Source: Acidicapsa acidisoli (lineage in GTDB: Bacteria; Acidobacteriota; Terriglobia; Terriglobales; Acidobacteriaceae). Taken from it: 64,000 nucleotides of DNA. Below are positions 1 through 64,000 of the stretch, piece by piece; the stretch's first letter is position 1; each line of letters starts with the position of its first letter. The stretch covers positions 868,001-932,000 of the forward strand of contig NZ_JAGSYI010000001.1 of assembly GCF_025685625.1 (NCBI RefSeq). Reading direction: 5' to 3'. The position numbers were made by a program, and so were the translations under genes. The notes beneath the pieces are model-generated. The model made no database searches, was not told where the DNA came from, and worked only from the letters and a program-made list of their open reading frames with translations.

Positions 1-1
1 G

Positions 2-94
2 TTCGGATCGTCCTCGACGATTATCTACGAGGGAACGAACATTTCGAATTCGCCGGATACCAATAAACCACCGGATGCTCAGAAGCCGAAGTAG
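2..94 (+). CDS. C-terminal fragment of an unknown protein
   Basis: An open frame enters from the left edge and stops at TAG 92-94. The 30 visible residues are polar, rich in Ser, Asn, Pro and Lys, and end in QKPK. The competing frame starting at base 1 stops earlier, at 64-66. A palindromic hairpin follows 24 bases after the stop, where a transcript end would be expected. Nothing identifies the family, and the coding call rests only on the open frame and the downstream hairpin. Confidence 0.35.
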   Translation, partial: FGSSSTIIYEGTNISNSPDTNKPPDAQKPK

Positions 95-117
95 ATCCCT
101 GAATCCAGATCAGTGAT

Positions 118-150
118 CCCAGGTCTCAAAATCGAGACCTGGGGCACCCG
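118..150. repeat. Palindromic intergenic repeat (family A, TGGGGCACCC tail)
   Basis: Perfect 10-bp arms at 118-127 and 134-143 (CCCAGGTCTC / GAGACCTGGG) enclose a 6-base loop and are followed by GCACCCG. The TGGGGCACCC tail recurs in elements at 11963-12005 and inside glmS at 29467-29514. The element sits between the convergent ends of the left-edge fragment and lpdA, so it could also terminate transcription, although it has no T-run. Confidence 0.6.
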
Positions 151-182
151 CACCCGCACCGCACGCGTCAGCAAATGACAGT

Positions 183-1619
183 TTATGCGTTGATGGCGAG
201 GCCTTCGACTGCGCCGTAGGCGTCGAGCATGGATTCGCTCAACGTGGGATGCGCGTGGATGGTGTACATCAGCTCGTCTACCGTTCCTTCGAGGTCCATG
301 GCGACAACGGCTTCGGCGATGATTTCCGTCGCCGAGGGACCAATGATGTGGACGCCGAGGATTTCGCCGTATTTTGCGTCGGAGACGATCTTCACGAAGC
401 CGTCGTGGGAATCGACAATGGTGGCTTTGGAGTTTCCGGCGAAGGGGAACTTGCCGATTTTCACTTCGTGGCCCTTTTCCTTGGCTGCCGTTTCGGTCAA
501 TCCGACGGAGCCGATCTGCGGCTCGGTGTAGGTGCAGCCGGGGATGCGCAGGCGATTGATGGGGCGGAAGTGCTTGCCCGCGATCTTGGCGACGGCGACC
601 ATGCCGGCCATAGAGCCGGAGTGGGCGAGCTGTGGCATGCCGGCGACGATATCGCCGATGGCGTAGATGCCGGGCTCGGCGGTTTCCATCCACTCGTTGG
701 TCTTGATGAAGCCGCGGTCTAGTTCGATCTTTGTCTTGTCGATGTCGATGTTATCGGTGCGCGGGGAACGGCCGACGGCGATGAGCACCTTATCGGCTTC
801 CTTGACCTGCGATTTGCCGTTCTGGTCGGTGAAGGTTACTCTGACGCCGTCGGTTGTCTTCTCAACCTTTTCGACCCTGGCCCCGGTGTTGATATCGATG
901 GCGCGCTTTTTGAACTGGCGGGTCAATTCCTTGGAGATTTCTTCGTCTTCGACTGGGACGAGCCGGGGCAGGAACTCGATAATGGAGACTTCCGTACCGA
1001 AGCTCCGGAAGATGGAGGCGAACTCGACGCCGACGGCACCTGCTCCAATGACCACGAGCGACTTGGGAAGAGCGGGGATGGAGAGGATTTCGATGTTGGT
1101 GAGGATGCGCGTATCGGCTTCGAGGCCGGGAAGCATTTTGGCCTGGGAGCCGGTGGCGACGATGACGTTTTTCGCCTTGATAAAGCTCTGCTCGCCGGCT
1201 GCTCCGCCGCCGCCCTCGGTGTAGATGCTGACGGTGTGGATGCCATCTTTGGCGGGGCCGGTGAGGCGTCCGTAGCCCTCGATGGTGTTGACCTTGTTTT
1301 TGCGCATCAGGAATTCGAGTCCCTTGACGTGCTTGGCGATGATGGCGTTTTTGCGCTTAAGGCCCTGCTGCCAGTTGAGGACTGGCTGAGTAACGCCGTC
1401 AATGCCGTAATCGGCTCCGTGTTTGAGGTGATCCCAGACTTCGGCATGGAAGAGCAGCGCCTTGGTGGGGATGCAGCCGACGTGGAGGCAGGTGCCGCCG
1501 AGCGCGCCGGAGCTTTCGATGAGAGCCGTCTTGAGGCCGAATTCGCCGGCGCGGATGGCGGCGGTATATCCAGCCGGGCCGCTGCCGATGATTGCTACGT
1601 CGTAAATTGTCTCTGCCAA
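183..1619 (-). CDS. lpdA: Dihydrolipoyl dehydrogenase (E3)
   Basis: Cytoplasmic FAD flavoprotein that reoxidises the dihydrolipoyl groups of 2-oxoacid dehydrogenase and glycine cleavage complexes using NAD+. The N-terminus has the FAD-binding GSGPAG motif, then the redox disulfide motif GGTCLHVGCIPTKALL. An NAD-binding GAGAVGVEFA follows, then the second FAD motif AIGDI. The C-terminal dimer domain carries HAHPTLSE, whose His-Glu pair is the catalytic base. The open frame extends to 1670, but TTG at 1617-1619 is preferred: GGAAGG lies just upstream and the product then begins at AETIYDVAIIG, as in the family. That gives 478 residues, a normal length. It lies downstream of miaA and a small gene on the same strand. 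Confidence 0.93.
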   Translation of the reverse strand: MAETIYDVAIIGSGPAGYTAAIRAGEFGLKTALIESSGALGGTCLHVGCIPTKALLFHAEVWDHLKHGADYGIDGVTQPVLNWQQGLKRKNAIIAKHVKGLEFLMRKNKVNTIEGYGRLTGPAKDGIHTVSIYTEGGGGAAGEQSFIKAKNVIVATGSQAKMLPGLEADTRILTNIEILSIPALPKSLVVIGAGAVGVEFASIFRSFGTEVSIIEFLPRLVPVEDEEISKELTRQFKKRAIDINTGARVEKVEKTTDGVRVTFTDQNGKSQVKEADKVLIAVGRSPRTDNIDIDKTKIELDRGFIKTNEWMETAEPGIYAIGDIVAGMPQLAHSGSMAGMVAVAKIAGKHFRPINRLRIPGCTYTEPQIGSVGLTETAAKEKGHEVKIGKFPFAGNSKATIVDSHDGFVKIVSDAKYGEILGVHIIGPSATEIIAEAVVAMDLEGTVDELMYTIHAHPTLSESMLDAYGAVEGLAINA

Positions 1620-1706
1620 GGGTCTTCCTTCCGGGCGCGCAGCGTCATCCTGCGGTCGCTCTTGCCACACATCAGTCTAATGGATGCGGTCTGGCGGGTT
1701 TCAGGA

Positions 1707-2153
1707 TCATGCTTCGCAATCTGGGAGCGGAAGCAGGTCTGGCGGACGCCACTCCCTGCGAGCCGCCGAGTCTTTGACGACGTCGCCGGAGTAGTACAGG
1801 GTATGGAGGGTGCGGGCCTCGCCGAAAACCTCCACAGCCTGACGGGCGGCTTCAAGGCGGGATTGCGGCTGGCGCTGGCGGAGGAATTCGGCGACGATGA
1901 CGAGCCAGAAGCGGGTGAGGGTTTCGTGATAGCCGGAGGTGGTTGTGTTTGCTCCGCCAACAGCACGGTTATAGGCACTGATGCGGGCGCGCATCTGCGG
2001 GAGAACCACTGCGACAGTCGAGCCGAACAGGTAGTTTGCTGCTGACGCCACGTGAGCGCCATGCGTCCACTCGGGCTTGGGGAGGGTGCCGTTCTCAAAG
2101 CCATGGAGAAAGGCGTCGAAGGACTCGGGGGTGGCCAGATGTTCGAGGCGCAT
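1707..2153 (-). CDS. Conserved hypothetical protein with WTHGAH and YHETLT motifs
   Basis: A 148-residue soluble protein with no signal peptide or membrane segment. Visible features are WTHGAHVASA near residue 29 and GYHETLTRFW near residue 73; their histidines, threonines and tryptophans could bind a metal or small ligand, but that is a guess. I do not recognise a named function. It starts 9 bases after the end of miaA and ends 87 bases before the preferred lpdA start, all on the same strand, so the three may be cotranscribed. Confidence 0.72.
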   Translation of the reverse strand: MRLEHLATPESFDAFLHGFENGTLPKPEWTHGAHVASAANYLFGSTVAVVLPQMRARISAYNRAVGGANTTTSGYHETLTRFWLVIVAEFLRQRQPQSRLEAARQAVEVFGEARTLHTLYYSGDVVKDSAARREWRPPDLLPLPDCEA

Positions 2154-2162
2154 GCTTTGAGT

Positions 2163-3164
2163 TTAGCCGCGATTTGACTCGGGATTGGCGTTGGGATTGG
2201 CGTTCTGGATGAGGCCGATTGCCGTTTGTGTGGCTTGGGGGGTGTCGCCGAAGTCTTCGATCCAGTGGACATTGGGCTCGCGGCGGAACCAGGTTAGCTG
2301 GCGCTTTGCGTAGTTGCGATGGCCCTGCTGGGCGGCGGTGATGGCTTCTTCGGGCGACATGGCGCCGTCGAGGACCGCGAGGGCCTGCCGGTAGCCGAGG
2401 GCGTCGAGGGCTTTGACTCTGCCGTAGCGGGCCAAGAGGCTGCTGGTTTCTTCGATTAGGCCGGCTTGGAACATCTGGGCTGCGCGGCGGTTTAGGCGAT
2501 CATAGAGTTCTTTTCGAGGCGGGTTTAGGCCGATGCGCAGCAGGCGGAAGCCGGTGAGCGGGTCGCGGCCAGAGGCGAAGGCTGCGGAAAGCGGCTGTTT
2601 GGCGGTCAGGCAGACTTCGAGGGCGCGGATGAGCTTTGGGGTGTCGTTGGCGTGGATGCGGGCGGCTGAGGCTGGATCGAGGCGTTGCAATATTCGGTGC
2701 AGCCAGCCGGATTGGTGGCGCTTTTCGCTGCGGATGAGCCGGGCGCGCAGGTCTTCCTGGCGGGCGGGACCGGAGAAGAGGCCCATAGTCAGAGCGCGCA
2801 GGTAGAGGCCGGTGCCGCCGGTGACAAGCGGCAGGTGGCCGCGCTCAGCGATTTGGCGCATTGCGTGACGCGCCTGACGGGAGTATTCGCCGGCGGTGAA
2901 GGGCTGGTCGGGATCGACGACGTCGATGAGGTGATGCGGGACTCTGCCTTGTTCTTCGACGGAGGGCTTGGCGGAGCCGAGGTCCATTCCGCGATAGACG
3001 GCGACTGAGTCGCAACTGATGATTTCGCCATTGAAGCGCTCAGCGAGAGCCAGCGACAGCGCCGTTTTGCCGCTTCCGGTGGGTCCGAGGATCAGGACTG
3101 CGAGAGGATCATTAGAAACGGATGCCGCTACCAAAGACGCCACCAACCCTGGGGGAACAGCCAT
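2163..3164 (-). CDS. miaA: tRNA dimethylallyltransferase
   Basis: Transfers the dimethylallyl group from DMAPP to N6 of A37 in tRNAs that read UNN codons. The P-loop GPTGSGKT is at about residues 27-34, followed by ISCDSVAVYRGMDLGSAKPS, the substrate segment HHLIDVVDPDQPFTAGEYS, and GGTGLYLRAL. Length from ATG 3162-3164 is 333 residues; the frame is open to 3665 but the extra N-terminus is arginine- and proline-rich and unlike the family. The start is not certain: a 67-residue ORF overlaps the first 37 bases, and a TTG at about 3132-3134 touching that ORF's stop is an alternative. The cytoplasmic role is secure from the motifs. Confidence 0.92.
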   Translation of the reverse strand: MAVPPGLVASLVAASVSNDPLAVLILGPTGSGKTALSLALAERFNGEIISCDSVAVYRGMDLGSAKPSVEEQGRVPHHLIDVVDPDQPFTAGEYSRQARHAMRQIAERGHLPLVTGGTGLYLRALTMGLFSGPARQEDLRARLIRSEKRHQSGWLHRILQRLDPASAARIHANDTPKLIRALEVCLTAKQPLSAAFASGRDPLTGFRLLRIGLNPPRKELYDRLNRRAAQMFQAGLIEETSSLLARYGRVKALDALGYRQALAVLDGAMSPEEAITAAQQGHRNYAKRQLTWFRREPNVHWIEDFGDTPQATQTAIGLIQNANPNANPESNRG

Positions 3165-3331
3165 TCCGATGGAGTGTGCAACAGGCGGTATGCAAGAACA
3201 CCGGCGACGGCGAGGAGCAGGCCGATGGCCTGATTGCGGTCGAAATTGAGCCGCTGGGCATTGCGGCGGGCGGTGCGCTGTTGCTGGTCGGCGAGGCTTT
3301 CGAGGGTGTTGTTCATTCGTTGGGCAAACAT
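3128..3331 (-). CDS. Small single-pass membrane protein overlapping miaA start
   Basis: A 67-residue frame: polar, Gln/Arg-rich N-terminus, one hydrophobic segment (about residues 36-51, AIGLLLAVAGVLAY), and a Trp-rich C-terminus ending WWRLW. Composition and the single clean membrane segment look protein-like. It overlaps the proposed miaA start by 37 bases in another frame, suggesting translational coupling, or that miaA starts slightly later. No strong ribosome-binding site is seen; ATG at 3314-3316 is an alternative start. Function unknown. Confidence 0.5.
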   Translation of the reverse strand: MFAQRMNNTLESLADQQQRTARRNAQRLNFDRNQAIGLLLAVAGVLAYRLLHTPSEWLFPQGWWRLW

Positions 3332-3548
3332 TGGTCACGCATTGGTCAAAGGCTAAGACCGGCAGCATCCTAGCGGAAGTATAGCGGACAGTTGGACGCT
3401 GAAGTGCCTGCGGTCTTTGCCGGGAAACCTGGATTGCGCTCGCACGGGTGCGGCTGGCTCGGATAGGCTGTAACTGGTAGCAGGCCGTTGTCGTCTTGGT
3501 CCATATCTGGCGGTATATTTCCCAGCAACGTATCAGGTAGAGGAAGTC

Positions 3549-4844
3549 ATGAAGGTTCTGATTTTTGGTTCGGGTGGGCGGGAACATGCGTTGGCATGGG
3601 CCATCGCCAGGAGTCCGCGAGTTACAGAGGTTGTTTGCGCGCCGGGTAATGGGGGCATTGCTCAAGTGGCCAGGCTGGTGCCGGTGTCACTTTCGGATCT
3701 CGACGGAATGGTGCAGGTGGCGGTTGCCGAGCAGGCGGATTTGACCGTGGTCGGTCCGGAGTTGCCGCTCTCGCTGGGACTGGTGGACGCCTTGCAGCTT
3801 CGGGGATTGAAGGTCTTCGGGCCTACGAAGGCGGCCGCAATGCTTGAGTCGAGCAAGTCTTTCGCCAAGCGGTTTTTGCAGCGGCACAAGATTCCTACGG
3901 CGAACTACGCGGTTTGCAAATCGTTGGTGGAGGCGGAAAAGGCCATTGAGTTCTTTCACGCGCCGATTGTGGTCAAGGCAGATGGCCTTGCTGCGGGCAA
4001 AGGCGTAGTGATCTGCCAGTCGCGCAGGGCGGCTCTTGAAGCTGCGCAGGGATTGTTCACTGGCAAGCTGCTTGGTTCGCAGGAACAGCAACTGGTGATT
4101 GAGGAGTTTCTGGTTGGCGAAGAAGTCAGCTTTCTGTGCCTCACGGATGGTAATCACGTTTCTCCGCTGGTTCCGGCGCAGGATCACAAGCGCATCGGCG
4201 AAGGCGATACGGGGTCGAATACCGGCGGCATGGGAGTGTACTCGACCGATTCCATTCTGGAGCCGGAGATGCAGGAGTGGATCATGCATCACATCGCGCG
4301 GCCGACGGTTCGCGGGATGGCTCAGGAAGATAGTCCGTTCGTCGGCGTGCTCTATATCGGGCTGATGATGACGGCGCGCGGACCGCAGGTGCTCGAATTC
4401 AACGCCAGGTTTGGAGACCCCGAGACGCAGGCGATCCTGCTGCGGCTGGAGAGCGACCTCCTGGAGGCGCTGGAAGCGTGTGTCGAGGGACGGCTGGCCA
4501 AGACAGAGTTCCGCTGGAAGCCAGGAGCGAGCGCATGCGTGATCGCCAGCTCGGGCGGCTATCCGGGGAGCTTTCAGACAGGGTTTGCGATTTCGGGATT
4601 GGAAGACGCGGCTGCGATTCCCGGTGTGCAGGTTTTTCACTCCGGAACCGCTATGGTGGACGGCAAGGTATGTACCAGCGGCGGCCGGGTGCTGGGAGTG
4701 GCTGCCGCGTCTGATACGCTGACCGAGGCGCTTGAGAGCGCTTACCGGGCGATGGAAAAAATCAGCTTTGCGGGCATGTATTTCCGGCGGGATATTGGTC
4801 ATCGGGCTCTGAACAAGTCTGGTTCTCGACCCGGTTCGCGATGA
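3549..4844 (+). CDS. purD: Phosphoribosylamine-glycine ligase
   Basis: Second step of de novo purine synthesis: ATP-dependent joining of phosphoribosylamine and glycine to GAR. The 431 residues match the usual length. The N-terminus MKVLIFGSGGREHALAWAI is diagnostic. The ATP-grasp core shows VKADGLAAGKGV, IEEFLVGEEVSFLCLTDG, GSNTGGMGVYS, and the metal-binding VLEFNARFGDPETQ. An AGAGGAAG ribosome site lies 4 bases before ATG. It diverges from the miaA cluster. Another purine gene, purS, is far away at 33.0 kb, so purine genes are dispersed in this genome. Confidence 0.96.
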   Translation: MKVLIFGSGGREHALAWAIARSPRVTEVVCAPGNGGIAQVARLVPVSLSDLDGMVQVAVAEQADLTVVGPELPLSLGLVDALQLRGLKVFGPTKAAAMLESSKSFAKRFLQRHKIPTANYAVCKSLVEAEKAIEFFHAPIVVKADGLAAGKGVVICQSRRAALEAAQGLFTGKLLGSQEQQLVIEEFLVGEEVSFLCLTDGNHVSPLVPAQDHKRIGEGDTGSNTGGMGVYSTDSILEPEMQEWIMHHIARPTVRGMAQEDSPFVGVLYIGLMMTARGPQVLEFNARFGDPETQAILLRLESDLLEALEACVEGRLAKTEFRWKPGASACVIASSGGYPGSFQTGFAISGLEDAAAIPGVQVFHSGTAMVDGKVCTSGGRVLGVAAASDTLTEALESAYRAMEKISFAGMYFRRDIGHRALNKSGSRPGSR

Positions 4845-4862
4845 GGATGAGATAGATACAGC

Positions 4863-5735
4863 ATGGGAGGGGGTTGGATGCGGAGAGCGATGCGTTTGGG
4901 TGGAATCGGGCGAATTGAGGGACTTGCGCTAGCGACGTGCGCGATAGTGGTGGGGCTGGGGCTGAGCTCTTGCGTGGCGAGCGGTCAGCAGAGTAGCGCG
5001 GCAAGCCCCTCTGCGGCACAGGTTCCGGAGACGAAGACGGAGATCTCGCCGAGTGAACGGTCATATCTGGACTACGCCAAGCAGGAGGAAGCGTTGCGGC
5101 GCACGGATTTTGCCAATCTCAAGCGGTTTCACCAGGAAGATGCGGCGGTGCCCGCTCCTGTTCCCGACGAGCAGCGGGTTGTTTTCATGGGCGACTCGAT
5201 CACGCAGGCCTGGGTCCACAACGGCGTTCCTCCGGAGGCGCCGGTTGCGGGCAGACTGTATATCAATCGCGGGATCAGCGGGCAGACCACGCCGCAGATG
5301 CTGCTGCGCTTCCGTCAGGATGTGATCGAACTGAAGCCGAGCGCCGTGGTGATTTTTGCAGGGATCAACGACATTGCCGGGAACACCGGGGATATGACGC
5401 CGGAGCAGACCGAGGACAATCTGGCCTCAATGGCGGATCTGGCCAAGGTCAATGGAATTCGGGTGGTGCTTTGCTCGATTACGCCGGCTTTCGACTTTCC
5501 CTGGCGACCGGGACGGGAACCTGCGACAAAAGTGATCGCGCTGAACAACTGGATTAAGTCGTATGCGGAAAGCCACGGGTACGTTTATGTGGATTTCTAC
5601 TCCGCCATGGTGGACGGACGCGGCGGTCTGCCACCGGCGCTGAGCAAGGATGGCGTGCATCCCACTCCGGCTGGGTACGCCATTATGAATCCGCTGGTGG
5701 AGGCTGGGATTGCAAAGGCGCTGGGTGGCATGTAG
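4863..5735 (+). CDS. SGNH/GDSL-type esterase, probable lipoprotein
   Basis: A 290-residue exported hydrolase. The N-terminus has a hydrophobic segment ending in LSSC (Cys37), a plausible lipobox, so the mature protein may be lipid-anchored. Block I is VVFMGDSITQAW with the nucleophile Ser; block III is FAGINDI; block V is KDGVHPTPAGY with the catalytic Asp and His. This set is typical of SGNH esterases and acetylesterases acting on carbohydrate or lipid esters; the substrate cannot be read from sequence. It begins 18 bases after purD. An in-frame ATG at 4878 is an alternative start. Confidence 0.88.
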   Translation: MGGGWMRRAMRLGGIGRIEGLALATCAIVVGLGLSSCVASGQQSSAASPSAAQVPETKTEISPSERSYLDYAKQEEALRRTDFANLKRFHQEDAAVPAPVPDEQRVVFMGDSITQAWVHNGVPPEAPVAGRLYINRGISGQTTPQMLLRFRQDVIELKPSAVVIFAGINDIAGNTGDMTPEQTEDNLASMADLAKVNGIRVVLCSITPAFDFPWRPGREPATKVIALNNWIKSYAESHGYVYVDFYSAMVDGRGGLPPALSKDGVHPTPAGYAIMNPLVEAGIAKALGGM

Positions 5736-5744
5736 CTCCCGACA

Positions 5745-7736
5745 TCAGGGTTTAGGCGCAAGGCTCTCGATTAGCTTGCTGTGAATTGTGGCCTGGGTTT
5801 CGGGGATGGTGCCGTCGTTGAGCCGCACTTCTTTGGGGATGCCTTGAAGCAGGATGCGCTGCACGCTTTTGCTGCGTCCGGCGAGCAGGACGCGCTGCGT
5901 GACCGTGGTGAGATCGCTGATGACCTGCACCGGCGCTTCGACGGCTGCATAGCCGTTGTTGGCGAGGTTGACGGCTACTAGATATGAGCCTTGCGCAGAG
6001 GCGGGCGTCGAATAGACGCTTTCGATGGAAAGGTCGGGGAGTCCTCTGTCCTTGTAGACCCAGTCATTGAAAAACCAGGCGAGATTGCGTCGCTGGCCGG
6101 CCTGTTCGATCACCTTTTCGAAGGCGTCGGGCGTGGTGTCTTTTGCGGGATCGTAGGCGCGGAGTGCGGCCGAGAGCGCTGCGTCGCCGACCAGGTCGCG
6201 CAGCATCCAGAAGACGTAGGCGGCTTTGGTGCGATAGTAGACAGGCGAGATGCAGGCGACCAGAGGTTGCCCATCGCTTTCGCCGGGGCTTTCCGGTTCG
6301 GCGAGGGTCAATGCTCCACGCGCATTGTCGAGCGTGGCCAGGGCTCGGTCGCGGCCCTGCTGCTTTTCGATCCACAGCGTACCCATGAAGTGCGCGACAC
6401 CTTCGCTGAGCCACGACCTGGGCGACATGACCCAGGCGTGAGTGAGCGCGTGAGCCATGACGCCATCGAGCACGTCAACGGTGGCTGCGCGGACCGGGGT
6501 GGCAAGGAGCGAGCCGGTTTCGTAGGGGATATCGCCGTCCTCGGGCAGATCCAACACGACGAGTTGGGCACGGGGCTTTACGCCGAGCCAGCCTTGCAGG
6601 AATGGGGTTACTTCAGTGGCTGCGGCGGACCATGTGCCAACATTGGCGTCTGACTCGGGTCGAGTCCACAGGGTCATATTGGTCGCGGCGTGGCTGGTTC
6701 GGTTGGCTAGGAAGAGGCTGGGAGTTTCGAAGCCCAGGACGGAGTCGTCGACGTGGGCGGTTGCGATGGCGGGCAGCGTCGTGTCTGTGGACGAAGAGGT
6801 GGAAAGCGGAACTGTGCGGCCGTTGATCAGAGCTATGGTCTGGGCGACGTTGGGAGCGAGGCCGGCGGCGTACTCAACGGTGAGCGCCATGCGAAAGTGC
6901 GCTCCGGTCAGGCGCAGTTTGTGGTCGCCGATTTCGTCGAAGAGCCGGGCGCCGTCGCCGAGAATGACTGGCACGGACGAGACCGGATACCAGACCACGT
7001 TACCGAAGCCGCGCAAGCCGGTGAAATCGGTGCTGATGCGGTCCCAGTCGGAGCGCTCCGCGACTTCGTCTGGGGTTCCGATGGCGAGCAGGCGCTTGGT
7101 GGATTGGGAGATCGAGCCGGAGTAGGTCACGTCCAGTTGCAGGCTTGCGCCGGGAGCCAACGGAGCGGGTGGCGTGATAACAGCCTCGTGGAGCTGGCCG
7201 GTGTGATCGGCGTCGGAGTTGAGCACGGCTGTCGTAAATGGCATCTGGCGGTTATTCAGCCGAATCAGCTCCCAGTTCAGATCCGAGGAGAGCTGCAAGG
7301 GCAAGTGGACGAGCGGAACTTTGCCGTCATTGCGGACTGTGACTAGCGCACGCACGGCGAGATGGGCTTCGGCTGGGCGGAGCCGGAGATCGAAATCGAA
7401 ATCCGTATATGTGAGGGCGGAGCGCTCAGTATCTGCGGCCGTGGGCTGCGCAGAAGCCTTGGCGGACTGTTGGGACGTTGCAGAACTTCCAGAGGAAGCG
7501 TTGGGAGCAGGGCCATCCGCCTTCTGGTCGACAACCTGGCCATTCTCGTCGGTTGACCTTTCGAGGATGACTTTGCTTTTCTTTGCCTGGTTTTGCTCCG
7601 TTTGCTGGATGGTGTCCGAAGAGACGGGCGGCGCGCCAGTCGATGTCTGGGCGGCGGCTTGGTCTATCAGCGCAGCGGACAGAAACAAGGCCGCGAGCAT
7701 GGTCGAGGCGGCTGCGGGAAGAACGCTTGCTTTCAT
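5745..7736 (-). CDS. Secreted peptidase M1-like protein with altered zinc motif
   Basis: A 663-residue exported protein (signal peptide MKASVLPAAASTMLAALFLS ending near AAAQ). A low-complexity Ser/Ala/Gln linker is followed by a domain resembling the N-terminal beta domain of M1 aminopeptidases, then a thermolysin-like segment. The expected HEXXH is HALTH (MAHALTHAWVMSPRSW), so the catalytic Glu is Ala, while the third ligand motif WLSEGVAHF keeps its Glu. Downstream YYRTKAAYVFWML and FFNDWVYKDRGLPDL match M1 C-terminal features. It may bind zinc without ordinary peptidase activity. It starts 29 bases after rlmB, likely in one operon. The frame extends to 7763 but ATG at 7736 begins the signal peptide. 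Confidence 0.82.
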   Translation of the reverse strand: MKASVLPAAASTMLAALFLSAALIDQAAAQTSTGAPPVSSDTIQQTEQNQAKKSKVILERSTDENGQVVDQKADGPAPNASSGSSATSQQSAKASAQPTAADTERSALTYTDFDFDLRLRPAEAHLAVRALVTVRNDGKVPLVHLPLQLSSDLNWELIRLNNRQMPFTTAVLNSDADHTGQLHEAVITPPAPLAPGASLQLDVTYSGSISQSTKRLLAIGTPDEVAERSDWDRISTDFTGLRGFGNVVWYPVSSVPVILGDGARLFDEIGDHKLRLTGAHFRMALTVEYAAGLAPNVAQTIALINGRTVPLSTSSSTDTTLPAIATAHVDDSVLGFETPSLFLANRTSHAATNMTLWTRPESDANVGTWSAAATEVTPFLQGWLGVKPRAQLVVLDLPEDGDIPYETGSLLATPVRAATVDVLDGVMAHALTHAWVMSPRSWLSEGVAHFMGTLWIEKQQGRDRALATLDNARGALTLAEPESPGESDGQPLVACISPVYYRTKAAYVFWMLRDLVGDAALSAALRAYDPAKDTTPDAFEKVIEQAGQRRNLAWFFNDWVYKDRGLPDLSIESVYSTPASAQGSYLVAVNLANNGYAAVEAPVQVISDLTTVTQRVLLAGRSKSVQRILLQGIPKEVRLNDGTIPETQATIHSKLIESLAPKP

Positions 7737-7765
7737 GAAACTTGTCTCCAGCTGATCCCCCACCG

Positions 7766-8566
7766 TTACGAACCAAGGCCCTTCAGCTTCCTCGGTTTGG
7801 ACGGCGCTGCCGCGCTTTTGTCCTGCGTTTCGCCTCGGAGCTTGTTGCGGCGCTGGCGGTAAGCTTCGAAAAGCACGACGGCTCCGGCAGCGGAGACATT
7901 GAGCGAGCTTACACCGCCGGCCATGGGAATGCGCAGCAGGTGGTCGCAGGTTCGACGGACGAGGTCGTGAAGGCCGTCACCTTCGCGGCCCATCACCAGA
8001 GCGCAGTCTCCGCTGAAGTCGAACTGGTCGTAGTCCATGGTGCCGCGTTCGTCGAGGCCGATGATCCAGATATTGTTGCGCTTCAGATCCTCCAGAGACC
8101 GGACCAGGTTGACGACCCGGGCGATGCGCAGATGTTCCTGTGCACCGGCTGCGGCTTTTGCTGCGACGGCGCTGAGCGGGGCGGCGCGACGCTCGGTCAT
8201 GACCACAGAATCCACTCCGGCGCCGTCGGCCGAGCGCAGCAACGCGCCGAGGTTTTGGGGATCTTCTATGCCGTCGAGCGCGAGAACGAGACGCGGCGAG
8301 CTGGTGGGCTCCAGGATGTCTTCTATGGAGAGGAATTCCTGCGCGCGAACGAAAGCGACCACGCCCTGATGAGCGGGAGTGCGGGCGATGTCGGTGAGTG
8401 TCTCACGTGGCTCGGTGCGGAGACGGATTTTTAGTTCGCGGCAGAGGGAGACTATCGCTTCGAGACGATCATCGCGGCGTTCGCGAGCCACCAGAACGTG
8501 GTCGAAACGGCGCTTGCCCGCTTTCAGCGCTTCTTCCACCGGATGGATCCCGTAGAGAGTCTGCAT
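7766..8566 (-). CDS. rlmB: 23S rRNA (guanosine-2'-O-)-methyltransferase, TrmH/SpoU family
   Basis: SAM-dependent methyltransferase of the SPOUT class, most like RlmB, which modifies a 23S rRNA guanosine; a TrmH paralogue acting on tRNA is the alternative. The N-terminal substrate-binding segment begins MQTLYGIHPVEEALKAGK. The knotted catalytic domain shows ALDGIEDPQNLGALLRSADG, LVMGREGDGL and IPMAGGVSSLNVSAAGAV (SpoU motifs 1-3). Length is 266 residues from ATG 8564-8566. The frame is open to 8632, but the extra residues are basic and not family-like. The C-terminus is a Lys-rich tail. Confidence 0.9.
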   Translation of the reverse strand: MQTLYGIHPVEEALKAGKRRFDHVLVARERRDDRLEAIVSLCRELKIRLRTEPRETLTDIARTPAHQGVVAFVRAQEFLSIEDILEPTSSPRLVLALDGIEDPQNLGALLRSADGAGVDSVVMTERRAAPLSAVAAKAAAGAQEHLRIARVVNLVRSLEDLKRNNIWIIGLDERGTMDYDQFDFSGDCALVMGREGDGLHDLVRRTCDHLLRIPMAGGVSSLNVSAAGAVVLFEAYRQRRNKLRGETQDKSAAAPSKPRKLKGLGS

Positions 8567-8781
8567 ACTCTTTAGTGTAGGGCTTTTGGGTGCTGCCCGG
8601 CCGGATCGGTTCGTGGGCATCCGACGAGACACGTCTTCCTAGGCGGCTCTTGCGCGGATTGGGAATGCATGACACTGATATTGCGGAAGTTTTTGTCGAG
8701 ATTCTTCGGTCCTCGAATAATATTTTCATTTTCTTGCGGAAGTTATTCAACGCGGCGAGGCGATTTTGCGTCTAAAGAATT

Positions 8782-9450
8782 GTGATGACAATGTTCGCCT
8801 CAGCCACCACGTATGGCACGACCGCCAAATCGCTCAGCGTTCGGGAAGCTCAGGAGCTGGTTCGCCAGGAAAGCCTGCAGATCGCCCAGGGGCTGAAACG
8901 TCAGGATGCCGGACTGCTCGACCAGCTGATTGTGCGCTATCAGCATCGGTTGCTGCGATATTTGCTTTACCTGACCAGCAACCGGGAACAGGCGGAAGAT
9001 CTCTTTCAAGAGGTTTGGATGCGGGTTCTGGTTCGTGGCGGGCAATTTGACGGCAAGGCACGGTTCGACACCTGGCTGTTCACGGTAGCGCGAAATCTGG
9101 TGATCGATTGGCGGCGCAAGCGTACCATGTCGAGTCTGGATGAATTGTTCGAGGCTGCAGGCGAAGACGACCGCCCGATAGGGATTGAGATCGCGGCGGA
9201 TGGCCCGTCGCCATTTGACCAGTGCGCCGGCGGCGAGGATCGGGAGCGGCTGACTGCGGCATTGCTGCAGATGGAACCGCTCTACCGGGAGGTTCTGGTT
9301 CTACGCTTCCATGAAGACCTTTCTTTAGAAGAGATAGCAAAAGTTACCCGGGCGCCTCTTTCCACGGTAAAATCACGCTTGTATCGCGGTCTGGCTTCCA
9401 TGAAGCCGAAGTTGCAGGGATCCTACGGGGCGGAGCACACTGCAAATTGA
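8782..9450 (+). CDS. ECF-type RNA polymerase sigma factor
   Basis: A 222-residue sigma-70 family protein with only regions 2 and 4. Region 2 shows LIVRYQHRLLRYLLYLTSNREQ, AEDLFQEVWMRV and ARFDTWLFTVARNLVIDWRR. Region 4 shows ALLQMEPLYREVLVLRFHED and LSLEEIAKVTRAPLSTVKSR, the -35-recognition helix. The two are joined by an acidic linker of about 30 residues. A tentative role is in envelope or stress control, but the regulon is unknown. The next gene (9500) encodes a small membrane protein and may be its partner. The intergenic region upstream (8567-8781) is AT-rich and likely holds the promoter. Confidence 0.93.
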   Translation: MMTMFASATTYGTTAKSLSVREAQELVRQESLQIAQGLKRQDAGLLDQLIVRYQHRLLRYLLYLTSNREQAEDLFQEVWMRVLVRGGQFDGKARFDTWLFTVARNLVIDWRRKRTMSSLDELFEAAGEDDRPIGIEIAADGPSPFDQCAGGEDRERLTAALLQMEPLYREVLVLRFHEDLSLEEIAKVTRAPLSTVKSRLYRGLASMKPKLQGSYGAEHTAN

Positions 9451-9499
9451 TCTTTCTGAACGGCAAGTCAGTTCGCTGCAATAGAGAATCGGAGCAGGA

Positions 9500-9916
9500 T
9501 TGAACGCAGCTTCACATGCCGGGGAAACACAGAACGAGAACCGAGCCGGATCTGCTCCAGCGCAGACGTCTGGGCAGGCTCCTGAAGTGAGTTCCGATCT
9601 GCTGTCCGCCCTGACAGGCCGGGACGCGAACCGGGACCGGGATGTTTCCTTGCGGACTCGCCGTGTCATTATGAGTTCGCTGGGGGTGCTTCGGGAGCGA
9701 AAAGAGGACAAGAGCCGTGTGCGCTCTGTGGCTCTGGCTGTCACATTCGTGATTCTATTGTTGATAGCGCCGTTACTCTGGGAAGCCACGGACAGCCTGA
9801 TCGCCGGCGAGCATCTGGGTGACCCCGGCAGCCAGTTGAGCCTGTGGGCCTGCATTGTTTGCACCACGATGCTGGGCGCCGCGCTGGTGGCTGGCTGGTG
9901 GCGCAAGCGATCGTAA
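9500..9916 (+). CDS. Two-pass membrane protein next to the ECF sigma factor
   Basis: A 138-residue protein starting at TTG with GGAGCAGGA directly upstream. The first 70 residues are polar and probably cytoplasmic. Two hydrophobic segments follow (about 76-93 and 112-130), ending in a basic WWRKRS. Topology and position 49 bases after an ECF sigma gene suggest a membrane partner, but I see no recognisable anti-sigma domain or zinc-binding HxxxCxxC motif. Function is inferred from context only. Confidence 0.68.
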   Translation: MNAASHAGETQNENRAGSAPAQTSGQAPEVSSDLLSALTGRDANRDRDVSLRTRRVIMSSLGVLRERKEDKSRVRSVALAVTFVILLLIAPLLWEATDSLIAGEHLGDPGSQLSLWACIVCTTMLGAALVAGWWRKRS

Positions 9917-9925
9917 GTTTCGTAA

Positions 9926-9967
9926 CAACCTGACAGTATTCTTACCGCAACCTGACACAATCCTTAC
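9926..9967. repeat. Two 20-bp direct repeats, 22-bp period
   Basis: CAACCTGACAGTATTCTTAC at 9926-9945 and CAACCTGACACAATCCTTAC at 9948-9967 match at 16 of 20 positions. A period of two helical turns upstream of the gene at 10073 would suit a tandemly bound regulator. No known family site is recognised. Confidence 0.5.
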
Positions 9968-10072
9968 AAAAAATCGCTTCCCGCCCTCAAAATCGCAACT
10001 TCCTGTGGCCATAGAGCGTCTGTTTACGTAGATTTGCACGGTTAATCTGAGTTATTCTTCCGTGACACCCCT

Positions 10073-10600
10073 ATGCGTGATCCACAAGCTTTCCCGGTCA
10101 ATGAAGATGCGCGGCTGATCCCCATGTGGTCGATCATCGCCGCAGGCATCGCGTTTGTTGTTGTCGAATATTACTGGTGGCTCATCCTGCCGGCCACCCG
10201 TCACCATCCACCAGCGCCACTTGGGCTTCGCGTCTACTTCAACCTCTCATGGGGGCTGCTGGCCGCGCTTTACTTCCTGATGGTTGGCTACGTCAGCCGG
10301 GATGCGCCGCGCCGCTCGATGAGCGCGCGTTTCTGGATGGTGATCTGCTTTGTGCTGCCGGGTGGGATTGGCGCGGTGCTCTATTTCCTGCTCCGGCTGC
10401 CGGTTACTTCGCTTTGCGCCGCGTGCGGTACACATGTGCAGAATGAGTTTCATTTCTGCCCGCAGTGCGCTTATCAGCTTACCGCCAGCTGCGGGAACTG
10501 CTTCCGCTCGGTTCGAATCACCGACCAGTTCTGCACCCGGTGCGGCCATGAGTTGGCCGAGGATCACATGCCCGCGCGCCTGAGGGCAATTGCCGATTAA
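10073..10600 (+). CDS. Membrane protein with double zinc ribbon
   Basis: A 175-residue protein with three hydrophobic segments (about residues 18-40, 54-74 and 88-110) and a cytoplasmic-looking C-terminus with two CxxC...CxxC zinc ribbons: CAACG...CPQC and CGNC...CTRCGHE. The layout matches zinc-ribbon (DZANK-like) domains fused to membrane segments. The role is unknown; such ribbons often mediate protein or nucleic-acid contacts. No good ribosome site precedes the ATG, and ATG at residue 18 is an alternative. A pair of palindromic repeats follows the gene. Confidence 0.8.
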   Translation: MRDPQAFPVNEDARLIPMWSIIAAGIAFVVVEYYWWLILPATRHHPPAPLGLRVYFNLSWGLLAALYFLMVGYVSRDAPRRSMSARFWMVICFVLPGGIGAVLYFLLRLPVTSLCAACGTHVQNEFHFCPQCAYQLTASCGNCFRSVRITDQFCTRCGHELAEDHMPARLRAIAD

Positions 10601-10637
10601 GGTGTAGTCGGCCAGTTTGACGAAATGGCAACCCTCA

Positions 10638-10690
10638 GGGGCTGAAGCCCCGCTCTTATTGCGGGATCTATGTACGGGCTGAAGCCCGTA
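10638..10690. repeat. Two palindromic repeats (family B, core GGCTGAAGCC)
   Basis: GGGGCT/AGCCCC arms at 10638-10651 and TACGGGCT/AGCCCGTA arms at 10673-10690 each flank a central GA. Both share the core GGCTGAAGCC with the element at 13177-13196. They lie between two rightward genes and could fold into hairpins in the RNA. Confidence 0.65.
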
Positions 10691-10790
10691 TCTTTCAAAC
10701 TGATTCCACTACCGACGAAGACCTCGCTCCTGTGTTCCGGCTCCCGAAGAGTATTCTTTAGGGTGAAGTTCGTGGAGGAAGTGGTCTGGC

Positions 10791-11699
10791 ATGGCAAACG
10801 GTATGCTGAAGGACGATTCGCTGCAACCATCTTCCCCTTTGAACGCTCCAAATCCCATGCCCATTACTGCACTGGTGATTGATGACGAGCGGCTGGCTCG
10901 GGAAGAGTTGAAGTTTCTGCTCGACGCTGCGGGCAATGTAGAGGTTCTGGCGGAGGGCGCGAACGGAATCGAGGCTGTGGAACTTATCGAGGAGTACCAG
11001 CCGGATGTGGTCTTTCTCGATGTGCAGATGCCAGGGCTGGATGGGTTTGCCGTTCTCAAGCACCTGATCGAGCATCGCGGCGTAGAGCGGCTCCCGCAGA
11101 TCGTATTTGCCACGGCGTACGACCAGTATGCGGTTCGCGCCTTCGACGTGAACGCCGTCGATTACCTGCTCAAGCCATTTGATGGAAGCAGAATTCAGCA
11201 GGCTCTGGCTCGTGTTCGAGCGCGGCTTATCGATGGCGGGCAGGAGGGCAACGGCACGAATGGCACGGGAACGGGTTCCGGAGCGAAACCCGGCTCGGAC
11301 GCCGAAATCAGTACCCTGTTGGAGATGCTGCATCGCCAGCAGGCTTCCCCGCGCAGCGCAACTCCCAGCAAATTGATTGTGCAAGTGCAGAGCCGGCTTC
11401 TGCTGGTGGATCAGGCAGAGATCTGCTATGCCGCCATCGAAGAGGGAACGATCCGCGTGGTTACACCGACGATCGAGGGGCATTCAAAGTGCCGGACCCT
11501 GGAAGAACTGCTTGAACTGCTCGATCCGAATCTTTTCTGGCGGGCGCACCGGGGATTTGTGGTCAGCATCAACCACATTCGCGAGGTGGTGCCGTGGTTC
11601 AAGTCCAGCTACCAGTTGCGCATGGATGACCGGAAGCAGACGGAGATTCCGGTGAGCCGGGCGCAGACGCGACGACTGCGTGAGCTCTTCAACCTTTAG
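10791..11699 (+). CDS. Response regulator, REC-LytTR type
   Basis: A 302-residue two-component regulator. The receiver domain (about 25-135) has the acidic pair Asp31-Asp32, phospho-acceptor Asp77 in VFLDVQMPGLDG, Thr108, and Lys128 in YLLKPF. A flexible Gly/Asn/Thr-rich linker follows. The C-terminal LytTR DNA-binding domain (about 195-300) includes IRVVTPTIEGHSKCRTLEEL, FWRAHRGFVVSINHI and IPVSRAQTRRLRELF. GGAGGA lies about 10 bases before ATG 10791; ATG 10857 is an alternative start. No histidine kinase is adjacent, so its partner is elsewhere. Confidence 0.93.
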   Translation: MANGMLKDDSLQPSSPLNAPNPMPITALVIDDERLAREELKFLLDAAGNVEVLAEGANGIEAVELIEEYQPDVVFLDVQMPGLDGFAVLKHLIEHRGVERLPQIVFATAYDQYAVRAFDVNAVDYLLKPFDGSRIQQALARVRARLIDGGQEGNGTNGTGTGSGAKPGSDAEISTLLEMLHRQQASPRSATPSKLIVQVQSRLLLVDQAEICYAAIEEGTIRVVTPTIEGHSKCRTLEELLELLDPNLFWRAHRGFVVSINHIREVVPWFKSSYQLRMDDRKQTEIPVSRAQTRRLRELFNL

Positions 11700-11764
11700 A
11701 ATGAGGCCGGATTTCTCTTCCGTGCATCCTTGAATCAGCAGGCGAACGAAGGGGTTGGAGCATT

Positions 11765-11935
11765 ATGGGGCTATTTAAATTCGTGACCAACGGGTTTATC
11801 AACTTCTTCGGGATCACCCAGCCAACACCGCAGCATGAGCGGCAGGCGATCTGGTTCATTACCGGACTGCTGGTGCTGATCGTACTGGGGGCTGCTGTGG
11901 TTTTTGGCGTGATTGTGATGGCCTTTGGGCGGTAG
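11765..11935 (+). CDS. Small single-pass membrane protein (56 aa)
   Basis: ATG at 11765 with GGAG four bases upstream opens a 56-codon frame ending at TAG 11933-11935. The first 28 residues are amphipathic (MGLFKFVTNGFINFFGITQ...), followed by a long hydrophobic helix (about residues 30-54). The ribosome site, charge pattern and clean membrane helix make it a credible gene although it is short. It follows the response regulator by 65 bases. Function unknown. Confidence 0.62.
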   Translation: MGLFKFVTNGFINFFGITQPTPQHERQAIWFITGLLVLIVLGAAVVFGVIVMAFGR

Positions 11936-11962
11936 GGCTGAAGCGCGGTTGCGTCGGCCTTT

Positions 11963-12005
11963 GTGGTTCCCACCCTTCGCAAAAGACGCGAAGGATGGGG
12001 CACCC
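11963..12005. repeat. Palindromic intergenic repeat (family A)
   Basis: Arms CCCACCCTTCGC and GCGAAGGATGGG pair with a single mismatch around a short loop, followed by the TGGGGCACCC tail. The mismatch is at the same place as in the copy inside glmS (29467-29514). It lies between the convergent genes ending at 11935 and 12058. Confidence 0.65.
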
Positions 12006-12057
12006 AGATTTGTGGTAGCTACGTAAGTAGATAAAAGAATGTATTGTTGCTTGCTAC

Positions 12058-12894
12058 TTAGTCGTAGCGTTCGAAGATGATCTGTTTCTTGTGCCAGCCG
12101 AAGCCGGTGAGGCGCTCTCGAACGGCCGAAACCATGTTGTTGAGGCCGCAGATGTAGGTATGGATATCGAAGGTCGGAGTCTGGTTTTGTAGCATTTCTT
12201 CGACGGCTACAGCAGTTTCTGCGACCGCGCCGGCTACAGCGGCTGAGGCGAGAGTGGCGGCATGGCCGCGGGTCTCGACAATGTGGCCCAAATACTCCTG
12301 CACGTAACCTCGGTGCCCTTCCCACTCATCGCCCGCGCGGCTGAGGGTGGTGATGTAGTGGAAATTCTCGTGCTCGGCGGCGATGCGGTCGAAGTAGTCG
12401 CGGTAGTAAAGCTCGCTTTCGTAGCGCGTGCCATAAATCAGCCAGAACTGCTTGCCTTCGCTCCGGTCTTCCCCGGCGTGTTCGCCTTCTTCCGGAAAGA
12501 GCCATTGGGTGAAGGAGCGCATGGGTGCAATTCCAGTGCCTGTCGCAACAAAGATGGAGTCTGTCAGCGGAGAGCGAAGGGTAAAGTTCCCGTGAGGTCC
12601 GTGGACCTGAACTGTGCCACCCTCGGGCAGATCGCAAAGGTGATTTGAGAAGAAGCCATTTTCGACGCGGTTCACGCACAGGTCAAAGCGGTTGGCGCTG
12701 GAGGCTGACGCTATCGAGTAGGCTCGCGTCTGGGTCTTGCCCCGGCCATCGACGGCAACGGTGGAGATGAATTGTCCAGCGGCGAAATCGAAGGTGGGCA
12801 TCTCGTCGATCTGAAATTCGAGGTGATAGCACTGGGCTATATCCGAAATGCAAGCTTTCTGCACGAGGCGGGCAGTATAGGTTTGACGGAGCAA
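12058..12894 (-). CDS. Ferredoxin-NADP reductase-like flavin oxidoreductase
   Basis: A 278-residue cytoplasmic FAD/NAD(P) reductase. The FAD domain contains RAYSIAS (RxYS motif, residues 57-63) and GFFSNHL. The nucleotide domain begins VATGTGIAPMRSF (about 117-128) and carries WLIYGTRYESEL and YICGLNNMV near the C-terminus. Such proteins pass electrons between NAD(P)H and ferredoxin, flavodoxin or an oxygenase; the partner is not encoded nearby. An unusual Ala/Val-rich stretch (about 208-240) interrupts the nucleotide domain. The start is TTG with weak ribosome-site support; GTG at codon 11 is an alternative. Confidence 0.87.
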   Translation of the reverse strand: MLRQTYTARLVQKACISDIAQCYHLEFQIDEMPTFDFAAGQFISTVAVDGRGKTQTRAYSIASASSANRFDLCVNRVENGFFSNHLCDLPEGGTVQVHGPHGNFTLRSPLTDSIFVATGTGIAPMRSFTQWLFPEEGEHAGEDRSEGKQFWLIYGTRYESELYYRDYFDRIAAEHENFHYITTLSRAGDEWEGHRGYVQEYLGHIVETRGHAATLASAAVAGAVAETAVAVEEMLQNQTPTFDIHTYICGLNNMVSAVRERLTGFGWHKKQIIFERYD

Positions 12895-13250
12895 ATTGGG
12901 TTCTCGCTTGAAATCGGAGTAAGGCCAGATGCGGGAAACGATCTCGCCTGCATGCGCCGATGAAACCGCTTCGAGCCTGATCTGATTATAAGACGGAGCC
13001 CGCTGCTATTTTGTGGCGTGGATTATACGGGTTGAGTTCGACGATGTAACTTCTTTTGCAATGTACGACGGCCCGGGCACTTATCTGCCCAGGCCGCTTT
13101 CTGCTCTTTGACTGGAAATTACGCTATTCGGAACATTCCCTCGGCGGCTAAAGCCAGCTGATTGGCTTGACTCTACGGCGTGGCTGAAGCCACGCCCTTT
13201 CAAGACAACAGGCTCCGGACAACCTGGCTCCGGGCTTGTTCAGAAGTTTC
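12895..13250. other. Intergenic region with family B palindromes
   Basis: No credible gene. It holds the upstream region of the flavin reductase gene, a GC-rich imperfect hairpin near 13070-13100, and family B repeats at 13146-13155 and 13177-13196 before the end of the dps gene. Confidence 0.6.
13146..13196. repeat. Family B palindromes (core GGCT-AA/GA-AGCC)
   Basis: GGCTAAAGCC at 13146-13155 and a perfect element with arms GGCGTGGCT / AGCCACGCC around GA at 13177-13196. The second is followed by CTTTC, so it may also help terminate a rightward transcript. It shares its core with the copies at 10638-10690. Confidence 0.65.
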
Positions 13251-13775
13251 TTAGTGTGCGCGCAGGGTTTCGAAGAGGAACCATGCCCTGCGTTCTGCCT
13301 GATCGATCCAGTTTTCGAGCAGGCTGGTTGTGGCTACGTCGTTGTGCTTGGAAGTGATTTCATGCGTCTCGCGCATGAATTTGACCAGTTGCATGTTGTC
13401 CGAGTGCAGTTCGGAAAGCATGTCTTTCGGAGCCACGAAGGCTTCGGAATTGTCTTTCAATCGCTGGAAATGGGCGATGTCGGCGATGGAGTGCAGAGTG
13501 GTTTCGCCGATCTTGCGGGCGCGCTCTGCGATTTCGTCGGTAATTTCAAAGATCTGATCCGCGTGCTCGTCGAGCAGGAGATGGTAATCGCGGAAGTGGG
13601 GGCCGCTCATGTGCCAGTGGAAGTTCTTCGTCTTGATGTACAGAACAAAGGTGTCGGCTAAGAGATGCTTCAACTCCTCGGCGATCTCCACAACGCCCTT
13701 GCGCGCAAGGTCGGTTGGAGTCTTCAGTTCCTTGCTCTCCCGGGTATCCAGAACTGCTGATTCGCTCTTTGACAT
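13251..13775 (-). CDS. dps: Dps-family ferritin-like DNA-protection protein
   Basis: A 174-residue protein that would form a dodecameric shell oxidising and storing iron with peroxide. The intersubunit ferroxidase residues line up with E. coli Dps: His53 (FHWHMSG), His65 (DYHLLLDEH), Asp69, Asp80 and Glu84. The start at ATG 13773-13775 is fixed by AAGGAGAG five bases upstream; the frame is open to 13874 but those residues have no support. A charged N-terminal tail may contact DNA. Monocistronic. Confidence 0.92.
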   Translation of the reverse strand: MSKSESAVLDTRESKELKTPTDLARKGVVEIAEELKHLLADTFVLYIKTKNFHWHMSGPHFRDYHLLLDEHADQIFEITDEIAERARKIGETTLHSIADIAHFQRLKDNSEAFVAPKDMLSELHSDNMQLVKFMRETHEITSKHNDVATTSLLENWIDQAERRAWFLFETLRAH

Positions 13776-13984
13776 TTTTCTCTCCTTGAATGCCGTCCCC
13801 GAACAAGCTAAAGCACGATTCCTATGCCGATCACTCGTAATTCTGGAGTGTCCGGTGCTGAGCTGGTGGGCCATTCAGGCCAAAATCAGCGGCGCACCAT
13901 CGTGCGAGAGTATTTCGGGATTGGCATGCATTCCATAAGATGCGTTTTACCTCAAGTAGACGCGGCGATTCGTTGAAATTCCTG

Positions 13985-15757
13985 TTACGGTTTCTGGCTG
14001 GCCAGTCGGGCGGCCTCGAATTCGTCGCCCTTGTTCCATGTGATTGGCGTTGTGGACGAGATTGCCTGCCAGCCGAGGTCCATGCCGAAACGAACCAGTT
14101 TGGCGTTGCCGGCAAAGTCCCAGTCGGGATGGTAGTTGTCGGAGAAGTTGTGGTAGTCGTTGGCGACGAAGTCCTTCAGCTTGGTTTCGCCCCAGGCGTG
14201 ATCGTGCCCTTCGAAGAGCGTCCCTTCATCTACGGAAAAGGCGGGAATGCCAACGCGTGAGAGCGAGAAATGGTCGGAGCGGTAGTAGCTGCCGGCCTCG
14301 GGCCGGGGGTCGGGAACGATGGTCATGTCGAAGGCCTTGGCGGTCTTTTCGACTTCAGGATAGAAGCTGGTGCGCTGAGCGCCGTTGACGTCGATCTCCT
14401 GCGGTTTGCCGATGGGCAGGATCATGTCGTAGTTGATGTCGAGCGCGATCTGGCCTGCGGGAACGGGCGGGTTCTGGCCGAGGTATTCGGAGCCCAATAG
14501 GCCCTGCTCTTCGGCGGTGACGGCGGAAAAGATTACGGAGTGCGGCAGGGGAATCTTGACCTGGCTCCAGACGCGGGCCATCTCCAGGAGCATGCCAACG
14601 CCGGTTCCGTTGTCGGCTGCGCCGTTGAAGATGTTGTCTCCGGGCGATTTTGGATTGCCATCGGGGCCGGCCACGAAGCCGAGGTGATCGTAGTGCGCGG
14701 TGTAGAGCACCGCCTGGTCGGACGGCGGCTTGACGGCGGGAGGCAGGATGCCAACGACGTTTGCCGACTGGAATGGGCGAACCGTGCTTGCGACGTGGGC
14801 TTGAAGCTTGACCGCCAGTTCGACGGGCTTGAATCCGGGCTTGCCGGCATCGGCGAATTGCTGGTCGAAGTTGAGGCCGGTGGCGGCGAAGATCTTCTTC
14901 GCTACATCGAGCTGAATCCAGCTTGCAGCCTGCAAGTGCGGGTTCTTATCGTCGCGAAGGAAGGTCTTTTCGCTGGTGTTGGAGTTTTTCACCACGTCCC
15001 AGCCGTAGCTGGCGAGATCGGTGCGATGGATAATCAGCGCTCCGACTGCGCCCTTGCGCGCGGCCTGTTCGAATTTGTAGGTCCAGCGGCCGTAGTAGGT
15101 GAGCGCCTTGCCGCCGAAGAATTTCGGATCGTCGGATGGCGGGTCGCCGACGATGCAGAGGATCACTTTGCCCTTCACGTCGACGCCGGCATAGTCGTCC
15201 CAGCCGAATTCGGGAGCGGTGACTCCGTAGCCGACGAAGACGATCGGGGCCTCGATATCGACGGCGGGGGTGAGGGTTTGATTCGCAACGGTGTAGTCGT
15301 CGGCGTATTTCAGCGGAGTTGGTTCACCGGCGGAATTGACCAGGGCGAAATTTGTCTCGTCGGGGTTGACCTTCATGCCGACGAAGTTGATGTTCTGGAA
15401 GTACGTGCCCTGATCGCCAGCGGGTTTGAGGCCATAGAGCGCGAATTGCGTGGCGATGTATTTGGCCGCGAGATCGCCGCCGCGCAGGCCGGGATAACGG
15501 CCTTCGAGCAGATCGTCGGAGAGAAACCTGACGTGGGCGCGGATGTTTTCCGGGTCGACGAGCGGCTCGTATTTCTGGATCGTGTCTACAGGTGCAGCAG
15601 GCGCGGCGGGTGCGGGTGCGGGTTTCTTCTTTTTCTCGAACGGCAGCTTGATCTGAAAAGCATACGCCGACGTGCCCATCATGACGGCGGCCAGCAAAAT
15701 GGCCAGCGTGGTCCTACTGTTGGGCGAGAGAAGCCTTGCAATTTTCTTGGATTTCAC
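13985..15757 (-). CDS. Secreted M28-family zinc peptidase with PA domain
   Basis: A 590-residue exported metallopeptidase. The start is GTG 15755-15757 with GGAG seven bases upstream, which puts a signal peptide first (KSKKIARLL ... GTSAYA). A protease-associated domain lies in the first half, including VKGKVILCIVGDPPSDDP. The catalytic domain keeps the co-catalytic zinc ligands: TAHYDHLG (His, Asp), GAADNGTGVGMLLEMAR (Asp), SAVTAEEQGLLGSEYL (Glu-Glu), NYDMI (Asp) and a late His in GHDHAWGE. It probably acts as an aminopeptidase or carboxypeptidase in the periplasm. The frame continues to 15832 without ribosome-site support. Confidence 0.9.
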   Translation of the reverse strand: MKSKKIARLLSPNSRTTLAILLAAVMMGTSAYAFQIKLPFEKKKKPAPAPAAPAAPVDTIQKYEPLVDPENIRAHVRFLSDDLLEGRYPGLRGGDLAAKYIATQFALYGLKPAGDQGTYFQNINFVGMKVNPDETNFALVNSAGEPTPLKYADDYTVANQTLTPAVDIEAPIVFVGYGVTAPEFGWDDYAGVDVKGKVILCIVGDPPSDDPKFFGGKALTYYGRWTYKFEQAARKGAVGALIIHRTDLASYGWDVVKNSNTSEKTFLRDDKNPHLQAASWIQLDVAKKIFAATGLNFDQQFADAGKPGFKPVELAVKLQAHVASTVRPFQSANVVGILPPAVKPPSDQAVLYTAHYDHLGFVAGPDGNPKSPGDNIFNGAADNGTGVGMLLEMARVWSQVKIPLPHSVIFSAVTAEEQGLLGSEYLGQNPPVPAGQIALDINYDMILPIGKPQEIDVNGAQRTSFYPEVEKTAKAFDMTIVPDPRPEAGSYYRSDHFSLSRVGIPAFSVDEGTLFEGHDHAWGETKLKDFVANDYHNFSDNYHPDWDFAGNAKLVRFGMDLGWQAISSTTPITWNKGDEFEAARLASQKP

Positions 15758-15851
15758 GGGAAACTCCGGACGATTATCGATTGGAGACGCGGTGCTGCAA
15801 AGGATGGTCTCAAATTCCCCGCTACCCTGCAAACGAAACTCTTGCGGCTGC

Positions 15852-16544
15852 TTATTCGAGAAGCCGGGAGATGCGCTCGACCTGCTCGCGCAGTTCCCCT
15901 AGTTCGCGCGTGAGATCGGCAACCTCCGATTCGAGCTGGGCGACGCGCTCGCTGAGTTCCGGATCGGTTGCCTGCGAGCTTGCGTAGGTCGATGAGTTTG
16001 CCGAGCTTGATGAGGCGGAAGCGGATGCGGATTCGAAACCCTGCACGTCGCCGCTGAGCAAATGCGCGTAACGGGCTTCTTTAGTGCCGGGCTGGCGTGG
16101 CAGGACTTTCACCAAGGCCGGATCGCGGGTCATCAGGCGCTGTAAGACGCTTTGCACATCGCCTAATTCGTCAAAGCGGTACATGCGCTCGGTGCGTCCG
16201 CGCAGTTCGCCGGGCGTCTGCGGGCCGCGGAGGAGCAGGACGCAGAGAATTGCGATTTCGCCGCGGGTGAAGTTGAAGACTTCCTGGCAGTGGTGCTCGA
16301 ATTTGGCAACGCGGCCATCTCCGCGGACGGGGGCTGCGAGGTGTTCGTCTTCGAGGCCATGCAGCGCCTGGCGCACCTCAACCTCATCAAGAGCCATCAC
16401 CGGCTCGCGGTTGTTCTTCTGGTTGCAGGCGTTCACCAGCGCGTTGAGCGAAAGCGGATAGTACTCGGGGGTGGTGATCTCCTTCTCGATCAGGGCGCCG
16501 AGGACGCGGGTTTCTACGCTGGTGAGCTGCATTACCTTGGGCAT
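15852..16544 (-). CDS. DUF480 (YceH-like) protein
   Basis: A 230-residue protein of the YceH/DUF480 family, made of two winged-helix domains. Recognisable segments are LTSVETRVLGALIEKEITTP, YYPLSLNALVNACNQKNNR, VAKFEHHC and RGPQTPGELRGRTERMYRF. The C-terminus has a Ser/Ala-rich linker (about 172-190) and a Leu/Glu coiled coil ending in RISRLLE. The cellular role of the family is not established. GAGGAG abuts the first ATG, so ATG at codon 5 (16532) may be the real start. It is 94 bases upstream of the M28 peptidase start on the same strand. Confidence 0.87.
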   Translation of the reverse strand: MPKVMQLTSVETRVLGALIEKEITTPEYYPLSLNALVNACNQKNNREPVMALDEVEVRQALHGLEDEHLAAPVRGDGRVAKFEHHCQEVFNFTRGEIAILCVLLLRGPQTPGELRGRTERMYRFDELGDVQSVLQRLMTRDPALVKVLPRQPGTKEARYAHLLSGDVQGFESASASASSSSANSSTYASSQATDPELSERVAQLESEVADLTRELGELREQVERISRLLE

Positions 16545-16674
16545 CTCCTCGGGAATATTTTCTCAGGCTTCCGCCTGTAACCCAATTGCCTTTGTATTCG
16601 TCTAATTATAGATAAACCATTCTAGATCAGCGCGATCCTGACAGAGAGCCCCAAAACACACCGCAACATTTCTT

Positions 16675-16700
16675 CTCTATTGGCATCTATACCAATAGAG
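16675..16700. promoter_or_regulatory. Perfect inverted repeat at the ribosome site of the FecR-domain gene
   Basis: CTCTATTGG at 16675-16683 and CCAATAGAG at 16692-16700 are perfect 9-bp arms with an 8-base spacer. The right arm runs into the GAGG ribosome site (16698-16701) of the gene starting at ATG 16709. It could be a protein operator or an RNA hairpin that hides the ribosome site. Confidence 0.6.
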
Positions 16701-16708
16701 GTTTGGGG

Positions 16709-17620
16709 ATGATTACTAAGTTAAAAACATTTTTCTTTTTTCTTTCGGTATTTTCCTTGCCGGTTCTTTGCGCGTCAACAAGTCTGGCGCAGAATGCTAA
16801 CCCTCCGGTTCGTCCAGGAACTCTGAATTACGTTGAGGGGTCCGCGACGCTCAGTGGCCACCCAATTTCGCTGCGCGCCACAGCCGCAGGCCCAAGAGAA
16901 GTGGCGGCCGGCAACACGCTCGCTACGGATAACGGCAAGGTTGAGATGTTGCTGACGCCGGGTGTATTTTTTCGCCTGGACGACTTCAGCTCGGCAAGAA
17001 TGGTCTCGCCAGATCTAATCAATACCGTTGTGCAACTGGATAGTGGCCGGGCTTCCGTCGAGGTCGATCAGCTCTTCCCGCAGAACAACATTCAGATCGT
17101 GGTGAACGGCACCCCGACGCAAATCCTCAAGCCCGGCTTTTATGAGTTCGACGCGGACCGGGGAGCGGTGCGGGTCTTTGAAGGCAAAGCCGCCGTTCTC
17201 AGCCACGAAAACCAGCGGATTACCGTCGGCGGGCATCACGAGTTCGCCTTTGAAGCGTCGGCTCACTTCAAGCCCGCCAGCTTCGATACGCATATCACTA
17301 ACGACGAACTCTACAACTGGAGCAGTCTGCGATCGGAATATCTGGCCGAGGCGAACACACAGATCGCGGGCGAATATGGATATGACGGCTTCGCCCCGGG
17401 CTGGTACTGGGATCCGTACTTCGACGGATATACCTTCATCGGATTGGATCCATTCTGGAGTCCCTTCGGCTGGGGATTCTACGGCCGAGGATTTTATGGG
17501 CGCGGCTTCTATGGTGGCGGCTATGGGGGCTACCGAGGCGGAGGCTACGGCGGTTTCCACGGTGGTGGCTACGGTGGCGGAGGCTTCCATGGCGGTGGTG
17601 GCGGCGGTGGTCACCGCTAA
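16709..17620 (+). CDS. Exported FecR-domain protein with glycine-rich tail
   Basis: A 303-residue protein with a signal peptide (KLKTFFFFLSVFSLPVLC ... SLAQ). The middle resembles the FecR domain: VEGSATLSGHPI, GNTLATDNGKVEMLLTPGVFFRL and VRVFEGKAAV. Next comes a Trp/Tyr/Phe-rich segment (WYWDPYFDGYTFIGLDPFW). The last 55 residues are repeats of Gly with Tyr, Phe, His and Arg (GGGYGGFHGGG). A surface or matrix role is possible; no FecI/FecA partner is adjacent. ATG 16709 has GAGG 7 bases upstream. Confidence 0.8.
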   Translation: MITKLKTFFFFLSVFSLPVLCASTSLAQNANPPVRPGTLNYVEGSATLSGHPISLRATAAGPREVAAGNTLATDNGKVEMLLTPGVFFRLDDFSSARMVSPDLINTVVQLDSGRASVEVDQLFPQNNIQIVVNGTPTQILKPGFYEFDADRGAVRVFEGKAAVLSHENQRITVGGHHEFAFEASAHFKPASFDTHITNDELYNWSSLRSEYLAEANTQIAGEYGYDGFAPGWYWDPYFDGYTFIGLDPFWSPFGWGFYGRGFYGRGFYGGGYGGYRGGGYGGFHGGGYGGGGFHGGGGGGGHR

Positions 17621-17657
17621 ACTGTCCTTCCCGTTTACCTTTTCCTTATCCCGCGGC

Positions 17658-17747
17658 GGAGCGCCAAGCGCTCCTGCCGAGTGACAATAAACTTTTCATC
17701 TTTAAACCTCCTTCGGCGCTCATGGAGATTCTCCGTGAGCGCCGAAG
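17658..17747. terminator. Two hairpins between convergent genes
   Basis: GGAGCGC/GCGCTCC with a CAA loop at 17658-17674, and a long stem at 17711-17747 (12-bp perfect arms CTTCGGCGCTCA / TGAGCGCCGAAG, continued by GGAG/CTCC inside). They lie between the FecR-domain gene and the convergent PPOX gene. No T-run follows either, so the terminator role is inferred from position. Confidence 0.5.
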
Positions 17748-17814
17748 CTGCAATTGCGGCGAATGCGCGAAAAACAACAAAGATCTTCGCGAGACCTGTT
17801 CCGGCTGTCGCGAG

Positions 17815-18513
17815 TCACGATCTCTTTGCGATAGAGTCCATGCTCCTCAGTTCGTCGGTATCAGAGCGAAACGCACCGAGCAGACTGCGTACACTGGCGG
17901 GTACGCCGATTCCTTCCGGCGATCCAGGGTCCGGTATGGGCGATTGCGGCAGCACCGGAAGCGGCAGGATACCCGCCCATACGGGCAGCGCGTAGTCCGC
18001 TTCGTCATCGATCGGGTGACCCGTTCGAATTTTGGCTGACGCTTCTTCGATCGAGAACTCCAGCACTTCGGTGGCCTTCAGTTCTTTTTCGGAGGGAGAG
18101 CGCACTTCATCCCAGCGACCGGCGAGGATGTGTTCGGAGATGATGCGCAACGCCTCGGTCTTCCGAGCTGCATCCTGGATCATGCGGGCATGTCCGAAGG
18201 CAACTACCGATCGGTAATTCATCGAGTGGTGAAAGGCTGAGCGTGCGAGCACAAGCGCATCCACGATCGTTACGGCTATGCAAGCAGGCACGCCGGTTTG
18301 CAGCTCACGCAACATGCGACTAGCAGGCGAACCGTGCAGGTAAAGCTTGTCAGCGTTGCGTCCGTAGATTGTCGGAATAACAAATGGCTGCTGGTTGACG
18401 GTAAAGCCGGCATGTGCCACGAACGCGGCATCGAGAATCGAATGGATCGTTTCTGTGTCGTATGCTGCGCGTTTGGGGACCCGCTTGATGCGAGAGCGTC
18501 CGGTGATGTTCAT
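17815..18513 (-). CDS. PPOX-family FMN-binding protein (NimA-like)
   Basis: A 232-residue cytoplasmic protein of the pyridoxamine 5'-phosphate oxidase-like split-barrel superfamily. RVPKRAAYDTETIHSILDAA and VIPTIYGRNADKLYLHGS match the FMN-binding subgroup that includes nitroimidazole-resistance proteins. A catalytic role cannot be fixed from sequence. ATG 18511-18513 overlaps the stop of the upstream gene as ATGA, so the two are translationally coupled. A divergent MocR-type regulator beyond that gene is a plausible controller. Confidence 0.85.
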   Translation of the reverse strand: MNITGRSRIKRVPKRAAYDTETIHSILDAAFVAHAGFTVNQQPFVIPTIYGRNADKLYLHGSPASRMLRELQTGVPACIAVTIVDALVLARSAFHHSMNYRSVVAFGHARMIQDAARKTEALRIISEHILAGRWDEVRSPSEKELKATEVLEFSIEEASAKIRTGHPIDDEADYALPVWAGILPLPVLPQSPIPDPGSPEGIGVPASVRSLLGAFRSDTDELRSMDSIAKRS

Positions 18514-19130
18514 TCTTTCGCCCTGGTCTGGTCCGTGATCCAATTCACTTCCCACGTTTTGCCGCCGTCCTCGGAAAAGGCCTGTTCGAAGTGAGCCGAA
18601 TTCGGTGTGATCTGTGACCATTGATAGCGAACGAAGATCTGGCGGCCATTGAAGGCTTCCTGGTCATAGAATTCACCGATGCCGTTCTTGAACTCGCCAG
18701 TTGTCGCCGGCAACGAGAGCTCGCCGGTCCTTCCGTTGGCCCAGTAGAGGCTCCATTGCCGCGACTCGGGGTTGTAAAGGCGAAGCGTCAAGCCCTCGAC
18801 GTGGCCTGCGGGTCCATCGGTCTCAAACTCTTCGATATTTGCTCGACCGTTCCAGAGTTTGCGTGTCACAGAGGTTCCGTCATACTCAATCCACTGCGAT
18901 GAACCGGACAGGGGATGCAGCATGCGCCTGAGGTGGATCTTCCAGGCCCCGATCTCGAAGTCGAAGTCATGCTGGCCACCGTGTTGTTCGGTGACGCTGC
19001 CGGGCGCGGACTTCGGTTCAACCTGGCCGGCTTGCTGTGCGTGGGTCTTAACTGCGAGAGCCAAGGCTGCCACGAGCACGAGCGCGCCAACGCTCAATCG
19101 GCGATTGCTAACTGTTCTCTGACGTTTCAA
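18510..19130 (-). CDS. Secreted DUF1579-like (lipocalin-type) protein
   Basis: A 206-residue exported protein: signal segment RLSVGALVLVAALALAVKTHAQ, then HDFDFEIGAWKIHLRRM, a motif of the DUF1579/lipocalin-like group. The rest alternates short beta strands with aromatic residues (RLYNPESRQWSLYWANGR). Function unknown. TTG at 19128-19130 is the start, with GGAGGAG upstream. The stop overlaps the next gene's ATG by four bases, and the promoter is shared divergently with the MocR gene at 19218. Confidence 0.75.
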   Translation of the reverse strand: MKRQRTVSNRRLSVGALVLVAALALAVKTHAQQAGQVEPKSAPGSVTEQHGGQHDFDFEIGAWKIHLRRMLHPLSGSSQWIEYDGTSVTRKLWNGRANIEEFETDGPAGHVEGLTLRLYNPESRQWSLYWANGRTGELSLPATTGEFKNGIGEFYDQEAFNGRQIFVRYQWSQITPNSAHFEQAFSEDGGKTWEVNWITDQTRAKE

Positions 19131-19217
19131 TGTCGATCTCCTCCTGCACCGGACGAATCGTCACGGCACATCTACGATCTTGGAGAATCATGTGGTAATG
19201 TCAAAGAGCCACTTTCT

Positions 19218-20705
19218 ATGGATTTCGTAATACCAATTCTGCGAGACTCGGGACCTATCTTTCGGCAGATTTACGCCGCGCTCCGCGACGCAGTGCTCGC
19301 CGGCAAGCTACCCCAGGGAGAGCGTCTGCCATCAACTCGCGAGTTGGCCGAACATCTTCATGTTTCGCGCACCGTGGTATTGCTTGCCTACGATCAACTG
19401 CTCGCGGAGGGATATGTGTCCGGGCGGCGCGGTTCGGGAACGTTCGTGGCCGGCGATCTCAATCTAACGATGATGAAGGAGCATACGGTTTCTGCGCAGA
19501 TTCGCTTGTCCCGCTACGGGAGGCGGGCGGCGGATGCCTCATCGCATATCTCATTTCCGCAGCGACGTGAACGTCCTCTGCGTTACGACTTTGCATACGG
19601 CCGTAGCAATATCGATCTGTTTCCATTCGAGGCATGGCGGCGTATGCTGCTGCGCACCGCGCGTAAGGCCCCTGTGCGCGAATTGGACTATGGCGCGGCC
19701 GCAGGTTCTCCGGAGTTACAGGAAGCGATCGCGTCGCATGTGAAGCGGTCACGGGGAGTGGTGTGCGACCCATCGCAGGTCCTGATCGTGAACGGATCGC
19801 AGCAGGCGCTGGACCTCATTGCTCGCGTGCTGGTCGAGCCCAACGATGTGATTGGTTTGGAAGAGCCTGGATATCAGGGCACTCGCGAGGTCTTTCGCGT
19901 TGCAGGCGCCCGTCTGCATGGAATACCGGTAGACCATGACGGGATCGTTCCGGAGAAGATTACGCCCGGAGCGCGCATGGTCCTGGTTACACCATCGCAT
20001 CAGTTCCCAACAGGTGCAGTCCTGTCGCTTTCGCGGCGACTGGCGCTTTTGGATTGGGCAAAGCGCAAGCGAGCTGTCATCGTCGAAGACGACTATGATG
20101 GCGAATTCCGATATGGAGGCCAAGCCCTCGAATCACTGCAAGGTCTGGACAGGGAGGGACGCGTTATCTACATAGGAACGTTCTCACGTACTGTGTTTCC
20201 GTCCTTGCGCATCGGATACATGATCGCTCCGGTAACACTTGTATCGGCTTTCACCGCGGCTAAATGGCTGTGCGATCGACACACATCGATGTTGGAGCAA
20301 CAGACGCTCTCGGAGTTCATTGCGGGCGGGATGTACGAACGGTATTTAAGGCGCGTTCGACGGAGTAACACGGCACGTCGCGATGCGCTCCTCGAATCCA
20401 TCGACACGGTCCTCGGAAACGATGTGGAAGTGACGGGCCAGGGCGCAGGCGCGCATGTTGTTCTATGGCCACGCGCCGATGTGAACGAAAGAATCGTCAT
20501 TGAGCGAGCGGAAGGCTGCGGCGTGGGCATTTATGGCCTGTCGGGCTACTATCTCGGAAAACGCACACGCCCCGGAATCATTCTTGGATATGCGCGCTTA
20601 AGTGAATCAGAGATTCGTGAAGGCATTCGTCGACTGCATGCTATTTTCCGGCCAGATGGGACGATGCGGAGATCGAGATCGTCGCGGAAGCCGATCACAC
20701 GATGA
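19218..20705 (+). CDS. MocR/PdxR-type regulator lacking the PLP lysine
   Basis: A 495-residue fusion of a GntR winged helix (about 8-78: PIFRQIYAALRDAVLAGKLP, LPSTRELAEHLHVSRTVV) and a fold-type I aminotransferase domain (about 110-480). Domain landmarks include VNGSQQALDLIARVL, GLEEPGYQG, VTPSHQFPTGAVLS and EDDYDGEFRY. The PLP Schiff-base lysine expected in GTFSK is Arg324 (GTFSRTVFPSLR; codon CGT 20187-20189), so ordinary aldimine formation should be lost. The frame is open from 18915, but ATG 19218 begins the HTH. It diverges from the 18510-19130/PPOX operon, its likely target, as is typical for MocR genes. Confidence 0.88.
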   Translation: MDFVIPILRDSGPIFRQIYAALRDAVLAGKLPQGERLPSTRELAEHLHVSRTVVLLAYDQLLAEGYVSGRRGSGTFVAGDLNLTMMKEHTVSAQIRLSRYGRRAADASSHISFPQRRERPLRYDFAYGRSNIDLFPFEAWRRMLLRTARKAPVRELDYGAAAGSPELQEAIASHVKRSRGVVCDPSQVLIVNGSQQALDLIARVLVEPNDVIGLEEPGYQGTREVFRVAGARLHGIPVDHDGIVPEKITPGARMVLVTPSHQFPTGAVLSLSRRLALLDWAKRKRAVIVEDDYDGEFRYGGQALESLQGLDREGRVIYIGTFSRTVFPSLRIGYMIAPVTLVSAFTAAKWLCDRHTSMLEQQTLSEFIAGGMYERYLRRVRRSNTARRDALLESIDTVLGNDVEVTGQGAGAHVVLWPRADVNERIVIERAEGCGVGIYGLSGYYLGKRTRPGIILGYARLSESEIREGIRRLHAIFRPDGTMRRSRSSRKPITR

Positions 20706-20855
20706 TGCCGGCGGTGAGTTCCAAGAAGCAAATCTACTCGATGCTCTTTCCCGAAGGGCCACCTCTTCCTGCCTGGCACAGGGTGTCTTGAATACAAGGA
20801 ATACTGGAGACGAGTTTCTCTTCTTACCGACGTCCGAGTGGGGCCGAATCAGTTG

Positions 20856-22334
20856 TCAATTGACCAGCACGGAGCGTAGTTGACGAACGGCCCGTGGTAT
20901 CTCGTTCGTCGTTGTACTCCCAAAACCCAGGATGAAACCTTGACGAACCCGCCGGCCAAAGTAAGAAGGAGACAATGGGAACAGCCACAGCTTGTTCTGG
21001 GCCGCTCTCGCCGCGATCTCTCGATCGCGAAGCCCATTTGCCAATGTGACCGTCAAGTGCATACCGGCCTCGCTTCCGTGTACTTCCAGGAGATCGCTGC
21101 ATTCGTTCCGAAGGCTTTCGGTAAGCACTTTTCGCCGTTCGCTATATAGTTGCCGCATTTTTCGGATATGCCGGCCAAAGTGTCCCATGTTCATAAAGTC
21201 TGCAAGCACTTCCTGATAAAGATAAGGTGGAAAAATGTCCATGGCAAAGCGGACTGCAACGAAGCGCTCCACAAGGTCAGGCGGAATCACGATATATCCG
21301 ATTCGCATTGAAGGAAACAGGACCTTACTGAATGTCCCTATATAGATCACGCGAGAATTCGCATCCAATCCCTGCAATGACGCGATGGGCTGACTGTCAT
21401 AGCGATACTCGCTGTCATAGTCATCCTCAATGACCCAGGCTCCCGAACTCTGCGCCCAATTGAGAAGCTGAAGTCGCCGCGAGGCGCTCATTGTCGAACC
21501 AAGCGGATATTGATGGGAGGGAGTTACAAAGACGGCACGCGCCTTGTGATATAGCTCAAGCCCTGCCGACACATTCAGGCCTTCGCTGTCCACGGGAACT
21601 GGTATGAGGCGGCAGCCCGCCGCTATGAGTACCGTTCGCTCCAGACTGTATCCGGGCTCCTCGACCCACACGGCACTACCCTGGTCGAGAAGAACGCGTG
21701 CGGTGATATCCAGCGCCTGCTGGGAACCGGAAACAATCATGATCTGATTTGGCTCGCACTTAACTGCTCGGGCAGTGCGGAGATAGTTGCAGATAGCGTC
21801 ACGAAACCGTTCGGAACCAAGTGGGTCGATGTGATGAAGGATGTTGGCACGGGGATTTTTGCTGTGGTGAGTTACAAGGCCAGACCAAATCTGAAACGGG
21901 AACTGATCAATTGCCGGCTGGTGCACACCAAACGCGCCGTAGCCACGCGTCGTTGCACTGCTGTCGAAGCCGGGGAAGAGCAAGGAGCGGCGTGCTATCG
22001 GCCGCGGCCCGGAATGAGTTTGAGCCGGTATAACGACGGGCTTTTGCACTGACATCAATTGCTCTGGCAAAGAGCTGGACACATAAGTCCCTGCACATGC
22101 CCGGCTCTCAAAATACCCTTCGGCCAGAAGCTGAGCATATGCATTGAGGACAGGGAAACGAGATACCTTGATTTCGAGTGCAAGCTCACGGCTTGATGGT
22201 ATCTGTTGTCCAGGACGAATGTCGCCCCGAAGGATTGCTGCACGGTATGCATCGTAGATCTGCTTGTGCAGTGGCGCGGCCGCTTTTCTATCAACGACGA
22301 TGATGGGCGATATTCCGGCACAGGGAGGTCTCAT
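20856..22334 (-). CDS. MocR/PdxR-type transcriptional regulator
   Basis: A 492-residue GntR-aminotransferase fusion, paralogous to the gene it faces at 19218. The HTH part includes PLHKQIYDAYRAAILRGDIR and IPSSRELALEIKVSRFPVLN. The aminotransferase part includes VSGSQQALDITARVLL, VEEPGYSLERT, FVTPSHQYPLGSTMS and EDDYDSEYRY. Here the PLP lysine is present (GTFSKVLFPSMRIGY). It probably senses a vitamin B6 or amino-compound ligand. The start is uncertain: ATG 22332-22334 fits the family, the frame is open to 22496, and no good ribosome site is visible. Confidence 0.87.
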   Translation of the reverse strand: MRPPCAGISPIIVVDRKAAAPLHKQIYDAYRAAILRGDIRPGQQIPSSRELALEIKVSRFPVLNAYAQLLAEGYFESRACAGTYVSSSLPEQLMSVQKPVVIPAQTHSGPRPIARRSLLFPGFDSSATTRGYGAFGVHQPAIDQFPFQIWSGLVTHHSKNPRANILHHIDPLGSERFRDAICNYLRTARAVKCEPNQIMIVSGSQQALDITARVLLDQGSAVWVEEPGYSLERTVLIAAGCRLIPVPVDSEGLNVSAGLELYHKARAVFVTPSHQYPLGSTMSASRRLQLLNWAQSSGAWVIEDDYDSEYRYDSQPIASLQGLDANSRVIYIGTFSKVLFPSMRIGYIVIPPDLVERFVAVRFAMDIFPPYLYQEVLADFMNMGHFGRHIRKMRQLYSERRKVLTESLRNECSDLLEVHGSEAGMHLTVTLANGLRDREIAARAAQNKLWLFPLSPSYFGRRVRQGFILGFGSTTTNEIPRAVRQLRSVLVN

Positions 22335-22754
22335 AGTTACATTATTCTGGCTATTACAATATACGCTCATCTGGATATGGTTACTGACCAGACGCCGCCG
22401 GATACTGGATAAGTCAAAAGCTTCATGACCATAGACGCAGACAAAACCAGAGTCGCCTGCGACCTGAGTATATTCGTGAAGATTGTCGTGCTTCACCTAG
22501 TGAAGATTGATCGAATCATTGATTGAATTAGGGCCAAAATGCCACAAGTTATTTCGATGGCGGATAGCTATTGCTGTTCCAAAATTTGATGCATGCGCCC
22601 AGCGTTTTGTATTTCTTGCAGCGACGGGTTCTTACCTTCCTAACCTGTCGCTCTTTTTTTTGGGGGGGGCGCGAATTCGCGAACCTATGGGTAAACATTG
22701 TCCATCAGCCATGTGCAGTTGTTTAGAGGCAACTTGTTGCGGCATGTACCAGCC
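22335..22754. other. Intergenic region with an orphan rightward terminator
   Basis: Upstream region of the second MocR gene and downstream of the DUF1223 gene. No credible protein gene was found. It contains a strong rightward intrinsic terminator (22621-22661), then eight G residues and the palindrome CGCGAATTCGCG (22670-22681). Confidence 0.55.
22621..22661 (+). terminator. Intrinsic terminator without an assigned gene
   Basis: Arms GCGACGGGTT (22621-22630) and AACCTGTCGC (22642-22651) pair over 10 bp with one G-U, then TC and eight T residues (22654-22661). Both flanking genes run leftward, so it must end an unseen rightward transcript. Confidence 0.75.
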
Positions 22755-23540
22755 TTACTGGCGCGTGGGACTGCTTTCATGCAGCGCGGCCCCAAGCACA
22801 ACTCCGAGATTAGGCTCCTGCACGAAAACGACCAACCTGAGATTTCCGGGATCGATGCCCGGTTTCAGATTTGCTTGAAAATCTTTGCTGAAGGGTCTTC
22901 CCTTCTCCAGTTTGCCTACTTTGATCAGTTCTTGCGCAACGGCTACATGTGTGAGCCGATGGCCACCGTTTTCTCCATGCAATACCTGAGACTCCGCGTG
23001 ATCGAGCGCAAGTGCCGCATAGATATCTGCATTGCGTTTTTGTGACGTTCCATCAACCTCTATATGAGCTCGGAGAACAGCCGGTGCGCTCCCGTCAACT
23101 GTCATTGCGCTGATTGTTACAGGAACCTGCGGAGCCTTCACCGCATTCAGCAGCACCTGGCTCACCTGCTGTGAGTCACTCAATTTCAATACACTTGTTC
23201 CGTCGACGATCACTTGCGGCGTGTACGGGGAATTCAGTCCGAGGGCGCGAACATAGCCGTTCTGACGATCTGTGAACAATTGTGAGGAGTACGGGTCTTT
23301 CCAGCCGTCATGATTCCAGTAGTCTACGTGCTCGCTGAGTACGATCGCCTGCGCTCCTGCAATGGGTTGAGTCGAGTCAAGTTTCTGCAACCAGATATCC
23401 GCAGGAGGGCAACTGGAGCAACCTTCTGAAGTAAACAATTCGACCAGAATCGGCTTTGCAGAGTTCGGTGCATCGAGGCCTTGCGTCAGTTCAGCACCGT
23501 TTATCCATGCGAGGATGGCGAGAAGGGCAAGCAGTTTCAT
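22755..23540 (-). CDS. Exported DUF1223 thioredoxin-like protein
   Basis: A 261-residue protein with a short signal peptide. The DUF1223 hallmark VELFTSEGCSSCPPAD carries a CxxC (Cys41, Cys44), followed by VLSEHVDYWNHDGWKDPYSS and TPQVIVDG, a thioredoxin-fold arrangement. The CxxC suggests periplasmic thiol redox activity; the family's role is not well defined. It lies 121 bases downstream of the Oar-type receptor gene, but an intrinsic terminator separates them. Confidence 0.88.
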   Translation of the reverse strand: MKLLALLAILAWINGAELTQGLDAPNSAKPILVELFTSEGCSSCPPADIWLQKLDSTQPIAGAQAIVLSEHVDYWNHDGWKDPYSSQLFTDRQNGYVRALGLNSPYTPQVIVDGTSVLKLSDSQQVSQVLLNAVKAPQVPVTISAMTVDGSAPAVLRAHIEVDGTSQKRNADIYAALALDHAESQVLHGENGGHRLTHVAVAQELIKVGKLEKGRPFSKDFQANLKPGIDPGNLRLVVFVQEPNLGVVLGAALHESSPTRQ

Positions 23541-23602
23541 GGTTCATTCACCGTTGATGCGTTGTTGATTTCCGCGTCTCTGGCAGATGCATCCTTAACG
23601 AG

Positions 23603-23642
23603 GAAAGAAAAATAAGACGCCGCTGGCGTTTCACCGGCGGCG
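23603..23642 (-). terminator. Intrinsic terminator of the TonB receptor gene
   Basis: On the minus strand a 9-bp GC-rich stem (23634-23642 with 23618-23626, one G-U type mismatch) is followed by TCTTATTTTTCTTT. It lies 20 bases after the receptor's stop. Confidence 0.78.
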
Positions 23643-23661
23643 CCCTATGGTTGCGATCAGA

Positions 23662-26600
23662 TTAGAACACGAACTTTCCGCCGAGTTCAAGGACACGCGG
23701 ATCCCAGGTGCTGGTGGCTGTTCCATAGTTGCTGCCACCCGTGCTGGTCCCGATGTTATTGAATTCAGTGTGATTGAAAGTGTTGAATGACTCTGCACGA
23801 AATTCGAAATGAGCGCGCTCGGTAACCGCGAATGACTTGTAGAGCGAGGTCGTGAAGTTGACTCGGCCAGGACCGACGAAAGTATCTCTTCTTCCGTCAC
23901 CAAAGCCCAGATTCGGACCGCCAAGGTAGCCCGGTGTGGGAGCTGCCTGAGGATCGGCCCCGCCGTCGGTTGCTGGAGTGCTGAACCAGTCGCCTACCTT
24001 GTGGTGATAATTGATCTTGCTCACAATGTTGGCACGGTTGGTGTAAGTTCCGCCCAGTGCGACGGGGTCTGTCACTCCCCCAAACCCGGCCGCGGCGGGA
24101 AGACCAGTCTCGGTGATAAACGTGCCGGCGATTTCCCATCCCCCGAGAACAGAGTGAACCAAACCGGGGCCCTTCGCGAAGATTGGAAGCTTGTAAATGT
24201 AGTTGGCCTGCAGTATCTGACGCCGGTCGTACCCGCTGCCCCCCTTATCGTACTTGAGGTTCCATGGGTTGCTGATCTGGGTAAGGTCCGTGTCGGTCAG
24301 ATCGATGTTGTGCGAGTAGGTGTAGTCCAACTCACCGCTGAGTCCCCATTTGTTCTGAGCGCGAAGGCCCGTCTGGAACCCGTTGTAGGTTGAGTTGGTT
24401 GTGTTCTCCTCCTGGAGGATGTTGCCAAAGCCTTGGTAACTGCGGAGAGCGTTGTTAAGGCCGTAAGTTAGATTTGGCGCGCTACCCAAGCTCAGACCGT
24501 TGTAGCCTACCGATGCTTCCCGGAGGACATTGGAAGTAGTGACAGGGAAATTGTTGAGTGGGAGATCGATATTCTGGTGCCAGGCAAGGTTACCAACATA
24601 CTGGACTACCCAGATCAGAGAAGGCGCCAATTCGTGCTGGACGCCCAGGCTAAACTGGGCTACTGCGGGAGCCTTATATGTGGTGGCCAGAGTCACCAGG
24701 CTGGCCGGCAGAATGGGCAGGTTCGTGACGCTCAGACAATTCGCCGGGTTGGCTGTCGTAGTCGCCGAGGTATACGAGCAGTGCGGATTGCTGTAGTAGA
24801 CGCTGCCTACGTTGGGCACGTACTCGTAGGGCAAGTTGTTGTTGGCAAGATCGTAAATATCGTTGCCCTGCATGCGCTCATAGAAGGTGCCAAAACCGCC
24901 GCGAAGAACGGTCTTCCCGGTCCCGGTGAGGTCGTAGGAAAATCCCACTCGTGGTTGCAGGGTGGCGTAGTCATTTGTAACCACGCCGTGTGGGACACCG
25001 TTGGTTCCGGGGACTACCATGCCGTTGAGATAGTACGGGGCGGCAAAGCCTGCCGGCGTGCTGACCCCCACGCTGGTGGGATCGATTGCATTGGTCGAAG
25101 TCCAGATTGGCGGCGTGTTGATGTATTGGCCAGGCTCGAAATTGGACAATTGGTTATTGCGCTCCCACGCATGTGGCAGTGCGTCGTAGCGAAGCCCGAG
25201 TTGCAGGCTCAACCGGGGAGTGACCTTCCAGTTGTCATTTACGTATGCCGAAGGTGTCTGGTTGACGTAGTGCCGAATGGACATGGACTGCGGTTGCGAA
25301 TAGCCCGTCGAAAGACCTAGCACGAGGCTCATGAACGGATCACCTGAGGTGCCGCCATTGCCGCTCCCTGTCTGGTTCTGGGTGAAACCGAAGTCTCCCG
25401 CTGCGTCGTTTTGCAGTTGCTGATTTTTGGTGTAGCGGTTGTAGCTGAAGCCGAACTTCATCGCGTGCTTGCCCCTGGTGTAGGAGAGATCGACCTTGGG
25501 CTCGTAGTCTTCCGCGGCGTTGTGCCACGGGCCATATCCGGTTTCTTCGTTGGTTCCGATACCTTTTCCGTTTAATCCGTTTCCGCTACCGCCGACGTTA
25601 CCGAGGCCTGGAAATTGCCCGGAACCGGAATTGGTGAAGAAGTTTGCGGTTGTCCAGCCGCTTGGAGCAAGGGCGTCAGATGAGTTGGTGATGTTGATGA
25701 TGTTGCCGTCGTAATTCATGGACGCTTCAACCAGCAGGCTAGGAGAGATTGCTGCGCTGACCTTGATCGCAGCACTGTTTGCGGGGTTGCTAAGCGTGCT
25801 ACTGATCGTGTTGTAAGATTCGGAGTTCCAGCCAAGGTCGGCATCGGGAAAACCCTGAGAGACGCTGTCATGGATATAGTGTCCGAGGATCTGCCATTTG
25901 TCATTGACCTTGTGATCGATGCGAACAATTTCCTCAGAGACCGTAATGGGATTGCTTTCCGATGAGATGCTGTTGTCGGTAGAGGCCTGGGCGACCTTCG
26001 GGATCAACGGCGACTGAAGGTAAAGGATCGCATTGCTGTCAAACAATGAGGAGGGGATGATCTGGTTAGGGAACGGCTGTCCTCGATAGCCTGACAGACC
26101 AGCTGCGGCCAACTTAGCCGCGAATGCCGGATCCGGGACCTGCGCTACAGTCGGCACAACAATGACCTGATTGGGCGCATATGCGGGCGCAATGTAATGC
26201 AGATCTGTCCCCGCAACCGGGCGATCCGCGTCTGGAATTGTCGGTTGAACATTTGGCTGGCTGCCCTGAATAATGCGGCGCCATTCCTGGTTGTAAAAGA
26301 AGAAGGTCTTTTGCTTGCTCTGGTTGTAAACATGTGGGATAAACAGCGGCCCTCCCGCATTGCCGCCAAAGATATTCTGCCGCAGCTTGGCAACAGGGGA
26401 ATGGGCGCCGTTGTATTTGTTGAAGAAGTTGTTGGCGTCGAAGTCGTCGTTTCGAACAAAGTCGTATGCTTCGCCGTGGAACTTCTCGGAGCCGCTCTTA
26501 AGAGCGAGGCTCATGGTTGCGCCGGAAGAGATGCCGTAGTCCGGAGGATAGTTGCTGGCCAGCACTTCAAACTGCGCAATCGCATCCATCGACGGCATGA

Positions 26601-27234
26601 TGTCCATACCGCCCGCACCGCCGCGATCATCGGCTTCACCGCCGTCGATAAGCCAGATGTTGTGGCTCTGTCGCAGGCCGTTGACGCTGATGCCAAAGTC
26701 GGATGCCACCGATGTTGGCGTGTTATTGTCTGGCAGCATTGAGCTGACACCCAGGCCGAGCGCAGCCAGGGCGGCGAAGTTGCGGTTTTCTGTTGCGATC
26801 TCTGTGACCTGCTCGCCACTGATCAGAGTGCTGACCGTGTTAGATTCCGACTGCACTTGAAGTGCGTCTGCGGTTACGTCGACATTGACCGTCTCGGCGC
26901 CGATAGTCAGCTTTACATCATGCGCGAGGGTCTGAGAAATGTTCAACGTGAGACCTGCGGCAGTGTAGCTCTCGAAGCCCTTAGCTGTTGTCTTGAGGGT
27001 GTAGACGCCAACGTTGAGTCCAGGGAAAGAATACCCGCCTGTACCGTTGCTGACAGTGTTGTAGGCAAAGCCGGTTTCGGTCTGCGTGAGTGTCAGGTTT
27101 GCGCCCGGCACGGCAGCTCCGGTCTGGTCCGTAACGGTGCCGATAATCTCGGAGTTTTGCTGCGCCATTGCTGAAGCGCATGCAAACACCAGGAATAGCG
27201 GCAAGAGAAGCAACCTATATTTTGTGTGCATCAT
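23662..27234 (-). CDS. Oar-type TonB-dependent outer-membrane receptor
   Basis: A 1190-residue outer-membrane transporter. The signal peptide (LLLLPLFLVFACASAMAQ) precedes a carboxypeptidase-regulatory domain (about 28-110: IIGTVTDQTGAAVPGANLTL, GGYSFPGLNVGVYTLKTTAKGF). Then comes a plug (about 130-240, with VNGLRQSHNIWLIDGGEAD) and a long beta-barrel with many aromatic-ended strands, finishing in LELGGKFVF. The family takes up large substrates, often glycans or peptides. ATG 27232-27234 has AAGGA 8 bases upstream. A LacI-type palindrome and tandem 14-bp repeats lie in its upstream region. It is monocistronic, with its own terminator. Confidence 0.93.
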   Translation of the reverse strand: MMHTKYRLLLLPLFLVFACASAMAQQNSEIIGTVTDQTGAAVPGANLTLTQTETGFAYNTVSNGTGGYSFPGLNVGVYTLKTTAKGFESYTAAGLTLNISQTLAHDVKLTIGAETVNVDVTADALQVQSESNTVSTLISGEQVTEIATENRNFAALAALGLGVSSMLPDNNTPTSVASDFGISVNGLRQSHNIWLIDGGEADDRGGAGGMDIMPSMDAIAQFEVLASNYPPDYGISSGATMSLALKSGSEKFHGEAYDFVRNDDFDANNFFNKYNGAHSPVAKLRQNIFGGNAGGPLFIPHVYNQSKQKTFFFYNQEWRRIIQGSQPNVQPTIPDADRPVAGTDLHYIAPAYAPNQVIVVPTVAQVPDPAFAAKLAAAGLSGYRGQPFPNQIIPSSLFDSNAILYLQSPLIPKVAQASTDNSISSESNPITVSEEIVRIDHKVNDKWQILGHYIHDSVSQGFPDADLGWNSESYNTISSTLSNPANSAAIKVSAAISPSLLVEASMNYDGNIINITNSSDALAPSGWTTANFFTNSGSGQFPGLGNVGGSGNGLNGKGIGTNEETGYGPWHNAAEDYEPKVDLSYTRGKHAMKFGFSYNRYTKNQQLQNDAAGDFGFTQNQTGSGNGGTSGDPFMSLVLGLSTGYSQPQSMSIRHYVNQTPSAYVNDNWKVTPRLSLQLGLRYDALPHAWERNNQLSNFEPGQYINTPPIWTSTNAIDPTSVGVSTPAGFAAPYYLNGMVVPGTNGVPHGVVTNDYATLQPRVGFSYDLTGTGKTVLRGGFGTFYERMQGNDIYDLANNNLPYEYVPNVGSVYYSNPHCSYTSATTTANPANCLSVTNLPILPASLVTLATTYKAPAVAQFSLGVQHELAPSLIWVVQYVGNLAWHQNIDLPLNNFPVTTSNVLREASVGYNGLSLGSAPNLTYGLNNALRSYQGFGNILQEENTTNSTYNGFQTGLRAQNKWGLSGELDYTYSHNIDLTDTDLTQISNPWNLKYDKGGSGYDRRQILQANYIYKLPIFAKGPGLVHSVLGGWEIAGTFITETGLPAAAGFGGVTDPVALGGTYTNRANIVSKINYHHKVGDWFSTPATDGGADPQAAPTPGYLGGPNLGFGDGRRDTFVGPGRVNFTTSLYKSFAVTERAHFEFRAESFNTFNHTEFNNIGTSTGGSNYGTATSTWDPRVLELGGKFVF

Positions 27235-27422
27235 TTGGCCATCCTTTTGAAAGTTGATGCTGGTTCTGTTGCTGTTTTTGTTTTCGCTTTCCCAACTTTC
27301 GGCATAAGCGTTTTCATGAGTCTCGATTTCATGGCTCGTGCAATCAGCATGTCGATCGGAGACTCACCGAATATGCCTTTACTCGCTGTGAACGCGATAA
27401 ATAGGGTTGACTGAAAGAGGTT

Positions 27423-27432
27423 GAAGCGCTTC
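27423..27432. promoter_or_regulatory. LacI/GalR-type operator-like palindrome
   Basis: GAAGCGCTTC in the context TTGAAGCGCTTCTA, 190 bp upstream of the TonB receptor start. The central CG flanked by symmetric half sites is the LacI/GalR pattern. No LacI-family gene is in the window. Confidence 0.4.
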
Positions 27433-27578
27433 TATTTCGCACACTCGCTTTTTCGCGCGCGCACGATAGCAGCGCCGTTGACAGAGCTTTGTTGCAAGCG
27501 GGATGGGCGTGACGGTACCTCATCAAGACACCGCGCCCGCGCGCCACGAAATGCTGAGTCATTTCGGTACGCGACAAC

Positions 27579-27620
27579 TCATGGATCCTCGATCATGAAC
27601 CTTCGGTCATGAATCTTCGG
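27579..27620. repeat. Three tandem 14-bp repeats
   Basis: TCATGGATCCTCGA, TCATGAACCTTCGG and TCATGAATCTTCGG follow one another without spacers. The last two differ at one position and the first is more diverged. They lie about 350 bp upstream of the TonB receptor start; role unknown. Confidence 0.6.
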
Positions 27621-28025
27621 CGCGGAGAGACTCGGGACTCGGGCCGCTCCCGAACGCAACAGCACAAGAACCATTTATCCCCCTCGCTGCGGTCGGCAGC
27701 AATAGCCAGATTTTGGTTTTTGTCATAGCCAGGCATGCTGGCTTAAGAGGCGGCTGGAACGAATTGTGGGTGGATTTGAAGATGGAGGAACTGTCTTCCG
27801 GTCCGCATTTCGACCGGAAGGTCATCATCCTATGTGTGTGCTGGTAACCGGGTTGGACGCACGCCGGCCAGGTTGGCCAGAATCGGTCCGCACGTCGTTA
27901 TCAGGCATGATCTGCAATCGCCAGCAAATAGATATAGACAGAAACACCGATGAAAATTAGCGGGAATTATCCATTCAGTTATCTGCAACAACAGTCTCTC
28001 CAGGTGCGCTGCAGTTTTCTTGCAA

Positions 28026-29978
28026 CTACTCGACGGTGACGGACTTGGCGAGATTGCGCGGCTGGTCCACGTCGCAGCCGCGGCGAACGGCGATGTGGTA
28101 AGCGAGCAGCTGCAGTGGAACAATCTCAAGCAGCGGCAGCAGCAGCTCCGGTGCTTTCGGGATGGAGATGACGTGCTCTACGAGCTGCGCTATATCCTCC
28201 TGGCCCTCCACCGCGATGGCGATCACGCGGCCGGAGCGGGCCGTGACTTCCTGCACATTTGACAGCGTCTTTTCGTAACGGAGGCGCGAGCCCGAGTCGG
28301 TGTGATCCTGCGTAGCGAGCACGACGACCGGCAGCGTCTCGTCGATGAGAGCGTTGGGTCCGTGCTTCATTTCGCCTGCGGGGTAGCCCTCGGCGTGAAT
28401 GTAGGAGATTTCCTTGAGCTTGAGCGCGCCTTCGAGGGCGATGGGGAAATGGATGCCTCGGCCCAGGTAGAGAAAGTCGCGCGCGTGGGAGAAGCTGCGC
28501 GCCAGCTCTTCGCATTGAGCGGAGATGCGCTTGAGCATCTCTTCGATCTTGGTTGGGATACGGCTGAGTTCTTCTACCAGCGCCATCGACTCGGCTGTGG
28601 TCAACTGTCCCCGGACCTGGGCTAGATGCAGGGCAAAGAGGAACAACGCCGTGATCTGCGAGGTAAAAGCCTTTGTGGAGGCAACGCCGATCTCAGGGCC
28701 AGCGTGGGTGTAGATGGTGCCGCTGGCGTCGCGCGTGATCATGGCTCCGACGACGTTGCAGATGGCGACGGTCTTTGAGCCGAGGGCGATCATCTCGCGC
28801 TGGGCCGCGAGGGTGTCAGCGGTTTCGCCGGACTGGGTGATGAGCAGGCCCAGCGCGTTCGGGTCGGCGATGGGGCCGCGGTATCGGTATTCGCTGGCGT
28901 AATCGACCTCGACGGGCAGCCGGGCGAGGCGTTCGATGATGTATTTGCCGGCGAGCGCGGCGTGCCAGCTTGTGCCGCAGGCGGCGATGTTGATGCTGGT
29001 AGCCTGTGCGAGATCTTCGGGTTTGAGGCCCATTTCTGCGAGAAAGACCTGGCCGGAGTCGAGCGAGATACGGCCCAGGGTGGTGTCCCGAATGGCGCGC
29101 GGCTGCTCCCATATCTCCTTGAGCATAAAGTGCTTGTAGCCGCCTTTTTCCGCCTGGATCGGATCCCAGAGGATGCGCTGGGGCTTGACCGGTAAGGACT
29201 TGCCCTCGAAGTCCGTGATTTGAACGCCGCCTAGTGTGAGGATCGCCATTTCGCCGTCATTGAGGAAGACGATGTTGCGTGTGTGGTGCAGGATGCCGGG
29301 GACGTCGGAGGCGACGAAGTACTCGCCCTCGCCGATGCCGAGGACGACTGGCGGCCCGAAACGGGCGGCGATGATCTTGTCCGGCTCAAGCGAGGACAGG
29401 ACGCCGAGCGCGAAGGCACCGGTGAGGCGCTTGACGGCCTGGCGGACGGCTGCTTCGAGGGGGATTGTGGGAACCCACCCTTGGCCCACAGAACGGTCAA
29501 AGGATGGGGCACCCGCAGTCTCTGAGTGCGCGGAACTTTCTTTTTGAAGCGAACTTTCTTTTTGAATCTGTTCGATCAGGTGGGCGATGATCTCGGTGTC
29601 GGTCTCGGTAACGAAGACGTGACCCTGGGCGGTTAATTCCCTCTTCAGTTCCAGATAGTTCTCGACGATCCCGTTGTGAACTACGACGATGCGTCCGGTG
29701 CAGTCGCGATGCGGGTGGGCATTTTCTTCTGTGGGGCGACCGTGCGTGGCCCAGCGGGTGTGGCCGATGCCGTATGTGCCGTGCAGCGGGTGGTCGCGCA
29801 GCACCTGTTCTATATTTCTCAGCTTACCGGGAGCGCGGCGCACAGAAAGCGTCGCTTGGCCCTCGGTGCCCACGGCAATGCCCGCTGAGTCGTATCCGCG
29901 ATACTCCAGACGCCGCAAGCCTTCGAGAATGACAGGGACTACTTCTTTTGAGCCGACATAACCGACGATTCCGCACAT
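28026..29978 (-). CDS. glmS: Glutamine-fructose-6-phosphate aminotransferase (with insertion)
   Basis: Makes glucosamine-6-phosphate from fructose-6-phosphate and glutamine, the entry to amino-sugar and peptidoglycan synthesis. The N-terminal Cys-nucleophile glutaminase domain begins [10 protein letters not shown] (Cys2 nucleophile) and includes [13 protein letters not shown] and [10 protein letters not shown]. Two SIS domains follow ([61 protein letters not shown]), ending with the conserved [16 protein letters not shown]. At 650 residues it is about 40 longer than E. coli GlmS. The excess is one in-frame block (residues 141-173) encoded by repeat DNA. The catalytic motifs are intact, so the enzyme is probably active. 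Confidence 0.95.
29460..29558. repeat. In-frame repeat insertion inside glmS
   Basis: This segment encodes GlmS residues 141-173, which are absent from typical GlmS. It contains a family A palindrome (29467-29514, ending TGGGGCACCC). A 16-bp direct repeat GAACTTTCTTTTTGAA is also present at 29533-29548 and 29551-29566, its second copy running a few bases past the segment. The 18-bp period equals six codons and yields QKESSL then QKESSA. The total keeps the reading frame. Confidence 0.72.
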
Positions 29979-30029
29979 AGTTGGATTGTAGAACCCGACA
30001 CCCGCTGAAATTATCGTTGATTCTCTGGC

Positions 30030-31007
30030 TTAGGCCTCTTCTGCTGCTACCGTGGCATAGGAACGCTGAAAGGATCGCCGCGCCCAGAAGCACAACACCA
30101 GCACAACTGTGCCGATGCCTACGGACACGGGATACCAGATGTTCGGGGCGGTCATGACGAAGGGTAGCAAGCCAACGGCTAGTGCAGGCGGCATATGCAC
30201 TCGGAAGGCCCTCAGCACCGCGATTGAGCAAAGAGTGGTCAGCATGACGGCCAGAGAACTCGCCTGGAAGGCTTGATCGGCGAGGACTCCGATCAATGCC
30301 GTAAGAAAGCAGACGATGGGAAAGAAAATGGGACAGGCCATCCAGCCTGGCACCTCGGGATGTCCGAAGATTTCGTAGGCCATTACAACGAGCGGCGGAA
30401 AGAGGATGAAACGCAGGCCTGTGATTTGCGCGGCTGCTCCCAGGACAAGCACGAACGCGAGCAAGCTCAGAACCCAGAAGCGGCTATGAGGATAGGCTTC
30501 GAGAGCGTCCACCACTTCCGAGTGGCGCGCCGAACTGCCGGATGATGCTTCGACGCGAGGGCCCCAGCGTTTGAAAGCCAGCAATAGAACCACAAGACCG
30601 ACGAGGCCGGCGCAGATCGAAACAGGATACAACCAGCTCTTTTCGCCCAGCACCATCGGCAACACCCCGGCGGAGATCGCCGGGCCGATTGCTGATCGGA
30701 GCAGCTTGATTACAGCCAGCGCGAGCAGCGCTATCACCGCACTGGCAACCGCGCCGTAGCTCGCGTGGCGGGTAATAAACAGGCCAACGATTGCTGTCAT
30801 TGTCGGCGTCAGAATCAACCGCCATGGCTGGCTTGCCCATTTCCCGCCGGGACGAGTCATCACGTCATGCGACAGGGCCGCAAGTTCCGGGAAAAGAAGC
30901 AGATTTATCCCGGTGATGTGCGCAGCCAGCGCGATGATTCCCATGTAAGCGATCACCAGCGCTTCCGCTGTGAGAGTCGCAGTATGCCTTCTTTGTATAG
31001 TTTCCAT
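30030..31007 (-). CDS. Tandem HPP-like integral membrane protein
   Basis: A 325-residue inner-membrane protein with about ten hydrophobic segments built as two similar halves. Each half contains an LLFPEL.../ILFPPL... motif, a helix bundle, and a GPAISAGVLPMV or MPPALAVGLLPFV segment followed by W-YPVS. This matches the HPP family (a membrane family linked to nitrite transport in some members) in duplicated form. The substrate is unknown. ATG 31005-31007 is 19 bases after the DUF417 gene, so the two form an operon. glmS begins 51 bases after its stop. Confidence 0.7.
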   Translation of the reverse strand: METIQRRHTATLTAEALVIAYMGIIALAAHITGINLLLFPELAALSHDVMTRPGGKWASQPWRLILTPTMTAIVGLFITRHASYGAVASAVIALLALAVIKLLRSAIGPAISAGVLPMVLGEKSWLYPVSICAGLVGLVVLLLAFKRWGPRVEASSGSSARHSEVVDALEAYPHSRFWVLSLLAFVLVLGAAAQITGLRFILFPPLVVMAYEIFGHPEVPGWMACPIFFPIVCFLTALIGVLADQAFQASSLAVMLTTLCSIAVLRAFRVHMPPALAVGLLPFVMTAPNIWYPVSVGIGTVVLVLCFWARRSFQRSYATVAAEEA

Positions 31008-31026
31008 CTGAATCCGAGCCGCTGAT

Positions 31027-31635
31027 TTAATTCGTGCGCTGCAGGTACGCCTTGGCCGAGTCAGCCAGTGTGACAAAGGCAGCGCCGAGCATGATGACGT
31101 CCTTCACGATCAAGCGGCCCGCGCCGGAGAGATACGGGAACCCGTGAGTTGAGTCACCGAGAGCGGGTACCCAGGCCTCAGGCGTCGTCACGAGAAAGGA
31201 CAAAGTCGTACACGCCATCAGAATGAGCAGAAAGCTGCCGACCGCAGCCACCTGTGGCAGGCGCGGATGAAGAGCGATGAGAATACCTATGGACACGATC
31301 ACGATTCCAAGACCGTAAGAAACGGGGTAGGTTCCGTTGGTCTCATGCCATTGATGGTTTGCGGCGTTCAGCACACCTTCCTTGTTCATGTGCGCGCGGT
31401 ACTCGGGCGCAGGGTGGTGGTAGACATAGCTCATCAATGGGCTGTTCGCCACCAAAGGCACAATGCCATCTGCCTCGTAGTTGGCGAACTTCAGACCGCC
31501 AATCCAGACCAGTACAATGACCAGCGCGAGGCGCAGGAGGCCCATTCCAAACCGGTCCAGCGATGCTGCTGCCCGGTAAATGCGCCGGATTCCGCTAGCT
31601 TTGGGCATTGTCGCCGCTTGATACGTTGCGTTCAT
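31027..31635 (-). CDS. DUF417 membrane protein (RclC/YkgB-like)
   Basis: A 202-residue four-helix membrane protein. Diagnostic features of the DUF417 family are LRLALVIVLVWIGGLKFANY near the N-terminus, GIVPLVANSPLMSYVY and the C-terminal GRLIVKDVIMLGAA. E. coli RclC, of the reactive-chlorine resistance operon, belongs here. GGAG lies 9 bases before ATG. It diverges from an AraC-type regulator with RclR-like cysteines, which supports an oxidant-response role. RclA and RclB homologues are not adjacent. Confidence 0.82.
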   Translation of the reverse strand: MNATYQAATMPKASGIRRIYRAAASLDRFGMGLLRLALVIVLVWIGGLKFANYEADGIVPLVANSPLMSYVYHHPAPEYRAHMNKEGVLNAANHQWHETNGTYPVSYGLGIVIVSIGILIALHPRLPQVAAVGSFLLILMACTTLSFLVTTPEAWVPALGDSTHGFPYLSGAGRLIVKDVIMLGAAFVTLADSAKAYLQRTN

Positions 31636-31748
31636 CAGAAAATCTCCGTTCCATGGGCAGTTTTCGCTTGCCCTCTACAACAATGATCCTGCGATTTTCG
31701 AGACGGAGAGCTATCGGGAGTAGCATTGAGATAGCTGAGAGTCTCGAT

Positions 31749-32603
31749 ATGGACAGCCTTTCCCCGCTTTTTACACAGTTCACCCTTTCCGCATGCGTCT
31801 TTTTCTCGGGCCGACTCTGTGGCGTCTCCGGCGACCATGCGACGGAAACTGCCGGGCATCTCCATCTGCTGCGGAAGGGAGTACTGACTGTGGAGCGGCC
31901 AGACGGCCAGCGGCAGATGCTGACCGAGCCCAGCGTCCTGTTTTATCCGCGCTCTTGCCGCCATCGGCTCTGGGCCGATGAGGCGAGCGGCGCCGAGATT
32001 GTGTGCGCCCTTATCGAATTTGGCGCCGAGATGCAGAATCCGCTGGTACGCGGGCTGCCCGAACTGCTGGTTATTCCCTTGAAATCGATGAAAGAGCTTG
32101 AGCCGGCTATTGAACTGCTTTTCACGGAAGCTTCGGGAGAGCATCCGGGCCGTCAGGCGGCGATTAACCGGCTTGCGGAGTATGCTGTCGTGCTCATCTT
32201 CCGCGCGGCGATGCGGGAGCATCTGATTCACAGCGGAGTACTGATGGGGTTGGCCGATCCCCGGCTGGCCAGGGCCATCGCCGCCATGCACGCGGAGCCC
32301 GAACATCCATGGTCACTGGAAGCGCTCGCCGGAAAAGCCGGAATGTCCCGCGCTCGATTCGCAGCGCACTTTCGCCAGGTCGTGGGTGTCACGCCATTCG
32401 AATACCTCACAGACTGGCGTATAGGGATAGCTCAGACGCTGCTGAAAAAGGGAAAGCCGCTCAAGATCGTGGCTCCATCAGTCGGCTATGCCAGTTCGAT
32501 CGCGCTCACGCGCGCATTCTGCCAGCGCGTTGGGCAGTCTCCCACGGAATGGACAATGCAAAATCGGGGAAGAATTAGGCATGCGGGCGCCACAATTGAG
32601 TGA
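31749..32603 (+). CDS. AraC-family regulator resembling RclR
   Basis: A 284-residue regulator, the same length as E. coli RclR. The N-terminal cupin-like sensor domain includes LHLLRKGVLTVERPDGQ and LFYPRSCRHRLWA. It has cysteines at 16, 24, 70 and 86; Cys16 (SACVFFSG) and Cys86 (EIVCALIE) sit where RclR has its two redox cysteines, by my recollection of that protein. The C-terminal AraC domain has two HTHs: SLEALAGKAGMSRARFAAHF and KIVAPSVGYASSIALTRAF. It diverges from the DUF417/HPP operon with 113 bases between, its likely target. The frame is open from 31608, but ATG 31749 begins the family-like sequence. Confidence 0.83.
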   Translation: MDSLSPLFTQFTLSACVFFSGRLCGVSGDHATETAGHLHLLRKGVLTVERPDGQRQMLTEPSVLFYPRSCRHRLWADEASGAEIVCALIEFGAEMQNPLVRGLPELLVIPLKSMKELEPAIELLFTEASGEHPGRQAAINRLAEYAVVLIFRAAMREHLIHSGVLMGLADPRLARAIAAMHAEPEHPWSLEALAGKAGMSRARFAAHFRQVVGVTPFEYLTDWRIGIAQTLLKKGKPLKIVAPSVGYASSIALTRAFCQRVGQSPTEWTMQNRGRIRHAGATIE

Positions 32604-32614
32604 GCCGAAGTAAA

Positions 32615-33028
32615 TTAATCTGTCAGGCGGCGCGTGAGCGACCCGAACTGGGCGGCAGGAGCCATCAGGAAAATGGCGATCAGGTGCGTCCAGTGCGAAT
32701 GATCCGGAGTTGAATACCAGGACCACATGGCAACGACTCCGATGGTCAGGGCGATCGCTGCTCCGATTCCCAGGGCGTTCTTGCGCGAAAACGAAGCCCC
32801 GACTGTGGCTCCGATGACTGCGAATACGATGCCGTAGATGGCGGTGAACCACGTGACTGCCGTGGATGCAGGCTTGTCGGGAGGAATACGGCCAACGAGG
32901 AACAGCAGAGCGGAGGAGACGGCAGAGATCAGATAGCCGACAATCCAGCCAGCTACACACAGGCCGAACGTCCTAAGAACGGAGGATTCAGCAGGTGGTG
33001 CATCCTTTAGGCTGGCCGGATTGGGCAT
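32615..33028 (-). CDS. Four-helix membrane protein downstream of purS
   Basis: A 137-residue protein with four hydrophobic segments (about 20-45, 58-80, 86-103 and 112-128), an unstructured N-terminus and a basic end. No family recognised. It starts 5 bases after the purS stop, so it is cotranscribed with purS. It converges with the AraC-type gene. Confidence 0.7.
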   Translation of the reverse strand: MPNPASLKDAPPAESSVLRTFGLCVAGWIVGYLISAVSSALLFLVGRIPPDKPASTAVTWFTAIYGIVFAVIGATVGASFSRKNALGIGAAIALTIGVVAMWSWYSTPDHSHWTHLIAIFLMAPAAQFGSLTRRLTD

Positions 33029-33033
33029 GGAGG

Positions 33034-33279
33034 CTACTCCTCAATGCGATAGGTGTAATCCTCGATGACGGGGTTGGTCAAGACCTCTTTGGCGACGCGT
33101 TCAACCTCTCCGCGAGCGGCTTCCGGGGTCAGCCCTGCGGCAAGAGAAAGCACGAAATACTTGCCCTGACGGACGCTTTCGACGCCGGTGAATTGAATCT
33201 TTTTCAGTGCATTTTGGATCGTCTGCCCCTGGGGATCGAGAACAGAAGTCTTCAACGTGACATAGACATGTGCCTTCAT
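33034..33279 (-). CDS. purS: Phosphoribosylformylglycinamidine synthase subunit PurS
   Basis: The small structural subunit of the three-part FGAM synthase (PurS-PurQ-PurL). Its 81 residues match the family: MKAHVYVTLKTSVLDPQGQT, IQNALKKIQFTGVESVRQGK and EEVAKEVLTNPVIEDY-type ending (here ERVAKEVLTNPVIEDYTYRI). It normally neighbours purQ and purL, but here it is followed only by a small membrane-protein gene. It diverges from ppa. Confidence 0.93.
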   Translation of the reverse strand: MKAHVYVTLKTSVLDPQGQTIQNALKKIQFTGVESVRQGKYFVLSLAAGLTPEAARGEVERVAKEVLTNPVIEDYTYRIEE

Positions 33280-33393
33280 TAACCATCATTATAGTAGTTC
33301 CGGCGTTGCCGGTGACGGCCTGAGTGCTCGGTGGTTTGTTGAGCAGGCCCGTGGGCCCGAACCCCAACCCGATTGAGGAGAAGTGAGAAAGCA

Positions 33394-33939
33394 ATGATCA
33401 ATTACCTGGAGTTGCCGGTCGGCGACCGTGCCCCTGAGATCTTTCGAGCAGTTATCGAGATTCCCAAGGACGGGACCAACAAGTTCGAGTACGACAAGGA
33501 GTTACACGTCTTCAAGCTCGACCGCAACCTTTATTCCCCAGTTCATTATCCCGGCGATTACGGATTTATTCCCTCAACTTTGAGCGACGACGGCGACCCT
33601 CTGGATGTCCTTGTGCTCGTACCGGGACCGAGCTTCCCGGGCTGCGTGCAGGAAGTCCGCCCGATTGGCCTGATGGAGATGCTCGATCAGGGCGTGCTCG
33701 ACGAAAAGGTACTGGCAGTCGGCAATTCCAATCCCCGCTACAACAACGTCTGGAACTACACAGACATCTACCCGCATATGCTCAAGGAAATCACGCATTT
33801 CTTCTCGATCTACAAGGATCTGGAAGGCAAGCGCGTCGAGATCAAAGGCTGGCACGATGCGGCGTATGCCCGGGATCATGTCGTGCGAGCCATGAAGCTC
33901 TTTGAAGACACCAAACTGAAAAAGGCGCAGAAGGCCTGA
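33394..33939 (+). CDS. ppa: Inorganic pyrophosphatase (family I)
   Basis: Hydrolyses PPi in the cytoplasm, pulling biosynthetic reactions forward. The 181 residues match prokaryotic family I. Motifs: IEIPKDGTNKFEYDKE, NLYSPVHYPGDYGFIPST and the metal-binding DDGDPLDVLVL (Asp66, Asp68, Asp71). NNVWNYTDIYPHMLKEITHF follows. The frame begins at an upstream TTG (33373), but ATG 33394 matches the family start. An intrinsic terminator follows at 33973. Confidence 0.95.
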   Translation: MINYLELPVGDRAPEIFRAVIEIPKDGTNKFEYDKELHVFKLDRNLYSPVHYPGDYGFIPSTLSDDGDPLDVLVLVPGPSFPGCVQEVRPIGLMEMLDQGVLDEKVLAVGNSNPRYNNVWNYTDIYPHMLKEITHFFSIYKDLEGKRVEIKGWHDAAYARDHVVRAMKLFEDTKLKKAQKA

Positions 33940-33972
33940 TTTAGAGAAATCACAGAATGGGTCTGAAATAGG

Positions 33973-34015
33973 TCAGAGGCGGAGCGGATAGTTCCGCCTC
34001 TGATTTCTTGTTTTC
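33973..34015 (+). terminator. Intrinsic terminator after ppa
   Basis: Perfect 11-bp arms TCAGAGGCGGA (33973-33983) and TCCGCCTCTGA (33993-34003) are followed by TTTCTTGTTTTC. The symmetric stem could also serve the convergent permease gene. Confidence 0.85.
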
Positions 34016-34053
34016 TCCGAAAAATCAGCCGGTCAATCCCGTCTAATTTCCGG

Positions 34054-35397
34054 TTAATCCGCCGCCGTCTCCTGCAGACGCCGCCGGCTTTGGCTCCATG
34101 CTGTGAGCCAGTAGAGAACCGGACCAACCAGCGCGACCAGAAAAGCAAACAGCAACGCGGAGAAGCTGCCCACTCGTTCGTCGCGCGAGGCGTAGAGCGC
34201 GTAGCCGATCAGCGCCGTCGGACCCAGCCCCAGAGCGCAGGCAACGGCAAAGTTGCCGGCTTTGAAAGGCCGCTCCAGATTGGGCTCGCGCAGCCGCAGC
34301 ACGACCAGAGCCACGAATTCCAGGATCAGGCTCGCGCCATACAGCACCAGGTCGATCGAAATCAATCGCTCAAACGGCAGGTTGAGCGCCAGTGCCCAAG
34401 CAAGGGCGCAAAGCACCACAGAGACGTAGGGCACTCCGCGGCTGTTGCGCCGGGTCACGAATCTGGGCAGCATTCCATCCTCTGCCATGGCGACGGGCAG
34501 ACGGGTGTAGCTCATCATGAGCACGTTGAACATGCCGAAGCCGTTGATGGCTCCCCCGGCGACGACCGCTGTCGCCAGCACTGGTCCGCCGATCATGCGC
34601 GCCGCGTCTGCCCACGACCCGGTCGAGAAGTTCGCCACCGAAATACCCATCAGAGCGACCGCCGCCAGCGGCAGGATATACGTGACCGCCACCAGCAGCG
34701 CTGCAGAAACCATCGCAAGTGGGTAATTGCGCTGTGGGTTTTCCACCTCCTGCGCCACAGTGGAGGCGTTGTCCCACCCCATGTAGTTCCACATGGCGAC
34801 CAGTATGGCTGTGGAGAGCGAAGCCTCGGTGGACGCTGCGTGCCACTGGATCGCAGGATGAGCTGTAAAGCCATGCCAGAAGCCAAGTGCGATGAAAACC
34901 GCGAACGGAGCCAGCAGGAGCACGAAAAGCCCTACCGTGCCCTCGCCAACAGCCGGAGCGCCGCGCAGGTTCCACGCGCAGCAGACGACGACCACCAGCA
35001 GCGACCAAAGATAGGCGCGCGGGCCTTCCGTCAGATTGGGATTGAACCGGGCCAGATAACTGACAAAAATCGTCGGGTAAATGGCCATGTCGAAGACGCT
35101 TGCCGCAAGTGAGAGCCATCCCTCCTGGTAACCCCAAAAGGAGCCAAGCGCACGCCGGACCCAGACGTAAAAGCCGCCCTCCGCTGGAATCGAGCTGGCC
35201 AGTTCGCCGATCATGAGCGTAGTCGGTAAGCTCCACAGGAATGGCAGCAGGACGAGAATCAAAATCGCTTTGGCGAAGCCGGCGCCACCCAGAATGTCTT
35301 CAATCCCATACGGTCCGCCCGAGACCATGAAATAGGTCGCCGCGATCAGCGGGATAATACGAAGCTTCCGCCGGACGGGTTTGAGGGCAAAGCGCAT
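34054..35397 (-). CDS. APC-superfamily amino acid/amine permease
   Basis: A 447-residue inner-membrane transporter with about 12 helices. The first helix has the APC motif SGGPYGIEDILGGAG, followed by IGELASSIPAEGGFYVWVRR, typical of amino acid-polyamine-organocation permeases. MWNYMGWDNASTVAQEVENP in helix 6 is another strong APC signature. The substrate is not readable. The frame is open to 35562, but ATG 35395-35397 begins the basic, family-like N-terminus. Monocistronic. Confidence 0.9.
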   Translation of the reverse strand: MRFALKPVRRKLRIIPLIAATYFMVSGGPYGIEDILGGAGFAKAILILVLLPFLWSLPTTLMIGELASSIPAEGGFYVWVRRALGSFWGYQEGWLSLAASVFDMAIYPTIFVSYLARFNPNLTEGPRAYLWSLLVVVVCCAWNLRGAPAVGEGTVGLFVLLLAPFAVFIALGFWHGFTAHPAIQWHAASTEASLSTAILVAMWNYMGWDNASTVAQEVENPQRNYPLAMVSAALLVAVTYILPLAAVALMGISVANFSTGSWADAARMIGGPVLATAVVAGGAINGFGMFNVLMMSYTRLPVAMAEDGMLPRFVTRRNSRGVPYVSVVLCALAWALALNLPFERLISIDLVLYGASLILEFVALVVLRLREPNLERPFKAGNFAVACALGLGPTALIGYALYASRDERVGSFSALLFAFLVALVGPVLYWLTAWSQSRRRLQETAAD

Positions 35398-35678
35398 GAA
35401 TGTGAATGTAACAACCAAATGCCCTCTGCCAAAGGAAAAAATCGACCCTGCCGCTTTTTCAATTGGGAGGATCGTTCTGCCTCTCAAATGATGCCGGAAG
35501 CGGCGACTGGCGTGCCTGGAAGCAGGTTTTCCATCGGCCATTTGCGCCGCTGGATTGACCATCTTTAGAGGAATTCAGGCTGCCGGTTTCGAACTGCGAA
35601 TACGATGCCGGTCGGTGCAGGCGGTGCCTTCAACCTGTCGAGATGGTGTCTGCACGGCAGAGATGGCCAGGCTTCGGG

Positions 35679-35684
35679 TATAAT
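35679..35684 (+). promoter_or_regulatory. -10 element of the tRNA-Ser gene
   Basis: A perfect TATAAT 10 bases before the tRNA's 5' end. No clear -35 box is seen at the usual distance. Confidence 0.6.
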
Positions 35685-35694
35685 CCGGAGAGTC

Positions 35695-35787
35695 GGAGAG
35701 ATGGCCGAGTGGCTGAAGGCGGCGGTTTGCTAAACCGTTGTAGGGTCAAAAGCTCTACCGGGGGTTCGAATCCCCCTCTCTCCGCCA
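35695..35787 (+). tRNA. tRNA-Ser (GCT)
   Basis: Acceptor arms GGAGAGA (35695-35701) and TCTCTCC (35777-35783) pair perfectly; discriminator G and an encoded CCA follow. The anticodon loop TTGCTAA gives anticodon GCT (serine AGC/AGU). A long variable arm (TAGGGTCAAAAGCTCTA) and the T-loop TTCGAAT are class II features. Length is 93 nt. Bases 35726-35780 recur as a direct repeat at 47711-47766, which makes this tRNA the probable attachment site of the island to its right. Confidence 0.97.
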
Positions 35788-36065
35788 GAACTATACATAA
35801 GATCAATTTATTCAATCACTTACATTATGCCTAATCCATCGCTGGCTCCTCGGGAATCTGCTCTTTGTACCTCTCGAGTTGCACATTTGTTGCATATGCG
35901 AGCCAAGGTAGCAATTCCATCCTCATAAGAGGTGAACGTTTTGAGCTTGAATACCTGACCCTAGCCGACTTCCCGGTAGTGACCTAGATCGGTTGATTTG
36001 CGCTGGAGCAGAGCCACAGAACCGTTCGATCCAGCTGACTGCGAAATCCACAGGAGGAATCAGAA

Positions 36066-36545
36066 GTGATCAAGAACGTGGCTGCATTGCTTAAAGCTTT
36101 CCAGGAAAGAGAGATCGAAGCGATCCAGCGCTCTGGTATCAGTCATGCTCCTACTATCGGGGCGCAATATGAAGGGATGACCGGCTCAGTCCTCAAGATG
36201 ATGATCCCTCAAGAACTGGAACTTCAGGTTGTTTCGGGCTTTGTCGAAGGCGTGGATGGCACGCTCAGCGGTCAGATTGACGGAATGCTTGTTCGGGGCT
36301 CCGGCACTCCGATTCCAGGGATTCAATAGCAGTATAAATGGCCGATCAAAGATGTCCTTGCAGTCCTGGAAGTCAAGAAAACATTATTCGGAAGCGATCT
36401 GTCGGACGCGCACGACCAGCTCCAAAGCGTGATGGCACTCTTTTGGGAATATGCAAAGCTTATTAAGCCCTCCGACGGTATTGATATAAGCGCACCTCGG
36501 TACGTCTACTCCCAGATCTTAGGCGAGCCCGCGCCGGTAGCGTGA
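36066..36545 (+). pseudogene. DUF6602-like gene interrupted by an amber codon
   Basis: GTG at 36066 has AGGAGG 8 bases upstream. The frame encodes 87 residues to TAG 36327-36329, then continues in the same frame for 71 more to TGA 36543-36545. The two parts join sensibly: TLSGQIDGMLVRGSGTPIPG before the stop and WPIKDVLAVLEVKKTL after. A Q-x-D followed by E-V-K-K recalls the nuclease-like DUF6602 family, some members of which sit in mobile regions. The second part also looks truncated at the C-terminus. Family assignment is tentative. The stop suggests decay, unless it is read through or is a sequencing error. Confidence 0.6.
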
Positions 36546-36940
36546 GAGCGATTTTCACACTTGGCTCGACTAACTCCGCGGATGGGCTGAGACCGGACTT
36601 TACGGTTGAATCGCATCTTTGTCGATACCTGCCCGGAGATGTCCAAGCTCCAACCCACTCCGAGCGGTTTTAGCGTTGCATATTCGAGTGCGGAACCTAT
36701 CCGCAGCGCTGCCGTGTCTCGCATACGCAACCCCGGCGCGCCGCAAAGCAACTTCTCAACCCTGAGTTTCTAAAAATGTCCCCTTTCCTCGTTTCCGTCC
36801 GCCTTAACTGATAGGAAGCGCTGCCCATCCGCTAAAGCACCGATCCGAAACACGGCAGTTCGATTGAATCTCCTGATTTCATGGGTCTATTAAGACCAGG
36901 TATCGGGTCACTGAAAGCAGTAGGTCATAAGGAGGACGCA
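36546..36940. other. Gene-poor stretch in the island
   Basis: 395 bp between the interrupted gene and the first small exported protein. Frames here lack ribosome sites and family features. It may contain remnants of earlier genes and the promoter of the gene at 36941. Confidence 0.4.
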
Positions 36941-37261
36941 ATGAGCCGTTTGACAGCAATGGCACTCTTCTCCGCACTCACTCTCAACTTGGCTACCGCC
37001 GACGCCCAGCAAATGAAGACGATTGTTACGTATACGTCCGGCTACGGCTCCGCTACCGAGACCGATCGAGACTTGGCAATCTCTGAGGCAACCCAAACAG
37101 CGCAGAATTGGGCGAACTCAGCCTGTCTGGGTATGGTCACGGATAGCAACGCCTCATCCTCAGCGTGCTCCAAGCTAAGCACCGATGACGACGGCAGCAT
37201 CATATGGTTCTGCAGCGTTACGGTGAAGGATCGTTGCGAGACAGAATTCCGCGGGAGGTGA
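36941..37261 (+). CDS. Small exported Cys-containing protein
   Basis: A 106-residue protein with a perfect AAGGAGG ribosome site. The signal peptide is MSRLTAMALFSALTLNLATA with cleavage near ADA. The mature part is rich in Thr, Ser and Asp and has four cysteines (ACLG, ACSK, FCSV, RCET), enough for two disulfides in the periplasm. No family recognised. A short hairpin (GCGGGAG/CTCCCGC) straddles the stop codon. First of two consecutive small exported genes upstream of the sigma/kinase pair. Confidence 0.72.
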   Translation: MSRLTAMALFSALTLNLATADAQQMKTIVTYTSGYGSATETDRDLAISEATQTAQNWANSACLGMVTDSNASSSACSKLSTDDDGSIIWFCSVTVKDRCETEFRGR

Positions 37262-37444
37262 TCTCTCCCGCAGATCCGTCTCCAGCCGGAAGCTGATGAT
37301 AACTCACGGGCAGCATTCGCCGAAGGTGGCATTGTAGTCGTGCTGACTTCAACCTTGATCTGATTCGACACATTGATAACGGGGATGCTCACAGCTTTGA
37401 CTTATCAACAAGCCCAAACCTTCGTGTAAAAGGAGGAAAAAGAA

Positions 37445-37804
37445 ATGCGAAACCATCTTGGAAGATTGATCGCACTGCTCATATTGGTGGTTCCTCTGGC
37501 TATATCAGCTCAGCAGCAGAGCCCATGGACCGATACAGGTATTAATGGGCTCTCCATCCGATTCGACCAAGTAACCCCCACGAGGTGTGCGTGGGAGTTT
37601 CGAAACGATAGTATTCGAACTCTTGCGGTGTTCAACTTCCGCATTGAGGACTTCAACGCTGAAACGCGTGTACCCGAACACTCGGTCAGTCTGATTCCAA
37701 CTCCCTTAAATTCCGGGCAAGAATTTGGAGGAGCATCAGCGTTCTCAGCTAATGCCAGCTGCAGATCGGTAAAACTCATAGTCACGAACATTCAATGGAA
37801 GTAA
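37445..37804 (+). CDS. Small exported protein
   Basis: A 119-residue protein with AGGAGG 8 bases before ATG and a clear signal peptide (LIALLILVVPLAISAQ). The mature part appears beta-rich (ISIRFDQVTPTRCAWEFRND, AVFNFRIEDFN) and has two cysteines. Unknown family. A strong hairpin follows the stop and probably ends the transcript before the ECF sigma gene. Confidence 0.72.
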   Translation: MRNHLGRLIALLILVVPLAISAQQQSPWTDTGINGLSIRFDQVTPTRCAWEFRNDSIRTLAVFNFRIEDFNAETRVPEHSVSLIPTPLNSGQEFGGASAFSANASCRSVKLIVTNIQWK

Positions 37805-37811
37805 GATCCTT

Positions 37812-37841
37812 CCGGGGATGCGGACATTTCTGCATCCCCGG
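37812..37841 (+). terminator. Hairpin after the small exported protein gene
   Basis: Perfect 10-bp GC-rich arms CCGGGGATGC / GCATCCCCGG with a 10-base loop, 8 bases after the stop at 37804. No T-run follows, so termination is inferred from stem strength and position. Confidence 0.55.
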
Positions 37842-38010
37842 CAAACAAGTTATTGTCAATTTGGCTGACATCCTGAGAGGACGGCCAGCAACACCCGGGA
37901 TAGAGAGCGGGCATCTAGTTGTGAAAGTTACCGAGCGACTATGCCGCCCACAAACCAGCGACTACGCTGATAAGTCGTGTTATACTCGCGGGCACACCGG
38001 AGCGTCATGC

Positions 38011-38601
38011 ATGAAGCCTCTCAAACCCGACTCGGGTGACGGGAACTCCATTACTGCTCTGCTACAGCAACTCAGCGAAGGGAACAGAGAAGTAGAGGCG
38101 GCCCTAATCCCTCAAATCTACCCGGAACTACGGCAACTGGCGGCCCGCTATATGCGACACGAGCGCCGGAATCACACATTGCAGCCTACAGCGCTCGTCC
38201 ACGAGGCTTATGAAAGACTCGTCCAGCAACCGCAGATTCCATGGCAGAATCGTGCGCATTTTTATGCATCTGCCTCTCAACTCATGCGCCATATCCTCGT
38301 AGATCATGCCCGCACCCGCCAAGCTGCTAAGCGAGGGGGTATTCAACATCAAGTAACACTGGACGAAGCACTTCTTCCGGAGGCTGGCCAATCCGCAGAC
38401 ATACTCGCCGTACACGAAGCACTTGAACGCTTAGCCAGGTTCGACGCCAGGCAATCACGGATCGTGGAGATGCATTTCTTTGGTGGATTGACATTTGAGG
38501 AGATGGCGTCGGTCCTGGGAGTGTCAGACCGCACAGTAAAACGAGATTGGAGCATGGCGCGAGCATGGCTGAAGGGAGAACTAACATCGAAGCAACTATG
38601 A
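38011..38601 (+). CDS. PF07638-type ECF sigma factor coupled to a Ser/Thr kinase
   Basis: A 196-residue sigma factor of the subgroup common in acidobacteria and planctomycetes. Its signature is IYPELRQLAARYMRHERR, LQPTALVHEAYERLV and FYASASQLMRHILVDHARTR, then region 4 HFFGGLTFEEMASVLGVSDR. The usual acidic core-binding patch of region 2.2 is replaced by PTALVHEA, as in kinase-activated ECF43-type factors such as EcfP, where phosphorylation supplies the charge. Its stop overlaps the kinase ATG (ATGA), so the two are translationally coupled. The inference is that it is switched on by that kinase. The frame is open from 37795, but ATG 38011 gives the family start. Confidence 0.88.
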   Translation: MKPLKPDSGDGNSITALLQQLSEGNREVEAALIPQIYPELRQLAARYMRHERRNHTLQPTALVHEAYERLVQQPQIPWQNRAHFYASASQLMRHILVDHARTRQAAKRGGIQHQVTLDEALLPEAGQSADILAVHEALERLARFDARQSRIVEMHFFGGLTFEEMASVLGVSDRTVKRDWSMARAWLKGELTSKQL

Positions 38602-41378
38602 CTCCCGAACTTTGGCAACGGCTAAAACCGCTATATGAGGCTGCCCTCGATTTGCCAAAGGAACAGCGCGCCCAATATGTCTCAGACGTCTGCAAAGACG
38701 ACGTGTGCTTGAAAGATGAGTTAGAGAAGCTGCTGAAATCTACGACTGAGCGAACACTTCCGCTCGACAATCCACTAATTCAATTTGGCAAGATATTCCG
38801 TGAGGGTCAGCGGACGCTTTCTGACGGGCAAGTGCTCCTAAATCGATTCCGGATTGTGAGGCATCTAGGATCGGGTGGCATGGGAGAGGTTTACGAGGCT
38901 GAAGACCTCTTCCTGCGGGGTGTTCACATTGCACTTAAAACGATTCATCCGGACATATCCGGCGATCCCATGATGCAGAAGCGCCTGGAGCGGGAGGTCC
39001 TGCTTGCGCAAGAAGTGACGCATCCGAATCTCTGTCCAATCCATACAATCTTTCACTGCGACGATCCGCCGCCTGCTTATTCGTTTCTGACCATGAAGCT
39101 GTTGCCCGGGCAGACACTGGCCGCACGATTGCAAGAGTCTTCCCAAATAACTAATGAGGACGGACTCTCAATTCTCCGCCAGATGTCTCTGGGAATTGGC
39201 GCTATCCACGCCGCAGGCATAGTCCATCGGGATATCAAAACGAACAATATCATGGTTGTCGGAAGCGGCCCCGGCCTGCATCTGTGGATCACCGATTTTG
39301 GCTTGGCGCGCGCCTACGAAACTGAATCGACCGCCTTGACGGTAGGAGCAGTAGGGGGAACACCCGGATACATCGCCCCGGAGCTGTTTCTTATGGACCC
39401 ACCGTCCCAGGCCAGCGATCTTTTTGCTCTTGGCGTCGTCCTCCACGAGGTTTTTGCCGGAGAAAAGCCAAGGCCCGTTCCCGGCACGCATTCCTATACG
39501 ATCAGCCCTCGGTTGACGGCCCCGAAAGTACCGTCACTTTGCGTTCACCTTATAACCGAGTGCCTCCAGGATGCCCCGCAGCGAAGATGCACCGCCTTTG
39601 CGGATGCTTTAGAAACTTTCGATTCCAAACTCGATCGCAGCCACTACATAGGTCGATCAGGACAATTCTGGACCCGACGTCGCTTTGCAGCCACCGCGGC
39701 GGTTGGCGTTTGTGCCGTTGCCGGAGGCACCTGGTGGAAATGGGATGAACTCGATAATGTGCTCCACCCGTTACCTCCGAAGCGCTTTGTCGCCCTTCTA
39801 AATTGGCCCAAGACCTCTGATTCCCGACTCACGCCGATGCTGACTGGGGCGCTTAGTGCGATCAAAAGCGAACTCTCGCGCCTTGAGGCGTTTGATCGGG
39901 ACCTGTTAGTGATTACGCCTGAGGATGCGGGTACTGAGTTGATGCAAATGGATCACCTCAAAGACATCTGCGATTCATTAGGTGCAAACCTCGTCTTGGC
40001 GGCCTCGGTCCAGCCAACTCCGAGATACTTCAAAGTGCTTTTCAGGTTGCTAGATCCTGTATCCGAGCGCTTACTGCGCGAACGAACGCTAGAGACTTCT
40101 ATTGCGGCGATAACCTCATTGCCACAGAAGGCAGTTAAGGCTGCGTCGGATTTGCTGAACTTACGTCATCCTTTTGCCAACAATTCCGTATCTAATGAAC
40201 CAGGCACGGAGTCCGCTGCAGCGTTCAGCGCCTTTCAGGCAGGCGAAGATTTGATGAAGCAGCCGAATGATGCCGGTCTGAATCCTGCCATCGATAAGTA
40301 CAAACTTGCCGTCGAGCAAGACGTGCACTTCGCCAAAGGCTATGCGAAGCTGGCCCTCGCATATTGCCGCCTCGCCACTCTGCGACACGATTCCGGCGCT
40401 CTCGAATTAGCCCGGGGAAATTCTAGGCTTGCCTTGGGACTCGACACGAATCTGGTAGACGGCCATATGGCCATGGCGTCCGTCTATGAGCAAAGTGGCG
40501 ATATGCCTTCCGCCTTGCAGGAGATATCCAGGGCCTTGGCTATTGATCCCTCTAACCCTGTCACTCTAGTGTGGCAGGCCCAAATTTACACCCGCCTCAA
40601 CCGTTGGGCTGAAGCCGAAGCCACCTATCAAAGGATATTGAACCAACGGCCTAACTTCTGGCTCGCCTATAACGAATGGGGCGTAGTCTTGAATGACCAG
40701 GGCAAATATTCCGAAGCGATTCAGAAATTCCAGGCAGCCTCCATTGCTGCTCCCCGTAACTCACTCGCCTTCAATAACGTCGGTTCGATCTATCTTCAGA
40801 CGGGGCACTACCCCGAAGCCATTGACAATTTCACGAAAAGCCTTATGCTAAAGCCCAATGCTTTAGCTGCGTCTAACATCTCCGCTGCTTTGCGTACCGA
40901 GGGAAAACCCGCCGATGCGCTTCCATTTGCTTTAAAGGCCGTCGAACTGGATTCCGCGGACGATAACAACTGGCTAGAACTGGCGGACTGCTATGCTTCG
41001 CTTCCCGGAAAACAACGTGCCGCCAAGGAAGCTTACCTGAAGGCGGCGATAACTGCAGAGCGACGCCTGCAGATCGATGCGTCGGACGGGGCCTCCTGGA
41101 TGCAACTCGCTCTGTACAAGGCCAAATCGGGCGCCCCCCAGATCTCGCTCTCGTTGATCAAGAAGGCTGAATCACTTGGAGCAGGGGACATTGACTCACA
41201 GCTTTGCAAGGCCAGGGTCTTGGAACTGTTGGGTTATCGAGACGAAGCGCTCGAGACACTGAGAGCTTGCCTATTAAAGGGGGCAACCGATTTTCAGATC
41301 TCCTCTGTCTCTGATCTGCGAACCCTCGCGCGCGACCCGCGCTACCGCAAACTCCTTCATACCAATCCAGCAACCTAG
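38598..41378 (+). CDS. Transmembrane Ser/Thr protein kinase with C-terminal TPRs
   Basis: A 926-residue kinase of the Hanks type. An N-terminal helical segment (1-80) precedes the kinase domain (about 85-345): glycine loop GSGGMGEVY (91-99), Lys114 in ALKTIHP, HRDIKTNN (210-217), DFG (233-235) and GTPGYIAPE (to 262). One membrane helix follows (about 362-381). The C-terminal half has an alpha/beta segment and then TPR-like repeats (about 555-870), for example DGHMAMASVYEQSGDMPSAL. The catalytic residues are complete, so it should be active. The TPRs lie beyond the membrane helix, probably periplasmic, and could sense a protein or envelope ligand. ATG 38598 overlaps the ECF sigma stop. Confidence 0.92.
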   Translation: MTPELWQRLKPLYEAALDLPKEQRAQYVSDVCKDDVCLKDELEKLLKSTTERTLPLDNPLIQFGKIFREGQRTLSDGQVLLNRFRIVRHLGSGGMGEVYEAEDLFLRGVHIALKTIHPDISGDPMMQKRLEREVLLAQEVTHPNLCPIHTIFHCDDPPPAYSFLTMKLLPGQTLAARLQESSQITNEDGLSILRQMSLGIGAIHAAGIVHRDIKTNNIMVVGSGPGLHLWITDFGLARAYETESTALTVGAVGGTPGYIAPELFLMDPPSQASDLFALGVVLHEVFAGEKPRPVPGTHSYTISPRLTAPKVPSLCVHLITECLQDAPQRRCTAFADALETFDSKLDRSHYIGRSGQFWTRRRFAATAAVGVCAVAGGTWWKWDELDNVLHPLPPKRFVALLNWPKTSDSRLTPMLTGALSAIKSELSRLEAFDRDLLVITPEDAGTELMQMDHLKDICDSLGANLVLAASVQPTPRYFKVLFRLLDPVSERLLRERTLETSIAAITSLPQKAVKAASDLLNLRHPFANNSVSNEPGTESAAAFSAFQAGEDLMKQPNDAGLNPAIDKYKLAVEQDVHFAKGYAKLALAYCRLATLRHDSGALELARGNSRLALGLDTNLVDGHMAMASVYEQSGDMPSALQEISRALAIDPSNPVTLVWQAQIYTRLNRWAEAEATYQRILNQRPNFWLAYNEWGVVLNDQGKYSEAIQKFQAASIAAPRNSLAFNNVGSIYLQTGHYPEAIDNFTKSLMLKPNALAASNISAALRTEGKPADALPFALKAVELDSADDNNWLELADCYASLPGKQRAAKEAYLKAAITAERRLQIDASDGASWMQLALYKAKSGAPQISLSLIKKAESLGAGDIDSQLCKARVLELLGYRDEALETLRACLLKGATDFQISSVSDLRTLARDPRYRKLLHTNPAT

Positions 41379-41419
41379 AAGGACCAATCCGCACCTAGTC
41401 GCTGAAAGGAAATCGACCC

Positions 41420-42175
41420 TTGAAAATGACAAAGTTCTCCCTCATTGCCATTTGTCTGCTCTTTCTGCTGTTGCCGAGCGGCTGCAAAAAGGTCCGAGTC
41501 GTAACGTGGGTTGCACCTAGCTTACCTGTGGAGAGCTATGCCGATGCCGGAACCACTCTGGAATGGGACCCGGTCGCGGGTCAGGGCTTCGAGATTAAGT
41601 TCACGCCAACGACTATCAGTCCATGTAAAGGCAATGAACCCTTAACCAGCGATGGTAAAAAACCGGTCGTGTGCCATTTGAAGAAGAATCGAGCCGGGTT
41701 TTATCAATACACCATTGTCATTTCTAACACCGTTGCTCCCACTGGCACTGTACCAAGTGGAGCGCCAGGCGTGTTTGCGCAACGAGTCGGACCGTGCAAA
41801 TACTGTTCCAACCCAAGTGGTTTCGAATTCGTTTCGGCCAACACAAGCGGCTTGGCCACGCGTGGTGCCCAATCAATTGAGTTAGATGAGTGCAGTACCC
41901 CCAGCCAGACGGCGACCGCGCAGCCCCCATCCCTATCCGCTCCCGCTGGAACCAAGGTTTACTGGACATATGCAGGAGATGATCCGCCTGATGGCACATC
42001 TCCTATTAGCGTCGTTCTTCCAGCAGGGGTTTGCTCGAATTCAGGTACACCGACCACAATCACGAACCCCTACACCGCATGTACTCTAACGACGCCATCG
42101 TCGAATCCTTACACGTACCAGATCTCTGTGTACAACTGCACGAACCCAGGCTCGGCCTCCTTGACTGTGCAGTAG
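41420..42175 (+). CDS. Exported, possibly lipid-anchored, Cys-rich protein
   Basis: A 251-residue protein starting at TTG, with AAAGGA upstream; ATG 41426 is an alternative. The hydrophobic N-terminus ends in LLLPSGC, a near-lipobox. The mature part is Thr/Ser/Pro-rich with many cysteines (PCKG, VCHL, PCKYCSN, DECS, VCSN, ACTL, NCTN), suggesting disulfides. No family recognised. It follows the kinase gene by 41 bases and may be in the same transcript, making it a candidate partner for the kinase's outer TPR domain. That is inference only. Confidence 0.72.
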   Translation: MKMTKFSLIAICLLFLLLPSGCKKVRVVTWVAPSLPVESYADAGTTLEWDPVAGQGFEIKFTPTTISPCKGNEPLTSDGKKPVVCHLKKNRAGFYQYTIVISNTVAPTGTVPSGAPGVFAQRVGPCKYCSNPSGFEFVSANTSGLATRGAQSIELDECSTPSQTATAQPPSLSAPAGTKVYWTYAGDDPPDGTSPISVVLPAGVCSNSGTPTTITNPYTACTLTTPSSNPYTYQISVYNCTNPGSASLTVQ

Positions 42176-42332
42176 CAGTTGGCACGTGTAACGTGGCCGA
42201 TCCTATTGGATCGCCGGACTCTGCTGAACGCAGGAACGCTGCAATCTTGTGCAATCAGAAAAGGTACTCGTAACTGCACTGTTTGAGCGGTCCGAGATAG
42301 TCAGAGATACCTTCACATGTCAGTCCGTTAGA

Positions 42333-42365
42333 AATAGACCCGGAGACGATTTCTCCGGGTCTATT
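42333..42365. terminator. Bidirectional hairpin between convergent genes
   Basis: Perfect 14-bp arms AATAGACCCGGAGA (42333-42346) and TCTCCGGGTCTATT (42352-42365) with a 5-base loop lie between the genes ending at 42175 and 42395. Short A/T-rich ends on both sides fit termination in both directions. Confidence 0.75.
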
Positions 42366-42394
42366 GATTTCAAGCACAGTCTAACATTAAAGAC

Positions 42395-42823
42395 CTATTT
42401 GAGCGCGATCAACGTGTCGCTGTTAGGGTTGAGACCTGCGTCCAGGTGATGTTCCATGGCTCTCTTCTCCGCTTTCGATGCTGGGAAGCTCAGCTTTCTC
42501 GAAGCACTCGGATAGCGAATCTCACGCAGGAAGTACTGGTCGCCATACTTGTGAAACAAGAGGCTGCCAGTGTTGGCCGGTTCGTTTGAATTGACTAGGC
42601 CCATGGCCCACATATCGACATTCCCCTGCCGGCTTCTAATGCTGAGCAAGTTAGGACGCTCAATGTTTGTGCCAATCGTGTAGATCCCAGCAGGCAGAGA
42701 GCTGCCGTTGACGGTGAAGTTGAATGGAACGGTTGCTCGCACGAGATGGTCTTGTGCGAGTGCGCAACCAGTGGCGATGAGGGTGACGGCGACGAAGTTG
42801 ACAATTGCGACGATGGGTTTCAT
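42395..42823 (-). CDS. Small exported protein of a VPFNFTVNGSSLPAGxY type
   Basis: A 142-residue exported protein: signal peptide MKPIVAIVNFVAVTLIATGC, then HLVRATVPFNFTVNGSSLPA, YTIGTNIERPNLLSIRS, LLFHKYGDQYFLREIRYP and a basic segment SKAEKRAMEH. I associate this layout with small secreted proteins common in acidobacteria whose function is unknown. AAGGAGA lies 6 bases before ATG. Two stable hairpins (42841-42893) lie in its 5' leader. Confidence 0.78.
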   Translation of the reverse strand: MKPIVAIVNFVAVTLIATGCALAQDHLVRATVPFNFTVNGSSLPAGIYTIGTNIERPNLLSIRSRQGNVDMWAMGLVNSNEPANTGSLLFHKYGDQYFLREIRYPSASRKLSFPASKAEKRAMEHHLDAGLNPNSDTLIALK

Positions 42824-43158
42824 GACTATCTCCTTTTCCAGGAACCTTCTTCAGGTTCCTCCTGGGGCTCCAGAACACTTTCTCTTCTGGAGCTTGTTAC
42901 TACGCATGGAGATATTGCATGCATGTGGCCAAAGATGAGCGCGCACGCGGTGTTTTCGTGATTTAACTGAGCACGTTTAATATCAATGAGATAGAGGGTA
43001 CTTACAGTTTTCTGTTCAGCGAATTCCTGCTGCGCCCCTTCCAACGGTATCCGAACAGATACCAGCCAGTATCTTGTCGGTTCTGTCAGGGCATCGTTCC
43101 TCGATTTATCTATGTTTCTTTTTCGATTACGTTACACTCGAATGCACCGGAGGCTCTG
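42824..43158. other. Divergent control region with structured leader
   Basis: 335 bp between the leftward small exported gene and the rightward FHA-sigma54 activator. It must contain both promoters. The part next to the leftward gene folds into two hairpins; no other gene is seen. Confidence 0.5.
42841..42893 (-). promoter_or_regulatory. Two hairpins in the 5' leader of the 42395-42823 gene
   Basis: GCTCCAGAA/TTCTGGAGC (42867-42875 with 42885-42893) and GGAACCT/AGGTTCC (42841-42847 with 42853-42859) are perfect stems immediately upstream of the AAGGAGA ribosome site. They could stabilise the mRNA or control its translation. Confidence 0.55.
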
Positions 43159-45009
43159 ATGCAGCCGCGGCTCCTCGTCATTTCGGGTTCGTTGACAGGA
43201 ACGGTTCGACCGCTAATCGACGGACATATTACGATCGCCCTCGACGAGTCGAATCAGTTATGCCTGATCGACTCCGATGTCTCGCGCAGACATTGCACGA
43301 TCGAGCAGGTGGCCGATCAATATGTGATTGTCGATCGCGAGAGTCCGTGCGGAACTTTTGTAAATGGAATTCCCGTAAGTCGAAAAGGTCTTGCACACGG
43401 TGATGCGATCCGAATCGGAAGATCTGAACTGGTGTTTCTGCTACACGAAGGGGAAGATACCGAAACGTCTCAAATACGCCTTAGTGACATTGCTTCCGCT
43501 CCATCTCTCCAGACAATTCGATTGGAAGACCGAACAGCGCCGACCTTCGCGGATCGAGTTGGATGGATGGCACGAGACCTGACAGCATTGTTGAGGATCA
43601 GCAATATCATCAATTCCATTCGAGATTTTGGACTCCTTCAGCTAGAGCTTCTGCGGCTAATCTGCGAAGTGATTCCCGCAGACCAGGGCGCCGTAGTGCT
43701 GCTCACTGATCTCAATGGGGAGCCCCATTCGATCATTACCTGGGACCGGCAACCTGATGCGAAGGAGTTGATCGAGATCCAGCGCGAGTTGGTTCACCGG
43801 GCAATCTGGGAACGATCGGCCGTCTTCACGGGCGCGTCAACGGGCGCTGGAGAGGCACACAGCGTTCTCTGCATGCCGCTCTGCGCCGTGGAAAAGACAA
43901 TCGGCGTTATCTATCTCACTTCGCCTCACCCGGATTCGCCTTTTCGTGAGGATCACATACATTTTCTTGACTCGGTCTCACGCATCGCAGCGGTCACTCT
44001 GGAAAACATACTTGCCCTTGATGCATTGCGTTCCGAGAACCTGCAATTGAAGGCGGAACTAAACCCAACCTGCCGACTCGTAGGCGAGAGCCAGCAAATT
44101 CACCAGGTTGAAGAATTCATCTCTCGAGTTGCACATAGTGATTCCACGGTGCTGATCCGTGGAGAGAGCGGAACGGGCAAAGAGGTTGTAGCTCGCGCGA
44201 TCCATCAAAACAGCCCTCGATCCGATCGGCCTTTCATCGCCATCAATTGCGCCGCAATTCCGGAGACACTGTTCGAAAGTGAACTATTCGGATATGAGAA
44301 AGGCGCCTTCACCGGAGCGACCGGGATGCGGAAGGGTAGGTTGGAGGCGGCCGGCGAGGGAACTCTCTTCCTTGATGAGATTGGGGAATTGCCCCCGCCA
44401 ATGCAGGCGAAATTGTTGCGCGTCCTGCAGCAACGGGAATTCGAGCGAGTTGGCGGAACTCTATCCGTCCCATTCAAGGCACGGGTTCTCGCCGCCACGC
44501 ATAAGAATCTTGAGCAAGCAATCAAGTCCGGCGAGTTTCGACAGGATCTGTACTACCGCCTCAACGTAGTCTCGATTCGCGTGCCGCCTCTGCGTGAGCA
44601 TCGCGAGGACATTCCTCTGCTTGCCTTATATTTCGCGACAAAGTACGCAATAAAAAGTAAGCGACCGTTCAAAGGTATTTCCCGGGCAGCGCGGATGCTC
44701 CTGATAAGTTATAGCTGGCCCGGAAATGTGCGCGAATTGGAGAACGCAATCGAGCACGCGATCGTGCTTGGCCTGACCGAGGAGATCCTTCCGGAAGATC
44801 TTCCCAATGGCCTGCTCGAGGAACAAGCCGGGGGGCTCCCAGTATCGCGATACCACGAAGCGCTCAACGAGACAAAAAAGGAGTTGATTCGCAGCTCGCT
44901 GGGAGAAGCAAAGGGAAGTATTCCCGAGGCCGCGCGACTGCTCGGTATTCATCCCAAGTATTTGCATCGACTTGTCCGGAATCTCAATCTCAAGTCGGAG
45001 CTTTACTGA
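43159..45009 (+). CDS. FHA-GAF-AAA+ sigma54-dependent activator
   Basis: A 616-residue bacterial enhancer-binding protein. The FHA domain (about 22-95, with [14 protein letters not shown] and [11 protein letters not shown]) binds phosphothreonine. A GAF-like domain follows (about 140-290). The AAA+ domain has Walker A GESGTGKE (335-342), the sigma54-contact loop GAFTGA (382-387) and Walker [11 protein letters not shown] (401-410). A Fis-type HTH is C-terminal ([20 protein letters not shown]). It should activate RpoN promoters in response to phosphorylation of itself or a partner. GGAGG lies 6 bases before ATG. It converges with the FHA-phosphatase gene. Confidence 0.94.
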
Positions 45010-45156
45010 TCATGTGTTTTCTCGAATTTGAGTCGGGACCGCTCGTATCGCCACTTTCGGACCAGAACGTCGATCTATATCGATAAGCCGTCAATTCTTG
45101 GGTTCACCGCGATAGGAATATTGAGCTATACACAGGAACGCTGGAAGATCTGTCTC

Positions 45157-46785
45157 TCATTCATTGCCGTTGTAACGAACCTCCACTAGAGTGCAGTCAT
45201 CCTGGGCAGGGTTAGGAGCCTGGAATTTAGCCACCTGGTCGAGAATCTCCCCGATGTTGGGACAGTGGGTCACTACACTGAGCCATGACTCTTCAAACTG
45301 CCGACCTTTGCTATTTTCAGCTTCTGTGATTCCATCGCTTGCGATTACCAAACGTTCGCCAGGCAGAAGCACGGTTTTGGCTGAAGCGTAGATTGCTTCT
45401 GCGAACAGTCCAACCATCAAATTGCTGTCTTCCAAACGCCGGATCTGTTTGCCGCGAATTACGAGCGGCAATATGTGCCCGCAGTTAATGTATTCCAACT
45501 GGCCATCTGGATAGAGCTTAACGATCACCATCGTCGCGTACTTACCGATGTTTCGCTCGCAGAGGAAGCGATTTACCGCCGTGGCTATGTCGGATAAGTC
45601 TTGCCGCGCCGCTAACTGCGCATGGACAATACCTTGCAGGGTCGCCGCAACAATGGCTGCTGAAATCCCCTTGCCGGATACATCCACCAGAGTCACACAA
45701 ACGCAGTCATCCAGGACCACAGCGTCGTAGAAATCGCCGCCGATCGCAAGGCAGGGGACGGTTTTCGCTTGAAGCGACGCATAAGGGAGCACGGGCAAAG
45801 CGATGGACATTAATCCACTGTGTATCCTGGCGGCTACAGCAAGCTCTTCTCTGGCTTGCCGAGCCTTCTGTTCGGCCTCGACCAGCAACGCGTTCTGCAG
45901 GAGAGCTGCTGCCTCAGCAGATACGGTGTCGAGAATCAGGTGATCAATCTCGCTAAGATCGCCCGGGGCGATCCGGCTGTCCAGGTATAACAGTCCGAGC
46001 AACTTGTCAGGCTCTTTCGGTGCGACCCGTTTCCGCAAGGGAACGCAGTGAATTCTGCGAATGTCATTCATCATGACGCTCGACCAACCCATTACCCTCT
46101 CATCGGTAGATGTATCGCTTACCGAGAACTTCCGCCGGCTATTGATCGCGTTCTCAATTGCTTTTTGTGAGATGCTCTGATCCTGCGCCAGCACTTCACC
46201 GGCGGAGTCGAGACCTTTCGCAAAATGCAGCTTTCTGTCTGCCCAAAGAAAGACGAATCCCCGCTCTGCCCCGGTCAATTGCAGTGTCAGATGCAATAAT
46301 GCGCCCAGAATTTCGTCGATAACTTCGCCCTCATTCAACTGACGGGCCGCGCGAAGCAGCCAGTTCAGTAATTCGATCTCGCGTGCCGCCGGAGGGATTC
46401 CAGCGAGGGTGTCGGGCATCTCCTGAATGGAGGACAGCAAGTCATGGAAAGAAGTCTGCTTCAATGGACCGGTTACCTGCTCGTCAGATTCAACGACAAA
46501 TCGCAATTTCTTGCCGGTGAGAGACCCGATTTGCAGCACATCGCCAGGCTTCAGAACCGCGTTTTGGATGCGGGCGCCATTGAGAAAGGTGCCGTGAGTA
46601 CTGTTTTCATCTGAGACCGTCCAATTATCGCCCTCACGCGTAATGACTGCATGATGACGTGAGACGAGGGTTTCGTGCAGGACCATGTCTCGATCCGGAG
46701 AGCGGCCAATCGACACGGACGCGCCATCCAGAACGAAGTTGTGCTGTCCGTCGGAGTCGGAATAACTGAGAAAGCTGGCAGGCAT
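45157..46785 (-). CDS. FHA-GAF-PP2C (SpoIIE-type) phosphatase
   Basis: A 542-residue cytoplasmic protein. The FHA domain (about 18-95) shows SIGRSPDRDMVLHETLVSRH and NSTHGTFLNGARI; the GAF domain (about 130-290) has GAERGFVFLWADRK and LLGLLYLDSRI. A coiled linker EAEQKARQAREELAVAARIH leads to the PPM/SpoIIE phosphatase domain (about 320-540). Its metal-binding motifs are GGDFYDAV, DVSGKGISAA, SDGITEAE and QDDCTLVEV. It probably removes Ser/Thr phosphates, or acts in a partner switch, within the island's signalling set. ATG 46783-46785 has AGGAAGGA upstream; the frame's GTG at 46803 lies before that site. Confidence 0.92.
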   Translation of the reverse strand: MPASFLSYSDSDGQHNFVLDGASVSIGRSPDRDMVLHETLVSRHHAVITREGDNWTVSDENSTHGTFLNGARIQNAVLKPGDVLQIGSLTGKKLRFVVESDEQVTGPLKQTSFHDLLSSIQEMPDTLAGIPPAAREIELLNWLLRAARQLNEGEVIDEILGALLHLTLQLTGAERGFVFLWADRKLHFAKGLDSAGEVLAQDQSISQKAIENAINSRRKFSVSDTSTDERVMGWSSVMMNDIRRIHCVPLRKRVAPKEPDKLLGLLYLDSRIAPGDLSEIDHLILDTVSAEAAALLQNALLVEAEQKARQAREELAVAARIHSGLMSIALPVLPYASLQAKTVPCLAIGGDFYDAVVLDDCVCVTLVDVSGKGISAAIVAATLQGIVHAQLAARQDLSDIATAVNRFLCERNIGKYATMVIVKLYPDGQLEYINCGHILPLVIRGKQIRRLEDSNLMVGLFAEAIYASAKTVLLPGERLVIASDGITEAENSKGRQFEESWLSVVTHCPNIGEILDQVAKFQAPNPAQDDCTLVEVRYNGNE

Positions 46786-46961
46786 CGTAAAATCCTTCCT
46801 CACTGACTGTACTCTTCACGACGATAGGACCGACTAGATTTATGTGACTCAATTTTGGCCAAAGCCATCAGGACGAAAGAGAGAGGCGACTGGCTGTCTG
46901 AAGCTTTGGAGGAAATGGTCCAACCGCACATTTGAACGGACGGAAACTCATCTGTCCGAAG

Positions 46962-46990
46962 GGGAAGCGCGTTCGGCGGCGCTTCCCTCT
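46962..46990 (+). terminator. Terminator-like hairpin without an assigned gene
   Basis: Perfect 9-bp arms GGGAAGCGC (46962-46970) and GCGCTTCCC (46979-46987) followed by TCTTTC. It lies between two leftward genes, yet the T-rich side is on the plus strand. The 175 bp to its left contain no credible gene. Confidence 0.5.
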
Positions 46991-47039
46991 TTCGAGAGAC
47001 ACAATCGGACTGATCTACGTGTCTAACCGAGAAGCCTGA

Positions 47040-47339
47040 TTAACAGGCCGCGGGGTAGCGGACGCCGTCTGTTCGAATTGCGATCGTTCCATACGCGGTC
47101 CTTACTATCCGACCAATCACAAACCAATTCCCAAATGCATTTACTCCCCAGATCTGGTAAGAGTAATCGACTTGGTAATCGACGCCGTTGACGTTGCACA
47201 CTGTCATCACGGGAACTGGCGGGACAGCATATTGAGCAGTCTGATAGTGTGCGGCAGGGGACGAAAGCGCCGGGGCGTCTCCGCTCGAGAATGGCCCGAC
47301 AACGGTGAACAGTGCCAATGCGATCATATTGTTGATCAT
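47040..47339 (-). CDS. Small exported protein near the island's right end
   Basis: A 99-residue protein with AAGGAGA 7 bases before ATG. A hydrophobic N-terminus (MINNMIALALFTVVGPFSSG) could be a signal peptide or anchor. The rest is Tyr/Val-rich with two cysteines (MTVCNVNGVDYQVDYSY and the C-terminal PAAC). Unknown family. It is the last gene before the tRNA-Ser remnant. Confidence 0.62.
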   Translation of the reverse strand: MINNMIALALFTVVGPFSSGDAPALSSPAAHYQTAQYAVPPVPVMTVCNVNGVDYQVDYSYQIWGVNAFGNWFVIGRIVRTAYGTIAIRTDGVRYPAAC

Positions 47340-48036
47340 GACGAATCTCCTTGGAATGAAGTGTCTCTGCGTTCGACTGCCTTCATTCCCTTAAGCGAAA
47401 ACTGGCGACAAATCGTGCAAAGCACCTAGCTTCAAGATGCGCTACCCCGTTAGCATCAGGGCTCCCATTCAGGCAGAATTGAAAATGAGTTTCTTGTGTT
47501 GACGGAAGCACGCCCAACCGGTTTGAGAGTGGGAAGACGGCTCCGAAAGTCGGTATTCAGTAGAACCCGGGCACCAGTTCCCGAAGAGATCGAGCAGTTG
47601 CATGTTCCGTTGCACATTCGAGTGCCGAACTGCCTTATTTCATCCGAATACAGCCATTTCACATGATGCTAAGTTGTTGATTCCGCACGAGAAGGCACAT
47701 GCGCGATAGATTTGCTAAACCGTTATAGGGTCAAAAGCTCTATCGGGGGGTTCGAATCCCCCTCTCATCTAGTCTGAAATCTATAACTTAAAAGATTCAA
47801 GCTCGCTAATTTCTGCAGATTTCCCCGTAAATTCGCAGATTCTGCCCCGCTAGAGAATTCTCTCCTCTCACTCGACTCCAACTCACATTCCTGCTGATTT
47901 TCTACCGGCGTTTTAACTAGTCGCTTTTCGATGCGAAGTTCGGCGATCGGAGTGCGGCTTCTTCGGGAATGGCAAATTGGATCTGCACATTCCCTCAGGG
48001 AAGCGTGATTGATATTCGTCGATTTGTTCCAGATGC
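47340..48036. other. Gene-free junction region containing the tRNA remnant
   Basis: About 700 bp between the last island gene and the GH20 gene. It contains the partial tRNA-Ser copy at 47711-47766. Short frames, for instance 47456-47662 on either strand, lack ribosome sites and family features and may be remains of island genes. Confidence 0.5.
47711..47766 (+). repeat. Partial tRNA-Ser copy (putative att site)
   Basis: It repeats bases 35726-35780 of the tRNA-Ser gene from the anticodon loop through the variable and T arms, in direct orientation. There are two substitutions (G to A, C to T) and one extra G in the run before TTCGAAT. The similarity ends at CCTCTC, before the acceptor end. 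It cannot make a functional tRNA, because the 5' half is absent. Confidence 0.85.
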
Positions 48037-50190
48037 CTAATTCACTGTTGGGACTGGAATACCCAACTCGGCAGGCGAAGGCAGCTTGTGATGTTCCCGC
48101 CATTCATCCCGGGCTAACTTGAAACGGTCGCTTCGTGATACCCAGAGTTGAGTTGCCATGTCATAGCGGAGCAGAACATTCTGCAACCAGTATGGGCGGT
48201 TTTCGCGCAGCCAAAGCTGCGAATATTGCAGGCGCGTGTAGCTGTAACCGTCGCGCATGTCTTCGCAGAGTCCGTTGACTCCTGTGATCGTTCCGAAGAT
48301 TCCGTAGGCGCGCTTTGCTACCTGCGGATCGGCCTGTCCGGAATATAGATGGTTATAGAGGTTCGCAATCGTATCGGCTGTTTCGAACTTCTGTGCGATG
48401 AAGTCAAAACGGCGCGCGCCCAACTCCAGTGCATCGATGGCGTCGCTCTCACGCAGAGGCCCCGCGGCTCGTGCCTGCGCGATCTGCGCAATGGCCTGCT
48501 CCGCATGAAGGCGCATCTCGTGAATGAGCGGCCGCAGTTGGACGGCGACTGCCTGCCCTTCGGCACTCCATGGGTCGAGCCAGAAAAGGGCATCGGTGGA
48601 CTCCCTTATCTTCGACTCGTCGAGCGCTTGGTAGATCGCGATCAGTTCGCGTTGCGCCTTGTCGAGATTGCCGGTCGTGTCTCCGTGAAAGATGCGTCCG
48701 TAAGAGTCTTGAAATTGCGCAACATCGCTGCTTCCGGATTGCCACCCCGCGGCGGCGCCGAACAACACGCCGTACCAGTCGGACAGAAAGAGACCTTCTC
48801 CATCGTCGTTCCAGATCGTATTCAACATGCCTGTGCTATGAGCCGCCTGGCCGTCGCGAACGAAACCCTGGATGTTGCCCAGTGCATAGTTATTGTCGGG
48901 GTAGACACGGCTCCAGTTATTCACTCCGGGCGCGACCCATGTCTCCATTCCGGCATCGACATATGGTTTCAGCCATGGTTCGAATCCCTTGGGCTCTGGA
49001 TGATATGTCCAAGCCACGGCAATCATGTCTTTGGGCAGGCGCTTCACTTCGGCAGGATCATTCATTGCGATGTCGCCCCAGAACAACAGTCGGCGGTGCA
49101 GCGGCGCGAGCGTGTCATGAACCTGGGAGAGAAAATCAATATACACCGCGCCTAACCCGCGCGCGTCCACGGCATCGTGTGTCTGCCCTTTGCCTAAGTC
49201 GGCGGTTTCGTCTGCACCGATATGCAGGAATGGCGAGGGAAACATTGCGGCAATTTCCTTGAACCATTGGCCAATCAATGCCGGGGAGCCGGGCTGGCCG
49301 GGAGCGAGGACATTTCCCATTGGAGTTTCCGCGAGCGGAGCATACTGCTCATACTTCAAGACGTGATGCAGATGCCCGAAGGCTTCCTGCTCGGGGACGA
49401 TGGTGACGTGATAGAGACGCGCGTAGTCGACGAGTTCGCGAACATCTTCGCGACTCATGCTTCCGCCCGGCAGCCCAGGAACGGGATTGGAGAGATACTG
49501 CAGAGTGTTCTCAAAGTATGCCGAGTAGAGATTGATCTTATAGGCTGCCAGGGTGCGTATCTGGCTCTTCTGAAAGTCCAGGGTCGGAACTGGACCACGC
49601 GATAGATCGTCTGATATTCCGCGATAACGCATCGCGGGCCAATCGCGAATCAGCGCCTTTTGCAATGTCGCCGAAGTACTGTTTCCGACGATCAACTGTT
49701 TGACCGTCTGCACGCCGTAGAAGATTCCGGACGAAGTGTCCGCAATAACGGCTAATCCGTTCCCGTTCGGAACAATCGCGTACCCTTCTTCATGCATTGG
49801 GCTATCGATTTTTGCGCCGGAGGCTGAGAGCAACTTCGCTGCCCGCTTCGAGTCCGACCGGAGCAATTCAATCACAGCCGAATGGCCATGCGCGTTCGAG
49901 ATGTTAAGTTGCTGAAGCCACGCAGAGAGATCCTGCGCGGCAAAACGATCTTCCGAATCAGATCCGCTCTTGATCGACACCCCATGAGTCAGTTCGATCA
50001 CGCCCTGAGAAGAATACTCACGAGGTATGGGCAAAAGCTTCGGCGCTTCGCCTGCGGTGACGGCTCTTGCGCTTCCCGCGGACGCTGCGATCGTCAAGGC
50101 AACTGCAATCAAACGGACAAAACCAGCTCGCGCTGAAATTGGGTTCCATACACGCTGTGAATTCACCTGTGCGACTCTCTGCTCTTTCAC
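48037..50190 (-). CDS. GH20-family beta-N-acetylhexosaminidase-like protein
   Basis: A 717-residue exported glycosidase. After the signal region (FVRLIAVALTIAASAGSARA) an N-terminal GH20b-like domain is followed by the catalytic barrel. The catalytic pair appears in HIGADETADLGKG (Asp-Glu), preceded by RYRGISDDLSRG and VPEQEAFGHLHH. The C-terminal 250 residues are helical. It would remove terminal N-acetylhexosamines from glycans. The start is probably GTG 50188-50190, 9 bases after GGAGG; the frame's TTG at 50208 lies before that site. Last gene of the leftward receptor locus. Confidence 0.87.
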   Translation of the reverse strand: MKEQRVAQVNSQRVWNPISARAGFVRLIAVALTIAASAGSARAVTAGEAPKLLPIPREYSSQGVIELTHGVSIKSGSDSEDRFAAQDLSAWLQQLNISNAHGHSAVIELLRSDSKRAAKLLSASGAKIDSPMHEEGYAIVPNGNGLAVIADTSSGIFYGVQTVKQLIVGNSTSATLQKALIRDWPAMRYRGISDDLSRGPVPTLDFQKSQIRTLAAYKINLYSAYFENTLQYLSNPVPGLPGGSMSREDVRELVDYARLYHVTIVPEQEAFGHLHHVLKYEQYAPLAETPMGNVLAPGQPGSPALIGQWFKEIAAMFPSPFLHIGADETADLGKGQTHDAVDARGLGAVYIDFLSQVHDTLAPLHRRLLFWGDIAMNDPAEVKRLPKDMIAVAWTYHPEPKGFEPWLKPYVDAGMETWVAPGVNNWSRVYPDNNYALGNIQGFVRDGQAAHSTGMLNTIWNDDGEGLFLSDWYGVLFGAAAGWQSGSSDVAQFQDSYGRIFHGDTTGNLDKAQRELIAIYQALDESKIRESTDALFWLDPWSAEGQAVAVQLRPLIHEMRLHAEQAIAQIAQARAAGPLRESDAIDALELGARRFDFIAQKFETADTIANLYNHLYSGQADPQVAKRAYGIFGTITGVNGLCEDMRDGYSYTRLQYSQLWLRENRPYWLQNVLLRYDMATQLWVSRSDRFKLARDEWREHHKLPSPAELGIPVPTVN

Positions 50191-50256
50191 CAGCAATTTC
50201 CTCCACAAAACACTCTGTTTATATTGGTCGAACTGACCGCTTGCCGTCTGATCTGC

Positions 50257-51522
50257 CTAGGGGTCAAGCGGCTCAATCGGGTCCTGTTCCAGCGACTCCA
50301 CCAAAGGCAGAAACGCAAGACTGGTATCGGAGGGCTGGCTGAGAATCCGGTAGGGCATATATCCCAATTCTTTCAGACAGCGGTCGGCGAATGGCTGTCC
50401 TGCGATGTAACCGACCTGCGCAGCATCGCTGATGACCAAAGCGGTCTTGTTCATCGGGACTCCATAGCGATATATTTCCCGCGCGGCGTTGCGCATGTTG
50501 GTGGTCGTGTGGCGGGCATGCGGATCGATGAGGATTGCGGATTCCGGCACGTTGAAATCCTGCAATAGCGCCTTTTTCATCTCGACGGCTTCGGAGAAGC
50601 GCGTCTGTGAGGGATGGACATATCCGCCGGAGACAAGGATGAACGGAGCTTTGCCTGCGTGATAGGCCTCGGCTGCCAACTGCACGCGTTTGCGCCCGGA
50701 GTTGGAGAGCGCGGTATCGCGATCCCCCGGTCCGGCTCCGGGAACAACGATCACCGAGTAAGCAAATTTATTCCATGGAGTTGCAGCGATGGCCTTGACA
50801 GCAGCGGCGTTGACGCCCGTTTCCATCGGCTCCAGTCTTCCGGCCTCATCCCGATGATTGAGCGCCAGAAGTTGCAGTGCAGAGTTGAGGGAGAGATCGA
50901 AGAATAAGGAAGAAGACGACGTGCCGCTATTGATGTCACTGACGAGCGAGTGGACGCGCTGCTGATAGTCCGCGGAGTTCACGTCGAAGGAGTAGGAGTC
51001 GATCAGCGGATAGCGCGGAGCGGTTCCCTCGCCGTACACGGAGATGACGTCATTCAGGCCGCGAGCACAGGTGTCCCATGCGTTCGCCAGCAGGTTGTCT
51101 CCACTCTGCTTTTGATACAGCACATACGCGCCACTGGGGCGAAGTTCCTTGTCGACAAGAAGCCGCAACGATTTGTTCTCCCGGTAGAGCCGGGCCAGTG
51201 CGAGAGAGACCGCATGAATTTCTTCGTCGTTCCACAAAAGGCCTTTGAGGGTACAGGCAACATTCTCCTTGCATTGTGCGAGTTCCCGTTCTACGGAACG
51301 TTTCCGCTCCGCGCTGATCTCGGCGATTTCCTGATCCGCAACAAGCGCACGCCTGACCTCGGCATTTTTTTGAAGCAGCGAAAGAAGATAAAAGTTCTTG
51401 TCCTGCAAAGGCGCGTTCAAAGGCAGTGGCTTTGTGACGGCCTGAGAAAAAGACGCTTGCGGAAAAGCCAGTACGAATGCGGCGAGCAACATTCGTCGCA
51501 GGAAGGAAGGCGGTGTCGACAT
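50257..51522 (-). CDS. Exported DUF218 (YdcF/ElyC-like) protein
   Basis: A 421-residue protein with a signal peptide (LAAFVLAFPQASFS). A helical N-terminal half is followed by a DUF218 domain: YSVIVVPGAGPGDRDT, LAAEAYHAGKAPFILVSGG, and the charged EMKKALLQDFNVPESAIL. The domain ends in DPHARHTTTNMRNAAR. DUF218 proteins are linked to envelope polysaccharide or lipid-carrier metabolism in other bacteria, but activity here is unknown. GGAG lies 8 bases before ATG. It sits between the phosphodiesterase and GH20 genes of the same locus. Confidence 0.83.
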   Translation of the reverse strand: MSTPPSFLRRMLLAAFVLAFPQASFSQAVTKPLPLNAPLQDKNFYLLSLLQKNAEVRRALVADQEIAEISAERKRSVERELAQCKENVACTLKGLLWNDEEIHAVSLALARLYRENKSLRLLVDKELRPSGAYVLYQKQSGDNLLANAWDTCARGLNDVISVYGEGTAPRYPLIDSYSFDVNSADYQQRVHSLVSDINSGTSSSSLFFDLSLNSALQLLALNHRDEAGRLEPMETGVNAAAVKAIAATPWNKFAYSVIVVPGAGPGDRDTALSNSGRKRVQLAAEAYHAGKAPFILVSGGYVHPSQTRFSEAVEMKKALLQDFNVPESAILIDPHARHTTTNMRNAAREIYRYGVPMNKTALVISDAAQVGYIAGQPFADRCLKELGYMPYRILSQPSDTSLAFLPLVESLEQDPIEPLDP

Positions 51523-51576
51523 GGAACATTCTCCGGATGACGCAAGAGGTATGAGGGCTCAGACGGTACGAGCAGG

Positions 51577-52950
51577 CTATTGGTTGCAGCGGACCGGCGG
51601 TTGCGTTGTTCCCGGCAGGTTGATGCCCATCCACCCGGCCAGCGTAGGCGCTATCTGCCGCATGTCGATGGTGCCAAGATCGCAAGCATGGATGCTGGAG
51701 CCTATCGCAAAAAAGGAGGACTGCAGTTCGGGATGATCGGGAAGGTATCCGTGTGTTCCGGTGCCGGGAATGGGTCTCAGGATATCGCCCTCAAGCCTTC
51801 CTCCGGCGGTAAACCCGGGCTTCCAGTCCACCAGGAATGAGGCTTTGGGATCGCCGCCGCGCGCGACAATTTCTTCATGAGTGAGAATGCGCGCGATTCC
51901 GTAGAGCGGGTCTTGCTGCATGTTGTCCAGGAGTGCTTTCACCTCGCTCAGAGTCTGCGCGTCATCGGGATCTTTCAGCATGATGTATGCAGAGCCGTCG
52001 GCATTCCACATCGTAGCTTTCCAGGAGGCGATGGAGGGTTGATTGTTTGGAGGAGACTTCTTGATTTGAATGAGTCCGGCTTCGACAAAGCGAATCAGCA
52101 GATTCACGCTCGTATGCGTGGCTGCAAAGCCATGATCGGAAACCACTGCGACGATTGCATTCGGATCGTTGGCGCGCTCGGCCTCGACCAGTTCCCCGAT
52201 CATCTGGTCGATCTTTTCCATGGCCTTGTTGCTTTCCGGGCTGAATGGCCCGGTCGCGTGCTCGGCGTGATCCAGCGACACGAGATGAATGGTCATGAAC
52301 CCTGGTTTGGCGTCGCGAATGATGGAGACTGATGACTTCGTCAGCAGGTCATCGAAGTCCGCTACCGAATCGTAGATGTAGAAGGGCCCTGTCTGCTTCT
52401 CGATCTTCTTCAGGTATCCAACAGGGCGAGAGATCGCCTCCATCAGGCTTGCGTCTGCGGGAGTGCGAATCGGATAGGCGGGCAGCAGGTAATCAATATC
52501 GTCCGCGTTTGTGGTGCTGGGCCAGAAGACGCTCGCGGTAACAATCCCCGCCTGCGCGGCCTCATGCCAGAGAGTCGGCGCTTTGAGATCGCTTGCGTAC
52601 CAGAACCAGGCGTCGGTGTTGCGATTGAAGGGATCGAAGCGGACGTTGTTGTAGATTCCATGCTCCTGCGGCCACACCCCGGTGACCAATGTAGCGTGGC
52701 CCGGAAATGTCACCGTGGGCACGACGCCGATAACACCGTCCGCATACATGCCGTTTTGCAGGAAGCCGCGGAGAACGGGAAGATTCAGCTTATACACATC
52801 GGCTTTTGTTACATAATCCGGACGCATGCCATCGACGGAGATCATCAGCACCGGTGGTCTCGTCTTTGTCGTCTGAGCGGATGCGTAGTGGAAAACAGGG
52901 AAGATGGCCAGGATAAGGGCATAACAGAAAACCCGCCTGAGAAAACTCAA
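51577..52950 (-). CDS. Exported type I phosphodiesterase / nucleotide pyrophosphatase
   Basis: A 457-residue member of the alkaline-phosphatase superfamily. The signal peptide (FCYALILAIFPVFHYASA) precedes PPVLMISVDGMRPDY, where the Asp is a zinc ligand. The nucleophile Thr follows in VVPTVTFPGHATLVTG. Further metal ligands are in HLVSLDHAEHATGP and VVSDHGFAATHTS. It would hydrolyse phosphodiesters in the periplasm, perhaps phospho-decorations on glycans or nucleotide sugars. TTG at 52948-52950 with AAGGAG upstream is the start. A terminator-like hairpin separates it from the receptor gene. Confidence 0.9.
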   Translation of the reverse strand: MSFLRRVFCYALILAIFPVFHYASAQTTKTRPPVLMISVDGMRPDYVTKADVYKLNLPVLRGFLQNGMYADGVIGVVPTVTFPGHATLVTGVWPQEHGIYNNVRFDPFNRNTDAWFWYASDLKAPTLWHEAAQAGIVTASVFWPSTTNADDIDYLLPAYPIRTPADASLMEAISRPVGYLKKIEKQTGPFYIYDSVADFDDLLTKSSVSIIRDAKPGFMTIHLVSLDHAEHATGPFSPESNKAMEKIDQMIGELVEAERANDPNAIVAVVSDHGFAATHTSVNLLIRFVEAGLIQIKKSPPNNQPSIASWKATMWNADGSAYIMLKDPDDAQTLSEVKALLDNMQQDPLYGIARILTHEEIVARGGDPKASFLVDWKPGFTAGGRLEGDILRPIPGTGTHGYLPDHPELQSSFFAIGSSIHACDLGTIDMRQIAPTLAGWMGINLPGTTQPPVRCNQ

Positions 52951-52974
52951 TGACTACTCCTTTTAAATCGCAAA

Positions 52975-53030
52975 AAACTAGGCAGAAAAATTGCAAAGGC
53001 GATGTGGCCACATTGCGGCGGCCACATCGC
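52975..53030 (-). terminator. Hairpin between receptor and phosphodiesterase genes
   Basis: Perfect 11-bp arms GCGATGTGGCC (52999-53009) and GGCCACATCGC (53020-53030). On the minus strand the stem is followed by CTTTGCAATTTTTC. It may end most receptor transcripts and so set the receptor-to-enzyme ratio. Confidence 0.65.
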
Positions 53031-53041
53031 GCGATCGAACT

Positions 53042-56000
53042 TTAGAAGTGGTAGCGAGCTGAGAACTGAATCTGCCGCTGCGGAGAACGCGTTGAGGTGA
53101 TCTGACCGAAGTTGGTGCTGCTGATGCTGCTGGAGGGGTCAGCATAGCTGGCGATGTTGAAGGCGTTGAAGAAGTCCGAACGGAAGTCGACAGACTGGCC
53201 GCTCTCCGTGAAAACAAATGTCTTGAAGAGCGAGAGGTCCATTTCGCGATAGCCGGGACCGCGCTCGGTGCCCACTGCGGCGGTGCCAAAGGTGTTAGGC
53301 AGTTCCGGACCATACGCGCAGGCGTTGTTGTACGCGCCGGTACACGGCACTGCGGAGGGATCGGTGCCGAACCAGTCTTTCACGCTCCGGTCAAGCACTT
53401 TCAGAGGCTGGTACTGGTTGGCGCGGGCAGCGAAGGCGTTCGAGTTGGCATTGTTGGGACCGGAGATTGTGATGGGAAAGCCAGTGTGGAGCGATCCGGA
53501 ACCGGCAAGCTTCCAGCCGCCAATGATCTCGTTCACCAGGTTGTTCCAACTCGCGCCGAACTTCTTGCCATGCCCGAAGGGCAGCTCGTAGATGCCGGTC
53601 GCGCTGAGATTGTGGCGCAGATCGAAGCCGCTCGGGCCGTAATCCGCTTTCGGATTGTAGGCATTCTCCCAATAAGGGCTGGGACCGTTGACTCCAGGAA
53701 CGCCGTAGAAGCCTGGGTTATCCGTCAGCGACTTGGCGTAGGTGTAGTTGACGGTGAACTCCAAGCCGTTGCTCTGGCGGTGCCGCACGACAGCCTGAAG
53801 GGCGTTGTAGTTGCTCATGGCTTCCGATGCCGTTATGTCGACCGCACCGGTCTGCCCTACGAGGTTATAGAACGGAGCATTCGTGCATTTCGATGTGCAG
53901 GGGGATGTCCATTGGTTGCCGTCGATCGGCACGATCATATGCTGGCCGGTCTCTCCGACGTATCCGGCCTGGAACGAAGTATTAGCGTTGATTTCATACT
54001 CCGTAGTGAGACTGAATTCCTGCATGTAGGAGGGGCGAAGATTCTGGGACCAGGCATAGTACTGGGTGTTTGAGACCGAAACATTTCCGGGAGCGGTTGA
54101 AAAGCCGTTCACTACCTGCAAGGGCTGTCCACCCGCGTTTGTAGTGGGAGTGATTGCCTGCGCGGTGAAGGAATGCTCGTAGGGCGGATTTTCTGTGAGA
54201 CGGAGGCTGGAGCCGGTGCCTTCGAGGGTGACTGTGGTGCCAAATCCTCCCCGCACGACCAGGCGCGGCGTAGGCTGATAGGCAAAGCCGATGCGCGGCA
54301 TGAAGTTGGTGTAGACAGGGTTGTAAAGAGCGCGGCTGTTGCCGTTCTGCCCGGCATATTCCAGGCCCGCAGTTCCCAGCGAAGGATCCGCCAGGTTGAC
54401 GTTCACTTCCTTGTTGTTGACTTCATAGATCGGCTGATCGTATTCATAGCGAACGCCGAGATTTATGGTCAGATTCGGCCGCACCTTCCAGTCGTCCTGC
54501 ACGAAATAGGCATCGCGCCACTGGCGCTGTCCGGTGTAGCCTCGCACGCCGCCTACGCCTGCATACGAGGAGTAATCCAGAACGAAATCGGCAAAGGGAT
54601 AGCCGTTGGATTCTCCCTGCGCGGGCGAGCCGGTGAACTGGCCGCTGTATTCGAAGAGGCCGAGAGTGCCGTCATTGCCCGGATCGAAGTTGTTTTGTTG
54701 ATAGCGAATGAACTGGGCTCCGAACTTGGTAATGTGCGTGCCGTGCTGCCAGGTCACGTTATCGGAATAGATGTAGTTGTTGTCACGCTTCGAATAGACA
54801 CCCGCGGTCGTTCCGAAGCTGCCCACCGTTCCGTTCGTCATGTCCTGTTCGCTGAAGCCGTTGTAGGTTTGCGCCCCGGGGATGCCCACCTTGGAGTTGC
54901 CGGTAACGCCAAACAATCCTGTCGGGTCGACGAGGTTGGTGTTGCCGTATCCAAGCCGGGTGAAGCTGGCGCGGGCTTCGTTCACCAGCGAGTTTGAGAA
55001 GACACGCGTCCAGTTCAGCACAATGCTGTGCACCGGGTAGTCGTCGGCTGCGGGAAAGCTGATGGGAAGCACGGAGTGAGCCACGCCGTCGTAGGCATCG
55101 CCCATGGAGTAGCGCCCCATGATCGTGTCCTTCGAATCGAGCGTGTAATCGACGCGGACGTCGCCCTGATTGTTGCCGATGAACGATTTCTGATAGCCGA
55201 GGTAATCGTTCTGGGCGATGCCGTCGGTGGCGGTTCGGTTGGGCAGAGGATAGGCTTCCGGATGGGCAAAGAGGAACTGCGCGACCGGGCTCTTGATCGG
55301 TACGTTCTGATTGCCTACGAAGGGAGCGAAGTTGTTTTGCGAGTCGTAAAGCTGGATGTTTTTTGAATCGAGAAGAGAGAAGTCGCCCTCGCGGAAGGAT
55401 TCGGGGGCGACACTCGCGGTTCCCGCGCCGCCAGTGTGATAGCGAACGCCCTCATAATCGCCGAAGAAGAAGAGCCGGTTGCGGATCACCGGGCCGCCGA
55501 AGGTAGCGCCAAAGACTTCTTGCGTATAGCCGTTCTTTTTAACACCGGAGAAATTGTTGGCCCAGGTGTTGGCGTCCAGGTTGTCGTTCTCCAGGTAGTC
55601 GTATGCGCTGCCGTGAAAGTGATTGGTGCCGGACTTGGTGGAGAGCAGAACGGCGCCACCATTCACGTTTCCGTATTCGGCGTCCGCATTTGCGGTAATC
55701 ACCTTGATCTGTTCGATGGCCTGCGGGGACGGGTTGTAGCCGATGTCATTGCTGAAGCTTTCATTGATGTCCGCGCCGTCGAGGAGGTAGTTGTTTGTTT
55801 GCTGGCGGTTTCCGTTAAAGGATGGAACGTCGGAGGCGCTGGTATTGCGTTCGATGGAGTTGGAGCCTGTGAATCCAGTCGGCTCAGGAGAAACCGAGCC
55901 CGGCAGAAATTGTGTGAGCGTCGAGAAGTTCGGACCATTCAATGGGATGTTGGCAATGGTCTCGGACGAGAGGGTAAGGCCCAGGGTCGCATTCTCGGCA

Positions 56001-56431
56001 TTGAGGATAGGGCTCAGTTCGGAGTCCACGTTCACCGTTGTGCTGGCCTGCCCCACTTGCAACTTCATATTGACGTTGGCGACCTGGTCGATCTCCAGCC
56101 GGAACGGTCCCTCAGATGCTGTATCGAAACCGGGCGCGGTTACGCGGATGGTGTAGGTTCCAATCGGCAGAAACGGAAAATCGTAGAGGCCGTTGCGATC
56201 GCTGACTGTGTTGTTGATGACGCCGGTGGCCGTGTTTGTGACACCCACCTGTGCATCCTTCACAACCGCCCCGCTGGGGTCGGTGACGATACCGCGCACC
56301 GAGCCGGTGATGGTCTGGGCCGACGCTGTCCATGTGCTCGCAAACAGAGCTATCCAGCATATTGCGATCACAGCGCCAAAACCGTAAACGGATAATTTCC
56401 TAAGGCAATACGTAGAGCGGAAACTAAGCAT
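53042..56431 (-). CDS. Oar-type TonB-dependent outer-membrane receptor
   Basis: A 1129-residue receptor, paralogous to the one at 23662. The signal region (FGAVIAICWIALFASTWTASA) is followed by a carboxypeptidase-regulatory domain (ITGSVRGIVTDPSGAVVKDA, LYDFPFLPIGTYTIRVTAPG). A plug (with NRQQTNNYLLDGADINE) and a beta-barrel follow, ending in QIQFSARYHF. It probably imports a glycan or similar large nutrient. It is first of four leftward genes (receptor, phosphodiesterase, DUF218, GH20). GGAG lies 8 bases before ATG. Confidence 0.93.
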   Translation of the reverse strand: MLSFRSTYCLRKLSVYGFGAVIAICWIALFASTWTASAQTITGSVRGIVTDPSGAVVKDAQVGVTNTATGVINNTVSDRNGLYDFPFLPIGTYTIRVTAPGFDTASEGPFRLEIDQVANVNMKLQVGQASTTVNVDSELSPILNAENATLGLTLSSETIANIPLNGPNFSTLTQFLPGSVSPEPTGFTGSNSIERNTSASDVPSFNGNRQQTNNYLLDGADINESFSNDIGYNPSPQAIEQIKVITANADAEYGNVNGGAVLLSTKSGTNHFHGSAYDYLENDNLDANTWANNFSGVKKNGYTQEVFGATFGGPVIRNRLFFFGDYEGVRYHTGGAGTASVAPESFREGDFSLLDSKNIQLYDSQNNFAPFVGNQNVPIKSPVAQFLFAHPEAYPLPNRTATDGIAQNDYLGYQKSFIGNNQGDVRVDYTLDSKDTIMGRYSMGDAYDGVAHSVLPISFPAADDYPVHSIVLNWTRVFSNSLVNEARASFTRLGYGNTNLVDPTGLFGVTGNSKVGIPGAQTYNGFSEQDMTNGTVGSFGTTAGVYSKRDNNYIYSDNVTWQHGTHITKFGAQFIRYQQNNFDPGNDGTLGLFEYSGQFTGSPAQGESNGYPFADFVLDYSSYAGVGGVRGYTGQRQWRDAYFVQDDWKVRPNLTINLGVRYEYDQPIYEVNNKEVNVNLADPSLGTAGLEYAGQNGNSRALYNPVYTNFMPRIGFAYQPTPRLVVRGGFGTTVTLEGTGSSLRLTENPPYEHSFTAQAITPTTNAGGQPLQVVNGFSTAPGNVSVSNTQYYAWSQNLRPSYMQEFSLTTEYEINANTSFQAGYVGETGQHMIVPIDGNQWTSPCTSKCTNAPFYNLVGQTGAVDITASEAMSNYNALQAVVRHRQSNGLEFTVNYTYAKSLTDNPGFYGVPGVNGPSPYWENAYNPKADYGPSGFDLRHNLSATGIYELPFGHGKKFGASWNNLVNEIIGGWKLAGSGSLHTGFPITISGPNNANSNAFAARANQYQPLKVLDRSVKDWFGTDPSAVPCTGAYNNACAYGPELPNTFGTAAVGTERGPGYREMDLSLFKTFVFTESGQSVDFRSDFFNAFNIASYADPSSSISSTNFGQITSTRSPQRQIQFSARYHF

Positions 56432-56834
56432 TGTGTTTTCTCCAGCGGACTGAGTCCTCGACCGCTGTCTGGATTGTGAAGGCGGGGCATTGCGGAGTTG
56501 CGCGGTTTTACCCGCGTTTTACTGTCAAACTGCGAGCTTCTTGTCTACGTGGGAGATCGCATGTGCGCGTTACAGTCGCATCGGGCCGAAAAAGGGTCGA
56601 TTTCCGTGGTGTTCATCTGCTGTTCAAGAACGGAAAGCTGGTCGGGATGCGATTCATGCGGGAGCGGTCATGACGCGTTTGTGGAAGAGCATCGCTAGAG
56701 CTGCGACGATGGCTAATCCTGCGCGAGCGTCGGCTGGAAGATCCATCAGACGTGGCAAAATGCGGATTGCGAGGCTTGATGAATGCTGCAGATACCGGGA
56801 CGGGAATTCGAGAGGAGGATCGTCCCGGATAAAT
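56432..56834. other. Upstream region of the second TonB receptor
   Basis: 403 bp between the regulator-like gene and the receptor, both leftward. It holds a CAGCGG/CCGCTG inverted repeat (56443-56467) and a CGCGG...CCGCG hairpin near 56501-56516. No gene is supported. Confidence 0.45.
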
Positions 56835-58169
56835 CTAGGGGTATATGCGATAGGCCACGATTGCCGGTCGCGAACCGATGCCGTTCACTTCCAGCGTTTT
56901 GAGCAGTAATTCAAAATGTGGCAGGGTCGGCCGATTTCCCAGAATAGGCGTGAAGAAGGAATCGAAATCATGATCGTTGGAGACGAACTCCGCTGCTGCC
57001 TGGGTGCCGGCGAGGGTGAATCCCTGCACCACTATCACGCTGCCTGTGCCGCTCAGGTTGGGCAGAAAGGCTACGGTGGCAAAGCCGGAGTCCGTAGGAT
57101 CACGGTTGTCGTAGATATAGTCGGCGCGTTCTCCCGGACCCGGCTTTTTGTTTTCTACCTCCAGCGGCCCTTTTAGCTTGTCGTCGTGAAGAATGAAATT
57201 CATCTGGTGCTGGAAGAGTTCAAGCCACGGATCGGCTTCCAGAGAGCCTATCAAAATAAGATTCGCCTGCTTGAGGTCGTCAAGCTCCAGATCGCGCGCA
57301 TAGCGGATTTCCGTCCGGCTGGGCACGGCTTCGGGCATATGGGTGAGGGCCACGGCAAACTTCAGATCGGCGAGTGAGGTGTACCGATGCTCGGCCAACG
57401 TCTGAAGCATTTGCCGGTCGCATGGCTGCTGGCAATCAACATCAGACAGATATCTTCCGCTTGCGTATTCCGCGATGGTCACGGGATGCCTGGTAAAGGC
57501 CTTCAGGATGATCAGGCTGCTGTCCGCGGGCACAATCAGCGTATCGCGGCTGCGGCTGAAGATTGCCGACCAGAGCTTATGCGCGGGAGTCTCCATTTGG
57601 CCGGCAGCGCGATGCCGCCAATCTCGGATGAAACTCGCCGCCGGCAGGGCGAGAGCCAGGATCAGGGCACATAGAAGGATGCCCGCTAGCTGGAAGCGGC
57701 GGACGGGCGGGAATGCTGGTTGTTTTTCCGTGACGGGAAGGATTGTTTCTTCCTCAACCATTTCGGCCGGAGCCGCAGGATAAGGCTCTACGATTGGGGC
57801 TGTCTCGATGCGCTCGAACTGGGGCACATAACTGCCGCGCGGAATCGAGAGAAGCAGTGACTCTGCGCTTCCCTCCTCGCGGAAATATGTCTCAAGACGT
57901 TGGCGAAGGCGGCTGGCGTGGGAACGGACAATATTGTCATCCCGAGGATCGTAACCGACGGAGCGGCCGAAGACGCGCTCCCCGATGAGCTGCTCATTCA
58001 GCTCTTCTTCCCTGCCCTCAAGGGACTGCTTCACGATATGGACCAGCAGGGTCGACAGCCGCGCCGACTTGGCGAAACCCGGAGCCGCTACGATGCGCTC
58101 GACAAGCTTCCACCTTGGATCCTTCTCGATGAAGCTCCGGGGAGCTTCTTCTTGTGCAGTCATCGGCAT
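56835..58169 (-). CDS. Membrane protein with regulator-like N-terminal domain
   Basis: A 444-residue protein. The N-terminal 110 residues carry a pattern I know from many acidobacterial proteins: ARLSTLLVHIVKQSLEGREE, LIGERVFGRSVGYDPRDDNI, VRSHASRLRQRLETYF and IPRGSYVPQF. It is a winged-helix-like module often fused to TPR or enzyme domains. A Pro-rich linker and one membrane helix (about 160-180) follow, then a 260-residue, probably extracytoplasmic, domain (DTLIVPADSSLIILKAF, NLILIGSLEADPW). This suggests a one-protein membrane sensor-regulator for the adjacent receptor locus. That is inferred from architecture and position. Confidence 0.75.
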   Translation of the reverse strand: MPMTAQEEAPRSFIEKDPRWKLVERIVAAPGFAKSARLSTLLVHIVKQSLEGREEELNEQLIGERVFGRSVGYDPRDDNIVRSHASRLRQRLETYFREEGSAESLLLSIPRGSYVPQFERIETAPIVEPYPAAPAEMVEEETILPVTEKQPAFPPVRRFQLAGILLCALILALALPAASFIRDWRHRAAGQMETPAHKLWSAIFSRSRDTLIVPADSSLIILKAFTRHPVTIAEYASGRYLSDVDCQQPCDRQMLQTLAEHRYTSLADLKFAVALTHMPEAVPSRTEIRYARDLELDDLKQANLILIGSLEADPWLELFQHQMNFILHDDKLKGPLEVENKKPGPGERADYIYDNRDPTDSGFATVAFLPNLSGTGSVIVVQGFTLAGTQAAAEFVSNDHDFDSFFTPILGNRPTLPHFELLLKTLEVNGIGSRPAIVAYRIYP

Positions 58170-58295
58170 ACGAGCATCTCGATCCCGATTCTAGTAGCCT
58201 GCACCGCGATTTTTTATGAAGACGGCGTGAACGTCAGCCGGACCGTATCCGCATGGAAGGCCTGATGCACCCTCGGATACGATCGCGGCTACGCA

Positions 58296-59000
58296 TTAAT
58301 TCACTTGGTTCATCTGGTATTTGAGATCCTGATCCATGATGTATCGACGCTCGGCATCGCGTTCCCGGAAGACTGTGATCTTACCCTCGGCCAACAGGAA
58401 CGTGGTTCCAGTCTCGGGACGAGTGACCTGCCGGTTCACGTCCTTCATGGCACTCAGCAAACGCGGGCTATGACTGTTTTCCATGAGTACGACTTTTTGC
58501 AACTCGGCAGTCTCTGTATAAGCCTCCGGAATCGAGACTGAGGCATATCCCTGCCTGTTGAGGAGTGCAATCGCACCGTGAGAAGCCGCCTTCGTTACAG
58601 AGAGATGGGGATTCGTTGGCTTGTCGAAATCGACAACCGCAGTGCCGGATCCATCGCGAAAGGCGACCATTTCTTTGCTGTTGCCGATGGGCGCGACAAA
58701 GTCATACGCTCCATGGCCTTCCGTGACGACGGAGGCAGTCAGGCTCATGTGCTTGGGATCGGTGACGTCGAAGACTGTCAGGATTGCGCCGTCCCCTTGT
58801 TCTACGTATAAGTATGTCGAGCCGTTGTCATCCGCGCGGAGCAGAAGATCCTGGCTGGCGTTCCGCGCAAATTGCGGCTTGGTGGAGAGAGGCTGCACCA
58901 TCAATTTCGGTTGGATGAAGGGTGCAGCTTGCAGCAGCGTGCCTGCGGATGTAGCTAGGAGCGTCGTCCCCAGAAGAATCTTTTTGATTGCGGAGTTCAT
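58296..59000 (-). CDS. Exported protein of unknown function
   Basis: A 234-residue protein with a signal peptide (ILLGTTLLATSAGTLLQA). The mature part has short beta-strand-like segments resembling a partial beta-propeller or LVIVD-type repeat: GSTYLYVEQGDGAILTVFDV, DPKHMSLTASV and AVVDFDKPTNPHLS. No catalytic motif is recognised. It lies 92 bases after the DUF6807 gene on the same strand. Confidence 0.68.
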   Translation of the reverse strand: MNSAIKKILLGTTLLATSAGTLLQAAPFIQPKLMVQPLSTKPQFARNASQDLLLRADDNGSTYLYVEQGDGAILTVFDVTDPKHMSLTASVVTEGHGAYDFVAPIGNSKEMVAFRDGSGTAVVDFDKPTNPHLSVTKAASHGAIALLNRQGYASVSIPEAYTETAELQKVVLMENSHSPRLLSAMKDVNRQVTRPETGTTFLLAEGKITVFRERDAERRYIMDQDLKYQMNQVN

Positions 59001-59092
59001 GGCATTTCCCCTTCAATTTCAAGTCTCGCCTCCGCAAGGCCAGCCCGTCCAAATACAAATTCTTATTAATAATAAGTTTGATCGTTGCCCGT

Positions 59093-60157
59093 TCAGCGGG
59101 GTTCGGTCGCAAATGCTCCTGATTCGCGGTTCAGTTCGGGCGAGGTCGTTGCGCCTGAGTACAGTGCGATACGGTAACGAAATGTAACGGACTGGCCTTT
59201 TTCCAGCGTGTAGTCAAATGGCGGTTTTTTCGGGTCGAAGATGCTTTGGCCCAGCGGATTAGCTGCGAATAGTCCATAGCCGCGCGCGTGCCAGTAGGTT
59301 GGATAGCCGGGATTCTCCGGGTGATCGAAGATAGCGATCGTGACGGTGTGGCTCCTGGTGTGCCCTGTCAGCGCGCACCACTTGCCGCGTGTTCCCCAGG
59401 CTGCGTCTCCCTTCACGTCTTCGCTGGTGAGGTAAACGCCGGTTGCCGGAGTTGAGCCGGTGGCGTCTGTTGGCGCGGCATCGACTTTCGTGGAGTTTCC
59501 ATTGGCATCCGTGAAGGCGCCGCCTTTTTCGGTGGGCGATTCGAGCCAGCGCGCGACGCGCATCCCGAGCAGCCCCTCTTTGTCGTCTTTGAAGACGACG
59601 CGGTCAAGAGCTGTGAGCGTGACGGCCTGATCAATGAATCGGACACTGCTGCGACGCCGGAAGACATAGCGCGTCGTCTCGTTGAGAATCTGCTCGTTTG
59701 CTCCGGTAATCCACGCGGATTCAACAACCAGTTCGCCGCGATCCGCGCCGCTTGTTGCAGAGACGACCTTCGTATGCAGGATCGTACCCATCTTCGACCG
59801 GGTATCCGGCGGGATGGCGTCCGAGTTGTTCCAGAAATCGAAGCCATTGGCGTTGCCGTAGTTGAACCAGAGGCCCGCGTGGTGAGGATGATCGACGCGC
59901 TCCCCCGCGCGAGGCTCCAGCGGGTAGCCTCGCGTGACCGGGATGCCTTCTTCGGTAATCAGCGGGTAGAGAGTCGGCTTCTTCAAGGAAGTGGGCCAGA
60001 TATACGAGGTGAAGGGCTTGCCGTCGACCTTGATATCGACGCGCCGATGCGCCTCATCCGGCACAACCTGAATTCCCTTGCCGGGCGCAACGGCCAACGC
60101 GCTCGCCGCACTCAACAACACTGTAGCCAGCAGACTGAACGCCGCGATTTTAGGCAT
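59093..60157 (-). CDS. Exported DUF6807 (PmoA-like) protein
   Basis: A 354-residue protein with a signal peptide (SLLATVLLSAASALA). The body matches the DUF6807/PmoA type seen near sugar oxidoreductases: YPLEPRAGERVDHPHHAGLW, FNYGNANGFDFWN and YPTYWHARGYGLFAANPLGQ, all rich in His and aromatic residues suited to carbohydrate binding. Its ATG (60155-60157) overlaps the last 8 bases of the upstream oxidoreductase gene, so the two are translationally coupled. The frame's longer N-terminus has no support. Biochemical role unknown. Confidence 0.8.
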   Translation of the reverse strand: MPKIAAFSLLATVLLSAASALAVAPGKGIQVVPDEAHRRVDIKVDGKPFTSYIWPTSLKKPTLYPLITEEGIPVTRGYPLEPRAGERVDHPHHAGLWFNYGNANGFDFWNNSDAIPPDTRSKMGTILHTKVVSATSGADRGELVVESAWITGANEQILNETTRYVFRRRSSVRFIDQAVTLTALDRVVFKDDKEGLLGMRVARWLESPTEKGGAFTDANGNSTKVDAAPTDATGSTPATGVYLTSEDVKGDAAWGTRGKWCALTGHTRSHTVTIAIFDHPENPGYPTYWHARGYGLFAANPLGQSIFDPKKPPFDYTLEKGQSVTFRYRIALYSGATTSPELNRESGAFATEPR

Positions 60158-61505
60158 AGACCTTGCCCCCGGCCATGACTTGCTGAGTCTTATGGTCGAA
60201 GGTGACCTTTTCGCCTGTCTGGATGGCGGCAACGTTCATGCAGAGAGCGATGGAGTGGCTGTAACCAGCCTCGATGGAAGCATTCGGAGTCTTGCGCGAG
60301 CGGACACACTCCATCCAGTTACGCATGTTGGCCGAGGTCTGCGGATCGCGGCCGGTATCAGCCCCGTACGAAACGGATTCGGTCTTTTCCATCAGCGAGA
60401 AGCTCGGCAGTTGGTTTGCCTTGAGGCCCATCGCGGCTGCTTCCTTCGCTTCGAGGCCACCATCGGGAGTCACACGCTGCTTATCCATGTCAATCATGCC
60501 GCCATTGGAGTAATAAAGCTCCTTGACTCCACCAGCGGAATTCGTGAAACGCGAGGAGTATTGCACCTGGAATCCCTTGCTGGGATCGTCAAGCGGGCCG
60601 TAGTCGAAGACGGCGGTCATCGTATCCCAGTTCTGCCTGCCGTCCTTCCAGAGATAGATGCCGCCGTTCGCAACCACGCTGCGCGGATGTGGATACCCGC
60701 TGAACCAGTGCACCGTATCGATCTGGTGCACCAGCCACTGATCGGGAATGCCGGAGGAATAAGGCCAGAAGAGACGGAATTCAAGATACTTGCGCGCGTC
60801 AAACGGCTCATAGGGACGGTTGAGCAGGTAGCGCTTCCAGTCGGTGTCCTGCTCCTTCAAAAGCGGTACAACATCGGGACGCCGCCATCGGCCCGGCTGA
60901 TTAACGTTCCACGTCATCTCGACCATGACGATGTCGCCAAACTTGCCGGATTGAATATACTCCGCTGCCTTCTGATAGCTGGGCGTCGAACGGCGCTGCG
61001 TTCCCACCTGCACGATCTTGCCTGTCTTATGGACAGCCGCGCGGAACTTGCGTGCATCGTCCATCGTGTGCGCGGTCGGTTTCTCCACATAGGCATCGCG
61101 CCCGGCTTCAACCGCCTCCACGCCATGCAGCGCGTGCTGAAAATCAGCCGTCGCAATCAGAACTGCATCGACATCCTTGCGCGCATACAGCTCATCATTG
61201 TTGCGAACCGCCGCGATGGAATTCCCACTGAGTTTCTGAATATAAGCCGCGCCTTCTTCGCGACGCCGGTTCCATATATCGGAAACGGCGACAAACTCGA
61301 AGTTCATCTCCTTTGCATTTTCGAGGAAGGCAGGAATCAGCGAACTCTTCATGCGGTCGCCGCAGCCTATGACGCCGACCTTGACGCGATCGTTCGCGCC
61401 CAGCACTTTGGCATAACTCGAAGCATTCCATGAGACTGCGGTTGCAGCCAGCACCGCGCCGCCCGTCTTCAGAAACTCTCTGCGATTGTCGCACTTCAAT
61501 GACAT
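60150..61505 (-). CDS. Tat-exported Gfo/Idh/MocA-family oxidoreductase
   Basis: A 451-residue NAD(P)-dependent sugar oxidoreductase. The N-terminus NRREFLKTGGAVLAATAV is a twin-arginine signal, meaning export of a folded, cofactor-loaded enzyme. The Rossmann motif is VKVGVIGCGDRM, followed by AVLIATADFQHALHG and the characteristic YVEKPTAHTMDDARKFRA. The C-terminal substrate domain includes DQWLVHQIDTVHWFSGYPHP. It probably oxidises or isomerises a sugar in the periplasm together with the overlapping DUF6807 protein. GGAGGA lies 8 bases before ATG. Confidence 0.9.
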   Translation of the reverse strand: MSLKCDNRREFLKTGGAVLAATAVSWNASSYAKVLGANDRVKVGVIGCGDRMKSSLIPAFLENAKEMNFEFVAVSDIWNRRREEGAAYIQKLSGNSIAAVRNNDELYARKDVDAVLIATADFQHALHGVEAVEAGRDAYVEKPTAHTMDDARKFRAAVHKTGKIVQVGTQRRSTPSYQKAAEYIQSGKFGDIVMVEMTWNVNQPGRWRRPDVVPLLKEQDTDWKRYLLNRPYEPFDARKYLEFRLFWPYSSGIPDQWLVHQIDTVHWFSGYPHPRSVVANGGIYLWKDGRQNWDTMTAVFDYGPLDDPSKGFQVQYSSRFTNSAGGVKELYYSNGGMIDMDKQRVTPDGGLEAKEAAAMGLKANQLPSFSLMEKTESVSYGADTGRDPQTSANMRNWMECVRSRKTPNASIEAGYSHSIALCMNVAAIQTGEKVTFDHKTQQVMAGGKVYA

Positions 61506-61697
61506 CTTCTGCTCCTCCAGATAATTAGGTTTTAAGTTCGCATTTGCCTGGCTTTTTTCCGAAGGCTAATCCTCCAACCTCGGATCACTCGCAGTCAAGT
61601 CACAAGCGGCCGAATGTCTCATATTCCGACTTCTGGTGATTTGAAACTCTACAATATCTGCGGCCGCCATTCGTCTACAGAAGTGAGCGGATAGGCC

Positions 61698-62267
61698 ATG
61701 AGCGTGACTTCGATGATCGAGCAAGACCGAACTATCTCCGAGGTCCTCGCAGAAGAACAATCCCGATTGCGCAAGTTTATCCGCAAGCGTGTGCCAAACG
61801 AAGCAGATGTGGAAGATCTTCTCCAGGAAGTCTTCTTCAAACTGGTGGAAGCCCATCGCCTGCTCACGCCGATTGACTACGTAACCGGCTGGCTATTTCG
61901 CGTCGCGCGCAATCGCATCACTGACTTTTTCCGCAAGAAGACAGCAGAGAACTTCGGCGACGCGTCCGTCATGGATGAAGAGGGTGAATGGCTGGAGATT
62001 GAAAATCTACTGCCATCGCCAGATGCTGGACCGGAAGCAATCTATTTCCGCAAAGTCCTTCTTAATGAGTTGGAACAAGCGCTCCGCGAGCTGCCCCATG
62101 AACAGCGGGAAGTATTCATCGCCCACGAACTGGAAGGTCGCAGCTTCAAAGAGTTGTCCGCCGAAACCGGCGAAAACATCAACACGCTACTCTCACGTAA
62201 ACGGTATGCAGTGCTCCATCTGCGTGAAAGATTGCATCGCATTCACGACGAGTTCGCAACGAAATGA
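61698..62267 (+). CDS. ECF-type RNA polymerase sigma factor
   Basis: A 189-residue ECF sigma factor. Region 2: RLRKFIRKRVPNEADVEDLL, QEVFFKLVEAHRLL and VTGWLFRVARNRITDFFRKK. Region 4: ALRELPHEQREVFIAHELEG and SFKELSAETGENINTLLSRK. The acidic DVEDLLQEVF patch is present, unlike in the kinase-coupled factor at 38011. A small membrane-protein gene follows 9 bases after its stop. The target regulon is unknown. Confidence 0.93.
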   Translation: MSVTSMIEQDRTISEVLAEEQSRLRKFIRKRVPNEADVEDLLQEVFFKLVEAHRLLTPIDYVTGWLFRVARNRITDFFRKKTAENFGDASVMDEEGEWLEIENLLPSPDAGPEAIYFRKVLLNELEQALRELPHEQREVFIAHELEGRSFKELSAETGENINTLLSRKRYAVLHLRERLHRIHDEFATK

Positions 62268-62276
62268 GGTAGTCCT

Positions 62277-62630
62277 ATGGGAAACTCCTGGGTTATGAGA
62301 AATAAGTGGATCTTCTTTGTCGCCCCGCTCGCAATGGCGGCTTTCGTCTGGATCTGCGGTGAAGTGGTGATGCATTTATGGAACTGGCTCCTGCCAATGC
62401 TCTTCGGTTGGCACGAAATCACTTTCTGGCAAGGCCTCGGGCTGCTGATTCTTTGCCGGATTCTCTTCGGAAGCTGGGGTAGCGGTTCAGACCGTTCCAA
62501 CTCCCGCCGGCATCGGGCCGATCGCTGGGAACGCATGACGCCCGAAGAACGTGATAAATTTCGCGAAAACATGCGCACTGGTTGCGGTCCCTTCGGAATA
62601 CCACCTGCCGAAGGTAACGAGCCAGCCTAA
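62277..62630 (+). CDS. Small membrane protein paired with the ECF sigma factor
   Basis: A 117-residue protein with two hydrophobic segments (about 12-30 and 50-67; WLLPMLFGWHEITFWQGLGL) and a basic cytoplasmic tail (RRHRADRWERMTPEERDKFR). The arrangement directly behind an ECF sigma gene recurs widely in bacteria, but no anti-sigma domain is evident. GAGG lies 7 bases before ATG. It is likely cotranscribed with the sigma factor. Confidence 0.78.
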   Translation: MGNSWVMRNKWIFFVAPLAMAAFVWICGEVVMHLWNWLLPMLFGWHEITFWQGLGLLILCRILFGSWGSGSDRSNSRRHRADRWERMTPEERDKFRENMRTGCGPFGIPPAEGNEPA

Positions 62631-62651
62631 CGGCGCCCTCACGGGCCGCCA

Positions 62652-64000
62652 TCAACGAACGCTGATGGCGGCCACTTCGTAGTCCTCCACACGCGGAATC
62701 GAGAAACGCAGCACCTGGTCTTCCATGCGGAAGTTCACGCTCTGCTCCGCGCAGAGCAACTCGACAGACTTCACATGCACGTCAGCCGGAAGCTTGAGGC
62801 TTACGCTCTGTGCGCCGAGCGGATAGACCGACTGCATCCAGCCATGATGCGCGTTCGGGTTGGTGTAATTGAGTAAGTGCACGGTATAACCGAGGTTAGT
62901 CTCCCAGGCAAAGACTTCGACAAATCCGTCCCCATCCACGTTCACCACGCGCTCGTCTCCGGTAAGCCAACGGATGGTGTTATGCATGAGACGCAGTAAG
63001 TCGCCATGACCTGTAAGCCAGTAAGTACGCTCGATATCTCCCGGAAAGTAAGCTACACGGCTTGTGCCTATCTCGCGCAGCACTACCGCAGGCTCGTCTG
63101 TATGAGACGCTGCAGGATAAGCCAGCTCCGGCGGATAGCGCACGAATCCAGGAACAACCGTAAGCACCGCATCCTGCACCGGCTTGAGCGGCACGCGATT
63201 CTGCGCGCCCGGCAGCCAGTTTGTGTCGGCAAAGCCGCTCAGTATGGCGTGCTGGCGCTCAATGCGCTGATAGTACGCATTGCCATTGGTGCCGATCACT
63301 TCGCCTGCCTTGCGAATTCCGAGTACATCTGCAAGGCCAAAGTCCGCGCGCGGTTTCAACTCTTCGTCATAGAGGCTGGTTTCAAAGCTGGCCATGATCG
63401 ACCCGCCCGATTGCACATAGCTTCGAATCTGCTCACACTGCCGGTCGCTCAGCATTGCGATGTTAGGCAGCAGGAGCACTTTGTACTTACTCAGCCGCTC
63501 CGGCTCAAGACGATCTTCATGCACATAGTCGAAGGCAAACCGTCCAGCTAGCAGCGTCTCGTAGATACCGTGCGTCGTATCGCGCATATAAGTGCGCGAG
63601 TGTACAGCGCCAGGGCCGGGATAGAGAAGCTGCGTGCTCTGTCCCATCACGACGCCGACGTTGGCAACCGACCGCCGCACCTTGAAGTGAGCATCGTGCT
63701 TTGCCGTCCAGCGAAAGTAATCCGCGCCGACTTTCTGCCAGCGGCGATCTTCGCCAAAGCCATTCTCCGAGCCGATGAAGTGGTAATACGGAACCAGCCC
63801 ACCAGCCAGCGTTTCATTCAGCCACATCTTTGCCTCGGCGGGATTCTTAGCAGCATTGCGCCATGGCACTTCGCTGGTCGAATAAGCGGCCGTGATGTTG
63901 GCCGCAAACTTGCCGTCGAGCACTGCGTTGCACACGCGGCCTTGCAGGGTGCATCCCCACACCGCGGGGTCTTCGTTGGTGCGGCCCTGGTTATCGCCCT
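62652..64000 (-). CDS. Glycoside hydrolase-like protein, C-terminal part
   Basis: The frame is open through the right edge, so the N-terminus is missing. The visible 449 residues include the end of a catalytic barrel-like region (AAKNPAEAKMWLNETLAGGL) and then a GATase1-like segment typical of GH42 beta-galactosidase trimerisation domains: YKVLLLPNIAMLSDRQCEQI and VQSGGSIMASFETSLYDE. A beta-sandwich C-terminus follows. A hypothetical beta-galactosidase or glycosidase is the best call; the catalytic Glu residues are not visible. It converges with the ECF/membrane-protein pair. Confidence 0.72.
   Translation of the reverse strand, partial: GDNQGRTNEDPAVWGCTLQGRVCNAVLDGKFAANITAAYSTSEVPWRNAAKNPAEAKMWLNETLAGGLVPYYHFIGSENGFGEDRRWQKVGADYFRWTAKHDAHFKVRRSVANVGVVMGQSTQLLYPGPGAVHSRTYMRDTTHGIYETLLAGRFAFDYVHEDRLEPERLSKYKVLLLPNIAMLSDRQCEQIRSYVQSGGSIMASFETSLYDEELKPRADFGLADVLGIRKAGEVIGTNGNAYYQRIERQHAILSGFADTNWLPGAQNRVPLKPVQDAVLTVVPGFVRYPPELAYPAASHTDEPAVVLREIGTSRVAYFPGDIERTYWLTGHGDLLRLMHNTIRWLTGDERVVNVDGDGFVEVFAWETNLGYTVHLLNYTNPNAHHGWMQSVYPLGAQSVSLKLPADVHVKSVELLCAEQSVNFRMEDQVLRFSIPRVEDYEVAAISVR

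Follow-up and report, generated by a model that had tools for sequence, protein, structure and literature searches.

The 12 kb of DNA that follow the tRNA-Ser(GCT) gene of Acidicapsa acidisoli are very probably the integrase-less remains of a mobile element after its site-specific integration into this tRNA gene, and the view of the island as an ordinary relic of a known kind, without its integrase, is well supported. An earlier note on this DNA had already suggested such an integration, with an integrase either lost or supplied elsewhere, a proposal that now finds good support in a repeat, in the tRNA alleles, in the use of the site as a hotspot and in a short motif. Within the window (the whole stretch of 64,000 nucleotides that was analyzed), ARAGORN calls a single tRNA, and Rfam concurs. 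The features at the ends of the island are the following:

34054..35562, minus strand: APC-family amino acid permease (Pfam AA_permease_2), near this tRNA in congeners; conserved left flank
35695..35787, plus strand: intact tRNA-Ser(GCT), the target gene (ARAGORN, Rfam, allele comparison)
35726..35780, plus strand: repeated block from anticodon loop to acceptor arm, attL core (repeat search)
35810..35823, plus strand: att-associated motif ATTCAATCACTTAC, strict part at 35812-35823 (motif scan)
47670..47682, minus strand: loose copy of the motif, inverted, 28 bp inside the fragment (motif scan)
47711..47766, plus strand: displaced 3' half of tRNA-Ser (the fragment), attR core with the A-T allele (repeat, genome match, allele comparison)
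47778..47790, plus strand: loose copy of the motif just outside the fragment (motif scan), in a flank that aligns with the DNA 3' of the tRNA in the relative G004

The 3' part of the tRNA gene recurs in direct orientation, with the two substitutions and the additional G that had been described for it, correct to the base: 35726-35764 and 47711-47749 differ at 2 of 39 positions, and 35760-35780 and 47746-47766 are identical over 21 nt, the copy having one extra G. The coordinates also bear out that the 3' end of the intact tRNA faces inward, and about 12.0 kb separates the two core copies. A search of the entire 7.1-Mb genome with the tRNA ranks the fragment second (E 1.6e-17), and the remaining three matches are the tRNA-Ser genes GGA, TGA and CGA, so that 35695-35787 is the only GCT gene found. 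A derivation of the fragment from another tRNA-Ser isoacceptor was rejected on the basis of this search, and so was a chance repeat, given that dinucleotide shuffles of the window produced 0 matches to the 39-nt block. A 144-kb stretch holds this one fragment of tRNA-Ser(GCT) and no other. The match ends at 35780, 3 bp before the discriminator base (35784), and the alignment with G004 accounts for the shorter 3' end of the fragment by a deletion of 6 nt.

The two substitutions are compensatory and turn a G-C pair of the variable arm into A-T. This A-T form is that of the intact tRNA in 8 of the 12 congeners examined (G003, G004, G006, G007, G008, G009, G010 and G013), and the fragment therefore represents a real allele that has been displaced. 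Moreover, the fragment with its outer flank can be aligned to the tRNA and 3' flank of G004, a similarity that in the flank is short (27 bp) and that, for the flank alone, is equaled in score by 4 of 300 shuffles (1 of 300 against G006). When the DNA to the right of the fragment was compared with 20 relatives in search of its original neighbor, these 27 bp aligned to G004 and nothing more. In a permease tree of 10 genomes, with G001 and G016 outside the sample, an open fork unites genomes with the G-C form (G000, G002 and G011) and genomes with the A-T form (G004 and G006), a mixture that keeps the tree from placing the ancestral allele.

We propose that the element would have entered the single tRNA-Ser(GCT) gene through site-specific recombination by an enzyme that was probably a tyrosine recombinase, with a crossover that may have lain in the anticodon loop. 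The element's own tRNA 3' half would now complete the working gene, making 35695..35787 a putative chimera with a 5' half from the host and a 3' half from the element, and the original 3' half of the host, with its A-T variable arm, would have been displaced 12 kb downstream; the integrase and any transfer genes would have been lost since then. A segmental duplication or an ectopic recombination could also leave such a fragment, with the 12 kb as intervening DNA, and in its favor one can cite an island without integrase and family-level homologues of some island genes that lie away from tRNA genes. However, the copy begins at the anticodon loop, as fragments do in three further genomes of the family, carries a functional allele unlike that of the intact gene, brings along no copied DNA from upstream of the loop and sits at a site used by other elements, and we thus regard an origin by duplication as extremely improbable.

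That the island has no integrase, as the earlier note had observed, was confirmed in two ways: none of the 31 matches to PF00589 in the genome falls at C1:904-916 kb, and tblastn with 30 of the genome's integrases against the window returned only noise (best E 0.055, outside the island). Pfam, PHROGs and PF00589 recognised no integrase, relaxase, replication or phage structural genes in the island, and for this reason the mechanism rests on the scars. A prophage was rejected after a PHROGs scan of 9 island pieces, which left aside the ECF sigma gene and matched only the kinase/TPR protein and the sigma54 activator, none of them structural. An integrative conjugative or mobilizable element was likewise rejected, with no relaxase or conjugation genes among the Pfam matches of 10 island pieces (all but 47040-47339). 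The genes that the island does carry are these:

36066..36545, plus strand: DUF6602 gene with an in-frame stop, degraded cargo; both pieces match PF20247
36941..37261, plus strand: small protein of 106 aa, hydrophobic N-terminus, no family in profile scans
37445..37804, plus strand: small protein of 119 aa, hydrophobic N-terminus, no family in profile scans
38011..38601, plus strand: ECF sigma factor (PF07638, E 4.4e-55 for the longer reading 37795-38601)
38598..41378, plus strand: Ser/Thr kinase with TPR repeats (Pkinase, TPR; longer reading 38547-41378)
41420..42175, plus strand: lipoprotein-like protein of 251 aa, no family in profile scans
42395..42823, minus strand: 142-aa protein, hydrophobic N-terminus, divergent to the FHA-sigma54 gene
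43159..45009, plus strand: FHA-GAF-sigma54 activator (Pfam)
45157..46803, minus strand: FHA-GAF-SpoIIE (PP2C-type) phosphatase (Pfam)
47040..47339, minus strand: small protein of 99 aa, without a family match in PHROGs or NCBIfam

Judging from their predicted domains, the surviving cargo may form a phospho-signaling set, composed of an ECF sigma factor with a Ser/Thr kinase (the stop codon of the former overlaps the start of the latter), an FHA-sigma54 activator and an FHA-PP2C phosphatase. Its distribution is patchy, and the genes are absent at this locus in close relatives, as expected of a genomic island in the wider sense. Homologues of the kinase occur in 0 of 14 congeners and in 15 of 299 other genomes (E<=1e-100), and the DUF6602 family in 3 of 61 genomes, this one included. 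For the FHA-GAF-sigma54 activator, the best congener matches range from E 3e-92 to 1e-74 (n=14), and full-length homologues elsewhere reach 1e-131 or better; the 142-aa gene adjoins the FHA-sigma54 gene in some other genera too. The composition is deviant, as in genomic islands: the impression that the island is AT-rich proved right, with 53.2% GC versus 57-58% in the adjoining blocks and 0 of 216 other 11.9-kb windows of the 144-kb stretch as low, and the dinucleotide signature is mildly unusual (7 of 216 windows deviate equally).

The motif next to the tRNA offers an additional trace of integration. Its strict part begins 24 bp past the tRNA end and is the sole strict copy in the window; this strict form, TCAAYNACTTAC, has 13 sites across the genome, of which 10 (the island site included) have a tRNA or an integrase match within the 3-kb locus, and one further site has a tRNA-like end, judged by eye. 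Five distinct strict sites fall in 6 of the genome's 30 integrase loci. A looser form has 3 copies in the window, where 0.05 are expected, all three at the island ends, of which only the third (47670) counts as independent, because the pattern was written after the other two had been seen. Among relatives, ACTTA or GCTTAC lies within 90 bp 3' of the tRNA in 6 of 29, versus 2.7% of 90-bp stretches drawn at random from the window. Among 250 genomes, the family pattern TCTCTCCGCCA-gap-ACTTAC has matches in 26 and a version with a scrambled hexamer in 7; a backward control matched in 3 genomes. Of the 28 places listed for it, 20 were inspected: an integrase match follows downstream at 7 (one of them just 59 aa long), and 9 show the extended motif, 3 of these with a downstream integrase and 3 on stretches that end within 500 bp. 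In viral contigs, the matches listed for at least 120 motif loci include 15 with a full tRNA, 11 more with a T-loop only and 13 with an integrase within 1.5 kb, versus 0, 0 and 2, respectively, among the matches listed for at least 120 control loci. The far end of the element in G061, a positive control, shows no inverted motif copy, which speaks against the inverted copy as a general rule, and exact 12-mers of the motif matched the literature under unrelated titles only. The motif can serve as a practical lead to integration ends whose integrase is lost.

The disappearance of integrase and transfer genes, together with the broken DUF6602 gene and the deletion in the fragment, indicates that the island is probably immobile unless the integrase of another element acts in trans. 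A distinctly unlikely alternative is that the 12 kb are still mobilizable, as an integrase-less unit with both att sites moved by integrases of other resident elements; the motif copies at both ends and the resident integrases, some of them in loci with strict motif sites, would suit it, but the fragment bears both a deletion and an insertion of one base, one of the cargo genes is broken, and none of the genome's integrase matches lies at this tRNA. A related and very doubtful idea is that the island was a trans-mobilized passenger that never needed an integrase of its own, because its ends carry a short motif also present in resident elements that do have an integrase, at tRNA-Asn, tRNA-Gly and further sites. 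If true, the 3' half of tRNA-Ser(GCT) would be exchanged time and again as such elements arrive, and this would account for the two compensatory alleles interleaved across the genus.

Coming back to the site-specific relic, the same tRNA is a target in relatives as well, and the locus documents a tRNA-Ser integration hotspot in an Acidobacteriaceae genus. The permease lies upstream of the tRNA in 11 of the 20 relatives examined, with different genes to the right. None of the 20 shows the island genes right of the tRNA, and the 12 kb were not seen conserved in place across the relatives compared. In G007, the start of an integrase ORF lies 182 bp beyond this tRNA. The pair G002 and G011 represents a near-empty and an occupied site: the genes they share resume 133 bp beyond the tRNA in one genome and at a distance of 38.8 kb in the other. 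In G011, the 3' end of the tRNA is repeated over 20 nt at +25531, and an integrase lies immediately inside this copy. Since the right flank common to these two genomes differs from that common to this genome, G001 and G004, the pair demonstrates insertion at the tRNA without reproducing the present boundary. Relatives with the tRNA remnant but without the island genes, which the earlier note would have counted against its reading, are not among the 20, none of which has this fragment right of the tRNA over stretches of 0.9 to 115 kb, but four genomes of other genera do contain a 3'-half fragment of this tRNA. Among the matches listed, fragments running from position 32 or 33 of this tRNA to its 3' end occur in G019, G020 (two) and G023, and one in G028 starts at position 42; ARAGORN calls no tRNA there, no intact tRNA adjoins them, and these genomes do not have the island's kinase. 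We read them as putative scars that other elements have left at this target. Seven of the matches listed cover the 3' half only (5 fragments without a called tRNA and 2 tRNA-Ser(CGA) genes), and no integrase was found within 2-4 kb around each of them.

The fragment had also been taken as the outer border of the foreign DNA, a claim that has to be abandoned, as variable DNA continues beyond it:

47791..64000, no strand assigned: rest of the variable region, with GH20, DUF218, phosphodiesterase, TonB receptor and others (Pfam, synteny)

The gene order shared with G001 is picked up again only 35.8 kb beyond the tRNA (about 71.5 kb in window numbering, outside the window), and the 12 kb are therefore the tRNA-proximal unit of a larger hotspot; a fragment of a tRNA can thus lie inside foreign DNA and not at its outer limit. 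The predicted empty site joining the tRNA directly to the GH20 locus was seen in no relative, nor was any empty site with this exact right side, so that the 12-kb unit itself has not been observed both absent and present. The hotspot probably consists of stacked elements, and in the simplest view the element would have entered an already used site, with the 12-kb unit as the latest insertion; no second tRNA fragment lies between 47.8 and 71.5 kb, and stacking is accordingly inferred. It is unlikely that one 36-kb element brought in both the 12 kb and the adjoining 24 kb on the right, with the fragment as an internal relic of earlier recombination. Neither part matches at this locus in relatives at the thresholds used, and G001 synteny starts beyond both, as a single arrival would have it; yet the two parts differ in GC (53.2% vs 57.2%), and the fragment, flanked by motif copies, marks a recombination end between them.

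Among known systems, the islands in tRNA genes described by Islander have an intact tDNA with a 3' fragment downstream in the same orientation, a length of 2-200 kb and an integrase inside or overlapping (PMC4383910). The locus of A. acidisoli agrees in its intact tDNA, in a same-orientation fragment on the correct side, in its length (~12.0 kb) and in the form of the fragment end, since an end 3 bp upstream of the discriminator is recurrent fragment damage there, and its site is likewise anticodon-centered. It differs in having no integrase inside or overlapping it, and the integrase filter of Islander would reject it. The independent scars gathered here (allele displacement, a near-empty/occupied pair, recurring fragments and an att-associated motif) show that integrase-less cargo beside a tRNA can be the relic of site-specific integration. 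Closer at hand, the tRNA-Ser elements of G011 (25.5 kb, GCT) and G061 (19.9 kb, TGA) share the target and have a copy of the tRNA 3' end at the far end, the latter also with the same motif beside the tRNA; they keep a tyrosine integrase, their copies are of 20 nt versus 56 nt here, and the G011 element has no genes in common with the island at the thresholds used. CGI48 of Shewanella is a comparable composite island at tRNA-Trp, a conserved integration locus (PMC8978831), like the probably composite region at tRNA-Ser(GCT); unlike CGI48, of which a component island was identified, it is here the tRNA-proximal unit alone that has a recognizable far end.

Site-specific integration accounts for the tRNA repeat around the island, the displacement of one tRNA allele, a break point that recurs in other genomes, an insertion hotspot and a motif at the island ends. 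In the genome of 7.1 Mb in 18 contigs (the window being C1:868001-932000), an ARAGORN call and sequence comparison placed the gene and its partial copy just as the earlier note had described them:

35695-35787, forward strand: intact tRNA-Ser(GCT) gene
47711-47766, forward strand: fragment of the 3′ half of the same tRNA

The repeat runs from the base preceding the anticodon loop to a point 3 bp short of the discriminator, and its chance expectation in a shuffle test is nil. The remaining tRNA-Ser genes found in the genome read GGA, TGA and CGA; since only one GCT gene was found, its restoration after an insertion would matter to the cell.

The two substitutions of the fragment lie on opposite sides of the variable-arm stem, turning a G-C pair into A-T, and both forms are found as intact tRNAs among the relatives (G numbers are their genomes, L numbers the loci compared). 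Among 12 congeners examined, the G-C allele of this genome is shared by G001, G002, G011 and G012, and the A-T allele is carried by G003, G004, G006, G007, G008, G009, G010 and G013. Across 56 aligned columns, the inserted G is the only difference between the fragment and the intact tRNAs of G006, G010 and G022. The fragment's likeness to G004 runs past the tRNA to 47793 (85.6% over 90 columns), an alignment that also shows 6 nt missing from the fragment's acceptor end. The fragment is thus a displaced allele. In a Campbell-type integration, the 3′ half beside the promoter comes from the element, and the original half is moved to the far end. Read in this way, the working tRNA would be a chimera, and the fragment the older, host-derived half. 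The Islander paper (PMC4383910) describes gene restoration by a tDNA fragment carried in the element's attP. Neither allele was singled out as ancestral by a permease tree of 10 genomes. Across the genus, the compensatory G-C and A-T alleles are interleaved (L006-L034), as if the 3′ half had been swapped repeatedly.

Similar fragments occur elsewhere. Among the matches listed in other genomes, seven covering only the 3′ half of tRNA-Ser(GCT) were inspected, and in five of them ARAGORN calls no tRNA (G019, two in G020, G023 and G028; L467-L471). Four of these five, those of G019, G020 and G023, match tRNA positions 32 or 33 to 93 and share the anticodon-loop start of the window's fragment; that of G028 matches positions 42 to 93. 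For G019 and G020, the fragment and the best tRNA match are on different contigs. The remaining two of the seven matches are tRNA-Ser(CGA) genes. The 2-4 kb inspected around each of the seven showed no integrase.

The tRNA-Ser(GCT) site is a hotspot. An amino acid permease lies upstream of it in 11 of 20 relatives examined, in which 0.9 to 115 kb to the right of the tRNA could be compared (less than 6 kb in G006, G032, G026, G016 and G010, at least 11 kb in the others). At 50% identity over half the gene length, no island gene was found in these stretches. Window proteins do have weaker matches there, which are paralogues; in G033, for example, the FHA-SpoIIE protein has a 42% relative. Compared with one another over the first 20 kb, the relatives have in common an integrase stretch (61%; G007 and G008), two permease-like genes (G003 and G031) and otherwise weak paralogues only. 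The closely related G002 and G011 have permeases that are 97% identical, and G011 (L078, L150) carries a 25.5-kb element that G002 lacks, with 20 nt of the tRNA 3′ end repeated at +25531 (3′ of the tRNA) and a tyrosine integrase just inside; the alignment picks up again 133 bp past the tRNA in G002, the same genes lying in G011 from +38912. G007 has an ORF for a tyrosine integrase, including an arm-binding domain, that starts 182 bp past the tRNA. The G002/G011 pair and the G007 integrase therefore show that integrase-bearing elements do insert at tRNA-Ser(GCT) in the genus.

The right flank of G002 and G011 differs from that common to this genome, G001 and G004. Collinearity with G001 begins only at +35.8 kb here (+42.1 kb in G001), so variable DNA extends beyond the fragment, which lies at +12.0 kb; G004 enters the shared order later, its +55.0 kb standing opposite +51.1 kb of this genome. 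An empty site joining the tRNA to the GH20 locus had been predicted, but this locus was not seen beside tRNA-Ser(GCT) in any relative's stretch compared, and its closest relatives sit elsewhere in their genomes. In one of ten such loci (L043 in G034), the GH20 match starts 168 bp past tRNA-Ser(GGA), in the opposite orientation. The suspected AT-richness is borne out by a GC content of 53.2% in the 12 kb versus 57.2% to the right of the fragment. No second tRNA fragment was found within a 144-kb stretch, so the argument for possible stacked insertions is drawn from unit structure and composition.

The island ends also carry a short motif:

35810-35823: ATTCAATCACTTAC, just inside the tRNA
35810 (forward), 47670 (reverse) and 47778 (forward): loose form, window scan

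The strict form, TCAAYNACTTAC, has one copy in the window (shuffle mean 0.03) and 13 in the genome (L214-L226), versus 7 for a backward control pattern; surroundings were inspected for the 13 only, and 10 of them, the window's own included, have a tRNA or integrase match within a 3-kb locus. Two of the ten (L220 and L221, at 124 kb of contig C3) lie 502 bp apart and have one integrase fragment in common. The integrase fragment is short (64% over 53 aa), and the pair of motif copies with it may be what is left of an integration end. An eleventh place (L224) has a tRNA-like 3′ end, judged by eye, and L216 and L217 have neither match in their 3-kb loci. Of 30 integrase loci in this genome, 6 contain the strict motif (5 distinct sites), which is absent from 80 kb of control. 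All three loose copies in the window fall at the island ends (shuffle mean 0.05), the pattern having been composed once the first and third were known, so that only the copy at 47670 is independent. A scan of 794 kb in 21 segments gave three further copies of the loose form: one directly behind the tRNA in each of G004 and G006, and one inside G011 at +17320. Among the viral-contig loci listed, 15 of 120 with the TCAAT form have a full tRNA called immediately ahead of it, versus 0 of 120 listed for the reversed pattern. Taken with the genome counts, this means that the motif marks tRNA integration sites widely, and we infer a candidate integrase-binding site; the 12-mer could serve as a general finder of integration ends. 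A complete control in G061 (L181, L209) combines tRNA-Ser(TGA), motif and integrase with a 20-nt tRNA 3′-end copy 19.9 kb away; no inverted motif copy was found at its far end.

The cargo, to judge from its predicted proteins, is probably a phospho-signalling module:

36066-36545: DUF6602 gene, interrupted by an in-frame stop codon
ECF sigma factor and TPR-repeat Ser/Thr kinase, the stop of the first overlapping the start of the second
lipoprotein-like gene
42395-45009: divergent pair, 142-aa protein and FHA-GAF-sigma54 activator
FHA-GAF-SpoIIE phosphatase
three more small proteins

The DUF6602 family is rare among the relatives (3 of 61 genomes, this one among them). The kinase was found in none of 14 congeners (E<=1e-90 in one search, 1e-100 in another) whereas 15 of the 299 other genomes searched have it at E<=1e-100, only 2 candidates being scored per genome. 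Best E-values for the activator in the 14 congeners range from 3e-92 to 1e-74, the match covering only the common AAA part, from residue 284 on, in the six with alignments listed. G033 encodes a 66% relative of activator residues 127-615, and the neighbouring gene product is related to the 142-aa protein at 34%. This adjacency recurs in several other genera (L126, L128, L132, L134). One island protein has seven named homologues, every one from Acidobacteria and including Acidobacteriaceae, Granulicella and Terracidiphilus records, so that the host very probably belongs to the Acidobacteriaceae.

A literature search found no published work on the island's locus, which does not prove that there is none. 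The relevant sections of Eichorst et al. (PMC5900883) present prophages and mobile elements as shaping acidobacterial genomes, in a main text where the term "genomic island" does not figure. The missing integrase and the broken gene make the island a relic. Islander islands, as defined in the Islander paper (PMC4383910), require an integrase, whereas this one, as the earlier note had observed, shows none and so falls outside the definition on that point; it is therefore classed as an integrase-less relic island working like the known kind.
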